A stretch of DNA of 64,000 bases from Hylemonella gracilis (GTDB lineage: Bacteria; Pseudomonadota; Gammaproteobacteria; Burkholderiales; Burkholderiaceae_C). Shown here in pieces: positions 1 through 64,000 of the stretch (its first letter is position 1; each line of letters opens with the position of its first letter). The stretch spans positions 583,501-647,500 of the forward strand of contig NZ_CP031395.1 of the NCBI RefSeq assembly GCF_004328645.1, in the 5' to 3' direction. The notes under the pieces were generated by a model, which searched no databases, was not told the DNA's origin, and saw only the letters and a list, made by a program, of their open reading frames with translations. The position numbers were made by a program, and so were the translations under genes.

Positions 1-146
1 TTGAGGATGGTGGTCTTGCCGCAGCCCGAGTGACCGATGATGCAGACGAACTCGCCCTTGTCCAGCATGAAGGACACATCGGCGAAGACGGGCCGTTCAG
101 GCACATAGGCCTTGGCCAGGCCTTCGATTTGCAGGAATCCGTTCAC
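1..146 (-). CDS. nrtD: Nitrate-type ABC transporter ATP-binding protein, N-terminal part (runs off the window)
   Basis: This is the 5' end of an ABC ATPase gene that continues past the left edge. Translation from the GTG at 144-146 gives MNGFLQIEGLAKAY, then the Walker A motif GHSGCGKTT, the hallmark of the nucleotide-binding subunit that energises import at the inner membrane. A GGAG Shine-Dalgarno lies just before the start. The start is 6 bp after the stop of the nrtB-like permease, so the genes form one operon with order receptor-permease-ATPase. The nitrate assignment comes from the NrtA/NrtB-like partners; cyanate or bicarbonate relatives cannot be excluded. Only about 48 residues are visible. 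Confidence 0.85.
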   Translation of the reverse strand, partial: MNGFLQIEGLAKAYVPERPVFADVSFMLDKGEFVCIIGHSGCGKTTIL

Positions 147-152
147 GCCGCT

Positions 153-1046
153 TCACTCCACATAGGTCACGGCCTTCTGCAAACGGGCGTACAGCAGATC
201 GAGCAACATGCCGACCACACCGATCACGGTGATCGCGAAGATCACATTGGAGAGTGAGAGGTTGTTCCACTCGTTCCACACGAAATAACCGATGCCCGTG
301 CCGCCGACCAGCATCTCCGCCGCCACGATGACCAGCCAGGCAATGCTCATGCTGATGCGCATGCCGGTGACGATGGTGGGCGCCGCCGCCGGCAGGATCA
401 CCAGGAAAGCCTTGCGCAAGGGGCCGACTTCCAGCGTGGCCGCGACGTTGAGCCAATCACGCCGGACCGAGGCCACGCCGAAGGCGGTGTTGATCAGCAT
501 GGGCCAGATCGAACAGATGAAGATCACGAAGATGCCGCTGGCCGAGGAATCCTTGATGGTGTAGAGCGCCAGCGGCATCCAGGCCAGCGGACTGATGGGC
601 TTGAGCACCTGGATATAGGGATCGAACGCGCGCCGCAGCAGCGGCGACATGCCGATCACGAACCCCAGCGGCACCGCGACCAGACAGGCCAGCAGGAAGC
701 CCAGCCCCACGCGGCCGAGTGAATGCGCAAGCTGGATCGCGATGCCCTTGTCATTGGGGCCGTTGTCGTAGAAAGGATCGCTCAGGTGCTTCCAGGCCGT
801 GCGGGCAAACTCGGCCGGCGCGGGAAAGCCGCCCTGCTTGGCCGAGGCGCCGGGGTCTTTGCCCAGCATCTTGAGGTACTCGATTTCCTCGGCCGTGAGG
901 TTGACCGCGGCGCCGCTTTGCGCCACAGGCAGCTTGGCCAGATGCCAGATCGCCAGCAGCAGCAAGAACAGCAACAAGGAAACCAGGGCCGCGCGCAGTC
1001 CCAAGGACGGTCCCGCGCGACTGCGCCAGATGCTTGTCATGTGCAC
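153..1046 (-). CDS. nrtB: Nitrate-type ABC transporter permease (NrtB-like)
   Basis: Inner-membrane subunit of an NrtABCD/CmpABCD-type importer. One strong membrane segment is seen near residues 20-37, then a soluble-looking loop of about 65 residues, then the typical binding-protein-dependent permease domain from about residue 105 with further hydrophobic helices. The EAA-type loop near residue 200 reads ATLEVGPLRKAFLVILPAAAP. The annotated start is a GTG directly after the nrtA stop; an in-frame ATG two codons on (1038-1040) is an equal alternative. It is translationally close to nrtA on one side and the ATPase on the other. Family membership is firm; the exact anion is inferred from the receptor. 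Confidence 0.9.
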   Translation of the reverse strand: MHMTSIWRSRAGPSLGLRAALVSLLLFLLLLAIWHLAKLPVAQSGAAVNLTAEEIEYLKMLGKDPGASAKQGGFPAPAEFARTAWKHLSDPFYDNGPNDKGIAIQLAHSLGRVGLGFLLACLVAVPLGFVIGMSPLLRRAFDPYIQVLKPISPLAWMPLALYTIKDSSASGIFVIFICSIWPMLINTAFGVASVRRDWLNVAATLEVGPLRKAFLVILPAAAPTIVTGMRISMSIAWLVIVAAEMLVGGTGIGYFVWNEWNNLSLSNVIFAITVIGVVGMLLDLLYARLQKAVTYVE

Positions 1047-2462
1047 TCAGGCCGCCTTGCGGATCTTGAAGCTCTTGGCGTAGTCGGCGGCCTGGGCCGG
1101 GTCGAATTCGCGCCCCATGACCTTGAACTTGGGGTAGGCGCCGGCTGGCACCGGTTGGCCCAGCGCCGCCATCTGCTTCTTCGCGTCGGTGAGCAGAAAG
1201 ACTTTTTCGGCGATCTGCTTGTAGTTCACGTCGCCCTGCAGATAGCCCCAGCGTTGCATCTGCGTGAGCATCCACACCGCCATGCTCTGCCAGGGCATGG
1301 GGTCGAAGTCGGCGCGGTTGGGCACGTTCTGCACCTTGCCCAGGCCATCGGCGAACTTGCCGGTCAGCACCTGCTGCAGCACGATCTCGGGCTGGTTCAG
1401 GTACTGCGCAGGCGCGATGGTCTTGGCGATCAGTTCGCGGTTCTCGGCCTTGCGCGCCATGGCCGCCGAAGTCAGCACGGCACGGTACAGGGCGGCGAAG
1501 GTGTTGGGGTTCTGCTGGATGAATTCCGCGCTGGTGCCAAAGGCGCAGCAGGGGTGACCGTCCCACAGCTCCTTGGTCAGCAGGTGGATGAAGCCGATTT
1601 CCTCGTACACCGCGCGCTGGTTGAAGGGGTCGGGGCCGAGATAGCCATCGATGTTGCCCGCGCGCAGATTGGCCACCATCTCCGGCGGCGGCACGACGCG
1701 GATCTGGATGTCGGTGTCGGGATTCAGGCCATGCTCCGCGACGTAATAACGCAGCAGGAAGTTGTGCATGGAGTAGTCGAAGGGCACCGCGAACTTGAAG
1801 CCCTTCCAGTCCTTCGGGTCACGCTTGTCCTTGTGCTTGTTCGCCAGCGTGATGGCTTGGCCATTGGTGTTCTGGATCGTGGCCACCTGCATGGGCGCAG
1901 CGGTCGAGCCCAGACCCAGGCTCATGGCCAGCGGCATGGGACTCAGGAAGTGCGTGGCGTCGTACTCCTTGTTGAGCATCTTGTCGCGGATCAGCGCCCA
2001 ACCCGCCGTCTTGACCACTTCCACGTTCAGGCCTTGCTGGCTGTAGAAGCCCATGGGGTGGGCCATGATGAGCGGCGTGGCGCAGGTGATCGGGATGAAG
2101 CCGATCTTCAAGTCCTTCTTCTCCAGCGCGCCTTTGTCCTGGGCCATGGCCTGCAGGGCCGAGACGGGCAGCACCGAGGCGATAGCCGCGCGCGCGGTAT
2201 TGGCGCCCACGGCCTTGAGGAAACGGCGGCGCACGCTGTCGACCGGAAAGATCGCCTTGATCAGGCTGGCCTCGACGAAGTCATGCGACAAGGTTTCGGC
2301 CTCAGTCGACAAAGAGGTGCTCCGCATGGCGGCAGCCGCTTTGCCGTGGTCGGCCGGCGCATGGTCCTGGCCGCAAGAACAGCGCAGCATCAGCGGCCGG
2401 TCGGCGTCGTAGGGAGCATAAGTCTGGGAAGCGGACTCAGGCGATTCAGGCAGTCGGGACAT
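1047..2462 (-). CDS. nrtA: Nitrate/nitrite-type ABC transporter substrate-binding protein with Tat signal (NrtA-like)
   Basis: Periplasmic receptor of the NrtA/CmpA family, 471 aa. The N-terminus is long: a Cys/His cluster (CSCGQDH, about residues 28-34) precedes a twin-arginine signal RRRFLKAVG near residues 78-86 and an AQDKGALEKKD processing region. The mature part starts with IGFIPITCATPLIMAHPMGFY, typical of nitrate and bicarbonate receptors. A GAGGTG Shine-Dalgarno sits 5 nt before the ATG. It is the first gene of the operon, with a candidate sigma-54 promoter 35 bp upstream. Tat export would mean folding before secretion. Nitrate as ligand is inferred from family resemblance; no binding-site residues were checked. 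Confidence 0.9.
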   Translation of the reverse strand: MSRLPESPESASQTYAPYDADRPLMLRCSCGQDHAPADHGKAAAAMRSTSLSTEAETLSHDFVEASLIKAIFPVDSVRRRFLKAVGANTARAAIASVLPVSALQAMAQDKGALEKKDLKIGFIPITCATPLIMAHPMGFYSQQGLNVEVVKTAGWALIRDKMLNKEYDATHFLSPMPLAMSLGLGSTAAPMQVATIQNTNGQAITLANKHKDKRDPKDWKGFKFAVPFDYSMHNFLLRYYVAEHGLNPDTDIQIRVVPPPEMVANLRAGNIDGYLGPDPFNQRAVYEEIGFIHLLTKELWDGHPCCAFGTSAEFIQQNPNTFAALYRAVLTSAAMARKAENRELIAKTIAPAQYLNQPEIVLQQVLTGKFADGLGKVQNVPNRADFDPMPWQSMAVWMLTQMQRWGYLQGDVNYKQIAEKVFLLTDAKKQMAALGQPVPAGAYPKFKVMGREFDPAQAADYAKSFKIRKAA

Positions 2463-2496
2463 GGCGCACCTCTTTCAAGAAAAGATGCTGTCCTTA

Positions 2497-2512
2497 CGCA
2501 AGTCGTGCGCCA
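2497..2512 (-). promoter_or_regulatory. Candidate sigma-54 (RpoN) promoter of the nitrate uptake operon
   Basis: Read on the minus strand the site is TGGCGCACGACTTGCG. It keeps the GG-N10-GC core and the TGGC and TTGC ends of the sigma-54 consensus TGGCACG-N4-TTGCW. The transcription start would fall near 2486, leaving a short leader that contains the nrtA Shine-Dalgarno. No clear NtrC palindrome was found upstream. Confidence 0.6.
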
Positions 2513-2576
2513 GTCGCCCGACCTGCGCGCCTGGTCGGACGCTTAGTCGCAAAGTCGCCGATGATTTCTCGCCGCC

Positions 2577-2596
2577 TTGTAGGGTTGGCCCTACAA
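2577..2596. promoter_or_regulatory. Perfect 8-bp palindrome between the regulator gene and nrtA
   Basis: TTGTAGGG and CCCTACAA face each other around a TTGG spacer. The element overlaps the TAG stop of the NarL-type regulator gene. There is no T-run on either side, so a simple terminator is unlikely. A binding site for a response regulator, perhaps the neighbouring NarL-type one, is possible but unproven. Confidence 0.4.
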
Positions 2597-3235
2597 ATTT
2601 CGTGAGGTGGTATCGCGCTCGGCGTAGAGCGCCAGTTCCACATCGTTCTTGGTGCCGGTCTTCTCCAGGATACGTGCCCGGTAGGTGCTGACCGTGTTGG
2701 GCGCGAGGCCGAGTTGCGCACCAATCTCGCTCACGCTGCGCCCCTGGATGAGCAGGCGAAAGACCTGGTGCTCGCGATGGGACAGCGTCTCCGCGCCACC
2801 CCGCCCCGCCACCGCGCCGGCCAGGGCCTCCGCCGCGGCGGGCGTGACGAAGACACCGCCGGCCGCGGCCTTGCGCACGGCAGCCAGCATGACATCCGGA
2901 TCGGCGCTCTTGTTCAGATAGCCGGCCGCGCCCAGCTTGATGCAGCGCGCGGCGTACTGCCGCTCCGGGTAGGTGCTGAGCATGAGCGCAGGCAGGCGTG
3001 GGTGCGCGGCGCGCAACTGCTGCAGCACGTCCAGCCCGTCGCGGTCTGGCAGGGCAATGTCGAGCAGCACCAGGTCCAGATGCTCGTGCAGGGCTTGCAC
3101 CTGTTCCAACACCTCCGGGCCGGTGGCGGCCTCGGCCACCACCCGCAGGTCCGGGTCGTCGGACAGGATCTGCTTCAAGCCCTCGCGCACGATGCGGTGG
3201 TCGTCGCCGATCAGGATGCGCAGGGGCTCGCTCAT
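2591..3235 (-). CDS. NarL/FixJ-family response regulator
   Basis: Transcriptional activator of 214 aa. The receiver domain carries the acidic pair DD at 11-12, the phospho-acceptor Asp59 (LLDIALPD) and a Lys in NKSAD. A C-terminal LuxR-type helix-turn-helix follows (SHREHQVFRLLIQG, then IGAQLGLAPNTVSTY). The start overlaps the stop of the upstream histidine kinase gene by ATGA, so the two are translated as a pair. The gene ends just before the nitrate operon promoter region, so it may control that operon, but this is only positional. Confidence 0.9.
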   Translation of the reverse strand: MSEPLRILIGDDHRIVREGLKQILSDDPDLRVVAEAATGPEVLEQVQALHEHLDLVLLDIALPDRDGLDVLQQLRAAHPRLPALMLSTYPERQYAARCIKLGAAGYLNKSADPDVMLAAVRKAAAGGVFVTPAAAEALAGAVAGRGGAETLSHREHQVFRLLIQGRSVSEIGAQLGLAPNTVSTYRARILEKTGTKNDVELALYAERDTTSRNL

Positions 3236-4479
3236 GGGGTCACCGGCATCAACAGCGCAAACGTCGTGCCACGGCCGGGCAGACTGAGGATGGACATCTG
3301 TCCGCCGAAATGCCGCGCGCGCTCGCGCATGCCCATCACCCCATAGGCCGTGGCGGCCTCGAAGGCCTCGGGTGCGGCACCCCGCCCGTCGTCACGCACG
3401 CTCAGGTGCAACTGGCGCGCATCGGCCTCGATGCGGATGGCGACGGCGCGGGCCTGGGCATGGCGACCCACATTGCTCAGCATCTCCTGGAAGATGCGGA
3501 ACACCGCCATCGCCGCCGGCTCGGGCAACTCCACGCCCGCCTGCACGTCCATGTGCCAGCCCAGTTCCAGCTCGGCCGATTGCACGAATTCCTGCGCCTG
3601 CCATTCCAGCGCGGCCCACAGGCCCTGATGGTCCAGGATGCTGGGGCGCAGGTCGGTGATGATGCGCCCGACGTTCTCCACGGCGTTCTCGATCAGGCGA
3701 CTCATGTTGTGGCACTTGCAGCGCAGACGCTCGCGCTGGGCGCCGGCCTCCTCGGGTGCCGGAGCTTCACCCAGGCGCTTGGCCACCCAGTTCACGTCCA
3801 TCTTGAGCGCGACCAACAGGCTGCCCAGCTCGTCGTGGACTTCGCGCGCGATGCGGGTGCGCTCGTCCTCGCGCGCCGAATCCAGCCAGGCCGAGAGCTT
3901 GCGCATCTGCGACAGCGCGTCCGACAGTTCGCGCGTGCGCTCCTCGACACGCAGCTCCAGTTCCTCCTTGGCGCGGCGCAGGGTGTCGGCCGCTTGCTTG
4001 CGCGGCGTGATGTCCACGATGGTCGCCATGGCGCCCAGCACCATGCCGTTGTCGACCACCGGGTGCGAGGTGTACTCGGCAGGGAAGCTCGTGCCGTCGC
4101 GCCGCCAGAGCACTTCGTTGTCGATGCGGCAGGACTGGCCCTGGCGAAAGGCATTGAAGATCGGGCAGTCGCGCTCGGGATAAGGCTGGCCATCCTGGCG
4201 TGTGTGGTGGATCAGCTCGTGCATGTTGCGGCCGATCACCTCGACCGGCTCGTAGCCCAGCATGCGCGCACCCGCCGCGTTGATGAAGATGCAGCGCCCC
4301 GCGAGGTTGACGCCGAACATGCCCTCGCCCGTCGATTCGAGCAGCAGGGCCAGGCGGTCGCGCCACAGCGGATGGGCCAGGGACTGGCCTTCGTGCAGCG
4401 CGGGGGGTTCAAGCCGGGAGGACATGGCGGTGTTGGCAGGGTCTCGTAGCAAGGTAGCAAGCGCCATGCCGCTGGCCAT
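3232..4479 (-). CDS. PAS-domain sensor histidine kinase (NarX-type HisKA_3)
   Basis: Cytoplasmic sensor kinase of about 415 aa without clear membrane segments. A PAS domain covers roughly residues 40-165 (GMFGVNLAGRCIFINAAG, ending at VDITPRKQA). A coiled coil follows, then the HisKA_3 phospho-acceptor box REVHDELG near residue 220 and an ATPase domain ending in DDGRG and GVMGMRERA. The gene partner is the ATGA-overlapping NarL-type regulator. PAS without a membrane domain suggests an internal signal such as redox state or oxygen. Start is uncertain: neither 4479 nor the ATG at 4425 has a good ribosome binding site. It lies 33 bp after pyrE on the same strand. Confidence 0.88.
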   Translation of the reverse strand: MASGMALATLLRDPANTAMSSRLEPPALHEGQSLAHPLWRDRLALLLESTGEGMFGVNLAGRCIFINAAGARMLGYEPVEVIGRNMHELIHHTRQDGQPYPERDCPIFNAFRQGQSCRIDNEVLWRRDGTSFPAEYTSHPVVDNGMVLGAMATIVDITPRKQAADTLRRAKEELELRVEERTRELSDALSQMRKLSAWLDSAREDERTRIAREVHDELGSLLVALKMDVNWVAKRLGEAPAPEEAGAQRERLRCKCHNMSRLIENAVENVGRIITDLRPSILDHQGLWAALEWQAQEFVQSAELELGWHMDVQAGVELPEPAAMAVFRIFQEMLSNVGRHAQARAVAIRIEADARQLHLSVRDDGRGAAPEAFEAATAYGVMGMRERARHFGGQMSILSLPGRGTTFALLMPVTP

Positions 4480-4512
4480 CGCTCGAACCCGGACCTGGAC
4501 CGCCCGCGGCCA

Positions 4513-5208
4513 CTACTGGGCGACGCCGTAACGCTGGCGGTAGGCCAGCACGCGCGCGTGGTCCGCGCCGGAGGCCCCGGCACCCTGGCGCTCCAGGTAG
4601 CGCAGCAGGTCTTCCAGACGGGCGATGGTGGCCACCCGCATGCCCAGGCGATCACGCACGTACTGCACGGCGCTGTAAGGCACGTCGGCGCCGTTCTCGG
4701 TTGCCATCTCCTGGCGGTCCAGCGCGATCACGACCGCGTGGGCCTGGGCGCCCGCGGCCTCGATCAAGGCGATCGATTCGCGCACCGCCGTGCCGGCCGA
4801 CATCACGTCGTCCACGATCAGCACCCGGCCCTTGAGTGGCGCGCCGACCAGGGAACCGCCTTCGCCATGGTCCTTGGCTTCCTTGCGGTTGTAGGCGAAG
4901 GGCCGATTGTGACCACGCCGCGCCAGCTCCACCGCCACCGCCGCGCCCAGCGGAATGCCCTTGTAGGCGGGGCCGAAGATCATGTCAAATTCCAGCCCGG
5001 AATCGCGCATTTCGGTCAGCAACGCGCCCGCATAGAATTCCGCCAGCCGGCCCAGCTTGGCCCCGTCGTCGAACAGGCCCGCGTTGAAGAAGTAGGGCGA
5101 GAGTCGCCCCGCTTTGGTCTTGAATTCGCCAAAGCGCAGCACACCGCATTCCACCGCGAAAGCCACGAACTCCTGGGCCAACGCTTCTTTCTTTTCTTCA
5201 CCCGCCAT
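4513..5208 (-). CDS. pyrE: Orotate phosphoribosyltransferase
   Basis: Pyrimidine biosynthesis: transfers phosphoribose from PRPP to orotate to make OMP. The 231-aa product begins [14 protein letters not shown] and carries [16 protein letters not shown], the substrate loop [11 protein letters not shown] and the PRPP-binding motif [14 protein letters not shown] longer reading upstream exists, but the family length fits this start. An AAGGA lies 10 nt upstream. The ATG shares bases with the start codon of xth on the other strand (CATG at 5206-5209), so each gene's translation signals sit inside the other gene's first codons. Confidence 0.95.
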
Positions 5209-6019
5209 GGCAACAACATCCTTGTTCAATCTGGTCAGTCTCAACCTCAACGGCATCCGTTCCGCCACCAGCAAGGGGCTCGAGGCCTGGCTTGAAAAGA
5301 CGCGTCCGGATTGTATTTGCGTGCAGGAAGTCAAGGCCCAGGCGCCGGACGTGGCAGGCAAATTCGAGCTGCTCGCCGGCCTGCAGGGCCACTTCCACTA
5401 CGCCGAGAAGAAAGGCTATTCGGGCGTGGCCGTCTACACCCAGCACGCGCCCAGCGATGTGCTCATCGGCTACGGCTCGCCCGAGTTCGACGCCGAGGGC
5501 CGCTGGGTGGAGCTGCGCTTCGACACGCCCCAACGCAAGCTCTCGCTGATCAGCTGCTACTTCCCCAGCGGCTCCTCGGGCGAAGAACGACAGGAAGCCA
5601 AGTTCCGCTTCCTCGACGAGATGTGGACGCACCTGCAGACGCTGCGCGGCCAACGTGAGTTCATCCTCTGTGGCGACGTGAACATCGCGCACAAGGAGAT
5701 GGACCTGAAGAACTGGAAGGGCAACCTCAAGAACAGCGGCTTCCTGCCCGAGGAACGCGCCTGGATGACCAAGCTGCTGGACCCTGGCCAGGGCGGCCTG
5801 GTCGATGTCTACCGCACGCTCGAACCCGAGGCCACTGAGACCGCCTACACCTGGTGGAGCAACCGCGGCCAGGCCTATGCCAAGAACGTGGGCTGGCGCA
5901 TCGACTACCACTTGGCCACGCCGGCCCTGGCGGCGCTGGCGCGCCAGACCGGCGTCTACAAGCACGAGAAGTTCAGCGACCACGCGCCGCTGTCGGTCAG
6001 GTACGACCTGGATTTATAG
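5207..6019 (+). CDS. xth: Exodeoxyribonuclease III
   Basis: AP endonuclease and 3'-5' exonuclease of base-excision repair, 270 aa. Family landmarks are [15 protein letters not shown] at the N-terminus, CVQEVKAQ (metal-binding Glu), [16 protein letters not shown] (catalytic Asp-Asn), [10 protein letters not shown] and the closing [11 protein letters not shown] with the catalytic His. The start is the ATG at 5207 overlapping the pyrE start; a start 93 bp upstream is possible but lies deep in pyrE. No clear Shine-Dalgarno is seen. Its last 114 coding bases recur at 7341-7454, so the present 3' end (ending DLDL) was probably delivered by an insertion; the displaced original end reads DLTI. Confidence 0.95.
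5897..6010 (+). repeat. Direct repeat, copy 1: 3' end of xth
   Basis: These 114 bases match 7341-7454 with only two mismatches (at 5912 and 5963). The pair brackets the MarR/SnoaL patch. After the match the two copies diverge at once, copy 1 ending the intact gene and copy 2 ending the stranded remnant. Confidence 0.95.
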
Positions 6020-6037
6020 GGCACGTAGCGCCTGGGG

Positions 6038-6499
6038 CTATCCACCTTGGGGAAGATCAGCTATTTTTTTCAGCAGCGGAACAGCCTGACGGAGGATCTT
6101 CATCTCGTCCACGCTTAAGGTGGTCGCCAAGGCCTCAGCGATCCACTGCGCCCTTGCCCTCCGGGCTGCAGCCGTCTCCTGCAACCCTGCTTTCGTGAGA
6201 TGAATGAGATAGCCGCGCTTGTCCTTGGGGTCGGACAGGAGATCAATCAGACCCTCAGCTTCCAGTCGGGCCGTCACAAGCCGCATGCTCTGGTGCTTCA
6301 CTCCTCGAGCGTCTGCAAGGGCCGCAATGCTTACGGGGCCTGCGCGCTCCAGGAAAGCCAGCGTTTCCCCATGTGCGTCCGAAGGTGTCCCGGCCTTGCC
6401 CCTCACAGACCTCACAAACTTGCCAATGACGTCGCGGAGGTCGTCAGCCAGGACTGCGACCTCTGAAGCGGCTCTGACCGCCTGATTCTGGTTTGCCAA
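6038..6499 (-). CDS. MarR-family transcriptional regulator
   Basis: Winged-helix regulator of 153 aa. The DNA-binding core covers about residues 50-110 (SIAALADARGVKHQSMRLVTARLEAEGLI, then a wing with DPKDKRGYLIHLT), flanked by helices for dimerisation. It follows the SnoaL-like gene by 57 bp on the same strand and is probably co-transcribed with it, the usual layout of a self-regulated MarR unit. Composition is visibly less GC-rich than the flanking genes, in line with acquisition. The ligand is unknown. The palindrome upstream of the SnoaL-like gene is the likely operator. Confidence 0.9.
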   Translation of the reverse strand: MANQNQAVRAASEVAVLADDLRDVIGKFVRSVRGKAGTPSDAHGETLAFLERAGPVSIAALADARGVKHQSMRLVTARLEAEGLIDLLSDPKDKRGYLIHLTKAGLQETAAARRARAQWIAEALATTLSVDEMKILRQAVPLLKKIADLPQGG

Positions 6500-6556
6500 T
6501 TTGTCTCTCTCCTCTTCCGACAGGATTGCAAGTTGCGAACTCGCGCAAGCCTCGCT

Positions 6557-7111
6557 TCACCCTGCTCGCAACTGAGCCAGAACCGCCGGAAGCGTATTGA
6601 TGCCCCAATGCTCGACGTACCTACCTGCGTGCACGCGAACGATATCAATCACGTCGATGGACACCGGCTTGCCAGTCGCCGCAATGCCCATAAGGGAGCC
6701 GGTGTGCGTGCCTGTGATGCTCTTTCGGGTCGTCACTTTGTCTCCTTCGCAGAGCTGATCGTGGATTTCCACCTTAAGTCCGCTCAGCGCCGGGCGAAGC
6801 ACATTCTCAAAGGTGTTCCACAGGCTCTCGGGCCCGCTGGGTGCTCCGGCAGGAGCGGAGCGGTTGACGAAGGAGTCATCCATCAGTTCCTGAAAGGACG
6901 CGCGACAGCCATCCTCGATGACTTCCTTGTTGAAACGTCGTACGACGGTTTTGAGTGCGTCTGCTTCCATGGGGCCTTTCAATTTATTGATACCGCTAGC
7001 AGTCGCGCCAGCCTGGGTTGATGCGGCAGCGGCCGCAAAGGAGCCGGCAGGCTGGCAGTCGCTTGCTGCGACAAACGCAGCGGATCCGTGAACGGGGGAT
7101 CGTTTGTGCAT
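6557..7111 (-). CDS. SnoaL-like (NTF2-fold) ester cyclase/polyketide cyclase family protein
   Basis: Small NTF2-fold protein. The recognisable domain starts near residue 48 (MEADALKTVVRRFNKEVIEDG) and runs through LMDDSFVNRSAPAG, GLKVEIHDQLCEGDKVTTR and SIDVIDIVRVHAGRYVEHWG, a pattern of the SnoaL/ester cyclase superfamily, which includes enzymes and non-enzymatic binders. Two starts compete: 7111, with a good GAGGG site and an Ala-rich signal-like leader, and 6970, with AAAGG close to the ATG. Substrate unknown. It heads the two-gene unit with the MarR regulator in the AT-richer patch. Confidence 0.8.
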   Translation of the reverse strand: MHKRSPVHGSAAFVAASDCQPAGSFAAAAASTQAGATASGINKLKGPMEADALKTVVRRFNKEVIEDGCRASFQELMDDSFVNRSAPAGAPSGPESLWNTFENVLRPALSGLKVEIHDQLCEGDKVTTRKSITGTHTGSLMGIAATGKPVSIDVIDIVRVHAGRYVEHWGINTLPAVLAQLRAG

Positions 7112-7187
7112 GGCTTCTTCCCTCTGAGCAGGAAATGGCGCGTGGATCGTCTGGATTTCGTATGGCTCTGATCACGCACCGAACTAT

Positions 7188-7204
7188 ATACAGTCATACT
7201 GCAT
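7188..7204. promoter_or_regulatory. Candidate MarR operator overlapping a promoter
   Basis: ATACAGTCATACTGCAT is a near-perfect palindrome (CAGT-CAT-ACTG core, one mismatched pair). It overlaps a TATATA-type -10 region for minus-strand transcription toward the SnoaL-like gene. Its position and size suit autoregulation by the MarR protein; this is inference. Confidence 0.5.
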
Positions 7205-7340
7205 AAATCGGGCGAATCTGATGAAGTGCGCCCTGGCTATGACTGCCCGGGCGGAAGGCGGCGAGGACTGGCTGCATACACTCGGATGCGGATGCGCCGT
7301 CGAGACTGCGGCTGGCAGCGGTTCAATGTCGGCCTTTTGC

Positions 7341-7463
7341 CGCATCGACTACCACCTGGCCACGCCGGCCCTGGCGGCGCTGGCGCGCCAGACCGGCGTC
7401 TACAAGGACGAGAAGTTCAGCGACCACGCGCCGCTGTCGGTCAGGTACGACCTGACGATCTGA
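7341..7463 (+). pseudogene. Stranded 3' remnant of xth (repeat copy 2)
   Basis: This stretch encodes the last 40 or so residues of exodeoxyribonuclease III (RIDYHLATP to SVRYDLTI) without the rest of the gene. It is near identical to 5897-6010. Taken with the intact gene upstream, it marks the far edge of an insertion that duplicated the gene end. An open frame extends back to 7221 but that part has no resemblance to xth. Confidence 0.9.
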
Positions 7464-7555
7464 CAAGAAAAAGGCGCACCTCTTGTCCACTGCGGGACGG
7501 ACGGCCGCGGGACCGGGGACTAACATCCCCGCGGACCATCCTGCGGAGAGCGCCC

Positions 7556-8464
7556 ATGATCGAGACCTGGCTACAAGCCCTGCCCCATGGCATTCACCTG
7601 AGCTGCCGCGCCTCGGGCACCCCCGGCCGACCGGTGCTGCTCTTCCTGCACGGATTTCCGGAAGCCGCCTTCGTCTGGGACGAGTTGCTGGAACATTTCG
7701 CCCGACCTGAAAACGGCGGCTTCCGCTGCGTCGCCCCCAATCTGCGCGGCTATGAACAGTCGAGCGCGCCGTCCGAGCCCGCCGCCTACCGCGCCAAGCA
7801 TCTGGTGCAGGACATCGCGGCGCTGATCGCCATCGAATCCCCTGGCCAGGCCTTGGCCTGTCTGGTCGCACACGACTGGGGCGGTGCCGTGGCCTGGAAC
7901 CTGACCAACCAGCAGCCTGCGTTGATGCGCCGCCTGGCCATCGTCAACTCGCCGCATCCGGGCACCTTTCTGCGGGAGCTGCAAAACAACCCGAAACAGC
8001 AGGCCGCCAGCGCCTACATGAATTTCCTGAACCGACCCGATGCGGAAACTTTGCTGGCCGAGGACGATTACCGCCGCCTCTGGGACTTTTTCCTGAACCT
8101 GGGTGCGGGGGCCGAGGGCTACGGCTGGCTGACCGAGGACTTGAAAAAGCGCTACCGCGCCGTCTGGGACCAGGGACTCACCGGCGGCCTCAACTACTAC
8201 CGGGCCTCGCCCTTGCGCCCGCCCCGGCCAGACGACGCGGCCGCCAGCCAAATCGAGCTGCCGCGCGAGATGTTGACCATCACCGTGCCCACCCTGGTGC
8301 TGTGGGGTCTGGGCGACACCGCCCTGCCGCCCGAGCTCATCGAGGGCTTGGAAGACTACATCCCGCAACTCACGCTGGAACGGGTGCCCGATGCCACGCA
8401 TTGGATCGTGCACGAACAACCCGGGCGGGTCATTCAAGCGCTGCAGCGTTTTCTCGCGGCTTAG
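7556..8464 (+). CDS. Alpha/beta hydrolase (epoxide hydrolase-like)
   Basis: Soluble hydrolase of 302 aa. It shows the oxyanion-hole motif HGFPEAAFVWDE near residue 30, the nucleophile elbow VAHDWGGAVAW with Asp as nucleophile (the epoxide-hydrolase/dehalogenase type), and a late HWIVHEQP region with the catalytic His. The start at 7556 is supported by a GGAG 6 nt upstream; a longer reading would include the xth remnant and is rejected. It stands alone on the plus strand. Substrate unknown: epoxide hydrolase is the best guess, haloalkane or fluoroacetate dehalogenase an alternative. Confidence 0.88.
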   Translation: MIETWLQALPHGIHLSCRASGTPGRPVLLFLHGFPEAAFVWDELLEHFARPENGGFRCVAPNLRGYEQSSAPSEPAAYRAKHLVQDIAALIAIESPGQALACLVAHDWGGAVAWNLTNQQPALMRRLAIVNSPHPGTFLRELQNNPKQQAASAYMNFLNRPDAETLLAEDDYRRLWDFFLNLGAGAEGYGWLTEDLKKRYRAVWDQGLTGGLNYYRASPLRPPRPDDAAASQIELPREMLTITVPTLVLWGLGDTALPPELIEGLEDYIPQLTLERVPDATHWIVHEQPGRVIQALQRFLAA

Positions 8465-8527
8465 CGACTTAGGTCACGGGCTCACCGATCGGCTGCGGGA
8501 CGTTCACCCCACACGCCACCCAACGGG

Positions 8528-9862
8528 CTAGGCGCCGCCTGCCTTCAGCTTCTGGTGGATGCGCCGCGTGACGCGCCACACGCCCCAGATCACGAAGGGG
8601 ATCAGCGCACCGGTGGCGATTTCCACATCCACGTGCAGGCCCGTCGCCTTCAGGGCCTTGACGCCGTAGACCAGCAGGCTGACCACGTAATAAGAGATCG
8701 CCGCGATCGACAGACCTTCCACCGTGGTCTGCAGGCGCAGCTGCAGTTCCTGCCCGCGCGTGAGCTTTTCCAGCAGTTGCTGGTTTTGCGCCTCGGTGGC
8801 GATGTCCACCCGCGTGCGCAGCAGGGCGCTGGCGCGTGCCACCCGCGCGGACAAGGACGACAGCCGCTGCGCGGTGGCCGTCACGGTCGCCATGGCGGGC
8901 GAGAGGCGACGCTGCAGGAACTCGCCCACGGTCTGGGTGCCAGACACAGGCTGCTCGCGCAGCTCTTCGAGCCGCTGGTCCACGATGGCCGCATAGGCGC
9001 GGGTGGCTGCGAAGCGGTAGTCGTGCTCGGCCATGGCGCGCTCGATGCGCGCGGCCAGGCCGATCAGGGTGTCCAGCAGTTCCTGCTCCGAGGCAGATTT
9101 GTTCTCCAGCCGGGCCGTGATGCCCGCCAGTGCGGCTTCGGCCTCGCCCAGCATGGTGCCCAGGTCCTTGGCCACGGGCAGGCCGCGCAAGGCCATCAGG
9201 CGGTAGGTTTCCAGTTCCAGCAGGCGTTGGGAAATGCGACCGGCACGGGTCTCGGTCGTGGCGGGCGGAGCGATCACGAGAAAACGCTCGAAACCACTCT
9301 CGCGCAGATGGAAGTCGGTCACGGCCCAGGAATGGCCCTGGTTGCCCATGATGGAAGCCACCACCACCCGCTCTCCAAACCAGCGGCGCGCCTGGGCCAT
9401 GGTGACTTCGGGGGTGCTCAGATCACCGTGCACCATGGCCAGCTCGATGGCGGCGAAGACCCGCCCAGGGATGTCACGCAACCAGTTCGGCGGCAGCACG
9501 AGGCCCGAGGACACATCGGGATCGGCCACGCCCAGGGCGGCATGCGCGGGCAAGGGCTGCACGAGGGAATACCGCGTGTATTCGGTGTGCCGTTCCCACT
9601 TGACGGTGTAACCCTCGAAACGCAGGCGCAGGAAGTTGGCGTGCAAGGCATCGAGCGTCAGCCCCTGCTGGCCCGGCAGCCGCCGCAGGTGCGCGCATTC
9701 CTGCTCACGGCTCACGCCCGCGTTGAGGACGGCGACGTATATGACCAGGGCAGGCAGGCGGATGCGCGCGGACGGGCGGGCATGCACCTCGTTGTGCAGC
9801 ACGGCACGCAGGTCGTCGTCCAGCGGCAGGAGCCGGGAATTGGCGGCACTCATGCCTGTCAT
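8528..9862 (-). CDS. DUF3422 family membrane protein
   Basis: About 444 aa. The N-terminal signature LRAVLHNEVHARP near residue 20 is typical of DUF3422. The middle is mostly helical with long charged segments, and the C-terminus has two membrane helices (around AISYYVVSLLVYGVKAL and GALIPFVIWGVW) before a basic tail. Function unknown; the pattern suggests a cytoplasmic domain anchored by a C-terminal hairpin. Several starts are possible (9910, 9862, 9853) and none has a convincing ribosome site; 9862 gives the family-like beginning. It is divergent from the patatin autotransporter gene. Confidence 0.85.
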   Translation of the reverse strand: MTGMSAANSRLLPLDDDLRAVLHNEVHARPSARIRLPALVIYVAVLNAGVSREQECAHLRRLPGQQGLTLDALHANFLRLRFEGYTVKWERHTEYTRYSLVQPLPAHAALGVADPDVSSGLVLPPNWLRDIPGRVFAAIELAMVHGDLSTPEVTMAQARRWFGERVVVASIMGNQGHSWAVTDFHLRESGFERFLVIAPPATTETRAGRISQRLLELETYRLMALRGLPVAKDLGTMLGEAEAALAGITARLENKSASEQELLDTLIGLAARIERAMAEHDYRFAATRAYAAIVDQRLEELREQPVSGTQTVGEFLQRRLSPAMATVTATAQRLSSLSARVARASALLRTRVDIATEAQNQQLLEKLTRGQELQLRLQTTVEGLSIAAISYYVVSLLVYGVKALKATGLHVDVEIATGALIPFVIWGVWRVTRRIHQKLKAGGA

Positions 9863-9925
9863 TGTGCCGTTTCGCCAGGGAATTTCCGGACAAAATTCCG
9901 GCATGCACATTCCCGGGCGTACAAA

Positions 9926-12202
9926 TTGAAAGGCGCATGGCGATGGGGCCGGCGAAACCGCGCGGGCCCGGCATCGGCCGTGCTTGTCACCCTCCTGCTG
10001 GCCTGGCCCTCGTCACAGGCGACGGGGTTGCCACCGAACCTACCGGCTGCAGCCGTTGTACCGACGCTGGTCGCGCCCAGCGAGCGGCCACGCGTCTGCC
10101 TCGTGCTTTCGGGCGGCGGCGCGCGCGGGGGCGCGCATCTGGGCGTGCTCAAGGTGCTGCAAGCGCTGCGCGTGCCGGTGGACTGCATTGTCGGCACCAG
10201 CGCGGGCGCCATCATCGGCGCGGCTTACGCCAGTGGCATGCCGCTCGGCGCGCTGGAAGCCAATCTGCGCCCCCTCACTACCGCCCTGCTGTTCCGCGAC
10301 GTGCAGCGCAGTGACTTGCCCCTGCGCAGCAAGGCCGAAGGCCGCTACAACTACATCGGCCCGGAAATGGGCCTGAGTACCAGCGGCATCACCCTGCCCA
10401 AGGGCGCGGTGTCCGGGGTGGCGCTGGAAGCCGTGCTGCGCCAATTGACCTCGCGCCAGAGCAGCGCCGACTTCGACCGCCTGCCCATTCCCTTTCGCGC
10501 GGTGGCCACCGATCTGGGCACGGGCGAGATGGTGGTGCTGGACCACGGCAGCCTGGCCTCCGCCGTGCGCGCCAGCATGGCCTTGCCAGCCATCGTCAAC
10601 CCGGTGGAGATCAACGGGCGCCTGCTCGTGGACGGCGGCGCCAGCCGCAACCTGCCGGTCGACGTGGCCCGTGCCCTGGGCGCCAAGGTCGTGATCGCGG
10701 TCAACATCGGCACACCCCTGCACGCGCGTGAGCAGATTCGCTCGCTGGTGGGCGTCACCGAACAGATGATGCGCATCGTGACGGCGCAGAACGTGCACGA
10801 ATCACTGAACGAACTTGGCCCCGACGACGTGCTGATCAGCCCGGATCTGGGCACGATCGGCACCGCCGATTTCGACCGCCTGCTCGAAGCGTCGCAGGCC
10901 GGCGAGCGCGCCGCGCGTGCCGCGGCGGTACAACTGCAACGCCACCACCTCGACGAGGACGGCTACGCGCGCTGGGAACGGCAGCGGCTGGCACCCCGTC
11001 CCGAGCGGGCCCGGGTCGACAGCGTGACCATCACCGGTACCCAGGTGGTCAACCCGGAGGCGGTGCGAGCCATGCTGCGTTTGCAGCCCGGTCAGGGCTT
11101 CGACGCCAGCCAGCTGGACGCTGACCTGCGCCGCATCTATGCCACCGGAGACTTCGAGAGCGTGAGCTACACGCTCGCCAACCTGCCTGACGGCGGGCAA
11201 GCCGTGACCGTGCAAACCACGGAAAAATCCTGGGGCCCCAGTTACCTGCGCGTGGGCCTGGGCCTGTCCAGCGATTTCTCGGGCAATGCCTACTTCAACC
11301 TGCTGCTGGCGCACCGCCACACCTGGCTCAACACGCTGGGCGCCGAATGGCGCAATGAGCTGCAGACCGGACGCACGGACCGGCTGAGCACCGAATGGTT
11401 CCAGCCCCTGGACGTAGAGCGCAGCGTCTTCATCAGTGCCCAGGCCGAGACCCGGCGCGAACCCTTCGATATCTTTGCCGAAGGCCAACGGGTGGCACGC
11501 TTTCGCCGCGACGAGACCACGGCACGCCTGCAACCGGGGCTGGCCCTGGGCCATGCGGCCGAGCTGCGCGCCGGCCTGATGCGCGGCCGGGTGCAACTGA
11601 GCAAGGACACCAGCGCCGAACTGGGTGATCTGGAGCTGCCTTCGGTCGACACCGGCGGCCTGGAACTGGTCTTGCGCACGGACACGCTGGACAGCCTGAG
11701 CTTCCCGCACCACGGCACGGCACTGGACCTGCGGTATTTCGACTCGCTGCCCGCCTACGGCGCCGATCAACGCTACGACAAGCTGGACCTGGCCTGGCGC
11801 GGCGCGATGACACTGGACGACCACATCCTGCGCGCGGCCTACTTCAGCACTCGCGCCGGCGGCGACGGCGACCTGCCCGAGCACGAGCTGGCATCGCTGG
11901 GCGGTTTTCTGCGCATGTCGGGTTACCAGACGGGTGAACTGCTGGGTACGCGTGCCCAGATGGGCCGCCTGGTCTATGCCTACCGGCTGACCGGCCCGAG
12001 CCTGTTGCAGGGCATGGAGTTGGGGCTGTCCGTCGAGGCTGGCCGCGTCCGCGAAGTGGTCGAGGAGTCCAGGCACCAGGGCACGCTGCGCAGCAACGCC
12101 CTCTTCCTCGCGGTGGACACGCCGGTCGGCCCTTTGTACTTTGGGGTCGGCCACGCCACCAGCGGCTCCAACGCGGTCTACCTCTTCCTGGGCCCGCCCT
12201 GA
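9926..12202 (+). CDS. Patatin-like phospholipase with POTRA and outer-membrane barrel (type Vd autotransporter, PlpD-like)
   Basis: Predicted outer-membrane lipase of 758 aa. A TTG start gives a proper Sec signal: basic RRNR region, then AVLVTLLLAW and an Ala-rich cleavage area. The patatin domain follows with GGGARG at about 63-68 (oxyanion hole), GTSAG at 90-94 (Ser92) and the dyad Asp in LLVDGGASRN. After about residue 350 comes a POTRA-like segment (VDSVTITGTQVVNPEAVRAML), and the last 300 residues are amphipathic strands as in surface-antigen barrels. This order matches type Vd secretion, in which the phospholipase is carried outward by its own barrel. An alternative GTG at 9980 would lose the basic signal region. 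Confidence 0.9.
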   Translation: MKGAWRWGRRNRAGPASAVLVTLLLAWPSSQATGLPPNLPAAAVVPTLVAPSERPRVCLVLSGGGARGGAHLGVLKVLQALRVPVDCIVGTSAGAIIGAAYASGMPLGALEANLRPLTTALLFRDVQRSDLPLRSKAEGRYNYIGPEMGLSTSGITLPKGAVSGVALEAVLRQLTSRQSSADFDRLPIPFRAVATDLGTGEMVVLDHGSLASAVRASMALPAIVNPVEINGRLLVDGGASRNLPVDVARALGAKVVIAVNIGTPLHAREQIRSLVGVTEQMMRIVTAQNVHESLNELGPDDVLISPDLGTIGTADFDRLLEASQAGERAARAAAVQLQRHHLDEDGYARWERQRLAPRPERARVDSVTITGTQVVNPEAVRAMLRLQPGQGFDASQLDADLRRIYATGDFESVSYTLANLPDGGQAVTVQTTEKSWGPSYLRVGLGLSSDFSGNAYFNLLLAHRHTWLNTLGAEWRNELQTGRTDRLSTEWFQPLDVERSVFISAQAETRREPFDIFAEGQRVARFRRDETTARLQPGLALGHAAELRAGLMRGRVQLSKDTSAELGDLELPSVDTGGLELVLRTDTLDSLSFPHHGTALDLRYFDSLPAYGADQRYDKLDLAWRGAMTLDDHILRAAYFSTRAGGDGDLPEHELASLGGFLRMSGYQTGELLGTRAQMGRLVYAYRLTGPSLLQGMELGLSVEAGRVREVVEESRHQGTLRSNALFLAVDTPVGPLYFGVGHATSGSNAVYLFLGPP

Positions 12203-12283
12203 GCCCGGCAGGGTCCGATTTTGGATAGCATCGCTGGCCAGCGCCGCTCCACCTCCCCCGCTTCGACCCTCTCGCCGCCCACC

Positions 12284-12922
12284 ATGCTCCAGTACCTGAC
12301 CGTCCCCGTGACTGCCTTCCAGCAGAATTGCTCCGTCGTCTGGTGCGACGAGACGATGGAGGGCGCCGTCATCGACCCCGGCGGCGACCTGCCCCGCATC
12401 ACCACCGCGGCCAGCCGCGCGGGCGTGACGCTCAAGGCCATCTGGATCACGCACGCCCATCTGGACCACGCGGGCGCGGCGGCGGAGCTGGCCCGCGCAC
12501 TGGACCTGCCCATCATCGGTCCGCACCCCGACGATCAGTTCTGGATCGATGGCCTGGCCGAGCAAGGCCGTCGCTTCGGCATGCCAGCGGGTGAACCCTT
12601 CGTGCCCACGCGCTGGCTGCACGACGGCGACACGGTGCAAATCGGCCACTGCACACTGAACGTGCGTCACTGCCCCGGCCACACCCCGGGCCACGTGGTC
12701 TTTCACTCACCCGAAGCGCACCGCGCCTTCGTCGGCGACGTGCTGTTCGCGGGGTCCATCGGCCGCACCGACTTCCCGCGGGGCAACCACGGCGACCTGA
12801 TTCGAAGCATCACCGAACGACTCTGGCCCCTGGGCGACGACACGGTGTTCATTCCCGGCCACGGACCTGAAAGCACCTTCGGCCAGGAACGCGAGACCAA
12901 CCCCTTCGTGGGTGGGACGTAA
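12284..12922 (+). CDS. MBL-fold metallo-hydrolase (glyoxalase II-like, YcbL type)
   Basis: Soluble 212-aa metallo-beta-lactamase-fold hydrolase. The metal site THAHLDHAG is at about residues 56-64, followed by HCPGHTPGHVVF, a metal-bridging Asp in AFVGDVLFAGSIGRTDFP and a final IPGHGPESTFG. The size and GRTDFPRGN match the small YcbL-type group related to glyoxalase II, which hydrolyses thioesters such as lactoylglutathione. The start MLQYLTVPV fits the family better than one 63 bp upstream. It converges with the M48 peptidase gene. Confidence 0.88.
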   Translation: MLQYLTVPVTAFQQNCSVVWCDETMEGAVIDPGGDLPRITTAASRAGVTLKAIWITHAHLDHAGAAAELARALDLPIIGPHPDDQFWIDGLAEQGRRFGMPAGEPFVPTRWLHDGDTVQIGHCTLNVRHCPGHTPGHVVFHSPEAHRAFVGDVLFAGSIGRTDFPRGNHGDLIRSITERLWPLGDDTVFIPGHGPESTFGQERETNPFVGGT

Positions 12923-12944
12923 CTTCGCTTGAAGGGATCCCGAC

Positions 12945-13048
12945 CAAGGCACTCGCGGAGCTGGCTTTGCCTTAGCCGCTGAGTGCGTTCCCCCCTGCCA
13001 CCGCAGGTTGGCGTTCAGGGAGGAAGGCGCGTAGCGCCTCAGGGGGGC
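12945..13048. repeat. Intergenic repeat-like segment between convergent genes
   Basis: The stretch between the MBL gene and the M48 gene contains short inverted motifs such as GGCGCGTAGCGCC and a GAGTGCGTTCCCCCCTGCC block, of the kind found repeatedly between genes in Comamonadaceae. It may also act as a bidirectional transcription stop. A similar CACGTAGCGCC string occurs just after xth at about 6021-6033. No proof of repetition can be given from this window. Confidence 0.35.
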
Positions 13049-13888
13049 TTACTTTTTCGCTTGCTCGTACAGCGGCTCGACACGCGGCAGGTTCTTTTCG
13101 ATTTCCTTGATGCGCGTCTTGCCCGAGGGGTGGGTGGACATCCACTGCGGTGGCGCGCCCTTGCTGGCGCTGCTCATCTTGCGCCACAGCGTCACCCCGG
13201 CGCGCGGGTCGTATCCCGCACGCGCGGCCAGCTCCATGCCGACCAGATCGGCTTCGCTTTCATCGTCCCGACTGAAGCTCAAGGTCAGCAGGTTGGCGCC
13301 ACCGCGCGCCACGGAATCGGTCAGGTTCGGGTCAATGCCCCACAAGGCGGAAACGACCACGCCGCCAACCCGCGCCAGACCGTTGGTGACCTGGCTCTTG
13401 CCCATGCGCTCGCGCGCATGTTCGCGCAAGGCGTGCGCGATCTCATGGCCCATGACCATGGCCACTTCGTCATCGGTGAGCTTGAGCTGCTCCAGGATGC
13501 CGGTGTAGAAGGCGATCTTGCCGCCGGGCATGCAATAGGCATTGACCTGCTTGCTGACGATCAGATTGATTTCCCATTTCCAGTTCTTGGCCCGCGGGTT
13601 CCAGCTGAGGGCATGGGGAATGATCTGGTCCGCGATGACACGCAGGCGCTGCAGTTGCGGGTCGTCGTTGGATGCCAGCGCGTTCTTCTTGCGCGCCTCA
13701 TCCAGCTGCTGCTGGTACTGGGTCAGCGCCAGCTTCTCAACGTCCTCGGCGGGCGCGAGCTTGGTGAAGGCCGAGGTCTTGCCCACGTCCACGCCGAGCT
13801 TTTGGTCTTCGGCACGAGCGAGGCTCGTGGAGAACACCGCCGCAAGCAGCAGCGCCGTCCACATCAGGGTGAAATTGCGTCTCTTCAT
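13049..13888 (-). CDS. M48-family zinc metallopeptidase (periplasmic)
   Basis: 279 aa with a Sec-type signal peptide (MKRRNFTLMWTALLLAAVFS, cleavage near ARA-ED). The zinc motif HEIAH is at about residues 148-152, with the third ligand in SRDDESEADLVGMELAARAGYDP. A C-terminal THPSGKTRIKEI segment is typical of the LoiP/BepA-like M48 group, which handles misfolded outer-membrane proteins. The ATG at 13888 is chosen because it places the signal peptide at the N-terminus; upstream in-frame Mets give non-family sequence. Its specific client is unknown. Confidence 0.9.
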   Translation of the reverse strand: MKRRNFTLMWTALLLAAVFSTSLARAEDQKLGVDVGKTSAFTKLAPAEDVEKLALTQYQQQLDEARKKNALASNDDPQLQRLRVIADQIIPHALSWNPRAKNWKWEINLIVSKQVNAYCMPGGKIAFYTGILEQLKLTDDEVAMVMGHEIAHALREHARERMGKSQVTNGLARVGGVVVSALWGIDPNLTDSVARGGANLLTLSFSRDDESEADLVGMELAARAGYDPRAGVTLWRKMSSASKGAPPQWMSTHPSGKTRIKEIEKNLPRVEPLYEQAKK

Positions 13889-13994
13889 GGTGTCCGAATG
13901 ATGCCGCAAGGACGGCTTGCATGGAAAGTCTCCCATCGATAGGCCCATGGAGTCAGGCGCTCGCCGCGCGGTTCCCGCACGTATGATTCCCCGC

Positions 13995-15379
13995 ATGTCT
14001 ACGCCCCCTTCCGAGCATCCGGCCGCCGCGCACCCCGACGCATCCGACAAACCGGGCTGGCTCGCCGCCTGGCGCATCTATCTGGAGCCCGCCACCCTGC
14101 GCATGCTGGCACTGGGTTTCGCCGCCGGCCTCCCCCTGCTGCTGGTGCTGGGCACGCTGAGCTTTCGCCTGCGCGAGGCGGGCATCGACCGCGCCACCAT
14201 CGGCTACCTGAGCTGGATCGGCCTGGCCTATGGATTCAAATGGGTCTGGTCCCCGCTGGTGGACCGCCTGCCCTTGCCGGGCCTGGCCCGCTGGCTGGGC
14301 CAGCGCCGCAGCTGGCTGCTGCTGGCCCAGCTGGGCGTGGCGGGTGGCCTGATCGGCATGGCCCTGGCCGACCCGCGCCAAGGCCTACAGGCGGTCGCGG
14401 GTTTTGCCGTGCTGGTGGCCTTCGCCTCAGCCACGCAGGACATCGCCCTGGACGCCTACCGCATCGAATCCGCCAGCACCGAACGCCAGGCCGCGCTCGC
14501 GGCGGCCTACCAGGCCGGTTACCGACTGGCCATGATCTGGGCCGGCGCCGGCGTGCTGTGGCTCGCGGCACGGGCCGAAGTCGTGACGCAGGTCCTTGGG
14601 GCGCCGCCGCTCGCCTCGACCCTCAACTACCAGAACGCGGCCTGGACCACGGCCTACCTCGTGATGGCGGCCAGCATGCTGCCCGGCATGCTCACCGTGC
14701 TGCTGGCGCCCGCCATCCCACTCGCCGCGGGGAAGGCCCCCGTCGCGCCCGGCCCCATGGCCTGGCTGCGCGAGGCCATCGTCGAGCCCTTCCTGGACTT
14801 CGTGCGCCGCTACCGCTGGCAAGCCGTGCTGATCTTGGCGCTCATCGCCATCTACCGTGTCAGCGACGTGGTGATGGGCATCATGGCCAACCCCTTCTAC
14901 GTGGACATGGGCTACAGCAAGGACGAAGTCGCGACCGTCACCAAGGTTTACGGCCTGCTGATGACGTTGGCCGGCTCCTTCGCGGGGGGGCGCTGGCCCT
15001 GCGCCTGGGCGTGATGCGCGTGCTGATGCTGGGCGCGGCGCTCAGCGCCGCCACCAACCTGCTCTTCGCCTGGCTGGGCACGCGCGGCCACGACGTGACG
15101 GCGCTGATCTACGTCATCTCGGCGGACAACCTGGCCTCGGGCCTGGCCTCGGCAGCCTTCATCGCCTACCTGTCCGGCCTGACCAACGTCACCTACTCGG
15201 CCACCCAGTACGCGCTGTTCAGTTCCATGTACGCGCTCGCACCCAAATTTGTCGCGGGATTCTCCGGTGAGTTCGTCGACGCCTGGGGCTACAGCGCCTT
15301 CTTCACCAGCACCGCGCTGCTGGGGGTGCCGGTACTGGTGCTGGTGGCGTTGGCGGCGCGGACACGGCGCAAAGGCTGA
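13995..15379 (+). pseudogene. ampG: AmpG-like MFS permease gene with a one-base frameshift
   Basis: Inner-membrane transporter of the AmpG type, which imports anhydro-muropeptides for cell-wall recycling. The first frame encodes about 340 residues (PATLRMLALGFAAGLPLLLVLGTL, FASATQDIALDAYRIE, VMGIMANPFYVDMG). It then runs into non-family residues and a stop at 15012-15014. The remaining helices continue in the +1 frame (LALRLGVMRVLMLGAAL, ATQYALFSSMYALAPKF) to 15379. Adding one G to the seven-G run at 14984-14990 restores SFAGGALALRLGVM and a product of about 461 aa, the normal size. It is either a real pseudogene, a phase-variable tract or a sequencing error. Confidence 0.85.
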
Positions 15380-15462
15380 TCCCCTTTACCTTTCTTTACG
15401 GCCACGACAAGCCGGACTCATGCCCGGCCTGCACCATTGCGGGGATGGATACACTCGCCGCC

Positions 15463-16212
15463 ATGAGCCCCACGCCCCTGCTGATGATCGAGGACGACGC
15501 CCGGCTGGCGGCGATGGTGCGCGACTACCTGGCTCCCTCCGGCTTCGCCGTGCAGCACGCGGGCACCGGCGCGGCCGGGCTGGCCAAGCTGGGCACGCCG
15601 CAGCAGGCGGCCGATCAAGCGCCCCAACTCGTGGTGCTGGACTTGATGCTGCCCGACATGGACGGGCTGGACATCTGCCGCCGCATCCGCGCATTGCCCG
15701 GCGCCACCGCGCATACCCCCATCCTCATGCTCACGGCCAAGGGCGACCCGATGGACCGCGTCATCGGCCTGGAGATCGGGGCGGATGACTACCTGGCCAA
15801 GCCCTTCGAACCCCGCGAACTGTTGGCCCGCGTTCGGGCACTGCTGCGCCGGCACGCTCATACCTCCCTCACCTCGGCGACCGACGAACACGCCACGAGT
15901 AATCCTCCCTTGCATTTCGGCTCGCTGACCATCGACCGCGACGCCCGCACGGTCACCGTGCAAGGCCGTAGCTGCGAGCTCACGTCCTACCAGTTCGACC
16001 TGCTGGTGACGCTGGCCGAACGCGCTGGCCGGGTGCTGACGCGCGAACAGATCATGGAAGCGGTGCGCGGCCGTGAACTGGAAGCTTTCGACCGCTCCAT
16101 CGACGTCCACATGGGCCGCATCCGCGCGGCCATCGAGGTCGACCCCAAGACACCCAAGCGCATCCTGACCGTGCGCGGCGTGGGTTATGTTTTCGCTCGC
16201 CAGCAGGATTGA
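15463..16212 (+). CDS. OmpR-family response regulator (RstA-like)
   Basis: 249 aa. Receiver domain with acidic pair EDD near residue 9, phospho-Asp in VVLDLMLPDMDG and Lys in YLAKPFEPREL; then a winged-helix DNA-binding domain (LTSYQFDLLVTLAERAGRVLTREQI, IDVHMGRIRAAIE, ILTVRGVGYVFA). It is followed after 36 bp by its kinase. A start 18 bp earlier (15445) is possible. The pair resembles RstAB-type systems; the signal is unknown. Confidence 0.93.
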   Translation: MSPTPLLMIEDDARLAAMVRDYLAPSGFAVQHAGTGAAGLAKLGTPQQAADQAPQLVVLDLMLPDMDGLDICRRIRALPGATAHTPILMLTAKGDPMDRVIGLEIGADDYLAKPFEPRELLARVRALLRRHAHTSLTSATDEHATSNPPLHFGSLTIDRDARTVTVQGRSCELTSYQFDLLVTLAERAGRVLTREQIMEAVRGRELEAFDRSIDVHMGRIRAAIEVDPKTPKRILTVRGVGYVFARQQD

Positions 16213-16248
16213 GGACACTGCTCCGTGCCCAGGCCTGCCCCGTCGGCC

Positions 16249-17677
16249 ATGAAGATCGCGCCGTTCCATCGCCTCTACCTGCGCCTGTGGCTGGCCGTGG
16301 TCGGCGCCATCGGCGTGCTGACCCTGATCTTCGCCTGGATCACCCACATCGAACGAGTTCAGGCTGAACGCGCGCGCGAGAGCGACCGCGCCCAGCGTCC
16401 CGGACGGGAGATCGTGCTGCGCAACGCCGAGGGCGAGGTGCTGGGCCGCGCGCTGACGCTGCGCCCGTCACGCACGCCACCGCGTCCGTCCCACGGCGCC
16501 GGCTTCGGTCCCGGCCTGAGCTTCGAAGTCCCGATGCGTGACGGGCAGATCCTGCACATCTGGTTGCCCGCCCCCCGCGCGGGGACATGCTCATCCCGCC
16601 CCCTCCTGCCTGGTGGGAGCCCCCTTACAGCCTGCCCGGCCTGCTCATCCTGCTGGTGCTGATCGCCGCAGCCGTGGCGCTGGGGCCTGGCCGGTGGTAC
16701 GCCAGCTCACGCTGCGCATCGAAACCTTGCAACAAGGCGTGGAGCGCTGGGGTGAAGGCGACCTGGCGCGGCGCCTGCCCGAAGACGGCCAGGACGAGGT
16801 GGCTTTTCTGGCCCAGCGCTTCAACGTGGCCGCCTCGCGCGTGCAGGCCTTGCTGGTGGCGCACAAGACCTTGCTGGCGAATGCCTCGCACGAACTGCGT
16901 TCGCCACTGGCGCGCATACGCATGAGCCTGGAACTGCTGCAGAAGCCCGCCAGCCCCACCTCGCAGGCCCAACCCAATCCGGCCGCCTACGACGAGATCG
17001 CGCGCAACATCCGCGAGCTGGACCAGCTGATCGACGAAATCCTGCTGGCCAGCCGGCTGGACGGCAGCCCCGACGCCCTGGGACCGCTGGAGCCGATTGA
17101 CCTCCTAGGCCTGGCGGCGGAGGAATGCGCGCGCACGGACGCTGAGCTGGACCCGCCCTGCGACGCACGCAGCCTGCGCCTGCTGGACGATGTTGTGGGG
17201 CAACCCCGCCTGCTGCGCCGCGCGGTGCGCAATCTGCTGGAAAACGCCCGCCGCCACGGCGCGGGGCTGGTGACCCTCACGCTGAAAGTGACGGAAGCGG
17301 GAGTCGGCGCCGCAAGCACCGGCACGTCAGCGCCAAGCCGTACGCCGATGGTCGAGCTGCGCGTCTGCGATCAGGGGCCGGGGGTTCCGGTCGCGCTGCG
17401 GGAAAGAATCTTCGAACCCTTTTTCCGCCTGCCGGGCGCGTCCGAACGCGAAGGCGGCGTGGGCCTGGGACTGGCGCTGGTGCGCACCATAGCCCAGCGC
17501 CACGGGGGCAGCGTGCACTGTGAGGACGCGCCCGCGTCCTCCACTGCGCAGAGTCGCCAGGGCACTGGCGCGGGGGGCCAGACCAGCGAGACGCCCTCGG
17601 CGCGGGGGGCCTGCTTTGTACTGCGCCTGCCCCTGCGGGCAGAAACAACACCCAGCGCGAGCACAAGCCTCGCCTGA
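16249..17677 (+). pseudogene. Sensor histidine kinase gene (RstB-like) with two one-base frameshifts
   Basis: The intended product is an inner-membrane kinase of about 476 aa. Frame one gives the first membrane helix (LWLAVVGAIGVLTLIFAW) and the sensor region to LHIWLPAP. A second frame carries IPPPPAWWEPPYSLPG and the second helix LLILLVLIAAAVALG. A third holds the HAMP linker, HisKA (NASHELRSPLARIRMSLELL) and the ATPase domain (NLLENARRHG, DQGPGVP, GVGLGLALVRTIAQRHGG). One extra C in the C6 run at 16571-16576 and one extra G in the G4 run at 16682-16685 would rejoin all three. As written the gene is broken, although its regulator partner is intact. Confidence 0.85.
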
Positions 17678-17829
17678 GGCACGATCCGCGATCGGCCTGT
17701 CGGGCTCAGGCCCAGCCCGTGGCTTGGTCCCCTTCGCACATCCGTTGGTGAGCCACGGCAGCGCCAAACGCACGGTCAGCATACGCATCCAGAGCCAGGC
17801 ACTTGTCAGCTCGGATGGCCGGCCCATCA

Positions 17830-17939
17830 TCTTCCCCCCATCGGGGGATAGTTCATTTATTACAAGACCGGGAAAATAGGCACTCCCAACGACGTCCTTC
17901 CGAGGACTTTACAAGCCGCTCGCAAGAGCGGCTTTTTTT
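17830..17939 (+). ncRNA. Candidate small RNA or long 3' leader ending in a strong terminator
   Basis: Between the kinase gene and the zinc-ribbon gene there are 323 bases with no plausible protein. The end of this gap holds two stacked hairpins: GTCCT-TCCG-AGGAC at 17894-17907 and the terminator at 17914-17939. That arrangement is typical of the 3' end of small RNAs. No confident promoter was found, and the structure may simply end the two-component operon. The 5' limit given is a guess. Confidence 0.3.
17914..17939 (+). terminator. Rho-independent terminator
   Basis: Perfect 8-bp stem AGCCGCTC/GAGCGGCT with a GCAA tetraloop and a run of T that reaches 17939. It acts on plus-strand transcripts, so it closes either the two-component operon (237 bp upstream) or a small RNA in the gap. 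Confidence 0.9.
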
Positions 17940-18000
17940 CGGGCCGAAGAAAACGTGCGGGAAACGTCAATGCAGCGCCGCGATGGCGCTGCCATCGACC

Positions 18001-18207
18001 TCAGTGGTGCGCAATCACGTGTTCACCGGCCTTGAGCCGATAGACCGTGCCGCAGTAGGGGCACCTGGCCTCGCCGGTATGGGCCACGTCCAGGTAGACC
18101 TTGGGGTGGCTGTTCCACAACGTCATGTCGGCCTTGGGGCTAGGGCAGTACACCCCGCCGTGGGCGTTCAGGTCCTTGGCCAGCAGTTCAACGATGGGCT
18201 TGCTCAT
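18001..18207 (-). CDS. Small zinc-finger protein (zf-CHCC type)
   Basis: 68 aa. The C-terminal half has the spaced metal ligands H...C..C in GEARCPYCGTVYRLKAGEH, with an additional Cys in GGVYCPSP. This matches the zf-CHCC family related to the NDUFS6 subunit of mitochondrial complex I; the bacterial role is unclear. It follows ilvE on the same strand by 78 bp and is likely co-transcribed with it. Confidence 0.88.
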   Translation of the reverse strand: MSKPIVELLAKDLNAHGGVYCPSPKADMTLWNSHPKVYLDVAHTGEARCPYCGTVYRLKAGEHVIAHH

Positions 18208-18285
18208 GGTGTCTCACCTTGTGTCTTGTCCGGGGTCTCGTGGGGGCGCGGCGCGTCGACGGTTCGTTCGCGCCGCTTCCCACCT

Positions 18286-19224
18286 TCAAACCTTGCTCAG
18301 CCAGTGCGCGTACTTGGCGTTGCGGCCGTTCACGATGTCGAAGAAGGCGCTCTGGATCTTTTCGGTCACCGGGCCGCGGGCGCCGGCACCGATCTGCACG
18401 CGGTCCAGTTCGCGGATGGGCGTGACTTCCGCGGCCGTGCCCGTGAAGAAGGCCTCGTCTGCGATGTAAACCTCGTCGCGCGTGATGCGCTTTTGCACCA
18501 CGTCGAGGCCCAGGTCCTTGGCGATGTGCAGCACGGTGTTGCGCGTGATGCCGTTGAGCGCGCCCGCCGACAAGTCGGGCGTGTAGATCACACCGCCCTT
18601 GATGACAAAGATGTTCTCGCCCGCGCCCTCAGCCACGAAACCGGCAGTGTCAAGCAGCAGGGCCTCGTCATAGCCGTCTTCCGTCGCTTCCATGTTGGCG
18701 AGGATGGAGTTGCTGTAGTTGCTGACGGCCTTGGCCTGCGTCATGGTGATGTTGACGTGGTGGCGCGCATAGCTGCTGGTCTTGACGCGGATGCCGCGCT
18801 TGAGGCCTTCCTCGCCCAGGTAGGCGCCCCATTCCCAGGCGGCGACCATCAGGTGGATGGTGTTGCCCTTCGGGCTAACGCCCAGCTTCTTGTCGCCGAT
18901 CCAGACCAGCGGGCGGATGTAGCAGCTCTGCAGCTTGTTGGCGCGCACCACGTCCTTCTGGGCTTCGTTGATCTGCTCGGCCGTGAAGGGCACGTTCATG
19001 CGCAGGATCTTGGCGCTGTTGAGCAGGCGCTCGGTGTGTTCCTGCAGGCGGAAGATGGCCGTTCCGTTGACCGTGTTGTAGGCGCGCACGCCCTCAAAGG
19101 CGCCGCAGCCGTAATGCAGGGTGTGGGTCAGGACGTGGATCTTGGCATCGCGCCATTCCACCAGCTTGCCGTCGAACCAGATTTTTCCGTCACGGTCGGC
19201 CATCGAGGTCGGTAGGGAACTCAT
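18286..19224 (-). CDS. ilvE: Branched-chain amino acid aminotransferase
   Basis: PLP enzyme of 312 aa that makes or degrades leucine, isoleucine and valine by exchange with glutamate. Seen features: MADRDGKIWFDGKLVEW start, THTLHYGCGAFEGVRAY, QEHTERLLNSAKI, the PLP-lysine region TQAKAVSNYSNS, and DEALLLDTAGFVAEGAGENIFV. The fold-type IV layout and length match IlvE. The first codons read MSSLPTSMADRD, so a start seven codons in is also possible. Confidence 0.95.
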   Translation of the reverse strand: MSSLPTSMADRDGKIWFDGKLVEWRDAKIHVLTHTLHYGCGAFEGVRAYNTVNGTAIFRLQEHTERLLNSAKILRMNVPFTAEQINEAQKDVVRANKLQSCYIRPLVWIGDKKLGVSPKGNTIHLMVAAWEWGAYLGEEGLKRGIRVKTSSYARHHVNITMTQAKAVSNYSNSILANMEATEDGYDEALLLDTAGFVAEGAGENIFVIKGGVIYTPDLSAGALNGITRNTVLHIAKDLGLDVVQKRITRDEVYIADEAFFTGTAAEVTPIRELDRVQIGAGARGPVTEKIQSAFFDIVNGRNAKYAHWLSKV

Positions 19225-19309
19225 GAAACTTTTCCTCTGCTATGCACTGCATCAAGACGCCCTGCCCCGACACATTCAAGGCAAGCAAAAAAGGCGCGAG
19301 CCGGCCATT

Positions 19310-19755
19310 TTACGAGGCGACCGGAACATCGGCTTGGGCTTCGCCCGCGCCGCCATCCTCGGGCTGCGGCCGCCACATCGTCCAGCGCGCCAGTTGGCCC
19401 TGAACAAATTCCGCCTCGACCCAGGAACCGCCCGGGTCCGTCCAGCGGTAAACCTCGGGTTGCTGACCCTCGATTGAACGCAATTCGCCCAAGGCGCGGG
19501 TGAGGGCCATGACGTGCAACAGCGAGACCCGAGGCCGCAACTTCGCATTGAGCATCACGGCGCTGTCCACGTAACCCAGCGGCCGCTCGCTGGCGCGGCG
19601 CATCACGGTCATGAAACGGTTGAAGTGCAGCAGCAGCCACATCACGACACCGCCGGCCACCAGGGCCACGCCACCCCAACCCCAGGCACGGTGCCCCCCA
19701 CGAACAACACGGCCAGGCCGAGCGCCACCAGGATCTTGCGCAAGTGAATCTTCAT
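19310..19755 (-). pseudogene. Small two-helix membrane protein gene with an apparent one-base frameshift
   Basis: An ATG at 19755 opens MKIHLRKILVALGLAVLFVGG, a clear membrane segment. The continuation with a second helix (GVALVAGGVVMWLLLHFNRFM) and a soluble tail (ERPLGYVDSAVMLNAKL to RWTMWRPQPED) lies in another frame and ends at 19310. One extra base in the C6 run at 19694-19699, or in the C4 run at 19680-19683, joins them into about 148 aa. I do not recognise the family. It sits upstream of ilvE on the same strand. Confidence 0.6.
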
Positions 19756-19788
19756 GGGGCGCGATTGTCTCAGAGCCCGCTCGGCACT

Positions 19789-20622
19789 TCAGAGCATCTC
19801 CAGCGGCATGGCCCGCGTGGGCGGCGGGAAAAGCCGGTCCAGTTCGGCGCGCTGCGCCGGGCTGAGCCGAAGCTCGCGCGCGGCCGCGTTCTCGCGCAAG
19901 TGCGCGGCGCTGGCGCTCTTGGGGATCGCGATCACCCCTTCCTGCCCCAACAGCCAGGCCAGCGCGGCCTGGGCCGGGGTGCAGCCCTGGCGCAGGGCGA
20001 AGTCGCGCAGACCGGGATGGCGCAGCAACCGGGCCTGCTCGATGGGCGAGTACGCCATCACCGGCATGCCACGCTCGCGCAACCAAGGTTGCAGGTCCCA
20101 CTCGATGCCGCGCCGCCCCAGGTTGTAGAGCAACTGGTTGGCGGCGCAGGCGGTGCCACCCGGCGCGGACACCAGTTCGCGCATGTCGTCCAGGTCCAGG
20201 TTGCTCACGCCCCAATGGCGGATCTTGCCAGCGCCTTGCAAGGCTTCGAACGCCGCCACGGTATCGGCCAGCGGAAACGCCCCGCGCCAATGCAGCAAAT
20301 ACAAATCGATGTGGTCGGTGCGCAGGCGTTTGAGGCTGCGCTCGCAGGCCGCGACAACCCCCGGGCGTGAGGCGTTGTGCGGATAGACCTTGCTGACCAG
20401 GAAGGCCTGGGCGCGCCGCCCGACCAGGGCCTCGCCCACCACCTCCTCGGCCCCGCCCTCGGCGTACATCTCGGCGGTGTCGATCAGGCTCAGGCCCAGG
20501 TCCAGCCCCGCGTGCAGGGCCGCGACCTCGGCCTTGCGGGCATGACGGTCCTCACCCATGTACCAGGTGCCCTGGCCGAGCGCGGCCACCTGTTCGCCGG
20601 AGGGCAGGCGCACGGTACTCAT
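19789..20622 (-). CDS. Aldo/keto reductase
   Basis: NADPH-dependent oxidoreductase of 277 aa. Family signatures are LGLSLIDTAEMYAEGGAEEVVG (catalytic Asp and Tyr), FLVSKVYPHNAS (catalytic Lys), DLYLLHWRG (His), GVSNLDLDDM and IPKSASAAHLRENAAA near the C-terminus. Its ATG overlaps the stop of the small FeoB-partner gene (ATGA), so it is the last gene of the feo transcript. A role in iron uptake is not implied; co-transcription may be accidental. Substrate unknown. Confidence 0.9.
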   Translation of the reverse strand: MSTVRLPSGEQVAALGQGTWYMGEDRHARKAEVAALHAGLDLGLSLIDTAEMYAEGGAEEVVGEALVGRRAQAFLVSKVYPHNASRPGVVAACERSLKRLRTDHIDLYLLHWRGAFPLADTVAAFEALQGAGKIRHWGVSNLDLDDMRELVSAPGGTACAANQLLYNLGRRGIEWDLQPWLRERGMPVMAYSPIEQARLLRHPGLRDFALRQGCTPAQAALAWLLGQEGVIAIPKSASAAHLRENAAARELRLSPAQRAELDRLFPPPTRAMPLEML

Positions 20623-20900
20623 GGGCGACGGCGCTGGATGTGGATGGGCTGGGGCGAAACGGCAGCCCCGTTCGCTTCCTTTGCCTTGCCCAGTTTGGTC
20701 GGCCGATCGCAGCTGTCGCAGCCGCAACCCGCCACGGGCTCGCGCGCGGCGCGCTGCAGCCGCCGTGCCAGAAACGCCGGCCAATGCGGCCACAGTGCCA
20801 GCCAGCGCGCCAGCGCGCGGCGCGGCACATTCGGCATCAGCGTCTGAACGGCGTAGACGAAGCAAGCCATCACGATCAGTGCCACCACGATGTTCTGCAT
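20619..20900 (-). CDS. Small Cys-rich membrane protein associated with FeoB
   Basis: 93 aa. One N-terminal membrane helix (MQNIVVALIVMACFVYAVQTLM), a basic middle and the motif GCGCDSCDR, which offers three cysteines. It lies directly after feoB (15 bp) and overlaps the aldo/keto reductase start by ATGA. Comparable short proteins with a helix and a Cys cluster often follow feoB in proteobacteria and may help metal handling; their mechanism is not established. Some of the Pro/Arg-rich tail may be poorly conserved. Confidence 0.8.
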   Translation of the reverse strand: MQNIVVALIVMACFVYAVQTLMPNVPRRALARWLALWPHWPAFLARRLQRAAREPVAGCGCDSCDRPTKLGKAKEANGAAVSPQPIHIQRRRP

Positions 20901-20915
20901 GAGGACTCCCGGGGT

Positions 20916-22760
20916 TCAGGCGCCCAGCCAGAGGGCGATGCGGTAGGTCAGGAACGCCGCGACATAGGCCAGCGCGAACAGGTAGGCGGCCATGATCAGT
21001 GGGTAACGCCAGGCATTGGTCTCGCGCCGCACCACGGCGAAGGTGGACATGCATTGCGGCGCGAAGACGAACCAGGCCAGCAAGGCATAGGCCGTGGCCA
21101 TGGACCAGGTCTGGGCGATCACCGGCGCCAGCGCATCGGCCACCTCGCCCGTGGACGACAGCGCGTACACCGTGCCCAGGGCACCGACGGCGACCTCGCG
21201 CGCGGCCAGGCCCGGCACCAGGGCGATCGAAATTTGCCAGTTGAAGCCGATGGGCGCGAACACCACCTCCAACGCGCGCCCCAGATACCCGGCCAGGCTG
21301 TACTGAATGGCCGGACCGGTGGCGCCTTGCGGCGGACCGGGGAAGCTGGACAGGAACCAGATCACCACGGTCAGGGCGAAGATGATGGTGCCCACGCGAC
21401 GAAGGAAGATGCGCGCGCGCTCCCACAGGCCAAGCGCCAGATTGCGCAGCTTCGGCAGGCGGTAGGGCGGCAGCTCCAGCATCAGCGGCTGGTAGCTGCT
21501 CTTCATCCAGACGCGCTTGAGCAGCCAAGCCACGGCCATGGCCGAGAGCACGCCGGCCAGGTAGAGCACGAACAGCGTCAGTCCCTGCAGGTTGACGCCC
21601 CCCACCGTGCGCTGCGGCACGAAAGCACCGATCAGCAGCGCATACACCGGCAGCCGCGCCGAGCAGGTCATCAGGGGGGCAACCATGATGGTGGCCAGAC
21701 GGTCGCGCCAGTTCGGGATGGTGCGCGTGGCCATGATGCCGGGGATGGCGCAGGCGAAACTCGACAGCAAGGGAATGAAAGCCCGACCGGACAGCCCCAC
21801 CTTGCCCATCAGCGTGTCCAGCAGGAAGGCCGCTCGCGGCAGGTAGCCCGAGTCTTCCAACACCAGGATGAACAGGAAGAGGATCAGGATCTGCGGCAGG
21901 AAGACCAGCACGCCCCCCACGCCCGCAATCACACCGTCAACCAGCAGACTGCGCAAGGGCCCGTCGGCCATGTGGGCGCTGAGCGCCTCGCCCGCCCAGG
22001 CCATGGCCTCGTTGATCGCGTCCATGGGCACGCTGGCCCAGGAAAACACGGCCTGGAACATCAGGAAGAGCAAGCCCGCCAGCAGGACCAGCCCGCCCAC
22101 CGGGTGCATCACGATGGCGTCAAGCCGGTGGTTGAAGCGCTTGAACTGCGTGGCACCGGGCGCGGCGACGGCCAGGATGCGGCGCACTTCACGCTGCACG
22201 TCCGGCAGGCTGATGGCCTCATCCACCGGCCGGGGCACGGGCCATTCGGCCTGCCGCTCCAGCTCGGCCAGCAAGGCCGCGTGGCCACGGCTCTGCACCG
22301 CCACGGTCTCGACCACCGGCACGCCCAGCTCGGCGGACAGGCGCTTGATGTCGATGGCCAGGCCACGCGCGCGCGCCACGTCGGCCATGTTGACCGAGAC
22401 AATCATGGGCCGGCCAAGCCGGCGCAACTCCAAAACCAGACGCAGGTTCATGACCAAGTTGGTGGCGTCGACCACGGCGATCAGCACGTCCGGCGCAGCT
22501 TCGCCAGCACGCTGGCCCAGCACCATCTCGCGCATGACGGTCTCGTCCGGCGTGGACGGCGTCAGGCTGTAGGCGCCGGGCAGGTCGATGACGGACACCG
22601 TGCGACCGTTCGCCAACGTGGTGCTGCCGACCTTGCGCTCCACGGTCACGCCCGCGTAGTTGGCCACCTTCTGGCGCGCACCGGTGAGCAGGTTGAACAG
22701 CGCCGTCTTGCCGCAATTGGGGTTGCCGACCAGGGCGACGCGCAACGTTTCGGCGCTCAT
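20916..22760 (-). CDS. feoB: Ferrous iron transport protein B
   Basis: Inner-membrane Fe(II) importer of 614 aa, a short version compared with about 770 aa in E. coli. The G domain has G1 GNPNCGKT (residues 12-19), the switch region with VTVER, G3 IDLPGAY, and NMADVARARG as G4. The membrane part shows the two Gate-type blocks, with FLPQILILFLFILVLEDSGYLPRAAF, FIPLLSSFACAIPGIMATR and MTCSARLPVYALLIGAF. It starts with ATG overlapping the feoA stop (ATGA). Earlier in-frame codons give sequence that is part of feoA. Confidence 0.95.
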   Translation of the reverse strand: MSAETLRVALVGNPNCGKTALFNLLTGARQKVANYAGVTVERKVGSTTLANGRTVSVIDLPGAYSLTPSTPDETVMREMVLGQRAGEAAPDVLIAVVDATNLVMNLRLVLELRRLGRPMIVSVNMADVARARGLAIDIKRLSAELGVPVVETVAVQSRGHAALLAELERQAEWPVPRPVDEAISLPDVQREVRRILAVAAPGATQFKRFNHRLDAIVMHPVGGLVLLAGLLFLMFQAVFSWASVPMDAINEAMAWAGEALSAHMADGPLRSLLVDGVIAGVGGVLVFLPQILILFLFILVLEDSGYLPRAAFLLDTLMGKVGLSGRAFIPLLSSFACAIPGIMATRTIPNWRDRLATIMVAPLMTCSARLPVYALLIGAFVPQRTVGGVNLQGLTLFVLYLAGVLSAMAVAWLLKRVWMKSSYQPLMLELPPYRLPKLRNLALGLWERARIFLRRVGTIIFALTVVIWFLSSFPGPPQGATGPAIQYSLAGYLGRALEVVFAPIGFNWQISIALVPGLAAREVAVGALGTVYALSSTGEVADALAPVIAQTWSMATAYALLAWFVFAPQCMSTFAVVRRETNAWRYPLIMAAYLFALAYVAAFLTYRIALWLGA

Positions 22761-23047
22761 GCGGTCCGTCCTTGCGCGTTGATTTCGACGCTGACCTCGA
22801 CACACTGCGCCTCGATCCGGCGCAGCGCGAAGAAAGTCTCCCCCACCTGCACCGCCAGCGGCTCGCGGCCGCCTGGGCCACGGCGCATCAGCTGCACCGG
22901 TTCGCCCGGCAGAAAGCCGAGTTCACTCAGGCGGCGCAGGAGTTGCGGGTCGGGTACCCCTGTGGGGTTCAGGCCGATGACGGTGCCGCGCGTGCCGGGG
23001 GATAGCTCGGACAGGCGGGTTGGGCTAGGGTTTGGAGCGAGAGACAT
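22757..23047 (-). CDS. feoA: Ferrous iron transport protein A
   Basis: 96-aa SH3-like protein that supports FeoB. Typical text includes LSPGTRGTVIGL near the N-terminus, LLRRLSELGFLPGEPVQLMRRGPGG in the middle and FFALRRIEAQCVEV at the end. First gene of the feoA-feoB-small protein-AKR transcript; overlaps feoB by four bases. The 127 bp before it, up to radA, should hold the promoter. The stretch AATGATAATGGCTCTC at about 23107-23122 resembles part of a Fur box. Confidence 0.93.
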   Translation of the reverse strand: MSLAPNPSPTRLSELSPGTRGTVIGLNPTGVPDPQLLRRLSELGFLPGEPVQLMRRGPGGREPLAVQVGETFFALRRIEAQCVEVSVEINAQGRTA

Positions 23048-23104
23048 GACGGAACCCGAGGTCGTCGGGCGGGCAAAAGGCGAACCATCAGGAACATGCT
23101 TGTT

Positions 23105-23123
23105 GCAAATGATAATGGCTCTC
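23105..23123. promoter_or_regulatory. Possible Fur box upstream of feoA
   Basis: The sequence CAAATGATAATGGCTCTCG contains ATGATAATG, which fits the first two repeats of the Fur consensus GATAATGATAATCATTATC; the third repeat is poor. It lies about 60 bp before the feoA start, where an iron-responsive operator would be expected. Confidence 0.5.
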
Positions 23124-23174
23124 GCTTGGCCTGTGCGCCGGCCACGCGCCTCTTTACACGAGGTTTGCGCTGGA

Positions 23175-24656
23175 TCAATCCAGCCCGCGCAAGGCCTGGA
23201 TCGCTTCCTCGACCCGTTCGACCGGGTAGATCGTCAGCCCCTCGATGGCTTTCTTGGGCGCGTTGGCCTTGGGCACCACCGCCACGCTGAAGCCCAGCTT
23301 GGCGGCCTCCTTCAGCCGCTCCTGCCCGCGCGGCGCGGGCCGCACCTCGCCGGCCAGGCCGACTTCACCGAAGGCAATGAAGCCCTTGGGCAAGGGCTTG
23401 CCGCGCAGGCTGGAGGTGATGGAGAGCAGCACCGCCAGGTCGGCCGCCGGTTCGCTGATCCGCACGCCGCCAACCGCGTTGACGAACACGTCCTGGTCCA
23501 TGCAGGCCACGCCCGCGTGCCGGTGCAGCACGGCCAGCAGCATGGCCAGACGGTCGCGGTCCAGCCCCACGGACAAGCGGCGCGGGCTGGGGCCACCGCT
23601 GTCGACCAGGGCCTGGATTTCGACCAACAAGGGCCGCGTGCCTTCCAGCGTGACCATCACGCAGCTGCCAGGCACGGGCTCCGCGTGTTGCGACAGAAAA
23701 ATCGCGCTGGGGTTGCTCACGCCCTTCAAGCCTTTTTCCGTCATCGCGAACACGCCGATCTCGTTGACGGCGCCGAAACGGTTCTTGATGGCGCGAATCA
23801 AGCGAAAGCTGCTGTGCGTATCGCCTTCGAAATAGAGCACCGTGTCCACCATGTGCTCGAGCACGCGCGGACCGGCCAGCGCCCCTTCTTTCGTGACGTG
23901 ACCGACCAGCACGATGCTGGTGCCGCTGGCCTTGGCGGCGCGGGTCAGGTGGGCCGCGCACTCGCGCACCTGAGCCACGGAGCCGGGCGCCGACGTGAGC
24001 TGGTCCGAATAGACCGTCTGGATGGAGTCGATGACAGCCACCGCGGGCTGTTGCACCTCCAGCGTGGCCAGGATTTTTTCGAGCTGGATTTCGGCCAGCA
24101 CCTGCACGCGGGAGCCTTCGAGCCCCAGGCGCCGCGCCCGCAGGGCGACTTGCGCGCCGCTTTCCTCGCCCGTGACATAGAGCACCCCACCCCGTTCGCC
24201 CACTGCGTGTGGCCCTCTGCCTCTGCGCTCAGGCTTGCCCTGCGCTTGCCTGGAAGCGGGGTGTTCGTCGCCTTGGGACGACACGGCCACGCTCGACACG
24301 CCCATGCTCCCGCGCTGCAAGTTATCCAGCGCCTGCAACAGCAGGGTTGACTTGCCAATGCCCGGATCCCCACCGATCAGCACCACGCCACCCTCAACGA
24401 TGCCGCCCCCGAGCACCCGGTCCAGCTCGTCCAGGCCCGTGGGGGTGCGTTCCACGTCGGCCGCCTCGATGTCGGCCAGGGCCTGCACCTCGGCCGTGCT
24501 CGCCAGCGCGGCAAACCGGTTTTTCGTCGGCGTGACGGTTTCGGCCACGGTTTCGACCAGGGAGTTCCAGGCCTTGCAGTGCGGGCACTGCCCCAGCCAT
24601 TTGCTGCTGCTTCCGCCACATTCGCCGCAGGTGTAGACCGTCTTTTCTTTTGCCAT
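23175..24656 (-). CDS. radA: DNA repair protein RadA with an in-frame insertion of about 37 residues
   Basis: RecA-like helicase that promotes branch migration in recombination. Features: N-terminal zinc finger (CGEC, CPHC; residues 10-27), Walker A GDPGIGKST at 96-104, VTGEESG, the RadA-specific KNRFG motif and a Lon-like C-terminal domain (GGVRISEPAADLAVLLSI, GEVGLAGEVRP). Length is 493 aa against about 455 for most homologues. The excess lies at residues 116-157, between the Walker A helix and VLYVTGEES, rich in Gly, Arg and Gln (QAQGKPERRGRG). A candidate LexA box overlaps its promoter. It shares a 50-bp divergent region with the ketopantoate-reductase-like gene. Confidence 0.95.
   Translation of the reverse strand: MAKEKTVYTCGECGGSSSKWLGQCPHCKAWNSLVETVAETVTPTKNRFAALASTAEVQALADIEAADVERTPTGLDELDRVLGGGIVEGGVVLIGGDPGIGKSTLLLQALDNLQRGSMGVSSVAVSSQGDEHPASRQAQGKPERRGRGPHAVGERGGVLYVTGEESGAQVALRARRLGLEGSRVQVLAEIQLEKILATLEVQQPAVAVIDSIQTVYSDQLTSAPGSVAQVRECAAHLTRAAKASGTSIVLVGHVTKEGALAGPRVLEHMVDTVLYFEGDTHSSFRLIRAIKNRFGAVNEIGVFAMTEKGLKGVSNPSAIFLSQHAEPVPGSCVMVTLEGTRPLLVEIQALVDSGGPSPRRLSVGLDRDRLAMLLAVLHRHAGVACMDQDVFVNAVGGVRISEPAADLAVLLSITSSLRGKPLPKGFIAFGEVGLAGEVRPAPRGQERLKEAAKLGFSVAVVPKANAPKKAIEGLTIYPVERVEEAIQALRGLD
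24186..24311 (-). repeat. Repeat-like insertion inside radA
   Basis: These bases encode the extra 42-residue segment GSMGV to GERGG of RadA, where homologues have only four or five residues. The repetitive GCTCAGGCTTGCCCTGCGCTT composition suggests an intragenic repetitive element that kept the frame open. No second copy was found in this window. Confidence 0.5.
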
Positions 24657-24676
24657 GTGCCCATCTTAGCCGATAG

Positions 24677-24692
24677 CTGTATGAAATCACAG
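24677..24692. promoter_or_regulatory. Candidate LexA (SOS) box between radA and the ketopantoate-reductase-like gene
   Basis: CTGTATGAAATCACAG has the exact CTGT-N8-ACAG form bound by LexA in gamma- and betaproteobacteria. It overlaps the -35/spacer area of a possible radA promoter (TAAGAT at 24663-24668 on the minus strand). It lies 21 bp from the radA start and 14 bp from the start of the divergent gene. Confidence 0.6.
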
Positions 24693-24706
24693 TTCTATGA
24701 TGCCCC

Positions 24707-25690
24707 ATGGAATACCGCAACGTCTGTATTTATGGGGCTGGCGCCATCGGCGGATGGATCGGCACGGGCCTGGCCGCAGCGGGCTGCGAGCTCAACGTCG
24801 TCGCGCGCGGCGCGACGCTGAACGCACTGCGCCGCGATGGCCTGCGCCTGAGTCATCTCGACAGCACGACCACCCATGCCGTGCGCGCCGAAAGCGAGCC
24901 GGCCCGGCTCGGCGTACAGGATCTGGTGATCATCGCCGTCAAGGCGCCCGCACTGCCCGAGGTGGCGCGCCAGATCGCGCCCCTGCTCGGGGCCCACACC
25001 GTGGTGCTGACCGCGATGAACGGCGTACCCTGGTGGTTCTTTCACGGTTTCGGCGAACGTTGGCAAGGCACGCAGCTGCGCACCATTGACCCGGAGGGCG
25101 CGATCGCCAGGGCGATTCCGGCGGACCGCGTCATCGGCAGCGTGGTGCACGCCAGTTGCACGCTCGACGGCCCAGGTCACGTGCGACGCCACGCGGGCAA
25201 CAAACTGATCCTGGGCGAACCGGTCGGCGGCGACAGCGCGCGCTTGACGGCGCTGACCGCCTTGCTCACCCGGGCAGGCTTCGAAGCGCCTGTCTCGCCG
25301 CAAATCCAGAAAGACGTCTGGTACAAGCTCTGGGGCAATATGACGGTCAACCCGATCAGCGCGCTCACCGGGGCAACGACCGACCGCATCATGGAGGACG
25401 ATCTGGTGCGGGGTTTCACCACCGCGGTGATGCTGGAGGCCAAGGAGATCGGCGCGCGCATCGGCATCTCCGTCGCCGAAAGCCCACAGGATCGGCATGC
25501 CATCACGCGCAGGCTCGGTGCCTTCAAGACCTCGATGCTGCAGGACGTGGAAGCGGGCCGTCCCGTGGAGCTGGACGCACTGGTCGCCGCCGTGCGCGAG
25601 TTGGGACAGTTAACCGGCGTCCCCACGCCCTCGACGGACGCCTTGCTCGGCCTGGCACGGTTGCACGCGCGCACCCACGGTCTCTATTGA
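24707..25690 (+). CDS. 2-dehydropantoate 2-reductase family protein
   Basis: NADP-dependent reductase of the ApbA/PanE family, 327 aa. The Rossmann start NVCIYGAGAIGGWIGTGLAAAG has GxGxxG; VIIAVKAPAL and LTAMNGVPWWF follow, and the C-terminal domain includes DVWYKLWGNMTVNPISALTG with the catalytic Lys region. This could be the pantothenate enzyme or a paralogue with another 2-oxoacid substrate. The long insertion after the NGVPWWF motif suggests the paralogue group often found in Burkholderiales, so no gene symbol is given. Confidence 0.88.
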   Translation: MEYRNVCIYGAGAIGGWIGTGLAAAGCELNVVARGATLNALRRDGLRLSHLDSTTTHAVRAESEPARLGVQDLVIIAVKAPALPEVARQIAPLLGAHTVVLTAMNGVPWWFFHGFGERWQGTQLRTIDPEGAIARAIPADRVIGSVVHASCTLDGPGHVRRHAGNKLILGEPVGGDSARLTALTALLTRAGFEAPVSPQIQKDVWYKLWGNMTVNPISALTGATTDRIMEDDLVRGFTTAVMLEAKEIGARIGISVAESPQDRHAITRRLGAFKTSMLQDVEAGRPVELDALVAAVRELGQLTGVPTPSTDALLGLARLHARTHGLY

Positions 25691-25747
25691 GGCCAGCCAG
25701 ACGCCCTGCGAGCCGCGCACGGTTTTCCATCACCCCCTGACACACCC

Positions 25748-26674
25748 ATGCCTACCCCATCCGCCCGCGCCCTGAGCGCCACTGCCTTCACCACCTTGCT
25801 GTTGATCGCCTGCATGATGGGCGCCAATCACGTGGCCGCGCGCTTCGCCTTCAACCATGGCGTGGACGTGGCCACCGCCGTGGTGTTCCGCAGCGGGGTC
25901 ACCACCCTGGTCATGGTGGCGCTGCTGGTGGTGCAAGGCATTCCGTTGGCGTTGACACCACGCCAGCGACGCGCCCTGCCTCTGATCGGCCTGATCATCG
26001 GCCTGCAAAGCCTGTGCCTCTACTCTGCGGTGGCGCGCCTGCCGGTGGCCCTGGCCCTGCTGGCCTTCAACACCTTCCCGCTCTGGACGGCGCTCTGGGC
26101 CCGCCTGCTCTACCGCGAACGCCCCACGCCGCTGCTGTTGAAGGTGATGCCGGTCATCCTCTTCGGTCTGATGCTGGCGCTCGACGTGTTCGGGGCGGCG
26201 TCGGGTCTGGGCGCGGGCGCGCAGTGGCAGCGCATCGGCGCGGGCGTCGCCTACGCGCTGGCGGCGGCTTCCCTGTTCGGCATCGCGCTGGCGCTGACGC
26301 AGCATGAATCCCAGGGCGTGGACGGTCGGGTGCGCACGGCCTTCACCATGGGCGTCGCGGGCCTGGTGGCGCTGCTCACCGTCGTGCTGCAAGGCGGCTT
26401 TCACCTGCCCGTGGCGGTGGACGGATCGGGCGTGGCGGCCGGCTGGATCGGACTGGCGTTGCTGACCCTGCTCTATGGCACGGGCATCACGCTGCTGCTC
26501 ACCGTGCTGCCGCGCCTGGGCGTGGTCGGCAATTCGGCCATCATGAATGTAGAACCCGTGGCCGCCCTGGTGCTGGCCTGGCTGATCCTGGATCAGGCCA
26601 TCGCGCCGGTGCAAGTAGTGGGCGCGCTCATCGTGGTCGGCGCCGTCATGACGCTGGGCCTGCGCAAGCGCTGA
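25748..26674 (+). CDS. EamA-family (DMT) transporter
   Basis: Ten-helix drug/metabolite transporter of 308 aa with two EamA repeats. The first begins LLLIACMMGANHVAARFAF and the second contains LYGTGITLLLTVLPRLGVVGNSAIMNVEPVAALVLAWLILDQ, the hallmark end of the family. Substrate unknown; relatives export amino acids and metabolites. It lies 57 bp after the ketopantoate-reductase-like gene and converges with alr. Confidence 0.88.
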   Translation: MPTPSARALSATAFTTLLLIACMMGANHVAARFAFNHGVDVATAVVFRSGVTTLVMVALLVVQGIPLALTPRQRRALPLIGLIIGLQSLCLYSAVARLPVALALLAFNTFPLWTALWARLLYRERPTPLLLKVMPVILFGLMLALDVFGAASGLGAGAQWQRIGAGVAYALAAASLFGIALALTQHESQGVDGRVRTAFTMGVAGLVALLTVVLQGGFHLPVAVDGSGVAAGWIGLALLTLLYGTGITLLLTVLPRLGVVGNSAIMNVEPVAALVLAWLILDQAIAPVQVVGALIVVGAVMTLGLRKR

Positions 26675-26694
26675 AACGGACTGGGCCGCGCGGC

Positions 26695-27804
26695 TCAGTC
26701 CGTGACGTCCACCGGCACGCGCGGCGCGAGCGCGCACATCAATTCATAACCCACGGTGCCTGCGGCGCGGGCGACCTCGTCGATGCCCAGCACGGCCCCG
26801 TTGCCGGCCCGCCCCCAGAGCGTGACCTCGCTGCCAACGTCCGCCGTCAGCCCCGCCTGCCGCAGGGGCTCCAGATCCACCGTGAGCATGTCCATGCTCA
26901 CGCGCCCCACCAGCCGGGTGCGCAGGCCATCGACCAGCACGGGCGTGCCCGTGGGCGCGACGCGCAGGTAGCCGTCCGCGTAACCGCAGGCCACGACGCC
27001 GATGCGCATGGCCTGGTCCGCCGTGAAGGCCGAGCCGTAGCCCACCGTGTCGCCGGGTCGCAAGTGCTGCACACCGATGATGCGGCTACGCAGCGTCATG
27101 GTCGGACGCAGGTCCCAGTGCACCGCGTCGTGCTCGGGAAAATCGGGCGCGCTGCCATAGACGGCGATACCGGGGCGCACCCAGTCGGAACGCAAGCCCC
27201 GTTCGTCCATGTGCCGCAAGGTGGCGGCGCTGTTGGCCACGCTGCGCTCGCCGGGCAGGTCTTGCGTGGTCACGTTGAAGAGCGCGAGTTGCCGCGCGAT
27301 GCCGCGCGGCCCGTCGGCATCGCTGAAGTGGGTGATGAGCGTGATCTCATCCACTTGCGGCAAGGCATCCAGGCGCGTCCAGGCGGCGCGATAGGCGTCG
27401 GGGGTGAAGCCGAGACGGTTCATGCCACTGTTCATCTTGAGAAAGACTCGGTGGGGCGCATGCGTTTTGTGCATGGCCAACCAGTCAATCTGCTGCTCCT
27501 GGTGCACGACATGCCAAAGATCCAGGCGTGAGCACAGCTCCAGGTCGCGCGGCTCGAACGCACCCTCCAGCAAGAGGATGGGGCCGCGCCAACCGAGAGC
27601 GCGCATGCGCTCGGCCTCGGCCAAGTCCAGCAGCGCGAATCCGTCCGCGCCGCGCAGCCCCTCATACACACGCTCGATGCCATGCCCATAGGCATTGGCC
27701 TTGACCACGGCCCAGACCTTGGCATCGGGCGCGGCGGCGCGTGCACGCGCCAGATTGTGGCGCAGCGCGCCGGTGTGAATCAGGGCTTGTAGGGGGCGAG
27801 GCAT
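26695..27804 (-). CDS. alr: Alanine racemase
   Basis: PLP enzyme of 369 aa that supplies D-alanine for peptidoglycan. The PLP lysine is Lys35 in [10 protein letters not shown]; the second catalytic residue is the Tyr in [10 protein letters not shown]. Further marks are [19 protein letters not shown] and [13 protein letters not shown]. The lplT-alr-radA neighbourhood seen here recurs in Burkholderiales. Catabolic DadX cannot be separated from biosynthetic Alr by sequence alone, though no dadA is nearby. Confidence 0.95.
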
Positions 27805-28002
27805 AAACGCAACAGGCGCGCGGCAGGGCGGGTTGTTTCAATCACGTGCGCACGATTGTGACACCGTGCACCATGCTATAACCCCGGCGGCGTCGAGCGG
27901 GCCCTTGTTCCTCTCCCTCTTTTTTCCAGCTTTCTTCCCAGCGCGCATCCCTCCGCCGGTTTACCGGCTGCTTTCCCCCACCCTGCCTGTGCCCCCCAGC
28001 CC

Positions 28003-29274
28003 ATGAAACGCGGCTTCTACACCATCATGTCAGCGCAGTTCTTCAGCTCGCTGGCGGATAACGCGCTTTTCGTCGCTGCGGTGGAGTTGCTGCGCAGCCA
28101 GCACGCACCGCAGTGGCAACAGGCTGCGCTGGTACCCTTGTTCGCGCTGTTTTACGTGGTGCTGGCGCCCTTCGTGGGCGCGTTCGCGGACTCGATGCCC
28201 AAGGGCCGGGTCATGCTGATCAGCAACACGATCAAGATCATCGGCTGCCTGATGATGCTGTTCGGCACGCACCCCATGCTGGCCTATGCCATCGTGGGTC
28301 TGGGTGCCGCGGCTTATTCGCCGGCCAAGTACGGCATCCTCACCGAGCTGCTGCCCGCTTCGCAATTGGTCAAGGCCAACGGCTGGATCGAGGGTCTGAC
28401 CATCTCCTCCATCATCCTGGGCGTGCTGGTCGGGGGACAGTTGGTCAGCCCCTCGGTGTCAAACCTGCTGCTCACCCTGGACCTGCCGTCCATCAACAGC
28501 GCGGCCGAGGCAGCCATCGCGGCACTGATCCTGGTCTACCTGCTCGCGGCCTGGTTCAACACCCGCATTCCGCTGACCGGCGCGACGCTGCGCCCGATGC
28601 CGCGCAATTGGTTCACGCTGCTTCCGGATTTCTGGAACTGCAACACCCGGCTCTGGAAGGACCGACTGGGCCAGATCTCGTTGTCCACCACCACCTTGTT
28701 CTGGGGTGTCAGCGGCAATCTGCGCTACATCGTGCTGGCATGGGCGGCCGCCGCGCTGGGTTACAGCGTCACACAGGCTTCGACGCTGGTCGGCGTGGTG
28801 GCGATTGGCACGGCCGCTGGCGCCATCATCGCCTCGCTGCGCACCCGCCTCGAAGACGCGCCACGCCTGCCGCCTCTGGGCGTGGCCATGGGCCTGCTTG
28901 TGATCGTGCTGAACTTCATCGACAACGTCTGGGTGGCCGCGCCTTTCCTCGTGCTGCTCGGCGGCCTGGGGGGCTACCTTGTCGTGCCCATGAACGCGCT
29001 GCTGCAGCACCGGGGCCACAACCTCATGGGCGCAGGTCGTTCCATCGCCGTGCAGAACTTCAATGAGCAAGCCTGCATCCTGAGCCTGGGCTTTCTGTAC
29101 AGCTTCAGCACGGGCATGGGCGTGTCCGCCTTCACCGCGATCGCGTGCTTCGGCCTGCTGGTCGCCAGCGTGATGGCCCTGATCCAATACTGGCATCGCC
29201 GCAATGTCCGCGTGCACGCCCAGGAAGTCCAGCGCCTCTTGGACATCGCGCGCAACGACAACCTCCACGGCTGA
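28003..29274 (+). CDS. lplT: Lysophospholipid transporter LplT
   Basis: MFS-type flippase of 423 aa that returns lysophospholipids to the inner leaflet for re-acylation. Typical sequences: MKRGFYTIMSAQFFSSLADNAL, AYSPAKYGILTELLPASQLVKANGWIEG, and VPMNALLQHRGHNLMGAGRSIAVQNFNEQ. No acyltransferase domain is fused, unlike in some relatives. The start matches the family and lies 198 bp from the divergent alr. A TATAAC hexamer at 27885-27890 might be its -10 element, but no good -35 goes with it. Confidence 0.93.
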   Translation: MKRGFYTIMSAQFFSSLADNALFVAAVELLRSQHAPQWQQAALVPLFALFYVVLAPFVGAFADSMPKGRVMLISNTIKIIGCLMMLFGTHPMLAYAIVGLGAAAYSPAKYGILTELLPASQLVKANGWIEGLTISSIILGVLVGGQLVSPSVSNLLLTLDLPSINSAAEAAIAALILVYLLAAWFNTRIPLTGATLRPMPRNWFTLLPDFWNCNTRLWKDRLGQISLSTTTLFWGVSGNLRYIVLAWAAAALGYSVTQASTLVGVVAIGTAAGAIIASLRTRLEDAPRLPPLGVAMGLLVIVLNFIDNVWVAAPFLVLLGGLGGYLVVPMNALLQHRGHNLMGAGRSIAVQNFNEQACILSLGFLYSFSTGMGVSAFTAIACFGLLVASVMALIQYWHRRNVRVHAQEVQRLLDIARNDNLHG

Positions 29275-29276
29275 TC

Positions 29277-30167
29277 GTGTCGACGTCCCCCGCCCGGTCC
29301 CGGCAGCGGGCCGCCCTGGCTTTGCTGCTCAACGCCTTTGTGTGGGGCTGTTCCTGGTACCCCTTCAGGCATCTAGAAGCACGAGGCCTGCACCCGCTGT
29401 GGGCCACCAGTCTGATCTATGTGCTGTGCCTGGCGGCCCTCTTGCTCTGGCGCCCGCGGGCTTGGCGGCCGCTGCTGTCGTCGCCCTGGCTCTGGTTGCT
29501 GATGGCGTCCTCCGGCCTGACCAACGTCAGCTTCAACTGGGCCGTCACTATTGGCGATGTGGTGCGCGTGGTGTTGCTGTTCTACCTGATGCCCGCCTGG
29601 TCGGTGCTGCTGGCCTGGCTGCTGCTGCACGAGCGGCCCGCGCCGCGCGCCTTGCTGCGGCTGGGCTTGGCCCTGGTCGGCGTGGTCATCGTGCTCAAGA
29701 CGCCTCAATCCACCTGGCCCCTGCCCACCGGCCTGCCCGATTGGCTGGCCCTGGCGGGCGGGTTCACCTTCGCGTTGACCAATGTGCTGCTGCGCCGCCT
29801 GCGCGAACTGCCCGAGGCCTCGCGCATGAGCGCCATGTTCGGCGGAGGCGCATTGCTCGCCGCGGCGGTGGCGCTACTGGGCCAATCCCAGGGCCTGGCT
29901 TACCCACCCCCGGCACCCGCGCTGGATTGGATGGTGCTGGCGTTGCTGACCGGCCTGGCTTTTCTCGCGGCCAACGCGGGACTGCAGTACGGCGCGGCAC
30001 ACCTGCCCGCCGCGGCCACCGCACTCATCATGTTGACCGAGGTGGTGTTCGCCAGCGTGTCGTCCGTCCTGCTGGGGGCGGCCGAATTGCAGACCCGCAC
30101 GCTCGTGGGCGGCGCGCTGATTCTGCTGGCGGCAGCCTGGGCCGCCTGGCCGGAACGCAAGGCCTGA
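29277..30167 (+). CDS. EamA-family (DMT) transporter
   Basis: Ten-helix exporter of 296 aa. The first repeat starts LALLLNAFVWGCSWYPFRHLEARG, and the second ends in AATALIMLTEVVFASVSSVLLGAAELQTRTLVGGALIL. A GTG start two bases after the lplT stop suggests translational coupling. It is only distantly similar to the DMT protein at 25748. Substrate unknown. Confidence 0.85.
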   Translation: MSTSPARSRQRAALALLLNAFVWGCSWYPFRHLEARGLHPLWATSLIYVLCLAALLLWRPRAWRPLLSSPWLWLLMASSGLTNVSFNWAVTIGDVVRVVLLFYLMPAWSVLLAWLLLHERPAPRALLRLGLALVGVVIVLKTPQSTWPLPTGLPDWLALAGGFTFALTNVLLRRLRELPEASRMSAMFGGGALLAAAVALLGQSQGLAYPPPAPALDWMVLALLTGLAFLAANAGLQYGAAHLPAAATALIMLTEVVFASVSSVLLGAAELQTRTLVGGALILLAAAWAAWPERKA

Positions 30168-30218
30168 ACGAACACGATTTTCCGGGCACGCGGGCCGCGC
30201 GCTCAGTCCGCGGGAAAG

Positions 30219-31019
30219 TTATTGCAGCCTCGCCTGCGGGTGCAACACCAGCGCGTACAACTCGTTGCGGAAATGGATGCCCAGGCGGTCGAAAGCGCGG
30301 TTGCGGTAGGTCTTCACACTGGGCACGCTCAGTCCCAGGTCACTGGCGATGCCGTCGTACGTCATGCCACGCAGCAGGCGCACGCACACCTCCAGTTCGC
30401 GCGGCGTGAGGGCGGGCTGCAGCGCACGCAGACGCTGCGCCTCCAAGGCGACGGACTCCTCGGCTGCGACGGGCGGTCCGGCCAGATCCACGTGCTTGCA
30501 GGCCAGGGCCATCAGCGCGGGCGCGAGAGCCTCGAAATCGGCAACCTGCGCGTCGCTGAATGGCCGTTGATGCTGGTGACGGTAGAAGTTGACGGCGAAC
30601 AGGCCATCGTCGCGGGCGCGCACCACCGAGACCCGCTCAGCCACGCCATGCGCCTCGTAGACTCGTGCCCGGTGCTCTGCCGGCACCTCCCGCGCAGTGA
30701 GGTGACAGAGCATGGATTGCGCCTCCTGCACGGTCTCACCGATCAGCGTGCGGTCATGCAGATGAGGGCCGGACAAATAAGCCCGCCAACAGTCTTGCGT
30801 GGTGTCGGGCACGCCCAGGCTGCCGGACAGATACAACTGCGGCACGCTGGGGTGGCCCGTGCGGTACACCGAGAAGGAAGCCGCTGGCACCAGCGGTTGG
30901 AGGGATTCCAGCAGCAGCGAACGGAAACGGGGCTGCCCCAGTTGCTGGATGAGCCCGGCCAGCAACTGGGCATGGCGCGACGCGCCGCCAGCGCTGTCGC
31001 TGCAGGTCCATTTGCGCAT
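30219..31019 (-). CDS. LuxR-family transcriptional regulator
   Basis: 266 aa. A C-terminal LuxR helix-turn-helix (LTPRELEVCVRLLRGMTYDGIASDLGLSVPSVKTYRNRAFDRL) follows a GAF-like sensory region (YRTGHPSVPQLYLSG, VSVVRARDDGLFAVNFYRHQHQRPFSD). There is no receiver domain, so the signal is probably a small molecule. The start at 31019 has a good GAGGAG site; longer readings lack one. It is divergent from the DUF3237 and Bug receptor genes and so a likely local regulator of them. Confidence 0.88.
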   Translation of the reverse strand: MRKWTCSDSAGGASRHAQLLAGLIQQLGQPRFRSLLLESLQPLVPAASFSVYRTGHPSVPQLYLSGSLGVPDTTQDCWRAYLSGPHLHDRTLIGETVQEAQSMLCHLTAREVPAEHRARVYEAHGVAERVSVVRARDDGLFAVNFYRHQHQRPFSDAQVADFEALAPALMALACKHVDLAGPPVAAEESVALEAQRLRALQPALTPRELEVCVRLLRGMTYDGIASDLGLSVPSVKTYRNRAFDRLGIHFRNELYALVLHPQARLQ

Positions 31020-31099
31020 GCGTCTCCTCGCTTGCTTGTTCTGTGCTGTCATCTTAAGGGATGACAACAGGCGCCCATTCGCCGCCCTAAGCTCGCGCC

Positions 31100-31564
31100 A
31101 TGTCACTTGCCACGCCTTCCCTGGATTTCTTCGCTGACCTGTCGGTGCGCGTGGGCGCGCCACAGGAGGTCGGTGCCACCGTGCATGGCCAGCGCCGTCT
31201 CATCCCCATCCTGGGCGGTGAAGCGCGTGGCGTGGGGTGGGCGGCGCAGGTGTTGCCGGGTGGGGCCGACTTCCAGTTGACCGTCAGCCCGCGCCTGACC
31301 GAACTGGATGCGCGCTACGTGCTCGAAACCGATGGCGGCGACCGGATCTATGTGCACAACCGGGCGCTGCGCGCCGCCGCGCCCGAGGTCACCGCGCAGC
31401 TACTGCGCGGCGAGCCGGTGGACCCGGCACAGGTCTATTTCCGCTGCACGCCCAGTTTCGAGACCGCCTCGCCCGCGCTGGCCTGGATCACCGAACGTCT
31501 GTTCGTGGGCACGGGCGTGCGCCGGCCCGACCGGGTGGAAGTGCGTTTTTTCACCGTGAACTGA
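31100..31564 (+). CDS. DUF3237 domain-containing protein
   Basis: 154 aa. Family pattern: an opening ADLSVRVGAPQEVG, then GQRRLIPILGGEARGVGWAAQVLPGGADFQ, LDARYVLETDGGDRIYVHNRALR and a closing WITERLFVGTGVRRPDRVEVRFFTV. It is a small beta-barrel-like protein of unknown function, often beside tricarboxylate-type receptors in Burkholderiales. It is followed after 56 bp by the Bug receptor and probably shares its transcript. Confidence 0.88.
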   Translation: MSLATPSLDFFADLSVRVGAPQEVGATVHGQRRLIPILGGEARGVGWAAQVLPGGADFQLTVSPRLTELDARYVLETDGGDRIYVHNRALRAAAPEVTAQLLRGEPVDPAQVYFRCTPSFETASPALAWITERLFVGTGVRRPDRVEVRFFTVN

Positions 31565-31620
31565 AAGCCGCCGGCTGGCAAACACCGGCATCGCCACATC
31601 AACACAATAGGAGACACACC

Positions 31621-32613
31621 ATGCCCATCCCTTCCATGCTGCGCAGAGCCTTGCTGGCCAGCGCGACCCTGCTCGCCTCGCTGGGCGCGACCCAGGCCCA
31701 AGCGCAAAGCAGCTATCCCAACCGCCCCGTGCGCATCATCGTCGGCTTCGCGGCCGGCACAGGCCCGGACATCGTGGCACGACTGCTGGCGCAAAAGCTC
31801 TCCGAGAGCTGGGGCGGCCAGGGCGTGATCGTGGACAACAAGCCCGGTGCCGCGGGCCTGATCGCCGCCAGCGAGGCCGCGCGCGCCACGCCCGACGGCT
31901 ATACCCTGATGCTGGGCGAGACCGGCCAGTTGAGCATCGCACCGAGCAGCTACAACAAGCTGCCCTACGACCCGTCCAAGGACTTCGCACCCGTGAGCCA
32001 GGTGGTCAGCGCCGACTTCGCGCTGCTGGTCAATCCGCAGAAGGTAGCGGCGAAGAACGTCAAGGAATTCGTGAGCTGGGTGCAAGGGCAGAAGGGATTT
32101 TTCATGGCCACCTTCGGCGCGGGCACACCGGGCCACTTCGGCGCCTTCATGTTCGGTGAAGCGGTCAAGCTCAAGCCCGAGGCCGTGCATTACAAGAGCA
32201 CGGCCGACGCGCTGGGCGGGCTGTTCAACGGCGACGTGCAGGGGGTCTTCGCCAGTGTGGGGCTGGCCGCGCCGAACGTGCGAGCCGGCAAGTTGTTGGC
32301 CCTGGGCACCACGGGCCCGAGCCGCGCCGCCGCGTTGCCTGACGTGCCCACGCTGAAGGAGCAGGGTTATCCGTCGCTGGAGTTCAGCTCCTGGTTCGGC
32401 ATCGTGGCACCGGCGCAGACGCCACCGGCCGTCCTGGCCAAGCTCAGCGCCGACGTGCGCAAGGCCGTCAGCGCGCCTGAAGCCCGCGCCAAGCTGGAAG
32501 AAGCCGGCTTTCGCGTGACGGGCACCGACGCCGCGGGCTTCGCCCGCATCATCGCCGCCGACACCGTGACCTGGGGCAAGGCCGTGGCCGCCACGGGATT
32601 CAAAGCGGACTGA
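31621..32613 (+). CDS. Tripartite tricarboxylate transporter receptor (Bug/TctC family)
   Basis: Periplasmic receptor of 330 aa with a Sec signal (MPIPSMLRRALLASATLLASL, cleavage near AQA-QS). Family marks: YPNRPVRIIVGFAAGTGPDIVARLLAQ, VIVDNKPGAAGLIAASEAARATPDGYTLM and ALPDVPTLKEQGYPSLEFSSW. AGGAGA lies before the ATG. No TctAB membrane genes are present, as usual for orphan Bug receptors. The ligand is probably a carboxylate and may be connected with the DUF3237 product. Confidence 0.93.
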   Translation: MPIPSMLRRALLASATLLASLGATQAQAQSSYPNRPVRIIVGFAAGTGPDIVARLLAQKLSESWGGQGVIVDNKPGAAGLIAASEAARATPDGYTLMLGETGQLSIAPSSYNKLPYDPSKDFAPVSQVVSADFALLVNPQKVAAKNVKEFVSWVQGQKGFFMATFGAGTPGHFGAFMFGEAVKLKPEAVHYKSTADALGGLFNGDVQGVFASVGLAAPNVRAGKLLALGTTGPSRAAALPDVPTLKEQGYPSLEFSSWFGIVAPAQTPPAVLAKLSADVRKAVSAPEARAKLEEAGFRVTGTDAAGFARIIAADTVTWGKAVAATGFKAD

Positions 32614-32669
32614 GGCCCGCGGACCCACAAAAGGCCAAGTGCGGGCGCGAGCGGCCCGCGCGGCACGCC

Positions 32670-33032
32670 TCAACTGCGGCGAAGCACGGGACGCAAGCGC
32701 CAAGCGCTCAAGGGCCTGGTCAGCGCTTGGGCCCGGCGTCGATGCTTCGCCGTGCCCTGTCGCAGCAAATCCCAAGTCGTTCTCAGCAGCGGCCACGAGG
32801 CCTCGTGGACCAGGCTGACGGTGCCGGACGGAAATCCCGAGACCAGGGCCAGACCATTGCTGACGATCCGCACGCGCTCACCCGGGGCCAGAAAGATGTC
32901 CCCGGGCTGCCCGGTGACGGTGATCCAGAGCCGTCCCTGTGTGCATTCGATCCAGCAGCCCCGGGCCCGGCGAAACGCCACCGGTGTGTCTCCGTCCAGT
33001 TGCAGTCGCCCCTGCCCCAGCGATAACCACAT
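32670..33032 (-). CDS. DUF2917 family protein
   Basis: 120 aa. The conserved part lies at residues 20-70 (FRRARGCWIECTQGRLWITVTGQPGDIFLAPGERVRI), a short cupin-like domain of DUF2917; the C-terminus is basic and poorly ordered. A clear GGAGGTG precedes the ATG. It is divergent from the MocR regulator gene, a common pairing, and is probably its target. Function unknown. Confidence 0.85.
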   Translation of the reverse strand: MWLSLGQGRLQLDGDTPVAFRRARGCWIECTQGRLWITVTGQPGDIFLAPGERVRIVSNGLALVSGFPSGTVSLVHEASWPLLRTTWDLLRQGTAKHRRRAQALTRPLSAWRLRPVLRRS

Positions 33033-33093
33033 GCCGCACCTCCGTCGTGTTGTTGATGAAGAGCGGCCAGTCTAGGGAGGGACGCATGCTCAG

Positions 33094-33151
33094 TACAGTC
33101 TCAATACAGCAAAATTGTGATCGGCACAGTCGTGAAAGCGGGCGACTGTGC
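33094..33151. promoter_or_regulatory. Putative operator cluster between DUF2917 and the MocR regulator
   Basis: Two TACAG direct repeats 11 bp apart start at 33094 and 33105. A perfect 9-bp inverted repeat, GCACAGTCG/CGACTGTGC, follows at 33124-33132 and 33143-33151. The hexamer ACAGTC occurs in both. MocR/GabR-type regulators bind direct repeats in divergent promoters, which fits this layout. Confidence 0.6.
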
Positions 33152-33246
33152 TGGTGACGCCACCCCCCAACTGTGTCTGTCCAAGGTCAGGGCCTGCACC
33201 GACAATAACAACCCACTGTCGTTTCCCTCCCATCCAGGACAGCCGC

Positions 33247-34716
33247 ATGGCTATGGCTCCCTCAAAGGTCAGTGCGAAGAATCCCATGGCGTTGCGCTAC
33301 CAGCGTCTGGCCCAGGAGTTGTCCACCATGATCGCCACGCGCATCCTGCGCCCCGGCGATCGTTTGCCCTCGGTACGGCGTCTGGCCAGCGAGAAGCGCT
33401 TGTCGGTGTCCACCGTGGTGCAGGCGCTGCGCCAGCTGGAAGACGATGGACAGATCGAGGCGCGCCCGCAGTCCGGCTTTTTCGTCCGCCTGCCCGCGCT
33501 CGAACCGCTGTCGCCCCCGGCGGCGCTCTCGCGCCGCGCCATCCACCCCGTCACCGTCGACATCAGCAACCGGATGATCGGCATCCGCGCGCTGAACTAT
33601 CAACCCGACATGGTCCCACTGGGCGCGGCATTGCCCGCGAACGAGCTGCTGCCCATCGCCCAGTTGCAAAAGCTCTACCGCACCGTCAGCCGAGACGCAC
33701 CCAGCCTGCTGCAGGTGTCCGCCCACACCTCCCTGAATCAGCAGGAACTGGTGCGGCAGCTGGTGCGGCACTCGCTCAACTGGGGCCCTCCGCTGGCACC
33801 GGAGGAACTGGTGGTGACCAACTCCTGCACCGAGGCCTTGGCGCTGTGCCTGCGCGCGGTCACCCAGCCCGGCGACACGGTGGCGGTGGAGTCGCCTTCG
33901 TATTACCTGGTGCTGCAACTGCTCGAGAACATGGGCTTGAAAGCCCTTGAGATCCCGACTCACCCACGCACGGGCCTGTCGGTTGACGCGCTTGAACTGG
34001 CCACCCGCGCGCGTCGAGTCGCCGCATGCCTGCTGGTCGCCAATTTCAGTAACCCGCTGGGCTGCTTGATGCCGGACAGCGAGAAAAAACGTCTGGCCGA
34101 TCTGATGGCGACCCGGCAGATACCGATCATCGAAGACGATGTGTTCGGTGGCCTGCATTACGGCGCGCAACGTCCCTGGCCGATCAAATCGTTCGACTCC
34201 AGCGGCAACGTGCTGCTGTGCGCCTCCACGTCCAAGACCCTGAGCCCCTCCTTGCGATTGGGCTACGTCGCTGCGGGCCGTTTCCACGCGCGGGTGGTGG
34301 TGCAAAAAGCCCTCAACTCCGGCGCCACCAATCCCGTCACGCAGGTCGTGCTGGCGCGCTACCTGGCGTCGACGGCTTGCGAGCGTCATCTGCGGAGCCT
34401 GCGGCACAGCATGGAGCGGCAGGTGCTGCGCATGTCCGATCTGGTTCAGCAGACCTTTCCGCCGGGCACGCGGCTGTCGCAGCCGCAGGGCGGGTTCGTG
34501 CTCTGGGTCGAACTGCCGGACGGTCGGGATGGCAACCGGCTGCACGAGCTGGCCACCGCAGCGGGCATCGCTTTCGTGCCCGGCGACATGTTCTCCGCCA
34601 GCGGCCTGTACCGCAACTGCCTGCGCCTCAACTGCGGCAATCCATGGACCCCGCGCATCGACGAAGCGGTCCGCACACTGGGCCGCATGGCCGCAAGCCT
34701 GCCGACAGCATCGTAG
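33247..34716 (+). CDS. MocR/GabR-type regulator (GntR wHTH fused to PLP aminotransferase domain)
   Basis: 489 aa. N-terminal GntR winged helix (RYQRLAQELSTMIATRILRPGDRLPSVRRLASEKRLSVSTVVQALRQLEDDG), then a fold-type I aminotransferase-like domain with VVTNSCTEALALCLRAV, SPSYYLVLQLLENMG, IIEDDVFGGLHYG and the PLP lysine in STSKTLSPSLRLGYV. Such proteins sense PLP or an amine and control a divergent gene, here DUF2917. The start at 33247 has AGGA 7 nt upstream. Confidence 0.93.
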   Translation: MAMAPSKVSAKNPMALRYQRLAQELSTMIATRILRPGDRLPSVRRLASEKRLSVSTVVQALRQLEDDGQIEARPQSGFFVRLPALEPLSPPAALSRRAIHPVTVDISNRMIGIRALNYQPDMVPLGAALPANELLPIAQLQKLYRTVSRDAPSLLQVSAHTSLNQQELVRQLVRHSLNWGPPLAPEELVVTNSCTEALALCLRAVTQPGDTVAVESPSYYLVLQLLENMGLKALEIPTHPRTGLSVDALELATRARRVAACLLVANFSNPLGCLMPDSEKKRLADLMATRQIPIIEDDVFGGLHYGAQRPWPIKSFDSSGNVLLCASTSKTLSPSLRLGYVAAGRFHARVVVQKALNSGATNPVTQVVLARYLASTACERHLRSLRHSMERQVLRMSDLVQQTFPPGTRLSQPQGGFVLWVELPDGRDGNRLHELATAAGIAFVPGDMFSASGLYRNCLRLNCGNPWTPRIDEAVRTLGRMAASLPTAS

Positions 34717-34793
34717 GGCGTGACGCAGGGCAAGTGTGCCGCCGCGCGCGGACCGTCTCGCCCTCCCCGAAACCCAGACGCGCGATGCATGCT

Positions 34794-35993
34794 TCAAGAC
34801 GAAGCGGAAAGACCGCACGTTGGCGATGACGACGAGGACTCTGCGCGCGGCCTCAGGCCGAAGCAGGGCCGCAGCCAAGGCACGCGCCGAATCAGCGCAG
34901 TCAAGCCCCAACATCCTGCAAGCGTGCCCACGATCAACACGGCCGCCTCCAACGGCCGTGCCAAGCGCAGTGGGGCGAATTGCACGATCAACACGACGAT
35001 GAGGGTCTGGTGCAAGACATACCAAGGGTAGACCTGCTCGTTGGCCCAGGCCAGCCACGGCCAGGGTCGGTTGAGCAACTGGTGCGCCCAGCCCAGGATG
35101 GCCAGCACCATCCACCACAGGTAGACATCCGCCACGAAGCGCACGACCCAACGCCCGAACCCGGACGACGCGGGAGCCAGCTGTGCGCGCAGCACGAAGA
35201 ACACGACCAGCATCAGCAGCGCGCAGACCAGGATGCGCCCGCGCAAGCGCCTGGCCTCGGTCCACCAGTCCGTGTCTACCCCAATCCAGTATCCATAGAG
35301 AAAAAGCGTGAAGTACACGGCATGTGCCCAGGCATCGCGCAGCAGGTCTTGCGTGACCGGGAAACGCGGCCAAAGCAATCCGCTGTAAAGCAACAGGGGC
35401 AGAACGGGCAGCACCATCAGCCGCGCGCCCCGCAGACCACGGAAGGCATGCGCCAGGGCCAGCCCCGGCCGGCTTCTGAGCCAAGGCAGCAACAGGACCA
35501 GCGCGAATGTGTAGACCCAGAGGTAGGCCAGGTACCAGAGGTGGTTCCAGGTCACCCCCACTTCCCAGCCATCAAAAGCCCCTGGCGGCCAGGGCCCGCC
35601 CTGCACGTAGCGGATCAGGAAATCCATGAAGCCTGGGGCGATGGTCCCATTGGCGACGGCCTGCGCGTAAGGCTGGTAAGGCACGACCACGGCCATGCCG
35701 AAAACCAGCGGCAGGAGCAGCAGGCGGCTGCGCCGCCTCAGCAGCTTGCCCGCCCCCTGGTTCTGTCCACCCCCATGGCACAGCAGCCCGATGGACAGGC
35801 CGGAAATCAGGAACACAAGGTCCAGCCGCCAGAGGTTGAGCGCGCGCATGGGCCCCTGGAGCCAGGCCACGGGTTCGGGACTTTTGAGATGCCAATGCCA
35901 ATCGGCCACGTAATACATGCCCACGTGGTAAAGGATGACCAGGGCAAAGGCCAGGGCGCGCAAGGCGTCGATGTCGTGACGACGGTGGTTCAT
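34794..35993 (-). CDS. Membrane acyltransferase (acyltransferase family 3)
   Basis: 399 aa with about ten membrane helices. The N-terminal RRHDIDALRALAFALVILYHVGMYYV includes the conserved Arg and His of acyltransferase_3 proteins such as OafA and NolL. Further features are RLDLVFLISGLSIGLL, FGMAVVVPYQPYAQ and WNHLWYLAYLWVY. It probably O-acetylates a cell-surface sugar or lipid; no polysaccharide genes are near. The ATG at 35993 places the conserved Arg near the N-terminus. It is divergent from the LytTR gene, 145 bp apart. Confidence 0.88.
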   Translation of the reverse strand: MNHRRHDIDALRALAFALVILYHVGMYYVADWHWHLKSPEPVAWLQGPMRALNLWRLDLVFLISGLSIGLLCHGGGQNQGAGKLLRRRSRLLLLPLVFGMAVVVPYQPYAQAVANGTIAPGFMDFLIRYVQGGPWPPGAFDGWEVGVTWNHLWYLAYLWVYTFALVLLLPWLRSRPGLALAHAFRGLRGARLMVLPVLPLLLYSGLLWPRFPVTQDLLRDAWAHAVYFTLFLYGYWIGVDTDWWTEARRLRGRILVCALLMLVVFFVLRAQLAPASSGFGRWVVRFVADVYLWWMVLAILGWAHQLLNRPWPWLAWANEQVYPWYVLHQTLIVVLIVQFAPLRLARPLEAAVLIVGTLAGCWGLTALIRRVPWLRPCFGLRPRAESSSSSPTCGLSASS

Positions 35994-36138
35994 GCCAGGC
36001 TCCGGAAATGGTGGACGGCCGAGATGGTGCACGCCGGGCGACCGCGCCACACCCTGTCCGGGACGGACGCGCGGCGATTTGTGACAAGCAGCGCCGAGCC
36101 GGGACGAATAATCTCGCCCCTGCCCTAGACTTGCGGGC

Positions 36139-37032
36139 ATGTCCGACACCACCACCCACTGGCTCGCGCGTTACCAGCCCTGGCGGCGGACCGTCGAACC
36201 GGGTTTCTGGGTGCTCGTGCTGATCCTGCAGCTGCTGTTCAACAGCGTCACCACCTGGATCGACCTGCGGACCACGCCTTACTGGGAACCGCTGCTATGG
36301 GAAGCCACGAGCAACCTCATGGTCGGCCTGCTGATCCCGGTCCTGATCGCCTTCGAACGCCGCTTCCCCCTGCGCTGGGACACGCTGCGCGGCAACCTGC
36401 CCTGGCACCTGTTGGGCACGGTCGTCTTCTGCGCACTGCACCTGGTCGGCATGATGATCCTGCGTGACTGGGTCTACGTAGCGCTGGAGCAGCCCTATGA
36501 CCGCGGCCCCTGGCTCACCGTGTTCAGCTACGAGTATCTGAAAGATGTGCGCAGCTACGTGCTGATCCTCGCCGCCGTGCTGAGCTACCGGCTACTGCTG
36601 CTGCGCCTGCAGGGCGAGGCGCGTGTGCTGGATGCCCCCGACCCACCGACGGGCGTGCCCTTGGACCCCTCGTTCACACGCGGCGCCTCGGTCGCGCCCG
36701 AGCGAAGCACGCGCCCTGAACGGTTCCTCGTGCGCAAGCTGCGCAAGGAGTTCCTGATCCAGGCCACGGACATCGAATCGCTGCAGGCCCAGGGCAACTA
36801 CGTCGGCTTGCGGGTGAACGGGCACGACTACCTGCTGCGCTCGACGCTCAATGATTTTCTCGAACGCCTCGATCCGGCGAAGTTCGCGCGGGTCCACCGC
36901 AGCCACGCCGTCAATCTGGACCGCATCGCCGAGATCGAACCTACCGACGGTGGTGACGCCAGGCTGAAGATGAAGGACGGCAGCACCGTGCCCTGCAGCC
37001 GCCGTTACCGCGACGTGCTGCGCGCGGGCTGA
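36139..37032 (+). CDS. LytTR DNA-binding protein with N-terminal membrane domain
   Basis: 297 aa. Four hydrophobic segments fill residues 20-155 (FWVLVLILQLLFNSV, LMVGLLIPVLIAF, HLLGTVVFCALHLVGMMIL, YVLILAAVLSYRLLLL). After a linker the LytTR domain follows (EFLIQATDIESLQAQGNYVGLRVNGHDYLLRSTLNDFLERL, FARVHRSHAVNLDRIAEIEP). It is a membrane-bound one-component regulator. Target unknown; the divergent acyltransferase is the obvious candidate. Confidence 0.9.
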   Translation: MSDTTTHWLARYQPWRRTVEPGFWVLVLILQLLFNSVTTWIDLRTTPYWEPLLWEATSNLMVGLLIPVLIAFERRFPLRWDTLRGNLPWHLLGTVVFCALHLVGMMILRDWVYVALEQPYDRGPWLTVFSYEYLKDVRSYVLILAAVLSYRLLLLRLQGEARVLDAPDPPTGVPLDPSFTRGASVAPERSTRPERFLVRKLRKEFLIQATDIESLQAQGNYVGLRVNGHDYLLRSTLNDFLERLDPAKFARVHRSHAVNLDRIAEIEPTDGGDARLKMKDGSTVPCSRRYRDVLRAG

Positions 37033-37053
37033 CGGTACGCCCTTGCAGCAGGC

Positions 37054-38334
37054 TCAGTTCGCAGGCGGAGAAGCCAGCGCTTCGTCCAGCAGCTCCACCC
37101 AATGCCGCACGGGTGTCTCGGTGCCACTTTGAAGGTGCGTGATACAGCCGATGTTGGCCGAGACGATGACCTGCGGCCGCAGTTCGGCCAGGTTCGTGAG
37201 CTTGCGGTCGCGCAGTTCCTGTGCGATCTGGGGCTGAAGCACGGAGTAGGTGCCCGCCGAGCCGCAGCAGAGATGCGGCTCCACGCGCGCGGTGTGAATC
37301 GTGAAGCCAAGCTCGCCCAGGTACTGTTCCACGCCACCACGCAGCTTCTGCCCGTGCTGCAGGGTGCAGGGCGGGTGATAGGCCAGGACCGGCGCCTTTT
37401 GCCGCAACCCTTCGACCCGCTCGGGGTGGGCGGTGCGCAATGTGGTGACGATCTCGGGCAGCAATTCGCTCAGGTCCCGGGTCAGTTCGCTGATACGCTC
37501 GGCCTTGGCCGCGTAGACCGGATCGTCGTGCAACAGGTGCCCATAGTCCTTGATCGTCACGCCGCAGCCGGAGGCGTTCATGACGATGGCCTCCACGCCC
37601 GGTTTGGCCCCCTCGCCCTGTGCCGGCTCGACATACGGCCACCAGGCATCGATGTTGGCCCGCATCTGCGCTTTCGCCGCGTCCTGGTCATTGAGGTGGA
37701 ATTTCACCGCGCCACAGCAACCCGCGTTCTCGGCGACCAGGGTCTGGATGCCCACCGCATCCAGCACGCGGGCGGTGGCGCGGTTGATATTGGGCAGCAT
37801 CGCGGGTTGCACGCAGCCCGCGAGCATCAGCACCCGGCGAGCATGCGTTTTTTTGGGCCAGGCGCCCGCCTCCTGCTTCGCCGGGACCTTGGCTTTGAGC
37901 GTCGTGGGCAACATGCCACGCACGGCCTGGCCCAGCTTCATCGCGGGCGCGAACAAGGGCGAGCTCAAGCCTTGCTTCAAGGTCCAGCGCAAGGCGCGTT
38001 CCGGCACCGGACGCGGCACCTTGGCCTCGACGATCTTGCGGCCGATGTCGACCAGCTGGCCGTACTGCACCCCGCTGGGGCAGGTGCTTTCACAGTTGCG
38101 ACAGGTGAGGCAACGGTCCAGGTGCAATTGGGTGCTACGCGTGGGCGCCTCGCCTTCCAGCACCTGCTTGATGAGGTAGATGCGTCCACGCGGACCGTCC
38201 AGCTCGTCACCCAGCAGTTGGTAGGTCGGGCAGGTCGCGGTGCAGAAACCGCAGTGCACGCATTTGCGCAGGATGGCCTCGGCGGCGCGGCCATCGACCG
38301 TGCCTGCGAATTCGGGGGCGAGATGGGTTTGCAT
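37054..38334 (-). CDS. glcF: Glycolate oxidase iron-sulfur subunit
   Basis: 426 aa. Two ferredoxin-type [4Fe-4S] motifs, CVHCGFCTATCP at about 25-36 and CLTCRNCESTCP near 75-86, precede two CCG domains (AGCCGAVKFH, HLCCGSAGTYS). GlcF passes electrons from GlcDE to the membrane quinone pool during oxidation of glycolate to glyoxylate. Around 37401-37436 an in-frame insert reads AHPERVEGLRQ, typical of peptides encoded by REP-type repeats. It follows glcE with an 8-bp gap; glcD is absent. Confidence 0.93.
   Translation of the reverse strand: MQTHLAPEFAGTVDGRAAEAILRKCVHCGFCTATCPTYQLLGDELDGPRGRIYLIKQVLEGEAPTRSTQLHLDRCLTCRNCESTCPSGVQYGQLVDIGRKIVEAKVPRPVPERALRWTLKQGLSSPLFAPAMKLGQAVRGMLPTTLKAKVPAKQEAGAWPKKTHARRVLMLAGCVQPAMLPNINRATARVLDAVGIQTLVAENAGCCGAVKFHLNDQDAAKAQMRANIDAWWPYVEPAQGEGAKPGVEAIVMNASGCGVTIKDYGHLLHDDPVYAAKAERISELTRDLSELLPEIVTTLRTAHPERVEGLRQKAPVLAYHPPCTLQHGQKLRGGVEQYLGELGFTIHTARVEPHLCCGSAGTYSVLQPQIAQELRDRKLTNLAELRPQVIVSANIGCITHLQSGTETPVRHWVELLDEALASPPAN
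37401..37436 (-). repeat. REP-type repeat inside glcF
   Basis: On the plus strand the core reads CCCTTCGACCCGCTCGGGG, a relative of the widespread CCTTCGACAAGCTCAGGG repeat. In the gene frame it encodes HPERVEG, between TTLRTA and LRQKAPVLAY. Such elements are well known to insert in frame in proteobacterial genes. Confidence 0.6.
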
Positions 38335-38342
38335 GGAAAGGC

Positions 38343-39443
38343 TCAGAAGTCCGGGTACATCCGGCCCCGGTTGAAGATGCCAGCGGGATCAAATTGCTGC
38401 TTCAGCGCACGGTGGATGCGCCCCAATGGCGCGGCCAGCGGGGTGAACACCCCACGCGCCTTGTCCTGCGCACGCGTGACACGAAACAGCGTGGCATGCC
38501 CTGCGATGTCGTTCAGACGGTCAGCGTCTCCGTGCAAGGGCAGCTTGAGCCAGCGCTGCGCGCCGTGCCACTCGATCAGCGTCGGGCCCAGGTTCAAGGC
38601 CGGTGCGGTGTCGGGCACGCTCAGGCGCAGGAGCGCTTCGCCCTCCTCCAGACGGAAGAAGGGCGCGGTCTGGTCGCGTAGGGCCTGCCACAGGCGCGCG
38701 GCTTGTGCGTCGTCCAGTCGCTGCCCGCCCAGATTTTTGCAAGCGGACTCGACCGCAGCCCGCGCACCGCGCAAGCGCAGCATCAAGGCGCCGTCGTGCC
38801 AGCACGAGGCATTGAGCGGCAGGGCTTGCCCGGCCCAGGTGTTGAGCCGCGTCAACGCCTCGGATTCATCCAGTTCAAAGACCAGCGTGGCCTCGGCCAC
38901 CGCGCACGGCAGCACTTTGAGGCTGACCTGGGTGATCACCCCGAGGGTACCCAGTGATCCCGCCAGCAGGCGCGAGACGTCGTAACCGGCCACGTTTTTC
39001 ATGACCTGTCCCCCGAAGGTCAACAACTCGGCCTTGCCGTTGAGCAGCTGAGCGCCCAGCACGTAGTCGCGCACCGCGCCCACGCTGGCGCGTGCCGGGC
39101 CATTGAGCCCGCTGGCCACCATGCCGCCCACGGTTGCGGCGCTTGGCGCAGCCACAGCGAACTCGCCACTGAAATGCGGGGGTTCGAAAGGCAGGTACTG
39201 CTGGTGCTCGGCCAGCGCGGCCTCCAGCTCGACCAGCGGCGTGCCCGCGCGCACGGTGACCACCAGCTCACTGGGCTCGTGACTCACGATGCCGGCATGA
39301 GCGCGCGTGTCCAGGATCTCACCCTGCATCACCTGCCCGTAGAAGTCCTTGCTGCCCCCGCCACGGATGCGCAAAGGGGTCTCATCGTCGAGGGCGGCAC
39401 GCACGCGTGCCACGAGGTCTTGCAGGGCCGGTTCTACTTGCAT
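38343..39443 (-). CDS. glcE: Glycolate oxidase FAD-binding subunit
   Basis: 366 aa with a PCMH-type FAD domain: PLRIRGGGSKDFYG, ELVVTVRAGTPLVELEAAL, LPFEPPHFSGEFAVAAPSAATVGGMVASGLNGPARASVGAVRDYVLG and FGGQVMKNVAGYDVSRLLAGSLGTLGVITQ. It works with GlcD and GlcF as glycolate dehydrogenase. It is the first gene of its unit; the region before it holds only the amtB terminator, so glcD must lie elsewhere or be missing. Confidence 0.92.
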   Translation of the reverse strand: MQVEPALQDLVARVRAALDDETPLRIRGGGSKDFYGQVMQGEILDTRAHAGIVSHEPSELVVTVRAGTPLVELEAALAEHQQYLPFEPPHFSGEFAVAAPSAATVGGMVASGLNGPARASVGAVRDYVLGAQLLNGKAELLTFGGQVMKNVAGYDVSRLLAGSLGTLGVITQVSLKVLPCAVAEATLVFELDESEALTRLNTWAGQALPLNASCWHDGALMLRLRGARAAVESACKNLGGQRLDDAQAARLWQALRDQTAPFFRLEEGEALLRLSVPDTAPALNLGPTLIEWHGAQRWLKLPLHGDADRLNDIAGHATLFRVTRAQDKARGVFTPLAAPLGRIHRALKQQFDPAGIFNRGRMYPDF

Positions 39444-39515
39444 CGCGCGATGTTAATCCAGGCCTCCTGACGCCCGTCGGCCTGCCGCTGGTCGGCAAGC
39501 GCCAGGACCCACCTA

Positions 39516-39552
39516 TAAAAAAAGCCCGCCAGAGCCGTAGCTCTTGCGGGCT
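39516..39552 (-). terminator. Terminator of the glnK-amtB operon
   Basis: Minus-strand hairpin with arms AGCCCGC/GCGGGCT and AGAGC/GCTCT around a four-base loop, followed by a run of seven or more T. It lies 88 bp after the amtB stop and separates amtB from glcE. Confidence 0.9.
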
Positions 39553-39639
39553 GAACCAGAGGAGACTCTCGCTTGCTCCGGCTGGCAGCCCGCTTGCGCG
39601 CGGCTACCGGCCTTTGCTCTTTGCAGGTCCCTCGGCGTA

Positions 39640-41103
39640 TCAGCGGTTGTACGCGCTTTCGCCGTGGGCCGTGATGTCAAGACCTTGGCGTTCGTCTTCT
39701 TCGCTCACGCGCAGGCCGATGGTCAGGTCAACGATCTTGTAGGCGATGTAGGAAACCACAGCCGACAGGATCACCGTGGTGATGACGCCCTGGAACTGAA
39801 TCCAGACTTGGCCGCCGATCGAGTAGCCATCGGCCACCTTGTTGGCGACGTAGTCGTACACGCCCGTGCCGCCCAGGGAAGGCGCAGCGAACACGCCGGT
39901 CAGCAGGGCGCCCAGAACGCCGCCCACGCCGTGCACGCCGAACACGTCCAGTGCGTCATCGGCACCCAGCAGCTTCTTGAGACCCGTGACACCCCACAGG
40001 CAGACCAGACCGGCCAGCAGGCCAATGATCAGCGCGCCCATGACGCCCACGAAACCGCAAGCCGGGGTGATGGCCACCAAGCCAGCAACGGCGCCGGAAG
40101 CAGCGCCCAGCATCGAAGCCTTGCCCTTGAACAGGGCCTCGGCGGTGATCCAGGACAGCGTGGCCGCGGCCGTGGCAATCAGCGTGTTGATGAAGGCCAG
40201 AGCGGTCAGGCCGTTGGCTTCCAGGTTGGAGCCAGCGTTGAAGCCGAACCAGCCCACCCACAGCATGGCGGCGCCGACCATGGTCAGCGTCAGGCTGTGC
40301 GGAGCCATGGCTTCCTTGCCAAAACCCAGACGCTTGCCCAGCACGTAGGCACCGACCAGGCCAGCGACGCCAGCGTTGATGTGCACCACGGTACCACCCG
40401 CGAAGTCCAACGCGCCCTTGGCCCACAGCATGCCGGCACCAGCGGCCACCTTGTCGAGCGAAGCGGCATCGGTGATCGCGTCAGGGCCCGCCCAGTACCA
40501 GACCATGTGCGCCACGGGCAGATAGCTGAAGGTGAACCACAGCACGCAGAACAGCAGCACGGCGGAGAACTTGATGCGCTCGGCGAAGGAACCAACGATC
40601 AGCGCGCAGGTGATGGCCGCGAACGTGGCTTGGAAGGCGACGAAGGTCAGTTCGGGGATGTAGACACCCTTGCTGAAGGTAGCGGCCAGCGAATCGGTCG
40701 TCACGCCCTTGAGGAAGAGTTTGTCGAAGGTGCCGTAGAACGCGCCATCACCACCGAAGGCCAAGGTGTATCCGTAGATCACCCACAGCACATAAATCAG
40801 GCAGGTCACGACAAAGACTTGCATCAGTACCGACAGCATGTTCTTGCTGCGCACCAGGCCGCCGTAGAACAGCGCCAGGCCGGGGATGGTCATGAAGATC
40901 ACGAGCGCCGTGGCGACCGTCATCCAGGCGGTGTCGCCCTTGTTGGCGGAGGGCGCGGGCGCGGCTTCAGCGGCGGCGGGCGCTGCAGCAGCAGGCGCCG
41001 CGGCGGCGGGTGCAGCCTCGGCGGCCGGCGCGGTCTGCGCCCAGCTCACGGAGCCGGCCAGCAGGCCCAGCCCCACGATGAGTGAGAGGAGTAGTTTTTT
41101 CAT
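39640..41103 (-). CDS. amtB: Ammonium transporter (first copy)
   Basis: 487 aa. A signal peptide (MKKLLLSLIVGLGLLAGSVSWAQ) and an Ala/Pro-rich linker precede eleven membrane helices. Conserved features: FYGGLVRSKNMLSVLMQ, DFAGGTVVHINAG with the first pore His, and DVFGVHGVGGVLGALLTG with the second. AmtB trimers conduct ammonium and are shut by GlnK, whose gene lies 34 bp upstream. The ATG at 41103 begins the signal peptide; the longer reading overlaps glnK. Confidence 0.95.
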   Translation of the reverse strand: MKKLLLSLIVGLGLLAGSVSWAQTAPAAEAAPAAAAPAAAAPAAAEAAPAPSANKGDTAWMTVATALVIFMTIPGLALFYGGLVRSKNMLSVLMQVFVVTCLIYVLWVIYGYTLAFGGDGAFYGTFDKLFLKGVTTDSLAATFSKGVYIPELTFVAFQATFAAITCALIVGSFAERIKFSAVLLFCVLWFTFSYLPVAHMVWYWAGPDAITDAASLDKVAAGAGMLWAKGALDFAGGTVVHINAGVAGLVGAYVLGKRLGFGKEAMAPHSLTLTMVGAAMLWVGWFGFNAGSNLEANGLTALAFINTLIATAAATLSWITAEALFKGKASMLGAASGAVAGLVAITPACGFVGVMGALIIGLLAGLVCLWGVTGLKKLLGADDALDVFGVHGVGGVLGALLTGVFAAPSLGGTGVYDYVANKVADGYSIGGQVWIQFQGVITTVILSAVVSYIAYKIVDLTIGLRVSEEDERQGLDITAHGESAYNR

Positions 41104-41137
41104 GTGAGTTTCTCTTGGTCTCTTGGGTGGATGAATG

Positions 41138-41653
<516 letters not shown>

Positions 41654-41729
41654 TCATTTCCCTTCCATCCATCCTGTCAACCCATCCTCCCGCACACGCA
41701 CGCTCCATGCCCGGCGCCGCACCCACTAA

Positions 41730-41746
41730 TGCACCAATAACGTGCA
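41730..41746. promoter_or_regulatory. Candidate NtrC binding site
   Basis: TGCACCAATAACGTGCA matches the NtrC palindrome TGCACC-N5-GGTGCA at 11 of 12 positions. It lies about 175-190 bp upstream of the glnK sigma-54 promoter, a normal enhancer distance, and about 100 bp before comM. No other gene-like sequence was seen in the 370-bp interval. Confidence 0.75.
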
Positions 41747-41846
41747 AATTCACGATGTCCAGCCCAAAATCCGGCGCTTTTTTGCAAGGTTTCGCATCGT
41801 ATTGCCCCGGCCCTGTCTTTTTCTGCACCGTTTTAAGGAGATTTGC

Positions 41847-43373
41847 ATGAGCCTCTCCCTGGTGCGCAGCCGCGCCTTGCGGGGGCTGGAAGCAGCGATC
41901 GTCAGCGTGGAGGTGCACCTCGCGCCGGGCCTGCCCAGCTTCACGCTGGTCGGGCTGGCGGAAACCGAAGTCAAGGAAGCACGCGAACGAGTGCGCGCCG
42001 CCCTGCTCCACAGCGGCCTGGTTTTCCCGCATGACCGTCGCATCACGGTCAACCTGGCTCCGGCCGACCTGCCCAAGGATTCCGGACGCTTCGACCTGCC
42101 CATCGCGCTGGGCCTGCTGGCCGCCAGCGGACAGATCGATGGCGCGGCACTGGCCCGCTATGAGTTCGCGGGGGAGTTGTCGCTCTCGGGCGAGCTGCGC
42201 CCGGTGCGCGGCGCGCTGGCCATGGCCCTGGCCTTGCGTGGACAGACCAGCCGCCTGGTACTGCCACCCGGCAGCGCGGAGGAGGCCGCGCTCGCACCCG
42301 ACGCCGAAATCTACCGTGCCGTGCACCTGCTGGACGTGGTGCGGCAATTCCTGCCCGAGGATGGGGCGCAGGCGGCGGCGACCGATTCGGGCTGGACGCG
42401 CCAGACACGGCCCGCGCTGCCGACCGGCTTGCCAGCCGCACCCGATCTGACCGACGTGAAAGGCCAGGCCGGGCCCAAACGCGCGCTCGAAATCGCCGCG
42501 GCGGGCGGCCACAGCCTGCTGATGAGCGGCCCGCCCGGCACCGGCAAGTCCATGCTGGCCGAACGTCTGAGCGGTCTGCTGCCACCCATGAGCACAGAGG
42601 AGGCACTGGAGAGCGCCGCCCTGCTGAGCCTGGCCGGACGCTTCACGCCCGCGCACTGGATGCAGCGCCCCACGCTCAGCCCCCACCATACCGCCAGCGC
42701 CGTCGCACTGGTCGGCGGGGGTTCGCCACCCCGGCCCGGCGAGATTTCACTCGCGCATCACGGCGTCCTTTACTTGGACGAACTGCCTGAGCTTCCCCGC
42801 GCCGCGCTGGAAGCCCTGCGCGAGCCGCTGGAGACCGGCCGCATCCGCATCGTGCGCGCTGCGCGGCAGGCTGAGTTCCCCGCGCGCTTCCAGCTCGTGG
42901 CCGCCATGAACCCCTGCCCCTGCGGCTACCTGGGCGCCACGCACCGTGTCTGCCGCTGCACGCCCGACCAGATCCGGCGCTACCAGGCCCGGCTGAGCGG
43001 GCCCCTGCTGGACCGCATCGACCTGCATGTGAGCGTCAACGCCCTGCCACCAGGGGAACTGCTGGATGCCTCCACGGGAGAAAGCTCCGCCACCGTGCGG
43101 GCGCGCAGCACGGCGGCACGACAACGCGCGCTGGCGCGCCAGGACAAGGTCAATCATGCACTGAGTGGGCAGGACATCGAGCGCGCGATCCAGGCCGAGG
43201 ACGGTGCCCTGCGCTTTCTGCGCCAGGCGGCGGAACGCCTGGGCTGGAGCGGGCGCGGCCTGCATCGCACGCTGAAAGTCGCCCGCACCATTGCCGATCT
43301 GGGTGGCGCCGAACACATGACGACCGAACATGTGGCCGAAGCCCTGCAGTACCGCCCCGTGCTGCCCGCCTAG
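41847..43373 (+). CDS. comM: YifB/ComM family Mg chelatase-like AAA ATPase
   Basis: 508 aa. The N-terminal Lon-like part (SRALRGLEAAIVSVEVHLAPGLPSFTLVGL, DLPKDSGRFDLPIALG) is followed by the AAA core with Walker A SGPPGTGKSMLAERL, Walker B VLYLDELPEL, ARQAEFPARFQLVAAMNPCPCGY and a C-terminal lid domain. ComM is a branch-migration helicase that aids natural transformation in Vibrio and Acinetobacter. The start has AAGGAG 6 nt upstream. It is divergent from glnK. Confidence 0.93.
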   Translation: MSLSLVRSRALRGLEAAIVSVEVHLAPGLPSFTLVGLAETEVKEARERVRAALLHSGLVFPHDRRITVNLAPADLPKDSGRFDLPIALGLLAASGQIDGAALARYEFAGELSLSGELRPVRGALAMALALRGQTSRLVLPPGSAEEAALAPDAEIYRAVHLLDVVRQFLPEDGAQAAATDSGWTRQTRPALPTGLPAAPDLTDVKGQAGPKRALEIAAAGGHSLLMSGPPGTGKSMLAERLSGLLPPMSTEEALESAALLSLAGRFTPAHWMQRPTLSPHHTASAVALVGGGSPPRPGEISLAHHGVLYLDELPELPRAALEALREPLETGRIRIVRAARQAEFPARFQLVAAMNPCPCGYLGATHRVCRCTPDQIRRYQARLSGPLLDRIDLHVSVNALPPGELLDASTGESSATVRARSTAARQRALARQDKVNHALSGQDIERAIQAEDGALRFLRQAAERLGWSGRGLHRTLKVARTIADLGGAEHMTTEHVAEALQYRPVLPA

Positions 43374-43393
43374 CCTCACCGCAGCTCGCCACG

Positions 43394-43436
43394 AAAAACA
43401 CCCCAGACGCTGGAACGCTGTCCAAGGTCTGGGGTG
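43394..43436 (-). terminator. Terminator of the second amtB gene
   Basis: Perfect 10-bp stem CACCCCAGAC/GTCTGGGGTG with an 18-nt loop that can itself pair, followed on the minus strand by five T. It lies 42 bp after the amtB stop, between the convergent comM and amtB genes. Confidence 0.85.
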
Positions 43437-43477
43437 CGATTCACTCGGGGACCTTCATGTCCCCTGGCGAGCCGGAA

Positions 43478-44725
43478 TCAGATGCCGTAGCCTTCCTCGT
43501 GCAGGACATTGTCGAGACCAGCGGTTTCCGCGTCCGCGTTGACGCGGAAGCCCACGGTCTTCTCGACCAGGAAAGCCAGGATGTAAGTCACGACGAAGGA
43601 GTAAACAATCACCGTCACGGACGAGAGCACCTGGGCCGTCAACAGCTTGGCGCTGCCGGCGGAGAGCAGACTCTCGGCACCACCGACGCTACCGAACAGG
43701 CCAATCCAGATGCAGCCGATGAACCCGGCCACCAAGTGGATGCCCACGACGTCCAGGGAGTCGTCGTAGCCAAGCTTGAACTTGAGTTCAACGGCCAAGG
43801 CACAGATGGCGCCAGCAGCCAGGCCCAGCAGAATGGCCCAGATCGGTGTCAAGGATGCGCAGGCCGGCGTGATGGCCACCAGACCGGCGACGATGCCGGA
43901 AGCAGCGCCCACGGCCGTGGACTTGCCCAGCTTGAATTTCTCCACAATGATCCAGCCCAGGGCTGCTGCGGCCGGAGCGATCAAGGTGTTGAGGAAGATC
44001 AGACCGGACTGGTCCACGTTGGCGCCGTGCACGCCGGTGTTGAAGCCGAACCAGCCGAACCACAGAATGGCCGTGCCGATCAGCACCAGGGGCACGTTGT
44101 GGCTGGTGGCCAGTTGCTTGCCGAAGCCCGTGCGCTTGCCCAGAACCAGGGCCAAAGCCATGGCGGCAGCACCCGCGGATTGGTGAATCACCGTGCCACC
44201 GGCCCAGTCGATGGAAGCGCCAAAGCCGTACACGTCATTCGCCAGCCAGCCATCAAACTTGCCTTCGGCGTTCATGCCCCAGAGCCAGCGGAAGGTCGGG
44301 AACACGACAAAAGCAGCGAACAGGGCGGCGAACAGAATCCACGGCCAGAAGCGCGCGCGATCCGCCACGGCACCGGACGCCAGCGCAACGGTGATGATGC
44401 AGAAGGCGACCAGGAAGGCGTGGCCGGCGAACGCGCCGTAGCCCGCCGCATCCGACTTGCCAATGTTGCCGGCGATGGCGGAAAGACCAAAATCCGCGAG
44501 AGGGCTGCCCGCGAACCAGGACGAGGTTGCACCCACCTGCGAGGCGATGCCGGCACCGATCAGGACATAGAGAATGGCCACGACGATGATGGAGCCGAAG
44601 CTCAACATCATCATGGACACCACCGACTTGGACTTGACCAGACCTCCGTAGAAGAAGGCCAGGCCGGGGGTCATGAAAATAACGAGAGCCGCGCAAAGCA
44701 ACAGCCACGCAAGTTCTATCGACAT
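43478..44725 (-). CDS. amt: Ammonium transporter (second copy, shorter)
   Basis: 415 aa, starting directly in the first membrane helix (MSIELAWLLLCAALVIFMTPGLAFFYGGLVKSK) and lacking the signal peptide and linker of the first copy. Pore histidines are kept in DWAGGTVIHQSAG and DVVGIHLVAGFIG. The sequences are only moderately similar, so this is a distinct Amt subfamily rather than a recent duplicate. No PII gene is next to it. The ATG at 44725 has AAAGGTGG upstream. Confidence 0.93.
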   Translation of the reverse strand: MSIELAWLLLCAALVIFMTPGLAFFYGGLVKSKSVVSMMMLSFGSIIVVAILYVLIGAGIASQVGATSSWFAGSPLADFGLSAIAGNIGKSDAAGYGAFAGHAFLVAFCIITVALASGAVADRARFWPWILFAALFAAFVVFPTFRWLWGMNAEGKFDGWLANDVYGFGASIDWAGGTVIHQSAGAAAMALALVLGKRTGFGKQLATSHNVPLVLIGTAILWFGWFGFNTGVHGANVDQSGLIFLNTLIAPAAAALGWIIVEKFKLGKSTAVGAASGIVAGLVAITPACASLTPIWAILLGLAAGAICALAVELKFKLGYDDSLDVVGIHLVAGFIGCIWIGLFGSVGGAESLLSAGSAKLLTAQVLSSVTVIVYSFVVTYILAFLVEKTVGFRVNADAETAGLDNVLHEEGYGI

Positions 44726-44841
44726 TGAAACCACCTTTGGTTTTGGGTTGATGGGCTGGTCGTCAGCCACCCGATGCTCGTGAGCGAGAACGGGGCTGCA
44801 AACGCCTGTACAGAAACTGTCTTACAGACGGCGTGGCCATA

Positions 44842-44857
44842 TGCAAAAACCTTGCCC
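44842..44857 (-). promoter_or_regulatory. Candidate sigma-54 promoter of the second amt gene
   Basis: Minus-strand GGGCAAGGTTTTTGCA keeps GG-N10-GC and TTGCA but has two mismatches in the -24 box. It predicts a leader of about 105 nt. Weaker than the glnK site. Confidence 0.5.
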
Positions 44858-44955
44858 GGATGGTCAGGCGGGCCCGATCGTGCTTGCCGGCATCTTGCCG
44901 TTACGACGCCCTCCCTCTGCGCCGCAGAGCCCGGGCAGCCCCGCCGCCCGGTGGT

Positions 44956-46188
44956 TCAGCCAACTTCGACCGGCTCGACCGGTTCCGCCGGCAAGTGGCG
45001 GCGGCGCAGCAGGACCGCGAAACCCCAACCCAGGGCACACAGGATGACCCCAGCCCCGGCAATGGTCGGGGCCGAGCCCAGGCTGGCCGCGAGTGCGGCC
45101 GCCAGCAGCACGCCGATGGACTGACCGATGAACAGAAAGGCCGCAAACAAAGACACGGCCGTGCCGCGCGCGGCGGGCGCCATCTGCGTGGCATTGGTCT
45201 GCATGGTGTTGTGCAGCATGAAGAAGCCGAACCCTGCCGCCAGGCAGGCCGGCGCCGCCGGCCAGGCCAAGGGCGAGTAGGCGACAACCAAGGCGCCCAA
45301 GCCCAGCAGGGACACGCCCAGGCGCACCAGGCCGGCCTCGCCCAGGCGCGGGATCAGCCAGCGCGCCGTGACCATGTAGACCACGCCGCCCAGGCCGAAC
45401 AGCGCCACCACCACGCCAGCGGCGCTCAGGCTCAGACCCAGTTCCGCGTGCAGGTGCGTGGCCCAGATGGCCAGCGCGCCAAAACCCGTGGCCCCCTCGA
45501 TCAAGGCCACGATCAGCACCACACGGGACCAGCGCCCGGTGACGATGGCCCAGGCTTGCTTGACGAAACCCAGGCGCGGTGCCTCGGCCTGGGCCGCATG
45601 CGTGGTGCCTGTCTGCTGCCGCGCCATGCGTCGGCCCTCGCGCCAGAGCAGCACACCCGCTATGCCGAACAGCAGGGTCATCAGCACGAAAGCCCAGCGC
45701 CAGCCCAGGGTGTCGGTGAACAGGCCACCGAAGACCTGCCCGCTGGTCAGGCCCAGGGTGGTGCCCAGCGCCAGCTTGGCCAGGGTTTCCTGGCGCTGGG
45801 CGTAGGGCACGTTGTCACCGATCCAAGCCATGGACAGGGGGATGATGGCCGCCGCGCCCAGCGCGGTCAGCATGCGCGCGGCCACCAGCATGTCCAGCCC
45901 CAGCGCGAACACGGCCATCACCGAACCCACGCTGCAGCCCAGCGTGGCCCAGGTGACGACGCGGAACTTGCCCAGTCGGTCGCCCAAAGGGCCATAGAAA
46001 AGCTGGCACAGGCCGTAGACCACGGCAAAGAAGGAAATGGTGCGTGCCGCCTCAGCCAGGCCGACGCCGAATTCCCGCGACAGCTCGGGCAGCATGGCGT
46101 CGCACAGGCGTTGCACGGCCATGCTGGAGAACGTGGCGCAGGAAAGCAGCAGGACGCTGCGACGCGTGGAGGCGCTGAGTGGGGACAT
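44956..46188 (-). CDS. MFS transporter
   Basis: About 410 aa with twelve predicted helices. Signatures: FYGPLGDRLGKFRVVTWATLGCS in the loop 2-3 position, MLTALGAAAIIPLSMAWIGDNVPYAQRQETLAKLALGTTLG, and a second half starting at FGALAIWATHLHAELGLSL. It resembles bacterial drug or metabolite efflux proteins of the AraJ/YnfM kind. Start at 46188 chosen because the upstream codons are Ser/Cys-rich and not family-like. Substrate unknown. It is divergent from the next MFS gene. Confidence 0.88.
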   Translation of the reverse strand: MSPLSASTRRSVLLLSCATFSSMAVQRLCDAMLPELSREFGVGLAEAARTISFFAVVYGLCQLFYGPLGDRLGKFRVVTWATLGCSVGSVMAVFALGLDMLVAARMLTALGAAAIIPLSMAWIGDNVPYAQRQETLAKLALGTTLGLTSGQVFGGLFTDTLGWRWAFVLMTLLFGIAGVLLWREGRRMARQQTGTTHAAQAEAPRLGFVKQAWAIVTGRWSRVVLIVALIEGATGFGALAIWATHLHAELGLSLSAAGVVVALFGLGGVVYMVTARWLIPRLGEAGLVRLGVSLLGLGALVVAYSPLAWPAAPACLAAGFGFFMLHNTMQTNATQMAPAARGTAVSLFAAFLFIGQSIGVLLAAALAASLGSAPTIAGAGVILCALGWGFAVLLRRRHLPAEPVEPVEVG

Positions 46189-46295
46189 GGGGGAAGAAGA
46201 AAAGAAACAGCCGGACAAGCAAGGGGAAGAATGTGACATGGGCCGCTTGCGCAGGGCCTGCGCACGACTCGGACCGATACGCGGCGCTCATCATA

Positions 46296-47645
46296 ATGAG
46301 CCCCATGCCCACGCGCAGCGCATCGCCGCAATACCCCCCTTCCCCTGTCAGCCCCCTTTCGTCCGCCTCCCCGCTGCCGCCGTCCACGGGGCGCTTCATC
46401 GGCTGGTTGTCCCTGGCCCAGTTGATCAGCTGGGGCAGTGTGTTCTACCTCTTCGGCCTGCTGCTGGAACCGGTGGAACGGGACCTGGGCCTGACGCGCG
46501 CCCAGACCTCGCTGGCCTTCAGCCTGGCGCTGCTGGCCGAAGGCCTGATGGCCTGGCCCGTGGGCCGCTGGATCGACCGGGGCCATGAACGCGCGGTGAT
46601 GGTCGGTGGCTCCCTGCTGCTGGCCCTGGGCCTGTTGCTGCACAGCCAGGTGGACGGCCTCCCGGCTTTCTATGCGGTCTGGCTGCTGCTGGGCGTGGGC
46701 CTGGCCGGGGCGCTGTACCCGCCCGCCTTCGCGGTCATCATCCGCCGCTACCCGCAGGACTTCCGCCGCGCCATCATCATCATCACCTTTCTCGGCGGGC
46801 TGGCCAGCACGGTCTTCATCCCGCTCAGCGCCGGACTGATCCATACCCTGGGCTGGCGGCACGCGCTCTGGCCCCTGGCGGCCCTGCACCTGCTGGTCTG
46901 CGCGCCCATCCACTGGCGCATGCTGCGCGACGCACCACGACCCGAACCGAACCCTGTCACGGCGCGATCAGCCGACGTGCATCCCGTGGATGCAAGACCG
47001 CAAGCACCGCTGCGCCAGCATTTGCTGAGCGCGCCTTACCTGCTGGTCGGTCTGTTCATCGTGCTCTTCATGGGTGTGGTCGCCGCCATCCCGCCGCACC
47101 TGGTCAGCCTGCTGCGCGGCTACGGCCTGCCCGAGACCTGGGCCATCCTGGCGCCGGCCCTGATCGGCGTGGTGCAGGTGGGCGGCCGTGCGCTGCTCTA
47201 TTTCTTCGAGGCACGCTGGAGCCTGCACGCGGTGAACCGCCTCATCCCGACCCTGGTGCCTCTGGCCCTGCTCACCCTGCTGCTGGCGCCGCTGCTGGCC
47301 GCGCTCTTCGCGGGCCATGCACGGTCGGTTCAGATCGCGCTGGTGCTGCTCTTCGTCGCACTCTACGGCCTGGGCAACGGCATGCTCACCATCGTCAAGG
47401 GCACGGCCGTGGCCGAGTATGTGGACCGCGCCCAGGCCGCCAGCCTCAACGGCGCACTCGGCCTGCCCCAAGCCCTTAGCCGCGCGGCCATGCCCTGGCT
47501 GCTGGGCATGATGTGGACCCCGTCGGCCGCCTACCGCAACGGTCTGTGGCTGATGCTGGGTCTGTGCCTGCTGGGACTGGCGGCACTGGTGTGGGCGCAA
47601 CACCATGCAGCCCGCCACGCAGAGGATTTGCGCAAGCCCGCTTGA
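46296..47645 (+). CDS. MFS transporter
   Basis: 449 aa. Twelve helices with GRFIGWLSLAQLISWGSVFYLFGLLLEPVERDLGLTRAQTSLAF at the start and a long central loop rich in Arg and Pro (residues 210-245). The sequence is unlike the divergent neighbour. Similar proteins are annotated as general MFS permeases; the substrate cannot be inferred. ATG at 46296 or 46305 are equal candidates; the preceding region is probably non-coding. Confidence 0.87.
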   Translation: MSPMPTRSASPQYPPSPVSPLSSASPLPPSTGRFIGWLSLAQLISWGSVFYLFGLLLEPVERDLGLTRAQTSLAFSLALLAEGLMAWPVGRWIDRGHERAVMVGGSLLLALGLLLHSQVDGLPAFYAVWLLLGVGLAGALYPPAFAVIIRRYPQDFRRAIIIITFLGGLASTVFIPLSAGLIHTLGWRHALWPLAALHLLVCAPIHWRMLRDAPRPEPNPVTARSADVHPVDARPQAPLRQHLLSAPYLLVGLFIVLFMGVVAAIPPHLVSLLRGYGLPETWAILAPALIGVVQVGGRALLYFFEARWSLHAVNRLIPTLVPLALLTLLLAPLLAALFAGHARSVQIALVLLFVALYGLGNGMLTIVKGTAVAEYVDRAQAASLNGALGLPQALSRAAMPWLLGMMWTPSAAYRNGLWLMLGLCLLGLAALVWAQHHAARHAEDLRKPA

Positions 47646-47704
47646 TTCGGCCGGCGCGGGATTTAAGATCGCACGAACTCAACCAACTCCACAGGAGCCC
47701 CCCC

Positions 47705-47857
47705 ATGCCCAAAGGTGTACAACGCAACGACAAGATGGCGAAGAAACCCAAGAAGGACACCAGCGCTCCGCAGGAATCTTCGTCCACATCCACCCGTCCC
47801 GTCCCGCCCACCACCGCGGTGATGCCCAAGGGGAAGATGAAGAACAAGCCGAGTTGA
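47705..47857 (+). CDS. Small basic hypothetical protein (50 aa)
   Basis: Begins MPKGVQRNDKMAKKPKKDTS, has a Ser/Thr/Pro-rich middle and ends in TTAVMPKGKMKNKPS. A good AGGAG lies 8 nt upstream. Highly charged (Lys/Arg) and probably disordered, so nucleic-acid binding is conceivable. I do not recognise a named family. It stands alone between an MFS gene and a convergent dehydrogenase gene. Confidence 0.65.
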   Translation: MPKGVQRNDKMAKKPKKDTSAPQESSSTSTRPVPPTTAVMPKGKMKNKPS

Positions 47858-47941
47858 AACAAGCCCAGGCCCAGGCCCGACCGGCGGATCAGCTCGACGG
47901 GTTCGAAGGCCTGGATGGCATCGGCGGGCGTGGGCCTGACT

Positions 47942-48895
47942 CTAATAGCCCCGCGCGGGCTCGATCGTGTGGGCCGGCGCCTGGCCGCTGGCGATGCGCT
48001 CGATGTTCTCCGCGATCTGCCGCGCCGAGGTCGACGGAATCGCCACCGAGGCCAGATGGGGCGTGATCAGCACCTGAGGCATGTTCCACAGCGGGTCCCC
48101 GGGCGCCAGGGGCTCGCGCTCAAAGACATCCAGCGTGGCCGCGCCGATGTGGCCGCTGCGCAGCAAGTCCGTCAGGGCCGCCTGATCGACCAGGGCCCCC
48201 CGCGCCACGTTCACGAAGGCCGCGCCCGGCCGCATTTTCGCCAGTCGCTGGCGATCGAACAAATGCTTCGTCAAGGGCGTGAGCGGCAGCATCAGCACCA
48301 CGATGTCCGCCTGCCCGAGCACGCCGTCCAGCGCTTCCATGCCGGCGAAGCATTCAACGCCCTCGATCCGCGCGGGACTGCGCGACCAGCCCAGCGTCCT
48401 GAAACCCTGGCGCTGCAGTTCGTGGGCCGCCGTGGCACCCAGCTGGCCCAGGCCCAGCACGGCGACCGTGATGTCCTCGGGCGAACGGGGATGGCGATAG
48501 GCCCATGCACCCCGCCGCTGCGCCGCTTCGAAGAACGGGATCTCGCGCGCATGGCGCAGCACCGCGAACAGCACGTAGCCCGCCATCATGCGCGCCATGT
48601 TGGGATCGGTGATCCGCGTGATGGGGATGTCCTTGGGCAGATCCTGGCGTGCCACCAGGGAGTCCACGCCGGCCCCGAGGTTGATGATCAGGCGCAGGTT
48701 CGGCATGCGCTGGAAAAAGCCCTCGGGCGGCTTCCAGACCAGGGCGTAATGGACGTCCTCGGGTCGATCGATGGCGCTGGCATGCACCACCTTGAGCCCA
48801 GGCAGATGCATCTGGAGCGCGTTCTTCCAGGTGTCGAAATCGTCGAAGTCGCTGTAGAAAACCAGGGTGCCGAGCGCCTGTTCCATGACGTTCAC
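47942..48895 (-). CDS. D-2-hydroxyacid dehydrogenase (glyoxylate/hydroxypyruvate reductase A-like)
   Basis: 317 aa. NAD(P)-binding part with VAVLGLGQLGATAAHELQRQGF, then VVLMLPLTPLTKHLFDRQRL and NVARGALVDQAAL; catalytic Arg, Glu and His in NVARG, DVFEREPL and ITPHLAS. Resembles GhrA, which reduces glyoxylate and hydroxypyruvate. Its ATG overlaps the stop of the AroQ-like gene (ATGA). It is the last gene of the operon headed by the ABC ATPase, so a role in handling an oxoacid from the substrate is inferred. Confidence 0.9.
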   Translation of the reverse strand: MNVMEQALGTLVFYSDFDDFDTWKNALQMHLPGLKVVHASAIDRPEDVHYALVWKPPEGFFQRMPNLRLIINLGAGVDSLVARQDLPKDIPITRITDPNMARMMAGYVLFAVLRHAREIPFFEAAQRRGAWAYRHPRSPEDITVAVLGLGQLGATAAHELQRQGFRTLGWSRSPARIEGVECFAGMEALDGVLGQADIVVLMLPLTPLTKHLFDRQRLAKMRPGAAFVNVARGALVDQAALTDLLRSGHIGAATLDVFEREPLAPGDPLWNMPQVLITPHLASVAIPSTSARQIAENIERIASGQAPAHTIEPARGY

Positions 48896-49365
48896 ACCTC
48901 TTGCCTGCTCTTGCGCACCAGGCGCGAAACCGCCTCGATGGCGAGTTCGTAGCCGTCACCGCCGAGTCCGGCGATCACCCCATCAGCCACTTTCGAGATG
49001 TAGGAATGGTGACGGAAGGCTTCGCGCTTCCAGATATTGCTCATGTGGGTCTCGATGATCTTGCCGGGAAAGGCCATCAGCGCATCCAGGATGGGGATGG
49101 AGCTGTAGGTCAGGCCAGCCGCGTTGATGATGATGCCATCCGCGACGCCGCGCGCTTCCTGAATCCAGTCGACCAACTGACCCTCGTGGTTGGACTGCAG
49201 GAAACGCAGCTCGACCTCCAGCGCGGTCGCCTGGGCTTCGCAGCGCGACTGCAGCACGGGAAAGCTGTCCTTGCCGTAGGTCTTGTTCGCGTCCAGGCCG
49301 TACAGGTTGGCGTTGGGTCCATTGAGGAACCAGATCGTGATGGGGGTCATGGTGAGATCGCTCAT
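48892..49365 (-). CDS. AroQ-fold protein (type II 3-dehydroquinate dehydratase-like) with altered active site
   Basis: 157 aa with the type II dehydroquinase layout: ITIWFLNGPNANLYG, EGQLVDWIQEA, NAAGLTYSS, ETHMSNIWKREAFRHHSYIS and VIAGLGGDGYELAI. Compared by eye with canonical AroQ, the lid Tyr (TYGKD), the Asn of NAAG, the His of ETHMSN and the last Arg are kept. The Arg before the lid Tyr is missing (GLDANKTYG) and the His of the usual THTS motif is Tyr (TYSS). It may therefore act on another substrate. It belongs to the ATPase-QOR-GST operon. A second ATG at 49350 is possible. Confidence 0.85.
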   Translation of the reverse strand: MSDLTMTPITIWFLNGPNANLYGLDANKTYGKDSFPVLQSRCEAQATALEVELRFLQSNHEGQLVDWIQEARGVADGIIINAAGLTYSSIPILDALMAFPGKIIETHMSNIWKREAFRHHSYISKVADGVIAGLGGDGYELAIEAVSRLVRKSRQEV

Positions 49366-49382
49366 AGCGGGGGTTGAGGCTG

Positions 49383-50000
49383 TCAGGCGTCGTAAGGTCG
49401 CGTGGCCTGCATCGCGGGCAACCACTGGAACACCTCGTTCCAGCGAGCGGCTTGAGGGCATTGGCCGCGCCAGTCCAGCTCGGGAAAACGGAAGTCCAGA
49501 TACCCCAGACCGCAGCCGATCGTGACCTCGCCGATGGTGGCTTGATCGACCGCCAGGTCGCGCGCGACGGCCTCTATCGCCACCAAGCAGGCGTCCACCT
49601 TGGTCAGCAAAGCCTCGCGCCAGGCAGGCCACTGCACCTCCACAGGGCGGGCCGTCAGCTCGTAGCGCGCCAGCAGTGCGGCATCCAGCAAGCCGTCGCC
49701 CAGGGCCTGGCGGGTCAGTGCCGTCCATCGGGCGGCACCCGTCGCCGGAAAGAGGTGACGCGCACCGCCCCGGCTGGCGAGGTACTCGCAGATCACGCGG
49801 CTGTCGTAGAGGGACTGCCCGTCGTCGAGGATCAGGGTGGGCACCTTGGCCAAGGGGTTGTGCGCGGCGATGCGCGGATCACGGCGGATCGGATGGGCCG
49901 CGCTGTCGAGCAGTTCGATCTGGTCGGCCTGCCCGGTCAGGTGCGCGCAGACCATGACTTTGCGCACGAAGGGCGAGGTGGGGGCGTAAAGCAGTTTCAT
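49383..50000 (-). CDS. Glutathione S-transferase family protein
   Basis: 205 aa. Thioredoxin-like N-terminal domain (MKLLYAPTSPFVRKVMVCAHLTG, NPLAKVPTLILDDGQSLYDSRVICEYL, with the Pro and DS motif that bind glutathione), followed by an all-helical C-terminal domain. It is 3 bp after the quinone oxidoreductase gene and 17 bp before the AroQ-like gene. In this operon it may detoxify or isomerise an intermediate; that is inference. Confidence 0.9.
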   Translation of the reverse strand: MKLLYAPTSPFVRKVMVCAHLTGQADQIELLDSAAHPIRRDPRIAAHNPLAKVPTLILDDGQSLYDSRVICEYLASRGGARHLFPATGAARWTALTRQALGDGLLDAALLARYELTARPVEVQWPAWREALLTKVDACLVAIEAVARDLAVDQATIGEVTIGCGLGYLDFRFPELDWRGQCPQAARWNEVFQWLPAMQATRPYDA

Positions 50001-50003
50001 GAA

Positions 50004-51035
50004 TCAGAGGAGCAATACGAGTTTGCCGAAGACCTGGCCGCTTTCCAGCAAAGCGTGCGAGGCCGCCGCCTCGGCCAGTGGCAGGCTGCCGTGCAAACGG
50101 GGTTTGATGCGGCCGTTGCGCAGCTGGGGCAGCACGTGTCGGGTGATCTGCGCGGCCATGCGGGTCTTCTCGGCGTGGCTCTGCGGGCGCAGGGTGGACG
50201 AGTGCAGGCTCAACTGCTTCTGCATCAGGGTCAGCAGATCGACATTGACCACCGAACCCTGCATGAAAGACAGGCTGACGTGCCGGCCGCCAAAGGCCAG
50301 GGCCTGCAAATTGCGTCGCACATAGTCGCCGCCGACGATGTCCAGCACCACGTCCACGCCACGCCCTCCCGTGTAGTCCAGGCAGGCCTGGGTGAAGTCC
50401 GTGGTCGGCCAGCAGACCGTCAGGTCTGCGCCCAGCGCCTTGAGCGCGGCGAACCGGCTCTCATCGCTGTCGGTAACGATGACGGTGCAGCCGGCCGCGC
50501 GTGCCATCTGCGTTGCCAGGGTGCCGATGCCGCCGGCACCGCCATGGATCAGCACGGTCTCGCCCATGGCCAGACGGCTCAGCTCGAACAGGTTGTGCCA
50601 CACCGTGAAGAGCCCTTCCGGCAGGGCCGCCGCCTCAGCGTCCGAAAGATTGGCGGGGACCACGAAGGAATGTTCAAGCGCGGCCGTGCACCAGGGCGCA
50701 TAGCCGCCTCCGGGCACCAGGCTCATCAGCCGCTGCCCCATCAGCGCTGGGTCGACGCCCGAGCCACAGGCAACCACGTCGCCGCACACTTCCAGGCCCA
50801 GCACGTCGGTGACGCCCGGAGGCGGCTTGGCAATGCCCTGGCGTTGCATGATGTCCGGCCGGTTGACGCCGGCGGCACGCACGCGCAGCAGCACTTCACC
50901 TGCGCCGGGGGCGGGCATCGGACGTTCGGCCAGCACCAGCACGCTGGCGTCACCCGGCTCCCGGGCAACGACGGCGCGCATGGTGGCGGGAGGGGGGCTC
51001 TGGTCCTCGGGCATGGTGAGGGGTTCCACTTTCAT
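50004..51035 (-). CDS. NAD(P)H:quinone oxidoreductase (zinc-free MDR family)
   Basis: 343 aa. Starts after a short tail with TMRAVVAREPGDASVLVLAERPMPAPGAGEVLLRVRAAGVNRPDIMQRQG. The Rossmann motif is ETVLIHGGAGGIGTLATQMARAAG and the late VLDIVGGDYVRRNLQAL. It resembles the PIG3/QOR type acting on quinones or enones. It begins with ATG overlapping the ABC ATPase stop (ATGA), so both are made together. Confidence 0.9.
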   Translation of the reverse strand: MKVEPLTMPEDQSPPPATMRAVVAREPGDASVLVLAERPMPAPGAGEVLLRVRAAGVNRPDIMQRQGIAKPPPGVTDVLGLEVCGDVVACGSGVDPALMGQRLMSLVPGGGYAPWCTAALEHSFVVPANLSDAEAAALPEGLFTVWHNLFELSRLAMGETVLIHGGAGGIGTLATQMARAAGCTVIVTDSDESRFAALKALGADLTVCWPTTDFTQACLDYTGGRGVDVVLDIVGGDYVRRNLQALAFGGRHVSLSFMQGSVVNVDLLTLMQKQLSLHSSTLRPQSHAEKTRMAAQITRHVLPQLRNGRIKPRLHGSLPLAEAAASHALLESGQVFGKLVLLL

Positions 51036-52180
51036 TTCCGGGGACTGAACACGCTCACGCCCTCGTCGAGCAAGGTGAGCCCGACCACCGAACCGATGGG
51101 CCACTGCCGCATCGCGTTCAGGCCGGCGCTGCGCACCGTGACGACCTGGCGGGCCGTCATGGGAATGTCGACATCGACAAAGGTGTTGATGTGATCCCCC
51201 TGGAAAACATGGTGGATCACGGTGCCGCTGAGCACCGAGCCAGCGCCCAGGGTTTCCAGACGGAGATGCTCCGGACGCACATAGACATCCAGCCGTTCAC
51301 CCTCGTGAGACACGTCCACCAACCGCGCGCTCGGCAGGCTCAGCAGGCTGGAGCCCAGGCGCAACTGGACTTCCTGCGCGGTCTGGCCGTGGTAGTAAGC
51401 CGGCAGGATGTTCACATCGCCCAGGAAGGACGCGACAAAAGGATCTTGCGGGTTCTGGTACAGCTCGGCGGGCTGCGCGATCTGGCGGATGGCACCCGCG
51501 CTCATCACCGCGATGCGGTCGGACATGGCCAGGGCCTCGCCCTGGTCGTGCGTCACGAAGACGGTGGTCAGGCCCAGGCGGCGCTGGATCTCGCGGATTT
51601 CCACCTGCATGGCACCGCGCAGGCTTTTGTCCAGGGCCGAGAACGGTTCGTCCAGCAAGAGCACCTTGGGTTGGATGACCAGGGCACGTGCCAGGGCGAC
51701 GCGCTGCTGCTGTCCACCGGACAGCTCGCGGGGCTTGCGGTGCCCGAGGCCGTCCAGCTTGACCAGGGCCATGGCTTCCTGCACGCGCCGGGTGATCTCG
51801 TCAGCGCGCACGCCGCGCATGCGCAAGCCATAACCGATGTTGCGCTCCACGTTCATGTGCGGGAAGAGCGCGTAATTCTGGAACACGACGCCGATCTGCC
51901 GCTGATGCGGCGGTTCGCTGGTCACGGCTTGGCCATCGATGAAGATTTCGCCGTTGTCGGCCTCGGCGAAACCCGCGATCAGGTTGAGCAGCGTCGTCTT
52001 GCCGCAGCCCGATGGTCCCAGCAATGTGAGGAACTCACCGCGCCGGATCTTCAGCGAGAGCTCCTGCAACACGGTCTGATTGTTGTATTGCTTGACCACC
52101 CCTTCGAGGCTGACAGCGATCTCGGTCTGGGGCGGGGACATGCGGGACGGTCCGGCGGGCTGGGCATGGGCTGCGTTCAT
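51032..52180 (-). CDS. Spermidine/putrescine-type ABC transporter ATP-binding protein (PotA-like)
   Basis: About 382 aa. Walker A GPSGCGKTTLL, Q-loop VFQNYALFPHM, signature LSGGQQQRVALARAL, Walker B VLLLDEPFSALD and His-switch VFVTHDQ; the C-terminus has a TOBE domain (YVRPEHLRLE). It most likely powers the PotB/PotC-like permeases at 59.6-61.3 kb, which have no ATPase of their own. It heads the minus-strand operon with QOR, GST, AroQ-like and GhrA-like genes. The start could also be 52216 or 52141. Confidence 0.9.
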   Translation of the reverse strand: MNAAHAQPAGPSRMSPPQTEIAVSLEGVVKQYNNQTVLQELSLKIRRGEFLTLLGPSGCGKTTLLNLIAGFAEADNGEIFIDGQAVTSEPPHQRQIGVVFQNYALFPHMNVERNIGYGLRMRGVRADEITRRVQEAMALVKLDGLGHRKPRELSGGQQQRVALARALVIQPKVLLLDEPFSALDKSLRGAMQVEIREIQRRLGLTTVFVTHDQGEALAMSDRIAVMSAGAIRQIAQPAELYQNPQDPFVASFLGDVNILPAYYHGQTAQEVQLRLGSSLLSLPSARLVDVSHEGERLDVYVRPEHLRLETLGAGSVLSGTVIHHVFQGDHINTFVDVDIPMTARQVVTVRSAGLNAMRQWPIGSVVGLTLLDEGVSVFSPRK

Positions 52181-52210
52181 GCCTGAACGATAAGTCAATC
52201 GGCCCCCTTG

Positions 52211-52395
52211 CCGCATTTGCCGAAATTGATGCGGCTCTTCGGAAAAAACGAAACGCCCTCATGCGCAGAGGAGCGCGCCGATCCACACGGGCTTCGCGGG
52301 CGGCGCTTTGCTTTTTCCGAAGCCACGCGTCCGAAAAACGTGATTCTCAAACCGCGCCGGCTTCTTCAGACTCGCCGCATCGACGATGGATGCGC
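52211..52395. promoter_or_regulatory. Palindrome-rich divergent promoter region
   Basis: The 267-bp gap between the ABC ATPase and monooxygenase genes holds several dyads: CCGCAT-N12-ATGCGG at 52211-52234, an 11-bp inverted pair CTTCGGAAAAA (52237-52247) and TTTTTCCGAAG (52312-52322), and CGCAT-N9-ATGCG near 52377-52395. LysR-type regulators bind such dyads, and a LysR gene lies at 56.0 kb. No further coding potential was seen. Confidence 0.5.
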
Positions 52396-52447
52396 AGAGG
52401 CTTTGCGAACAACACGCGTCCGGGACGATGGACTTTAGGAAACTCAC

Positions 52448-53698
52448 ATGTCAGTGGAAAAAATCAACACGCTGGTGGTTGGCGGTGGTCAAGCGGGCAT
52501 CGCGATGAGCGAGCACCTCGCGCTCATGGGTGTCCCGCACATCGTGCTGGAGCGCCATCGGATCGCGCAACGGTGGCGCTCGGAGCGCTGGGACTCCCTG
52601 GTCGCCAATGGCCCGGCCTGGCACGATCGCTTCCCCGGGCTGAAGTTCAGCGGCATTTCCCCCGAAGCCTTTCCGCCCAAGGAGCGCATGGCGGACTACT
52701 TCGAGGAATACGCCCGGATGATCAAGGCACCCGTGCGTTGCGGCGTCGAGGTCCAGCAGGTGGAACGGCTGGTCGGCCGCCCGGGCTTCAAGGTGACGAC
52801 CTCCGAAGGCGTCATCGAAGCGGTCAACGTGGTCGCGGCGACCGGACCCTTCCAGGTCCCGGTCTATCCAAACATCGTGCCCGAGAGCGCGCAAGTCCAA
52901 CAGCTGCATTCCTCGCTCTACAAGAATCCGGCGCAGCTGCGCGAAGGCGCCGTGCTGGTGGTTGGTGCAGGCGCCTCGGGTTCGCAGATCGCCGAGGAAC
53001 TGCGCAAGACCGGCAAGACGGTGTACCTGTCGGTGGGCGAGCATTACCGTCCGCCGCGCTCCTACCGCGGCCGCGACTACTGCTGGTGGCTGGGCGCGCT
53101 GGGCCTCTGGGACGAAGTCGCCATCAAGCCCAAGAAGCAACACGTTGCCTTCGCTGTCAGCGGTTATGAAGGCGGCAAGACGGTCGATTTCCGCCGCCTG
53201 GCGCACATGGGCATCCAGCTCGTGGGCCTGACCCGGTCCTACCAGGACGGCGTCATCCAGTTCGAGGAAGGACTGGCCAAGAACGTGGGCGATGGTGACC
53301 AGGCCTACTTCGACGTGCTGCGCGAAGCCGACGCCTACATCGAGAAGAACGGCCTGCCCTTCCCGCCGGAACCCGAAGCCTGGAAACTGCTTCCGGACCC
53401 GGGCTGCCTCACACACCCGATCCTGCGCCTGGACCTGGCACAGGCCGACATCACCACCATCGTCTGGGCCACCGGCTTCACCTTCGACTACCGTTGGCTC
53501 AAGGTCGGCGCCTTCGACGAGAAGGGCCTGCCCCTCCACAAGCGCGGCATCTCGGCGGAAAGCGGCATCTATTTCCTGGGCCTGCCGAACCTGGTCAACC
53601 GCGCCTCGTCCTTCATCTACGGGGTCTGGCACGACGCGAAGTACATCGCGGACCACATCGTGACCCAGGAAGGCTACCGGACCTACGAGAAAGCTTGA
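52448..53698 (+). CDS. Flavin-dependent monooxygenase (FAD/NAD(P)-binding)
   Basis: 416 aa. FAD-binding Rossmann motif LVVGGGQAGIAMSEHLALMG at the N-terminus, an NADPH-binding motif VLVVGAGASGSQIAEEL near residue 175, and IVWATGFTFDYRWLK near the C-terminus, as in FMO and Baeyer-Villiger-like enzymes. AGGAAA lies 7 nt before the ATG. The neighbouring hydroxyacid dehydrogenase begins 6 bp after its stop. It could oxidise a nitrogen or carbon centre of the imported compound; no substrate is known. Confidence 0.88.
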   Translation: MSVEKINTLVVGGGQAGIAMSEHLALMGVPHIVLERHRIAQRWRSERWDSLVANGPAWHDRFPGLKFSGISPEAFPPKERMADYFEEYARMIKAPVRCGVEVQQVERLVGRPGFKVTTSEGVIEAVNVVAATGPFQVPVYPNIVPESAQVQQLHSSLYKNPAQLREGAVLVVGAGASGSQIAEELRKTGKTVYLSVGEHYRPPRSYRGRDYCWWLGALGLWDEVAIKPKKQHVAFAVSGYEGGKTVDFRRLAHMGIQLVGLTRSYQDGVIQFEEGLAKNVGDGDQAYFDVLREADAYIEKNGLPFPPEPEAWKLLPDPGCLTHPILRLDLAQADITTIVWATGFTFDYRWLKVGAFDEKGLPLHKRGISAESGIYFLGLPNLVNRASSFIYGVWHDAKYIADHIVTQEGYRTYEKA

Positions 53699-53704
53699 GC
53701 GGGC

Positions 53705-54847
53705 ATGGCCGAAATCACCTGCGTCGAGGACCTGCGCGTGCTCGCCCAACAGCGCGTGCCGCGCATGTTCTACGACTACGTCGACACCGGATCGTGGACC
53801 GAATACACCTACCGGGTCAATGAAGCGGATTTTCAGAACATCGAATTCCGCCAGCGCGTGGCGGTGGACATCACGACGCGCAGCACCGGCAGCACCATGG
53901 TGGGCCAGCCGGTCACCATGCCGGTCGCCATCGCGCCCACCGGGCTGACCGGCATGGTGCACGCGGACGGCGAGATCCTGGCGGCGCGGGCCGCGAAGCA
54001 GTTCGGCGTCCCCTTTACCTTGTCGACCATGAGCATCTGCCCGATCGAGGCGGTGGCCGATGCAACGCAAAGACACCCCTTCTGGTTCCAGCTCTACGTG
54101 CTGCGCGACCGGGGTTTCGTCGCCGAGCTGATCGACCGCGCGCGCGACGCCAACTGCTCGGCGCTCGTCGTGACCATGGACCTGCAGGTCTTCGGCCAGC
54201 GCCACAAGGACAAGAAGAACGGCCTGTCCACCCCGCCCTGACCGACGCTGCGCAATTTGCTGAACCTGGCGGGCAAACCCCGCTGGTGCTGGAACATGCT
54301 GCAAACCCGGCACCGCCACTTTGGCAACATCGTCGGCCATGCCAAGGGGGTGGACAACATCGGCTCGCTGGTGGAGTGGACGCGGGAGCAGTTTGACCCG
54401 CGCCTGTCGTGGCAGGACATCGAATGGATACGCCAGCGCTGGGCCGGCAAGCTGATCGTCAAGGGCATCCAGCACCCGGAAGACGCCCGTCTGGCGGTGC
54501 AAAGCGGCGCCGACGCCATCGTGGTGTCCAACCACGGCGGGCGCCAGCTGGACGGCGCTTCCTCGTCCATCTCGACCCTGCCGCGCATCGTGGAGGCGGT
54601 GGGTCATCGGGTGGAGGTGCACATGGACGGCGGCATCCGCTCCGGTCAGGACGTGCTGAAGGCCATCGCTCTGGGCGCGCGCGGCACTTACATCGGCCGG
54701 GCCATGCTGTATGGCCTGGGCGCGATGGGCGAGCAGGGCGTGGGCACCGTCCTGAAACTCATTCAGAACGAGCTCGATCTGTCCATGGCCTTCTGCGGCA
54801 AGACCGACATCGCCAGCGTGGGCCGCGAGATCCTCTCGCTGCGCTGA
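53705..54847 (+). pseudogene. FMN-dependent alpha-hydroxyacid dehydrogenase (LldD-like) interrupted by an in-frame TGA
   Basis: Reading through, the product is about 380 aa, the normal length of LldD/glycolate oxidase-type enzymes. The N-terminal half gives VPRMFYDYVDTGSWTEYTYR, PVAIAPTGLTGMVHADGE and WFQLYVLRDRGF, ending DKKNGLSTPP. Then comes TGA at 54239-54241 and, in the same frame, PTLRNLLNLAGKPRW, the FMN/His region VVSNHGGRQLDG and DGGIRSGQDVLKAIALGA. Family members have an Arg or Lys-Pro-Thr here, so a CGA to TGA change would explain it. The enzyme is probably inactive unless the stop is suppressed. Confidence 0.9.
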
Positions 54848-54850
54848 GCC

Positions 54851-56032
54851 TCACTGGCACAGAAAGTCGACCAGCCCCTGCAGCATGCGGTCGCAGGCCT
54901 CGATCTGCGACAGCGCCACGTACTCGTCCGCCTTGTGGGCCACCTCGATGCTGCCCGGACCGCAAACCAGGACCGGGGTCTGCGCCCAACTCTGCTGGAA
55001 CAGGCCACCCTCGGTGCCGTAGTCGACCTTGGTGCGCGGCGTGCCAGGCGGCAGCAGGGAACTGAGCAGACCGACGGCGGGTGCATCCTCGGGCGTGTTC
55101 AGGCTGGGGTAGCTGTTGCTCAGTTGGATCTCTGGCAGCGGCACGTCGGGGTGCACGGCATCGCTGGCCACGCGCACCGCGAGCCGCGCGAGGATGCGTT
55201 CGAGAATCCGTTCAGGCAGATCTTGCGAGACGTTGCGGATCTCGAAGTTCACCTCGCAGTCACTTGGCACGATGTTCAGGGCGCGTCCGCCGTGGATCGT
55301 GCCGACGTGGACGGTGCTGTAGGGCACGCCGTAGCCCGCCTCGCGCGGACCGGTCTCGGCCAGCTCGCGCTGCACGTCCCGCGCCGACGCGACGAGGTCG
55401 CTGGCCATGTGGATCGCGTTGACGAAGCGGGGCGCCAGGCCCGAATGGCCGGCCTGGCCACAGAAGATGGCGCGGTAGGCGGCCTTGCCCTTGTGTCCGG
55501 TGCCAATGCGCATCAAGGTCGGTTCCCCCACGATGCACAGATAAGGCGCGGGCCGACGGCCTTCCAGTCGGCGCAGAAGGTGACGCACGCCCACGCAGCC
55601 GATCTCCTCGTCAAAAGACAGCGCCAATTGCAGCGGACGGGTCAGCGGCCGCCGGGCCGCGGCCACCATGGCGGTGACCGCACAGGCGACAAAGCCTTTC
55701 ATGTCGGCCGCGCCGCGCCCGTGAATGCGGCCTTCCCGGTGCGTCGCCTCGAAGGGCGGAGAGGTCCAGGGCTGGCCCTCCACCGGCACCACGTCGGTGT
55801 GCCCGGACAGCAGCACGCCCGGAACACCTTCGGGGCCGACCGAGGCGTACAGATTGCTGCGGCTTGGGTCCTGCGGATCGGGCACCAAGGTCGCGGTGAT
55901 GCCGGCTTGCGCCAGGATCTCTGCCACCTTCTCGATGAGCCCAAGGTTCGGCTTCAAGGACACCGAGGGGAAGGCGATCAGCGTTTCCAGCAGGGTGACG
56001 CTGGGGGACGGTGTGGACGATGCGGGGTTCAT
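54851..56032 (-). CDS. M20-family peptidase, acetylornithine deacetylase (ArgE)-like
   Basis: 393 aa zinc amidohydrolase. Metal ligands appear in LLSGHTDVVPVEG, GRGAADMKGFVAC and SFDEEIGCVGVRHLL; the dimerisation domain includes CVIGEP-like IVGEPTLMRIGTGHKG and the Gln-rich closing lobe ends with GTEGGLFQQSW. It resembles ArgE, which removes acetyl from N-acetylornithine, but its place beside ridA and an importer points to degradation. It is the last gene of the ridA operon, 20 bp after lysR. Confidence 0.9.
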   Translation of the reverse strand: MNPASSTPSPSVTLLETLIAFPSVSLKPNLGLIEKVAEILAQAGITATLVPDPQDPSRSNLYASVGPEGVPGVLLSGHTDVVPVEGQPWTSPPFEATHREGRIHGRGAADMKGFVACAVTAMVAAARRPLTRPLQLALSFDEEIGCVGVRHLLRRLEGRRPAPYLCIVGEPTLMRIGTGHKGKAAYRAIFCGQAGHSGLAPRFVNAIHMASDLVASARDVQRELAETGPREAGYGVPYSTVHVGTIHGGRALNIVPSDCEVNFEIRNVSQDLPERILERILARLAVRVASDAVHPDVPLPEIQLSNSYPSLNTPEDAPAVGLLSSLLPPGTPRTKVDYGTEGGLFQQSWAQTPVLVCGPGSIEVAHKADEYVALSQIEACDRMLQGLVDFLCQ

Positions 56033-56052
56033 GACCAGGGGAAGCGTGACGT

Positions 56053-57012
56053 TCAGGACGCCGAAATATGAGGGTCGAAGAAACTGGCCGCGCTCATGCC
56101 GGGGATGTACTGGTCGGAGATGTAGGCGCGGCAGCGCTCCATGAACACGCGAACCAGCCTGGACTGCTTCATGGGTTTGTAGGTCGCCAGGCCCAGCAGC
56201 ATCGGGCGGTTGTTGCCGGCCAGGCGCACGCGCACCATGCGCTTGCCGTCGAGCGACTGGTTGGACTTGGGCCGGACGTTGAACAGGGCGTAGCCAATGC
56301 CATTGGCCACCATGGAACGCACCACCTCCTCGGAACGCGAGCGCGCCACGATGTTGGGCGTGACGCGCGCCTGGGTGAACAAGGAGGTGAAGTAATCGCG
56401 GCTCATCGGCAGGTCGAGCAGCACGTAAGGCTCGGGCGCCAGCTCCTCCAGGGTGACGGCGCTCTGCTGGGCCAGCGGGTGCAGCTCGCTGACCAGCACA
56501 TAGGGCGGCAGGGTCGCCAGGGCTTCGAACTCGATGTCGTCGCCCATGTTCAGGTCGTAGGTGATGGCCAGGTCGATCTCCAGCGCGTGGAGCTTGTTCA
56601 TCAGCACTTCCTGGTCGCCCTCGACCATCTGCAGCGCCACCTTGTCGAAGGCGCGAGCAAAGCCGAAGATGACTTCCGGCGCGATCATGGCCGTCAGCGA
56701 CTGGAAGCTTCCGACCCGCAAGGGCCCCTGGATCACGTCGGCCGTGTCCGAAGCGATTTCATACAGGCGCGAGGACCGCTCCAGCACGTCCTCGCATTGG
56801 CTCAGGACCAGCGTTCCGATCGCCGTCAGCCCCAGCCCCTTGGACGGATGGCGCACGAAGAGCTGCACATTGAGCTCGGACTCGATGTGGGCGATGGCCG
56901 CAGAGATGGACGGCGACGAAATATGGATCTGCGCCGAGGCAGCGGCGATGCTGCCGCACTTCGCCGTGGCGACGAAGTACTCCATTTGGCGCAGGGAAAC
57001 GCGGTTGAGCAT
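56053..57012 (-). CDS. LysR-family transcriptional regulator
   Basis: About 319 aa. N-terminal helix-turn-helix (LRQMEYFVATAKCGSIAAASAQIHISSPSISAAIAHIESEL) and a periplasmic-binding-protein-like effector domain. It lies inside the ridA-DUF1028-argE operon and is probably the cluster regulator, perhaps acting at the palindrome-rich divergent regions at 52.2 and 58.2 kb. A GTG at 57045 is an alternative start. Confidence 0.9.
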   Translation of the reverse strand: MLNRVSLRQMEYFVATAKCGSIAAASAQIHISSPSISAAIAHIESELNVQLFVRHPSKGLGLTAIGTLVLSQCEDVLERSSRLYEIASDTADVIQGPLRVGSFQSLTAMIAPEVIFGFARAFDKVALQMVEGDQEVLMNKLHALEIDLAITYDLNMGDDIEFEALATLPPYVLVSELHPLAQQSAVTLEELAPEPYVLLDLPMSRDYFTSLFTQARVTPNIVARSRSEEVVRSMVANGIGYALFNVRPKSNQSLDGKRMVRVRLAGNNRPMLLGLATYKPMKQSRLVRVFMERCRAYISDQYIPGMSAASFFDPHISAS

Positions 57013-57078
57013 GTCAAAGTGAAATGGGGCGCCGGACTCCGGCACCTGAAAGCGGCCTGCCAGTGTAGCGACCGCCCC

Positions 57079-57750
57079 TCACAGATTGCCAGGCACGCCG
57101 AAGCTGGGCGCGGCGCGCGGGTCCAAGGCGCGCGTGATGTAGGCCTGCAGTTGCGGCTCGTAGACTTTCCAGGTGACGTACAGGGCCTGCACGGGATCGT
57201 GCTCCACCCAGTCCAGGCGCAGGTCGACGATGGGCCAGTTCTGCTCGCCATACACCAGCAGGCCGGCCGAATGCACCGGGCCTTCCTCGCCGCCGGCCTG
57301 CTGACCAGCGAGCATGGCCTGCATCAGGCGCTCGGCCAGCGCGCCTTCGCTGCTTTCGAAGGCCGACAGCATGGCCCGGGGCACTTCGGGCGTTCGCAGC
57401 ATGTTGCCCGCACAGGCCGCATGCATTCCGACGGCGCTGGCCAACGTTCCCAAGGCCTGGGCGCCCGTGAAGACCACCGGTGGGTTGCTCGCGTCGATCG
57501 CCATCAGCTGGCGGTAGTCGATGAAGGGGCGCTTGCGCAGCTCCGCCACCGCCTGCTCGGGGGTCATGCCGCTGGCAAGCAAGTCGAGGATCAGCGGTCC
57601 CAGATCCGGGTCGGTGATGTTCTGGCTCGCCGCCGCCCCCACGCCCTTGCGGCCACGCACGCAACGCGAGGCGACCGCGGGCGAGGAGGACGCGACGGCC
57701 GCGCCGAATTGCCCGGTGCTAGGGCAGCGCGCGATGATGGAAAAGGTCAT
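57079..57750 (-). CDS. DUF1028 domain-containing protein
   Basis: 223 aa, starting MTFSIIARCPSTGQFGAAVASSSPAVASRC, the signature of DUF1028, which has an Ntn-hydrolase-like fold. The middle carries VGAAASQNITDPDLGPLILDLLASGMTPEQAV and a Gly-rich region. Such genes are often next to ridA and peptidase genes in Burkholderiales; the reaction is unknown. 7 bp after ridA in the same operon. Confidence 0.9.
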   Translation of the reverse strand: MTFSIIARCPSTGQFGAAVASSSPAVASRCVRGRKGVGAAASQNITDPDLGPLILDLLASGMTPEQAVAELRKRPFIDYRQLMAIDASNPPVVFTGAQALGTLASAVGMHAACAGNMLRTPEVPRAMLSAFESSEGALAERLMQAMLAGQQAGGEEGPVHSAGLLVYGEQNWPIVDLRLDWVEHDPVQALYVTWKVYEPQLQAYITRALDPRAAPSFGVPGNL

Positions 57751-57757
57751 GGGCGCC

Positions 57758-58171
57758 TCAATCCGGAATGACGGCGGTGGCGTCGATCTCGACCAGCCAC
57801 TCCGGGCGCGCCAGCGCCGACACCACGATCCCGGTCGACACCGGGTAGACGCCCTTCAACCAGCGCCCCACGACCAGGTAGACCGCCTCGCGGTAGCGTG
57901 GATCGATGAGGTAGATGGTGATCTTGCAGATGTCCTGCAGCTCGCCGCCCGCCTCCTTGAGCAGCATCGCGATGTTGGCCATGGCCTGCTCAGCCTGGCC
58001 GGCGACGTCGCCGATGCACACGCTCTCGGAGGTATCCAGATTCTGGCCAATCTGACCGCGCAGGAAGACGGTGCGACCGCGCGCGACAACGGCCTGGCAG
58101 AGGTCGTTGTCGAGCTTCTGCTCGGGATAGGTGATCTTGGTGTTGAACGGTCGGATGCGGGTGTGTTTCAT
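57758..58171 (-). CDS. RidA family (YjgF/YER057c/UK114) protein
   Basis: 137 aa. Starts MKHTRIRPFNTKITYPEQ and includes VFLRGQIGQNLDTSES, GDVAGQAEQAMANIAMLLKEAGGEL and VYPVSTGIVVSALARPEWLVEIDATAVIP. The conserved Arg before the last segment is read as PxxW rather than a classical R, so it may be a RidA-like member (Rid2-7) rather than RidA proper. Rid proteins hydrolyse reactive imines from amino acid and amine oxidation, which suits the monooxygenase and hydroxyacid enzymes nearby. Confidence 0.85.
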   Translation of the reverse strand: MKHTRIRPFNTKITYPEQKLDNDLCQAVVARGRTVFLRGQIGQNLDTSESVCIGDVAGQAEQAMANIAMLLKEAGGELQDICKITIYLIDPRYREAVYLVVGRWLKGVYPVSTGIVVSALARPEWLVEIDATAVIPD

Positions 58172-58415
58172 GGTCACGCTGGAGGCAATGAGGAAACGTC
58201 AATAGAGAACGTGATCGACGCCTGAGGCCGCCATGGTCATCGCTGCCGATCCTTCGCGCCATTTGTTTTTTCCGGGCGACCGTTTAGGAATTTCCGAGCA
58301 TGGGCTTCCGCGCCGCCCCATCGGGAAACTTGAGCCACCTCTAAGTAAAAGGCGACTTGGCCACGCGGCCGAGCTTTTCCATCATCTGTACCGTGATGCG
58401 AGGGCGATTTGGTGC

Positions 58416-58431
58416 AGGCATGTTGTTTGCG
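58416..58431 (+). promoter_or_regulatory. Candidate sigma-54 promoter of the ABC importer operon
   Basis: AGGCATGTTGTTTGCG keeps GG-N10-GC and TTGC, with two mismatches in the -24 box. It would start transcription near 58442, leaving a 63-nt leader before the ATG at 58505. The 333-bp divergent region also holds TTTTTTCCGGG and AATTTCCGAG, resembling half-sites of the 52.2-kb region. Confidence 0.4.
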
Positions 58432-58504
58432 TTCCGGGGACCAAGACGCACCAACACATCCTCACCGTGGGCAGATGTTCAACTTTTCTTATCGAGGTCT
58501 ATCA

Positions 58505-59533
58505 ATGATTCGCAAATTTCTAGCACTGGGGGCGCTCGCCGCCGCGCTGACGGCCACCACGGCCGGAGCCCAGGACAACGCGCTCGTGGTCAGCACATGG
58601 GGCGGCAGTTTCCGCGACCTGATCGACGAGAACATCGGCAAGGAATTCACCCGGCAGACCGGCGTGCCGGTGAAGTACGTGACCGGCGGCACCATCGACC
58701 GCCTGAACAAGGCCAAGCTCGCCACCACACCCGAAAGCGACATCACCTTCACCACCTCGCACATCGGCTGGCTGTACGTGAGCAGCAATCTGTTCGAGCA
58801 GCTGGACACCCGCAAGATCCCCAACTTCAGCCACCTGGTCGACCGCGCCAAGATCAGCCCGTACCACATCGGCAGCTGGGCCTATATCTATTCCATCGGC
58901 TACCGTCCCGACCTGGTGCCGTCCAGCGTCAAGTTCGAAAGCTGGAACGACCTCTGGAACCCGGCCCTGAAAGGCAAGATCAGCGCGCCCGATTTCGACC
59001 CGAGCCACATCATCGCGGTCTCCGCCAAGCTGTCGGGCGGTGACGCCGCGACCTGGGAAAAGGGCCAGGACAAACTCAAGGCGCTCAAGCCCAACTTCAA
59101 GGCCTTCTACACCAACGACGCCAATGCACAGCAGCTGATCGCCACCGGCGAGACGCCGGTCGAAGTCATCCTGTCGATGAACGCCTACCACATGGCCAGC
59201 CAGGGCGTGCCCATCAAGGTCGTGATGCCCAAGGAAGGCGCCGTGCTGGGCGTGGACACCATGGCCATCATGAAAGGCAGCAGCAAGACCGAGCTGGCCT
59301 ACAAGTTCCTGAACATCGCCCTGTCCCCCGACGTGCAATCGAAGATCGTGGCATCCAAGAAGGCCAGCCCCGTCATCGACAACGCCACCGTCTCGGCCGA
59401 AGACGCCAAGCTGCCCGGCGTGTTCACCACCAAGCAGCAGTGGGACAGCCAGACCATCGTGATCGACAACAAGCTGCGCGCCGAGAAAACCGCGGAATGG
59501 CGCAAGTGGTTCACTGAAAACATCATGAACTGA
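58505..59533 (+). CDS. ABC transporter substrate-binding protein (PotD/spermidine-type)
   Basis: 342 aa. Sec signal (MIRKFLALGALAAALTATTAGA, cleavage near AGA-QD) and then VVSTWGGSFRDLIDENIGKEFTRQTGVPVKYVTGG, typical of receptors for polyamines and related opine- or ectoine-like solutes. Later parts show KLSGGDAATWEKGQ and VMPKEGAVLGVDTMAIM. A GAGG lies before the ATG. The first gene of the importer operon. Ligand unknown. Confidence 0.92.
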   Translation: MIRKFLALGALAAALTATTAGAQDNALVVSTWGGSFRDLIDENIGKEFTRQTGVPVKYVTGGTIDRLNKAKLATTPESDITFTTSHIGWLYVSSNLFEQLDTRKIPNFSHLVDRAKISPYHIGSWAYIYSIGYRPDLVPSSVKFESWNDLWNPALKGKISAPDFDPSHIIAVSAKLSGGDAATWEKGQDKLKALKPNFKAFYTNDANAQQLIATGETPVEVILSMNAYHMASQGVPIKVVMPKEGAVLGVDTMAIMKGSSKTELAYKFLNIALSPDVQSKIVASKKASPVIDNATVSAEDAKLPGVFTTKQQWDSQTIVIDNKLRAEKTAEWRKWFTENIMN

Positions 59534-59633
59534 ACCCGACACCGGTTTGAACACGGGGAGGACTCCGGCGCCCAGTGGCCGCCGGGGCCCTCCCTCTCCG
59601 ATTGAACATCCACAGAACAACAGGGTTTACGCA

Positions 59634-60482
59634 ATGCGCTCCGATCTACGCGCCTGGCTACTTTCCCCAGCCGTCATCGTCGCGGTGTGCATCGCGGTGT
59701 CCTTGGTCACGGTCCTCCAGTTCAGCTTCCGGGCTTTCGTGCCAGGCTCGCTGGACGTGGGCGGGCTCACCTGGGCCAATTTCAGCGGCCTGGGCAAGAG
59801 CATCTACCTCGACGCCTTCTTCAACACCTTCTGGCTGAGCGTGGAGACGACGGTCTTCTCCCTGCTCGTCGCCTATCCGCTGGCTTATGCCCTGGTACGC
59901 GTGAAGCACCGGGCACTCAAATCTTTCATCCTGGTGACCTCCATCACGCCCCTGTTCCTGGGCGAGATCGTGCGCACCTACTCCTGGATCGCCGTGCTGG
60001 GCAGCAACGGTTTCATCAATGGCGCGCTGCGCCAGCTGGGCCTGATCGAATGGCCGCTGCCCCTGATGTTCACCCACTTCGGCGTGCTGATCGCGCTGGT
60101 GCACGTGACGATCCCCGTGGTGGTGCTGATGCTGGCCACGGCCATCTCGCACATCGACCGCGACTACGAGAAGGCCGCGCAGAGCCTGGGGGCTGGCCCG
60201 GTTCGCACCTTCCTCACCGTGACCCTGCCGCTCTCGATGCCCGGCATCCTGGCCAGCATCACCACCGCCTTTGCCTGGACCTTCAGCGCCTTCGCCACCC
60301 CCCAGATGATCGGCGGCGGTCGCGTGCCCACGATTTCGACGCTGGTCTACCAGCTCGGCTTCTCGTCGATGAACTTCCCGCTCGCGGCCAGCCTGAGCGT
60401 GATCGGCCTGATGCTGACGGGCACCGCGCTCTTTGCCCTGAGCCTGTTGACCAAGCGCCTCAAGGCCGTCGGAGGACATTGA
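59634..60482 (+). CDS. ABC transporter permease (PotB-like)
   Basis: 282 aa with six or more membrane helices. The EAA loop reads DYEKAAQSLGAGPVRTFLTVTLPLSMPGI, the signature contact for the ATPase. First helix near residues 9-30. It pairs with the downstream permease, 3 bp away, to form the translocation pore for the PotD-like receptor. Confidence 0.92.
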   Translation: MRSDLRAWLLSPAVIVAVCIAVSLVTVLQFSFRAFVPGSLDVGGLTWANFSGLGKSIYLDAFFNTFWLSVETTVFSLLVAYPLAYALVRVKHRALKSFILVTSITPLFLGEIVRTYSWIAVLGSNGFINGALRQLGLIEWPLPLMFTHFGVLIALVHVTIPVVVLMLATAISHIDRDYEKAAQSLGAGPVRTFLTVTLPLSMPGILASITTAFAWTFSAFATPQMIGGGRVPTISTLVYQLGFSSMNFPLAASLSVIGLMLTGTALFALSLLTKRLKAVGGH

Positions 60483-60485
60483 GAC

Positions 60486-61307
60486 ATGAAAATCAAAAGC
60501 TCCCTGCCCCTGCCGCTGCGCATCGCCGGCCCGGTGCTGATCATCCTGCTGCTGGCCTTTGTGCTGCTGCCGGTGGTGGTGGTGACCATCGCCTCGTTCA
60601 ACGAGAAGGCGATCCTCACCTTCCCGCCCGAGTCCTATTCGCTGAAGTGGTTCGAGCGCGTCTTCAGCTACCCGGACTTCCGTGAAGGCTTCAAGGCCAG
60701 CCTGATCATCACCGCCTGGTCGTCCTTCGTCGCCCTGGTGATCGGCACCTGCCTGTCGGTGGCCGTCAAGCGGCTCGCGTTCAAGGGCAAGCAGCCCCTG
60801 CTGGCCATCCTCCACGCGCCGCTGGTGATCCCCCATTTCACGCTGGGGCTGGGCCTGCTGATCCTGGTGTCGCAGCTCTCGGTGCAACGCGGTTACGGCA
60901 CCGTCATCCTCTGCCACGTGATGCTGGTGTTGCCCTTCGTGATGCGCAGCGTGTACGTGTCCATGGAAAACCTGGACGAGCGACTGGAGCAGGCCGCCGC
61001 CAGCCTGGGCGCTTCCCCGGTCAAGGTGCTGTTCACGGTGACCTTCCCGCTGCTGGCGCCCGGACTGTTCGGCGGCTGGCTGTTCGCGGCCATCATGTCC
61101 TTCAGCGAATTCACCGCCTCGCTGTTCGTCACGACCCAGGCGACGCAGACCCTGCCGGTCGCCATGTACAACTACGTGCGCGAGTTCGCCGACCCGACCC
61201 TGGCCGCGCTGTCGGTCATCTACATCGCGGTCACGGCGGCGGTGCTGTTCTTCGCCAACTACTTTCTCGGACTGGGCAAGATCCTCCACATCGAGGACAG
61301 ACCCTGA
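60486..61307 (+). CDS. ABC transporter permease (PotC-like)
   Basis: 273 aa. Helices at both ends, and the EAA loop RLEQAAASLGASPVKVLFTVTFPLLAPGLFGG. It starts with a short basic tail and PLRIAGPVLIILLLAFVLLPVVVVTIASF. Third gene of the importer operon; no ATPase gene follows, so the ATP-binding protein at 51 kb is needed. Confidence 0.92.
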   Translation: MKIKSSLPLPLRIAGPVLIILLLAFVLLPVVVVTIASFNEKAILTFPPESYSLKWFERVFSYPDFREGFKASLIITAWSSFVALVIGTCLSVAVKRLAFKGKQPLLAILHAPLVIPHFTLGLGLLILVSQLSVQRGYGTVILCHVMLVLPFVMRSVYVSMENLDERLEQAAASLGASPVKVLFTVTFPLLAPGLFGGWLFAAIMSFSEFTASLFVTTQATQTLPVAMYNYVREFADPTLAALSVIYIAVTAAVLFFANYFLGLGKILHIEDRP

Positions 61308-61671
61308 TTCAGGACGTAGACGGGTTGGCGCCAACACGCTGCCGAGGTGCACTCGGGACTTGCATGCCCGCCAACAGGTTCCGACGGTGCGGCTGGGCCA
61401 GCGGGCCACGCATTGACGTCGAACAGCCCTCGCAGAGTTCGGCGCAGGGGTGAAAGCGCGGTCTCGTTAAGCCTCGCCTCCCTCCAACCCCAGCCCACGC
61501 AGCGCATCAGTTTCAAGGGGTACCAAGGGATTACACCGAATGCGACGACCCGATTGCTTTGGAATCATCATCGCTGAGACCAACTTTCCTCATTGGAAGT
61601 GACTCTCTGCGATAAACCGCATGCGATAACGCTCTCGCGGTACCCTTGAGAAACAATTTGGAGAATCAGAT
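61308..61671. other. Intergenic region, no gene recognised
   Basis: 364 bases between the importer operon and the lipoprotein gene. Nothing beyond short open frames was seen. The composition becomes more AT-rich toward the right, marking the left border of the accessory patch. Two GCGATAA copies lie at about 61610-61629. Confidence 0.5.
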
Positions 61672-62133
61672 TTGAATTTTCGATTTTTGCTGGTCCTGCT
61701 CGCTTCTTTTGGTTTGGCTGGGTGTGCGTCAGTGACGATGGAATCTAAAGAGGCATCTGACGCCGCTAAGCGCTTCGCGCCCCCTTCCGAAGGAAACGCC
61801 AAAATTTACGTCTATCGCTCGGGAAGCTTTGGCGGTTCTCTGAAAAAAGACATATGGATCGATGGCGAATGTGTCGGTGAATCCGCCCCAAATGTTTTCT
61901 TTGTTAAAGAAGTAAAAGGAGACGCTGAGCACAAGGTTTCGACGGAATCCGAGTTTTCGCCAAACGCCCTGATAGTCAAGGCCAAAGCCGGCATGAACTA
62001 CTTCGTTCGCCAGTTCATCAAGATGGGTGTATTTGTCGGCGGCGCTGGTGTTGAACTCGTCAGCGATGACGTAGGGAAGAAAGCAGTGTCCAGCCTTGAA
62101 CTCGCGAAGAATGGAAGTTGCAGCAAGAAGTAG
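61672..62133 (+). CDS. DUF2846-like lipoprotein
   Basis: 153 aa. TTG start with GGAG 8 nt upstream gives MNFRFLLVLLASFGLAGC, a lipoprotein signal with lipobox LAGC. The rest resembles DUF2846 proteins: GNAKIYVYRSGSFGG, KKDIWIDGECVGESAPNVFF and SPNALIVKAKAGMNYFVRQFIKMGVFVGGAGVELV. Probably anchored to the outer membrane facing the periplasm. Its codon use is clearly less GC-rich than the neighbours, suggesting transfer. Function unknown. Confidence 0.85.
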   Translation: MNFRFLLVLLASFGLAGCASVTMESKEASDAAKRFAPPSEGNAKIYVYRSGSFGGSLKKDIWIDGECVGESAPNVFFVKEVKGDAEHKVSTESEFSPNALIVKAKAGMNYFVRQFIKMGVFVGGAGVELVSDDVGKKAVSSLELAKNGSCSKK

Positions 62134-62301
62134 GTCTTCACCGCTGGACAAGGCCGAGTACCTCGCTGAACCACCTGAGCCGCCACGGCGGGCCGTCTCG
62201 GCCCGGCCTGCCGTACGCGGCCCATTTTCCCGCCCGGACCAAGCCGTCCCACGGCAGTGGCCCTGTTAGCTCAGACGTTCAACAGCAGGAAATCCAGCTG
62301 G

Positions 62302-62470
62302 AGCCAACGCATTGCGGCCATCGAGCCGGTGCTTGCGAACCCCACCGTCCCAAGGGCTTGCGCCGCTTCACCCTCAGGAGTCGCACCGGAGTGAGCGCAG
62401 GCGGCGTCTCTACTGTCTGGTCCACAACATCAAGAAGATTGCGCGCCACGACCCCCATCGCAAGACCGCC
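62302..62470 (+). mobile_element. Decayed C-terminal fragment of an IS1182-type transposase
   Basis: Reading across three frames gives QRIAAIEPVLAN, then KGLRRFTLRSRTGVSA, then RRLYCLVHNIKKIARHDPH. The block order EPVxAN - RFTLRGR - LYCLVHNIxKxA is typical of the end of IS1182-family transposases. At least two frameshifts separate the pieces and no inverted repeats were seen, so it is a dead remnant. Confidence 0.7.
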
Positions 62471-62487
62471 CGCTCCGCTCCCACCCC

Positions 62488-62922
62488 TTAGAGAGGGTTG
62501 TCGATAGCGATCACTGCTGCTTCGCCGCCGCTGCGATGACCGCCGAAATCCTGTCCTTGCAATCGGGTGGTGTTGTCGGTACGCCAACGCGTCCACTGCA
62601 GCCGGCTGTCGTTGGTCGAGGGGTAAATGCAAGCTAAAGTCTTCTTTGGCACCGTTCCTGGTGTAGCGGGTTCTGTAGATGGCTGGGTCGTCTTTCCAGT
62701 TATTGCTTTGGTCATGCCGCGCCCAGAAGCACTCCTTCCACCCAGGTTGCACTCCTTGTTGACCACGATGGACGCAGAAAGTGATAACCCGGTCCCCTCG
62801 CTTGATTCGGCATTGCCACCCATGCATGGCACGGATATCTCATGCCTTCCGTGTGTCGCATGCTGACGCGCCGGGTCCGCTAACTTCTTGGAATCGCAAG
62901 AAAGATGGCATCGCAGATGCAT
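62488..62922 (-). other. Unidentified region with overlapping open frames
   Basis: Two minus-strand frames are open here (62488-62922, 144 aa, and 62279-62827, 182 aa) but neither looks like a known family or has a convincing ribosome site. Base composition is mixed. It may be degraded accessory DNA next to the transposase remnant. No functional call is made. Confidence 0.3.
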
Positions 62923-62989
62923 GGCGACGCCACGCCAAGACGCGGCGCCCGTGACACCTCACTAGAATGCACCCGCCGATCCTCGTGAT

Positions 62990-63150
62990 CGGCAGCGTTC
63001 TCAGGGCGGGGTGCAATTCCCCACCGGCGGTAATCGCAGGCGACTGCGCAAGCCCGCGAGCGCCCGGCATCCGCCCTTGTGGAAGCCGGGGTCAGCAGAT
63101 CTGGTGCGATGCCAGAGCCGACGGTGACAGTCCGGATGAAAGAGATCGCG
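62990..63150 (+). promoter_or_regulatory. FMN riboswitch (RFN element)
   Basis: Diagnostic blocks in order: GTTCTCAGGGCGGGGTGCAA, TTCCCCACCGGCGGTAAT, AAGCCCGCGAGCGC, GTCAGCAGATCTGGTG, and ATGCCAGAGCCGACGGTGAC with AGTCCGGATGAAAGAGA. The six-stem junction is complete. FMN binding should reduce expression of the following lumazine synthase gene. A CAGGGCGC/GCGCCCTG hairpin (63171-63203) follows and may be part of the expression platform; no T-run follows it. Confidence 0.95.
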
Positions 63151-63234
63151 TGGTCAGGCCGGGATCGCCGCAGGGCGCGCCCGGCAGTTCCGCGTGCGCC
63201 CTGATTCTGGCCATCACTCTCAGCGAGTTCATCC

Positions 63235-63771
63235 ATGAATCAGATCCTCACTACCATCCCCACTCTCGATGCGCCCGAGCCAGCAGGCTCGCATGCGCGG
63301 CGCATCGCCATCATCAGCGCGAGCTGGCACGAGGACATCGTCGCCAACGCGGTCGCGGCGGCACGTGCCGAGCTGTTGCGAAGTTGGACCACGCCGCCGC
63401 GTGTCGAGCACTTTCAGGTGCCTGGCGCTTTTGAGATTCCGCTGCACGCGCTCAGCCTGGCCGCGACGGGCGGCTATGACGCCATCATCGCCTGCGGACT
63501 GGTGGTCAACGGCGGCATCTATCGCCATGATTTCGTCGCAGCGGCGGTCATCAATGGCTTGATGCAGGTTCAGCTACAAACCAGCGTGCCCATCTTCTCG
63601 GCCGTTCTGACGCCCCACGACTTTCACGAGCACGAGGAGCATCGCAAGTTCTTCAGTGAGCACTTCGTCAAGAAGGGCCTGGAAGTCGCGCGCGCCTGCG
63701 TGGAAACACTGCGCAGCCTCGCCAGGCTGAACGACGTGGCCTCGGTCATACATCGAGCGCAACCGGCCTGA
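63235..63771 (+). CDS. ribH: 6,7-dimethyl-8-ribityllumazine synthase, RibH2 type
   Basis: 178 aa. Riboflavin biosynthesis: condenses the pyrimidine intermediate with dihydroxybutanone phosphate. Marks are RIAIISASWHEDIV, VPGAFEIPLHALSL, GLVVNGGIYRHDFVAAAVINGLMQVQLQ with the catalytic His, and SAVLTPHDFHEHEEHRKFFSEHFVKKG. The last segment is characteristic of the decameric RibH2 group rather than the usual RibH1. It is controlled by the FMN riboswitch upstream. Confidence 0.93.
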   Translation: MNQILTTIPTLDAPEPAGSHARRIAIISASWHEDIVANAVAAARAELLRSWTTPPRVEHFQVPGAFEIPLHALSLAATGGYDAIIACGLVVNGGIYRHDFVAAAVINGLMQVQLQTSVPIFSAVLTPHDFHEHEEHRKFFSEHFVKKGLEVARACVETLRSLARLNDVASVIHRAQPA

Positions 63772-63786
63772 GCAGGTACGGCAGCT

Positions 63787-64000
63787 TCACCGCTTCTCAA
63801 CGTAGGCCAACACCGCCTCCAGCATCCGCCGTACCCAAGGCTGGATGCCCACCGCCTTCTCAGGCAGGTAATCGAAAGGCTGTTGCTCCATCATGTAGCT
63901 GGCCTGCGTCATCTCCAGCTGGATGGCGTGCACGCCCTGCGCGGGCTGACCGTGTTGGCGGGTGATGTGGCCGCCCTTGAAGCGGCCGTTGAGCACGGCG
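63787..64000 (-). CDS. hutG: N-formylglutamate deformylase, C-terminal part (runs off the window)
   Basis: The final 70 residues of an N-formylglutamate amidohydrolase, the last step of one histidine degradation route. The sequence AVLNGRFKGGHITRQHGQPAQGVHAIQLEMTQASYM holds the conserved NGRFKGG and GVHAIQLE blocks. The gene starts beyond position 64000. It converges with ribH. Confidence 0.88.
   Translation of the reverse strand, partial: AVLNGRFKGGHITRQHGQPAQGVHAIQLEMTQASYMMEQQPFDYLPEKAVGIQPWVRRMLEAVLAYVEKR

Follow-up and report, generated by a model that had tools for sequence, protein, structure and literature searches.

The 14 neighbouring genes at positions 47942–61307 of the Hylemonella gracilis DNA analysed here (the window, 64,000 nucleotides) are one conserved, movable unit, which probably imports and degrades an imidazole compound related to imidazoleacetate, a histamine waste product. 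The preferred reading, which is considered likely, is that this island represents an enlarged version of that half of histamine catabolism which starts from imidazole-4-acetate. About one-third of the island matches the known histamine pathway, and the remainder is an unexplained front end.

The families encoded were identified by Pfam and NCBIfam profiles, which confirm every family named in an earlier sequence-only reading as well as the positions of its 14 genes. That reading also described three operons with divergent promoters; the divergent promoters stand, but the gap lengths give four transcription units, with divergent regions of 267 bp and 327 bp and all other gaps ≤ 97 bp. The first unit, on the reverse strand, contains a GhrA-like D-2-hydroxyacid dehydrogenase (47942–48895; PF02826; 201 bits to the GhrA model, cut-off 403), an AroQ paralogue of the dehydroquinase fold (48892–49359; PF01220), a glutathione S-transferase (GST, 49383–50000; PF13409/PF13410), an NAD(P)H quinone oxidoreductase of the PIG3 family (QOR, 50004–51041; TIGR02824, 388 bits, cut-off 297), and a Pot-type ABC ATPase (51032–52180). 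On the forward strand follow a HinF-like FAD monooxygenase (FMO, 52448–53698; PF13738/FMO) and an LldD-like FMN 2-hydroxyacid dehydrogenase (53705–54847). The reverse strand then carries a HinG-like M20 deacylase of the ArgE family (54851–56032; PRK07522, 468 bits, cut-off 412), a HinK-like LysR regulator (56053–57012), a HinH-like DUF1028 protein of the Thr-type Ntn hydrolases (57079–57750; PF06267, 219 bits), and a HinL-like Rid protein (57758–58177; PF01042). The last unit, on the forward strand, consists of a periplasmic substrate-binding protein (SBP, 58505–59533; PF13416) and the PotB-like (59631–60482; PF00528) and PotC-like (60486–61307; PF00528) permeases. The ATPase and the permeases are approximately 7.4 kb apart, in agreement with the earlier estimate of 7 kb.

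The best PDB match of the regulator is 6m5f/3fzv, which we take to be HinK (194 bits, the next match having 84), and when the genome is searched with 6m5f/3fzv, the window LysR ranks first by far among 58 matches (193.8 vs 85.8 bits). By both comparisons the window LysR is of the HinK type. In the available passages on HinK, the protein senses imidazole-4-acetic acid with a low affinity, measured as 1.56 mM (PMC8231116), and is reported to require this compound, those passages giving no PDB code (PMC10912698).

The two divergent promoter regions share a motif. Region 1 (52181–52447) contains TTTCCGA, counted on either strand, at 52239 and 52314 and TTTAGGAA at 52434, and region 2 (58178–58504) contains TTTAGGAA at 58283 and TTTCCGA at 58291. 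The 7-mers common to the two promoter sets are present in 33 of 34 and 32 of 35 regions, the best of 30 shuffles reaching 38%; the motif was found post hoc by a plain word count, and the shuffles leave the kinship among the regions in place. No palindromic LysR dyad is common to both sets, the best one occurring in about 20% of each. Among 19 promoter regions of other lineages, 15 lack every tested word; one (L084) has the 7-mer, one (L077) has TTTAGGAA, and L078 and one Pantoea region have TTCCGA only, the 7-mer and TTTAGGAA both being absent from the Klebsiella and Roseivivax regions in this sample.

The FMO, Rid, DUF1028, M20, and LysR genes correspond to the hinFLHG/HinK half of histamine catabolism of Pseudomonas putida U and P. 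aeruginosa PAO1, in which the same kinds of protein (FMO, Rid-type, amidase, M20-type hydrolase, and LysR) occur; the likeness is drawn from gene order and descriptions, and the assignments of HinH to DUF1028 and of HinG to M20 are drawn in the same way. According to the passages available, hinFLHG convert imidazole-4-acetic acid to aspartate (PMC8231116), HinF being EC 1.14.13.5, HinG EC 3.5.1.8, and HinL an enamine deaminase (PMC6467879). All four enzyme types are present together in the window, and in six related loci FMO, Rid, DUF1028, and M20 genes stand in the hinFLHG order (SUP05 L109 and L110, Arthrobacter L129, Burkholderia multivorans L135, L138, and L139). The window FMO matches the FMOs of these six loci at 59–62%; against its relative TIGR04046 (MSMEG_0569 oxidoreductase) it scores 350.6 bits, under the curated cut-off of 498. 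The Arthrobacter locus also has a primary-amine oxidase, an aldehyde dehydrogenase, and an aspartate ammonia-lyase, and its M20 enzyme is distant (33 bits with Pfam; no tblastn match with the window M20). An aminotransferase and an aldehyde dehydrogenase lie beside the core in L077, L079, L081, L082, and L110. None of the 120 matches listed in a homologue search with a hin-type DUF1028 bears the genus name Pseudomonas.

The island also differs from hinFLHG/HinK. It is without HinA/C/D, its FMO belongs to a separate unit from the Rid, DUF1028, and M20 genes, and it adds PotABCD, AroQ-like, GST, QOR, GhrA, and FMN dehydrogenase genes. The genes converting histamine itself (permease, aminotransferase, and aldehyde dehydrogenase) were not detected in the locus at the thresholds applied; the best aminotransferase in the genome matches at 42%, and a genome search for aspartate ammonia-lyase (HinI) likewise gives a 42% match, outside the locus. 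In Aminobacter (L133) an AroQ-type set is coupled to HutD and aspartate ammonia-lyase, with an HpaB-type monooxygenase in place of the FMO; the available main text of the Aminobacter MSH1 genome paper does not mention histidine, imidazole, dehydroquinate, or polyamine.

The sequence-only reading recognised no known pathway and held that close homologues belonging to one would speak against it. A known pathway does match the core (PMC8231116, PMC6467879), and the core only, as the front-end module is still without a described pathway in the literature searches made. Searches on DUF1028, on RidA with FMO, acetylornithine deacetylase, and LysR, and on dehydroquinate dehydratase with RidA found no publication on this gene set, and none of the matches listed for imidazole-4-acetic acid (with plasmid, Klebsiella, Variovorax, or hinFLHG) concerns it by its title or the start of its abstract.

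Three other systems resemble the island in part. A hut operon, likewise concerned with imidazole ring chemistry, has its nearer end 2.5 kb beyond potC, but the hut families found there are absent from the island, HutD being found in the Aminobacter version; among 80 loci, hut genes are nearby in L088 only. With ectoine utilisation (eut/doe) are shared an EutA-like gene, in 19 of 54 AroQ loci, and an M24 DoeA-like gene, in SUP05 L109, both lacking in the window; the ectoine label is rejected, since the EutA-like protein scores 129 bits (cut-off 318) and the DoeA-like protein 174 (cut-off 575). The Rut pyrimidine pathway has the same logic of flavin monooxygenase, Rid, and amidase, but its monooxygenase is of another family, and the island Rid has only 29 bits to RutC (cut-off 169).

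From these family assignments we infer the following chemistry. The PotABCD-type genes would import an imidazole carboxylate, perhaps imidazoleacetate or a compound that precedes it, for example a 2-hydroxy or 2-oxo acid of imidazole, and the AroQ-like, GST, QOR, GhrA-like, and FMN 2-hydroxyacid enzymes may be an alternative front end feeding the core. The HinF-like FMO would then oxidise the imidazole ring, the HinL-like Rid and HinH-like DUF1028 hydrolase would open and deiminate it, and the HinG-like M20 enzyme would release aspartate from its N-formyl form. The HinK-like LysR may bind the shared motif and co-ordinate both divergent promoters, the P. aeruginosa HinK being responsive to imidazole-4-acetic acid. 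The DUF1028 protein has an Ntn fold with an N-terminal Thr (predicted model, pLDDT 93, taspase/HslV fold).

The FMN dehydrogenase of the window consists of two ORFs in the same frame, 53705–54241 and 54257–54847, which are split by one in-frame TGA (54239–54241) and both match PF01070. Among relatives with ≥ 70% identity, 18 were gathered and none has an internal stop, so the gene product in the window has probably lost its activity.

The AroQ protein lacks two residues of type II dehydroquinases. The positions of R23 and H85, the catalytic lid Arg and the substrate His of that enzyme in its numbering, are Asp and Tyr in all 51 copies, including that of the window, while Tyr28 and the His of VEVH are conserved in all of them. 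It is rather unlikely that the core is hin-derived and the extended island degrades another N-heteroaromatic or imidazole acid, such as a ring-substituted imidazoleacetate, with products that are not simply aspartate and formate. The Asp at the lid position would fit such a substrate, as would the conserved content of the extra enzymes and the fact that, with the thresholds applied, none of the 54 AroQ loci has an aminotransferase, amine-oxidase, aldehyde-dehydrogenase, or APC neighbour. Moreover, the extended-island FMOs form a separate clade with full support (100/100), and their substrate may therefore differ. However, the HinK-like regulator is kept, Rid, DUF1028, and M20 are kept together, and the Aminobacter version includes aspartate ammonia-lyase, all of which speak against this alternative.

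Very improbable is the path proposed from the sequence alone, namely uptake of a polyamine derivative or an N-acyl amino acid, ArgE-like deacylation, oxidation, imine hydrolysis by Rid, and a final step in which GhrA reduces the 2-oxo acid. The family labels agree with it, and the ATPase just passes the polyamine subfamily cut-off (TIGR01187, 362.6 vs 355.6 bits). However, since the core matches hinFLHG, the deacylation-first order is probably wrong: imidazoleacetate is the substrate of the monooxygenase in the Hin scheme, and the amidase HinG is late by its EC number. The Rid protein also counts against the path, for it lacks RidA Arg105, which we take to bind the 2-imino acid carboxylate; this position is Ser in 92 of 93 Rid proteins and Phe in the other, with Glu120 conserved in all 93. 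The importer is Pot-like only. Although the nearest PDB sequences of the SBP are mostly spermidine/putrescine-binding proteins, it matched two models of polyamine SBPs, PotD and PotF, with 74 and 51 bits, far below their cut-offs of 582 and 636, and PotABCD is replaced by a TRAP transporter in Shinella oryzae; polyamine import is therefore rejected.

The island is co-inherited. The same gene set occurs in five arrangements, in Burkholderiales, Klebsiella/E. coli plasmids, Pantoea, Pseudomonas silvicola, and Roseivivax, and 109 of 201 matching plasmid records (Klebsiella/E. coli) have ≥ 80% of the 13.3-kb block. At least seven of the eight extra genes are present in 44 of the 100 loci examined, across five arrangements, which is more than chance; the core is over-represented by design, because the loci were retrieved mostly via DUF1028. 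In 42 Rid-bearing loci no AroQ variant is present, which shows that the core is not always accompanied by the AroQ module, but the chance adjoining of three or four unrelated operons can be dismissed almost with certainty, as the set recurs in five arrangements across several classes and a motif is common to both divergent regions. The idea of a single conserved unit that takes up and degrades a nitrogenous compound is supported.

It appears that one core may be served by several front ends: an amine oxidase or aminotransferase, PhyH with an aldolase, or the AroQ module. DUF1028 can now be tested for a function as Thr-type Ntn amidase, and a dehydroquinase paralogue with an altered active site is brought to light. 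On evenly balanced odds, the PotABCD/AroQ-like/GST/QOR/GhrA/FMN-dehydrogenase module would be an undescribed route from a natural imidazole compound to the substrate of the hin core, in which a dehydroquinase has been adapted to another substrate, which may be cationic, within a mobile catabolic island also found on Klebsiella plasmids. A gene set that is widely conserved yet uncharacterised, and is carried on many Klebsiella plasmids, is here linked to histamine and imidazoleacetate metabolism.

All 14 genes that the sequence-only reading had placed at 47942-61307 were recovered by family profile searches, but the gene gaps give four transcription units instead of the three operons described there. 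These are ghrA-aroQ-gst-qor-potA (minus strand), fmo-fmnDH (plus), argE-lysR-DUF1028-rid (minus) and sbp-potB-potC (plus), and all four are driven from two divergent regions, one of 267 bp and one of 327 bp.

The co-occurrence search proposed in that reading was made on 100 loci, namely the best 80 of 168 relatives in a DUF1028 scan, with plasmid and genome loci added. At least seven of the eight genes outside the core (potA, qor, gst, aroQ, ghrA, sbp, potB and potC) occur in 44 loci. Among these, fmo is also present in 37 and all five core genes (fmo, rid, DUF1028, argE and lysR) in 35, several loci short of core genes starting within the island, since the fetched span is 10 kb only; an Aminobacter locus (L133) is genuinely without a window-type FMO. 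When strings differing by truncation alone were merged, the 44 loci fell into five arrangements: Comamonadaceae/Cupriavidus (25 loci), Alcaligenaceae/Paraburkholderia and kin (13), Klebsiella/Pantoea/Pseudomonas silvicola (4), Aminobacter (1) and Roseivivax (1). That content is preserved while order is shuffled is strong evidence for joint function. In an independent check started from AroQ, Rid, DUF1028, argE and fmo were all found in the four plasmid matches above 60% that were opened (L151-L154, picked by hand from 188 AroQ plasmid records).

Two 7-mers bear on co-regulation, TTTTCCG and TTTCCGA (either strand), picked out after the fact among related loci: 33 of 34 fmo-potA regions contain them, as do 32 of 35 sbp-rid regions, against 38% for the best shared 7-mer of 30 shuffles. 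Within the 64-kb window, all three copies of TTTCCGA and both copies of TTTAGGAA lie inside the two divergent regions. Among 19 promoter regions from other lineages, the 7-mer was found in one (L084) and TTTAGGAA in another (L077), and a search for palindromes common to both promoter sets found none.

The core genes occur without the AroQ module in Acinetobacter, Psychrobacter, SUP05, Snodgrassella, Arthrobacter, Acetobacter and others. Six loci (L109, L110, L129, L135, L138 and L139) have the order FMO-Rid-DUF1028-M20, with FMOs 59-62% identical to that of the window. The Arthrobacter locus L129 reads aldehyde dehydrogenase, primary-amine oxidase, LysR, FMO, Rid, DUF1028, M20 and aspartate ammonia-lyase; its M20 protein is distant (33 bits to PF01546) and gave no tblastn match to the window M20. 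An omega-aminotransferase and an aldehyde dehydrogenase adjoin the core in four Acinetobacter loci and one SUP05 locus. Against the PDB, the window LysR scores 194 bits with 6m5f/3fzv, which we take to be HinK (next match, 84), and it is the best of 58 matches when its own genome is searched with that sequence (193.8 versus 85.8 bits, 37% identity).

A HinK structure has been reported (PMC8231116). According to that source, histamine is imported by HinA and converted by HinC and HinD to imidazole-4-acetic acid, which hinFLHG convert to aspartate and to which the LysR regulator HinK responds. Another describes HinF as EC 1.14.13.5, HinG as EC 3.5.1.8, HinH as an amidase, HinL as an enamine deaminase and HinI as an aspartate ammonia-lyase, and reports growth on histamine of three Brevibacterium strains with hin homologues (PMC6467879). 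The core gene order and the neighbours in relatives (amine oxidase or aminotransferase, aldehyde dehydrogenase, LysR) correspond to this scheme. The earlier statement that no known pathway was recognised for this set is not supported for the core, which is known and matches the histamine pathway as reported; it holds for the AroQ-module front end, for which the literature searched gave no description.

The window Rid (57758-58177) and its relatives are conserved far above their neighbours; in Acinetobacter, Psychrobacter and Snodgrassella loci, Rid is 80-91% identical, versus about 45-61% for other core proteins. In Azospirillum (L130:9992-12678), Rid, an agmatinase-family gene and argE are consecutive, with no DUF1028 between.

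A hut set (hutG, F, I, D, U, H, C) starts 2.5 kb beyond potC, mostly outside the window (L148:3288-14248, the region just past its end; C1:647287-658247 of the genome). Among the 80 DUF1028-scan loci only L088 shares this neighbour, and the adjacency is therefore modest support for an imidazole-type reading. A hisC-like aminotransferase and a GlcD-like FAD dehydrogenase are embedded in the hut operon, as if imidazole-lactate were used too. A PRK12419-type lumazine synthase gene (63235-63771) lies between island and hut operon, and at 41138-44770 an Mg-chelatase-type (YifB-like) gene lies between two genes of nitrogen assimilation, for P-II and an ammonium transporter.

It is possible that the extended islands act on a modified substrate, because their FMOs form a clade of their own (support 100/100), whose one unlabelled row comes from a contig not long enough to reveal the AroQ module. 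AroQ retains Tyr28, two Asn residues and the VEVH-motif His, but in all 51 copies, the window's included, Asp replaces the lid Arg and Tyr replaces His85, positions with active-site roles in dehydroquinases; a paralogue elsewhere in the genome keeps both lid Arg and His85. The place of PotABCD is taken in Shinella oryzae by an EutA-like gene and a TRAP transporter with DctP and DctM domains, which fits an organic acid substrate. The Aminobacter version has an HpaB-type monooxygenase instead, plus HutD and aspartate ammonia-lyase.

The FMN hydroxyacid dehydrogenase of the window, otherwise full-length, is interrupted by a single in-frame TGA (54239-54241); all 18 relatives gathered at a 70% identity cut-off lack an internal stop. 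Its gene is present at 60% identity or more in 19 of the 37 extended islands with fmo and is absent at that threshold from 18. In one of the latter (Roseivivax, L152) an annotated alpha-hydroxy acid oxidase adjoins fmo, and at another place in the island L064, L069 and L071 each carry a relative of 38-40% identity. The enzyme looks like an optional member.

At the thresholds used, none of the 54 AroQ loci has aminotransferase, amine-oxidase or PhyH/aldolase neighbours, which occur in 5, 1 and 15, respectively, of the 46 loci without AroQ, an exclusion partly confounded with taxonomy. This suggests that one core is served by alternative front ends. The 15 PhyH loci (L078, L080, L086-L089, L093, L095, L097-L100, L102, L103 and L136) mostly also have a class II aldolase (PRK07490 in L103) and a polar amino acid SBP, possibly a further front end.

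Of the 201 plasmid records that match the 13.3-kb Klebsiella block, 109 cover at least 80% of it. In E. coli RefSeq genomes the block occurs in one of 5,426, plasmid-borne and in two places, the larger covering 56%, a figure to be read with the possibility that the block spans the start of the record; one further record matches over 96 bases only. The K. pneumoniae plasmid pUUH239.2 (L111:1180-14487) carries the complete 14-gene island between toxin-antitoxin genes (vapB/PIN domain; RelE/ParE family). None of 24 other genomes of the window's genus, some of them incomplete, has an FMO match above 38% identity; therefore, the island is accessory in this genus. It is a real, conserved and mobile catabolic unit.
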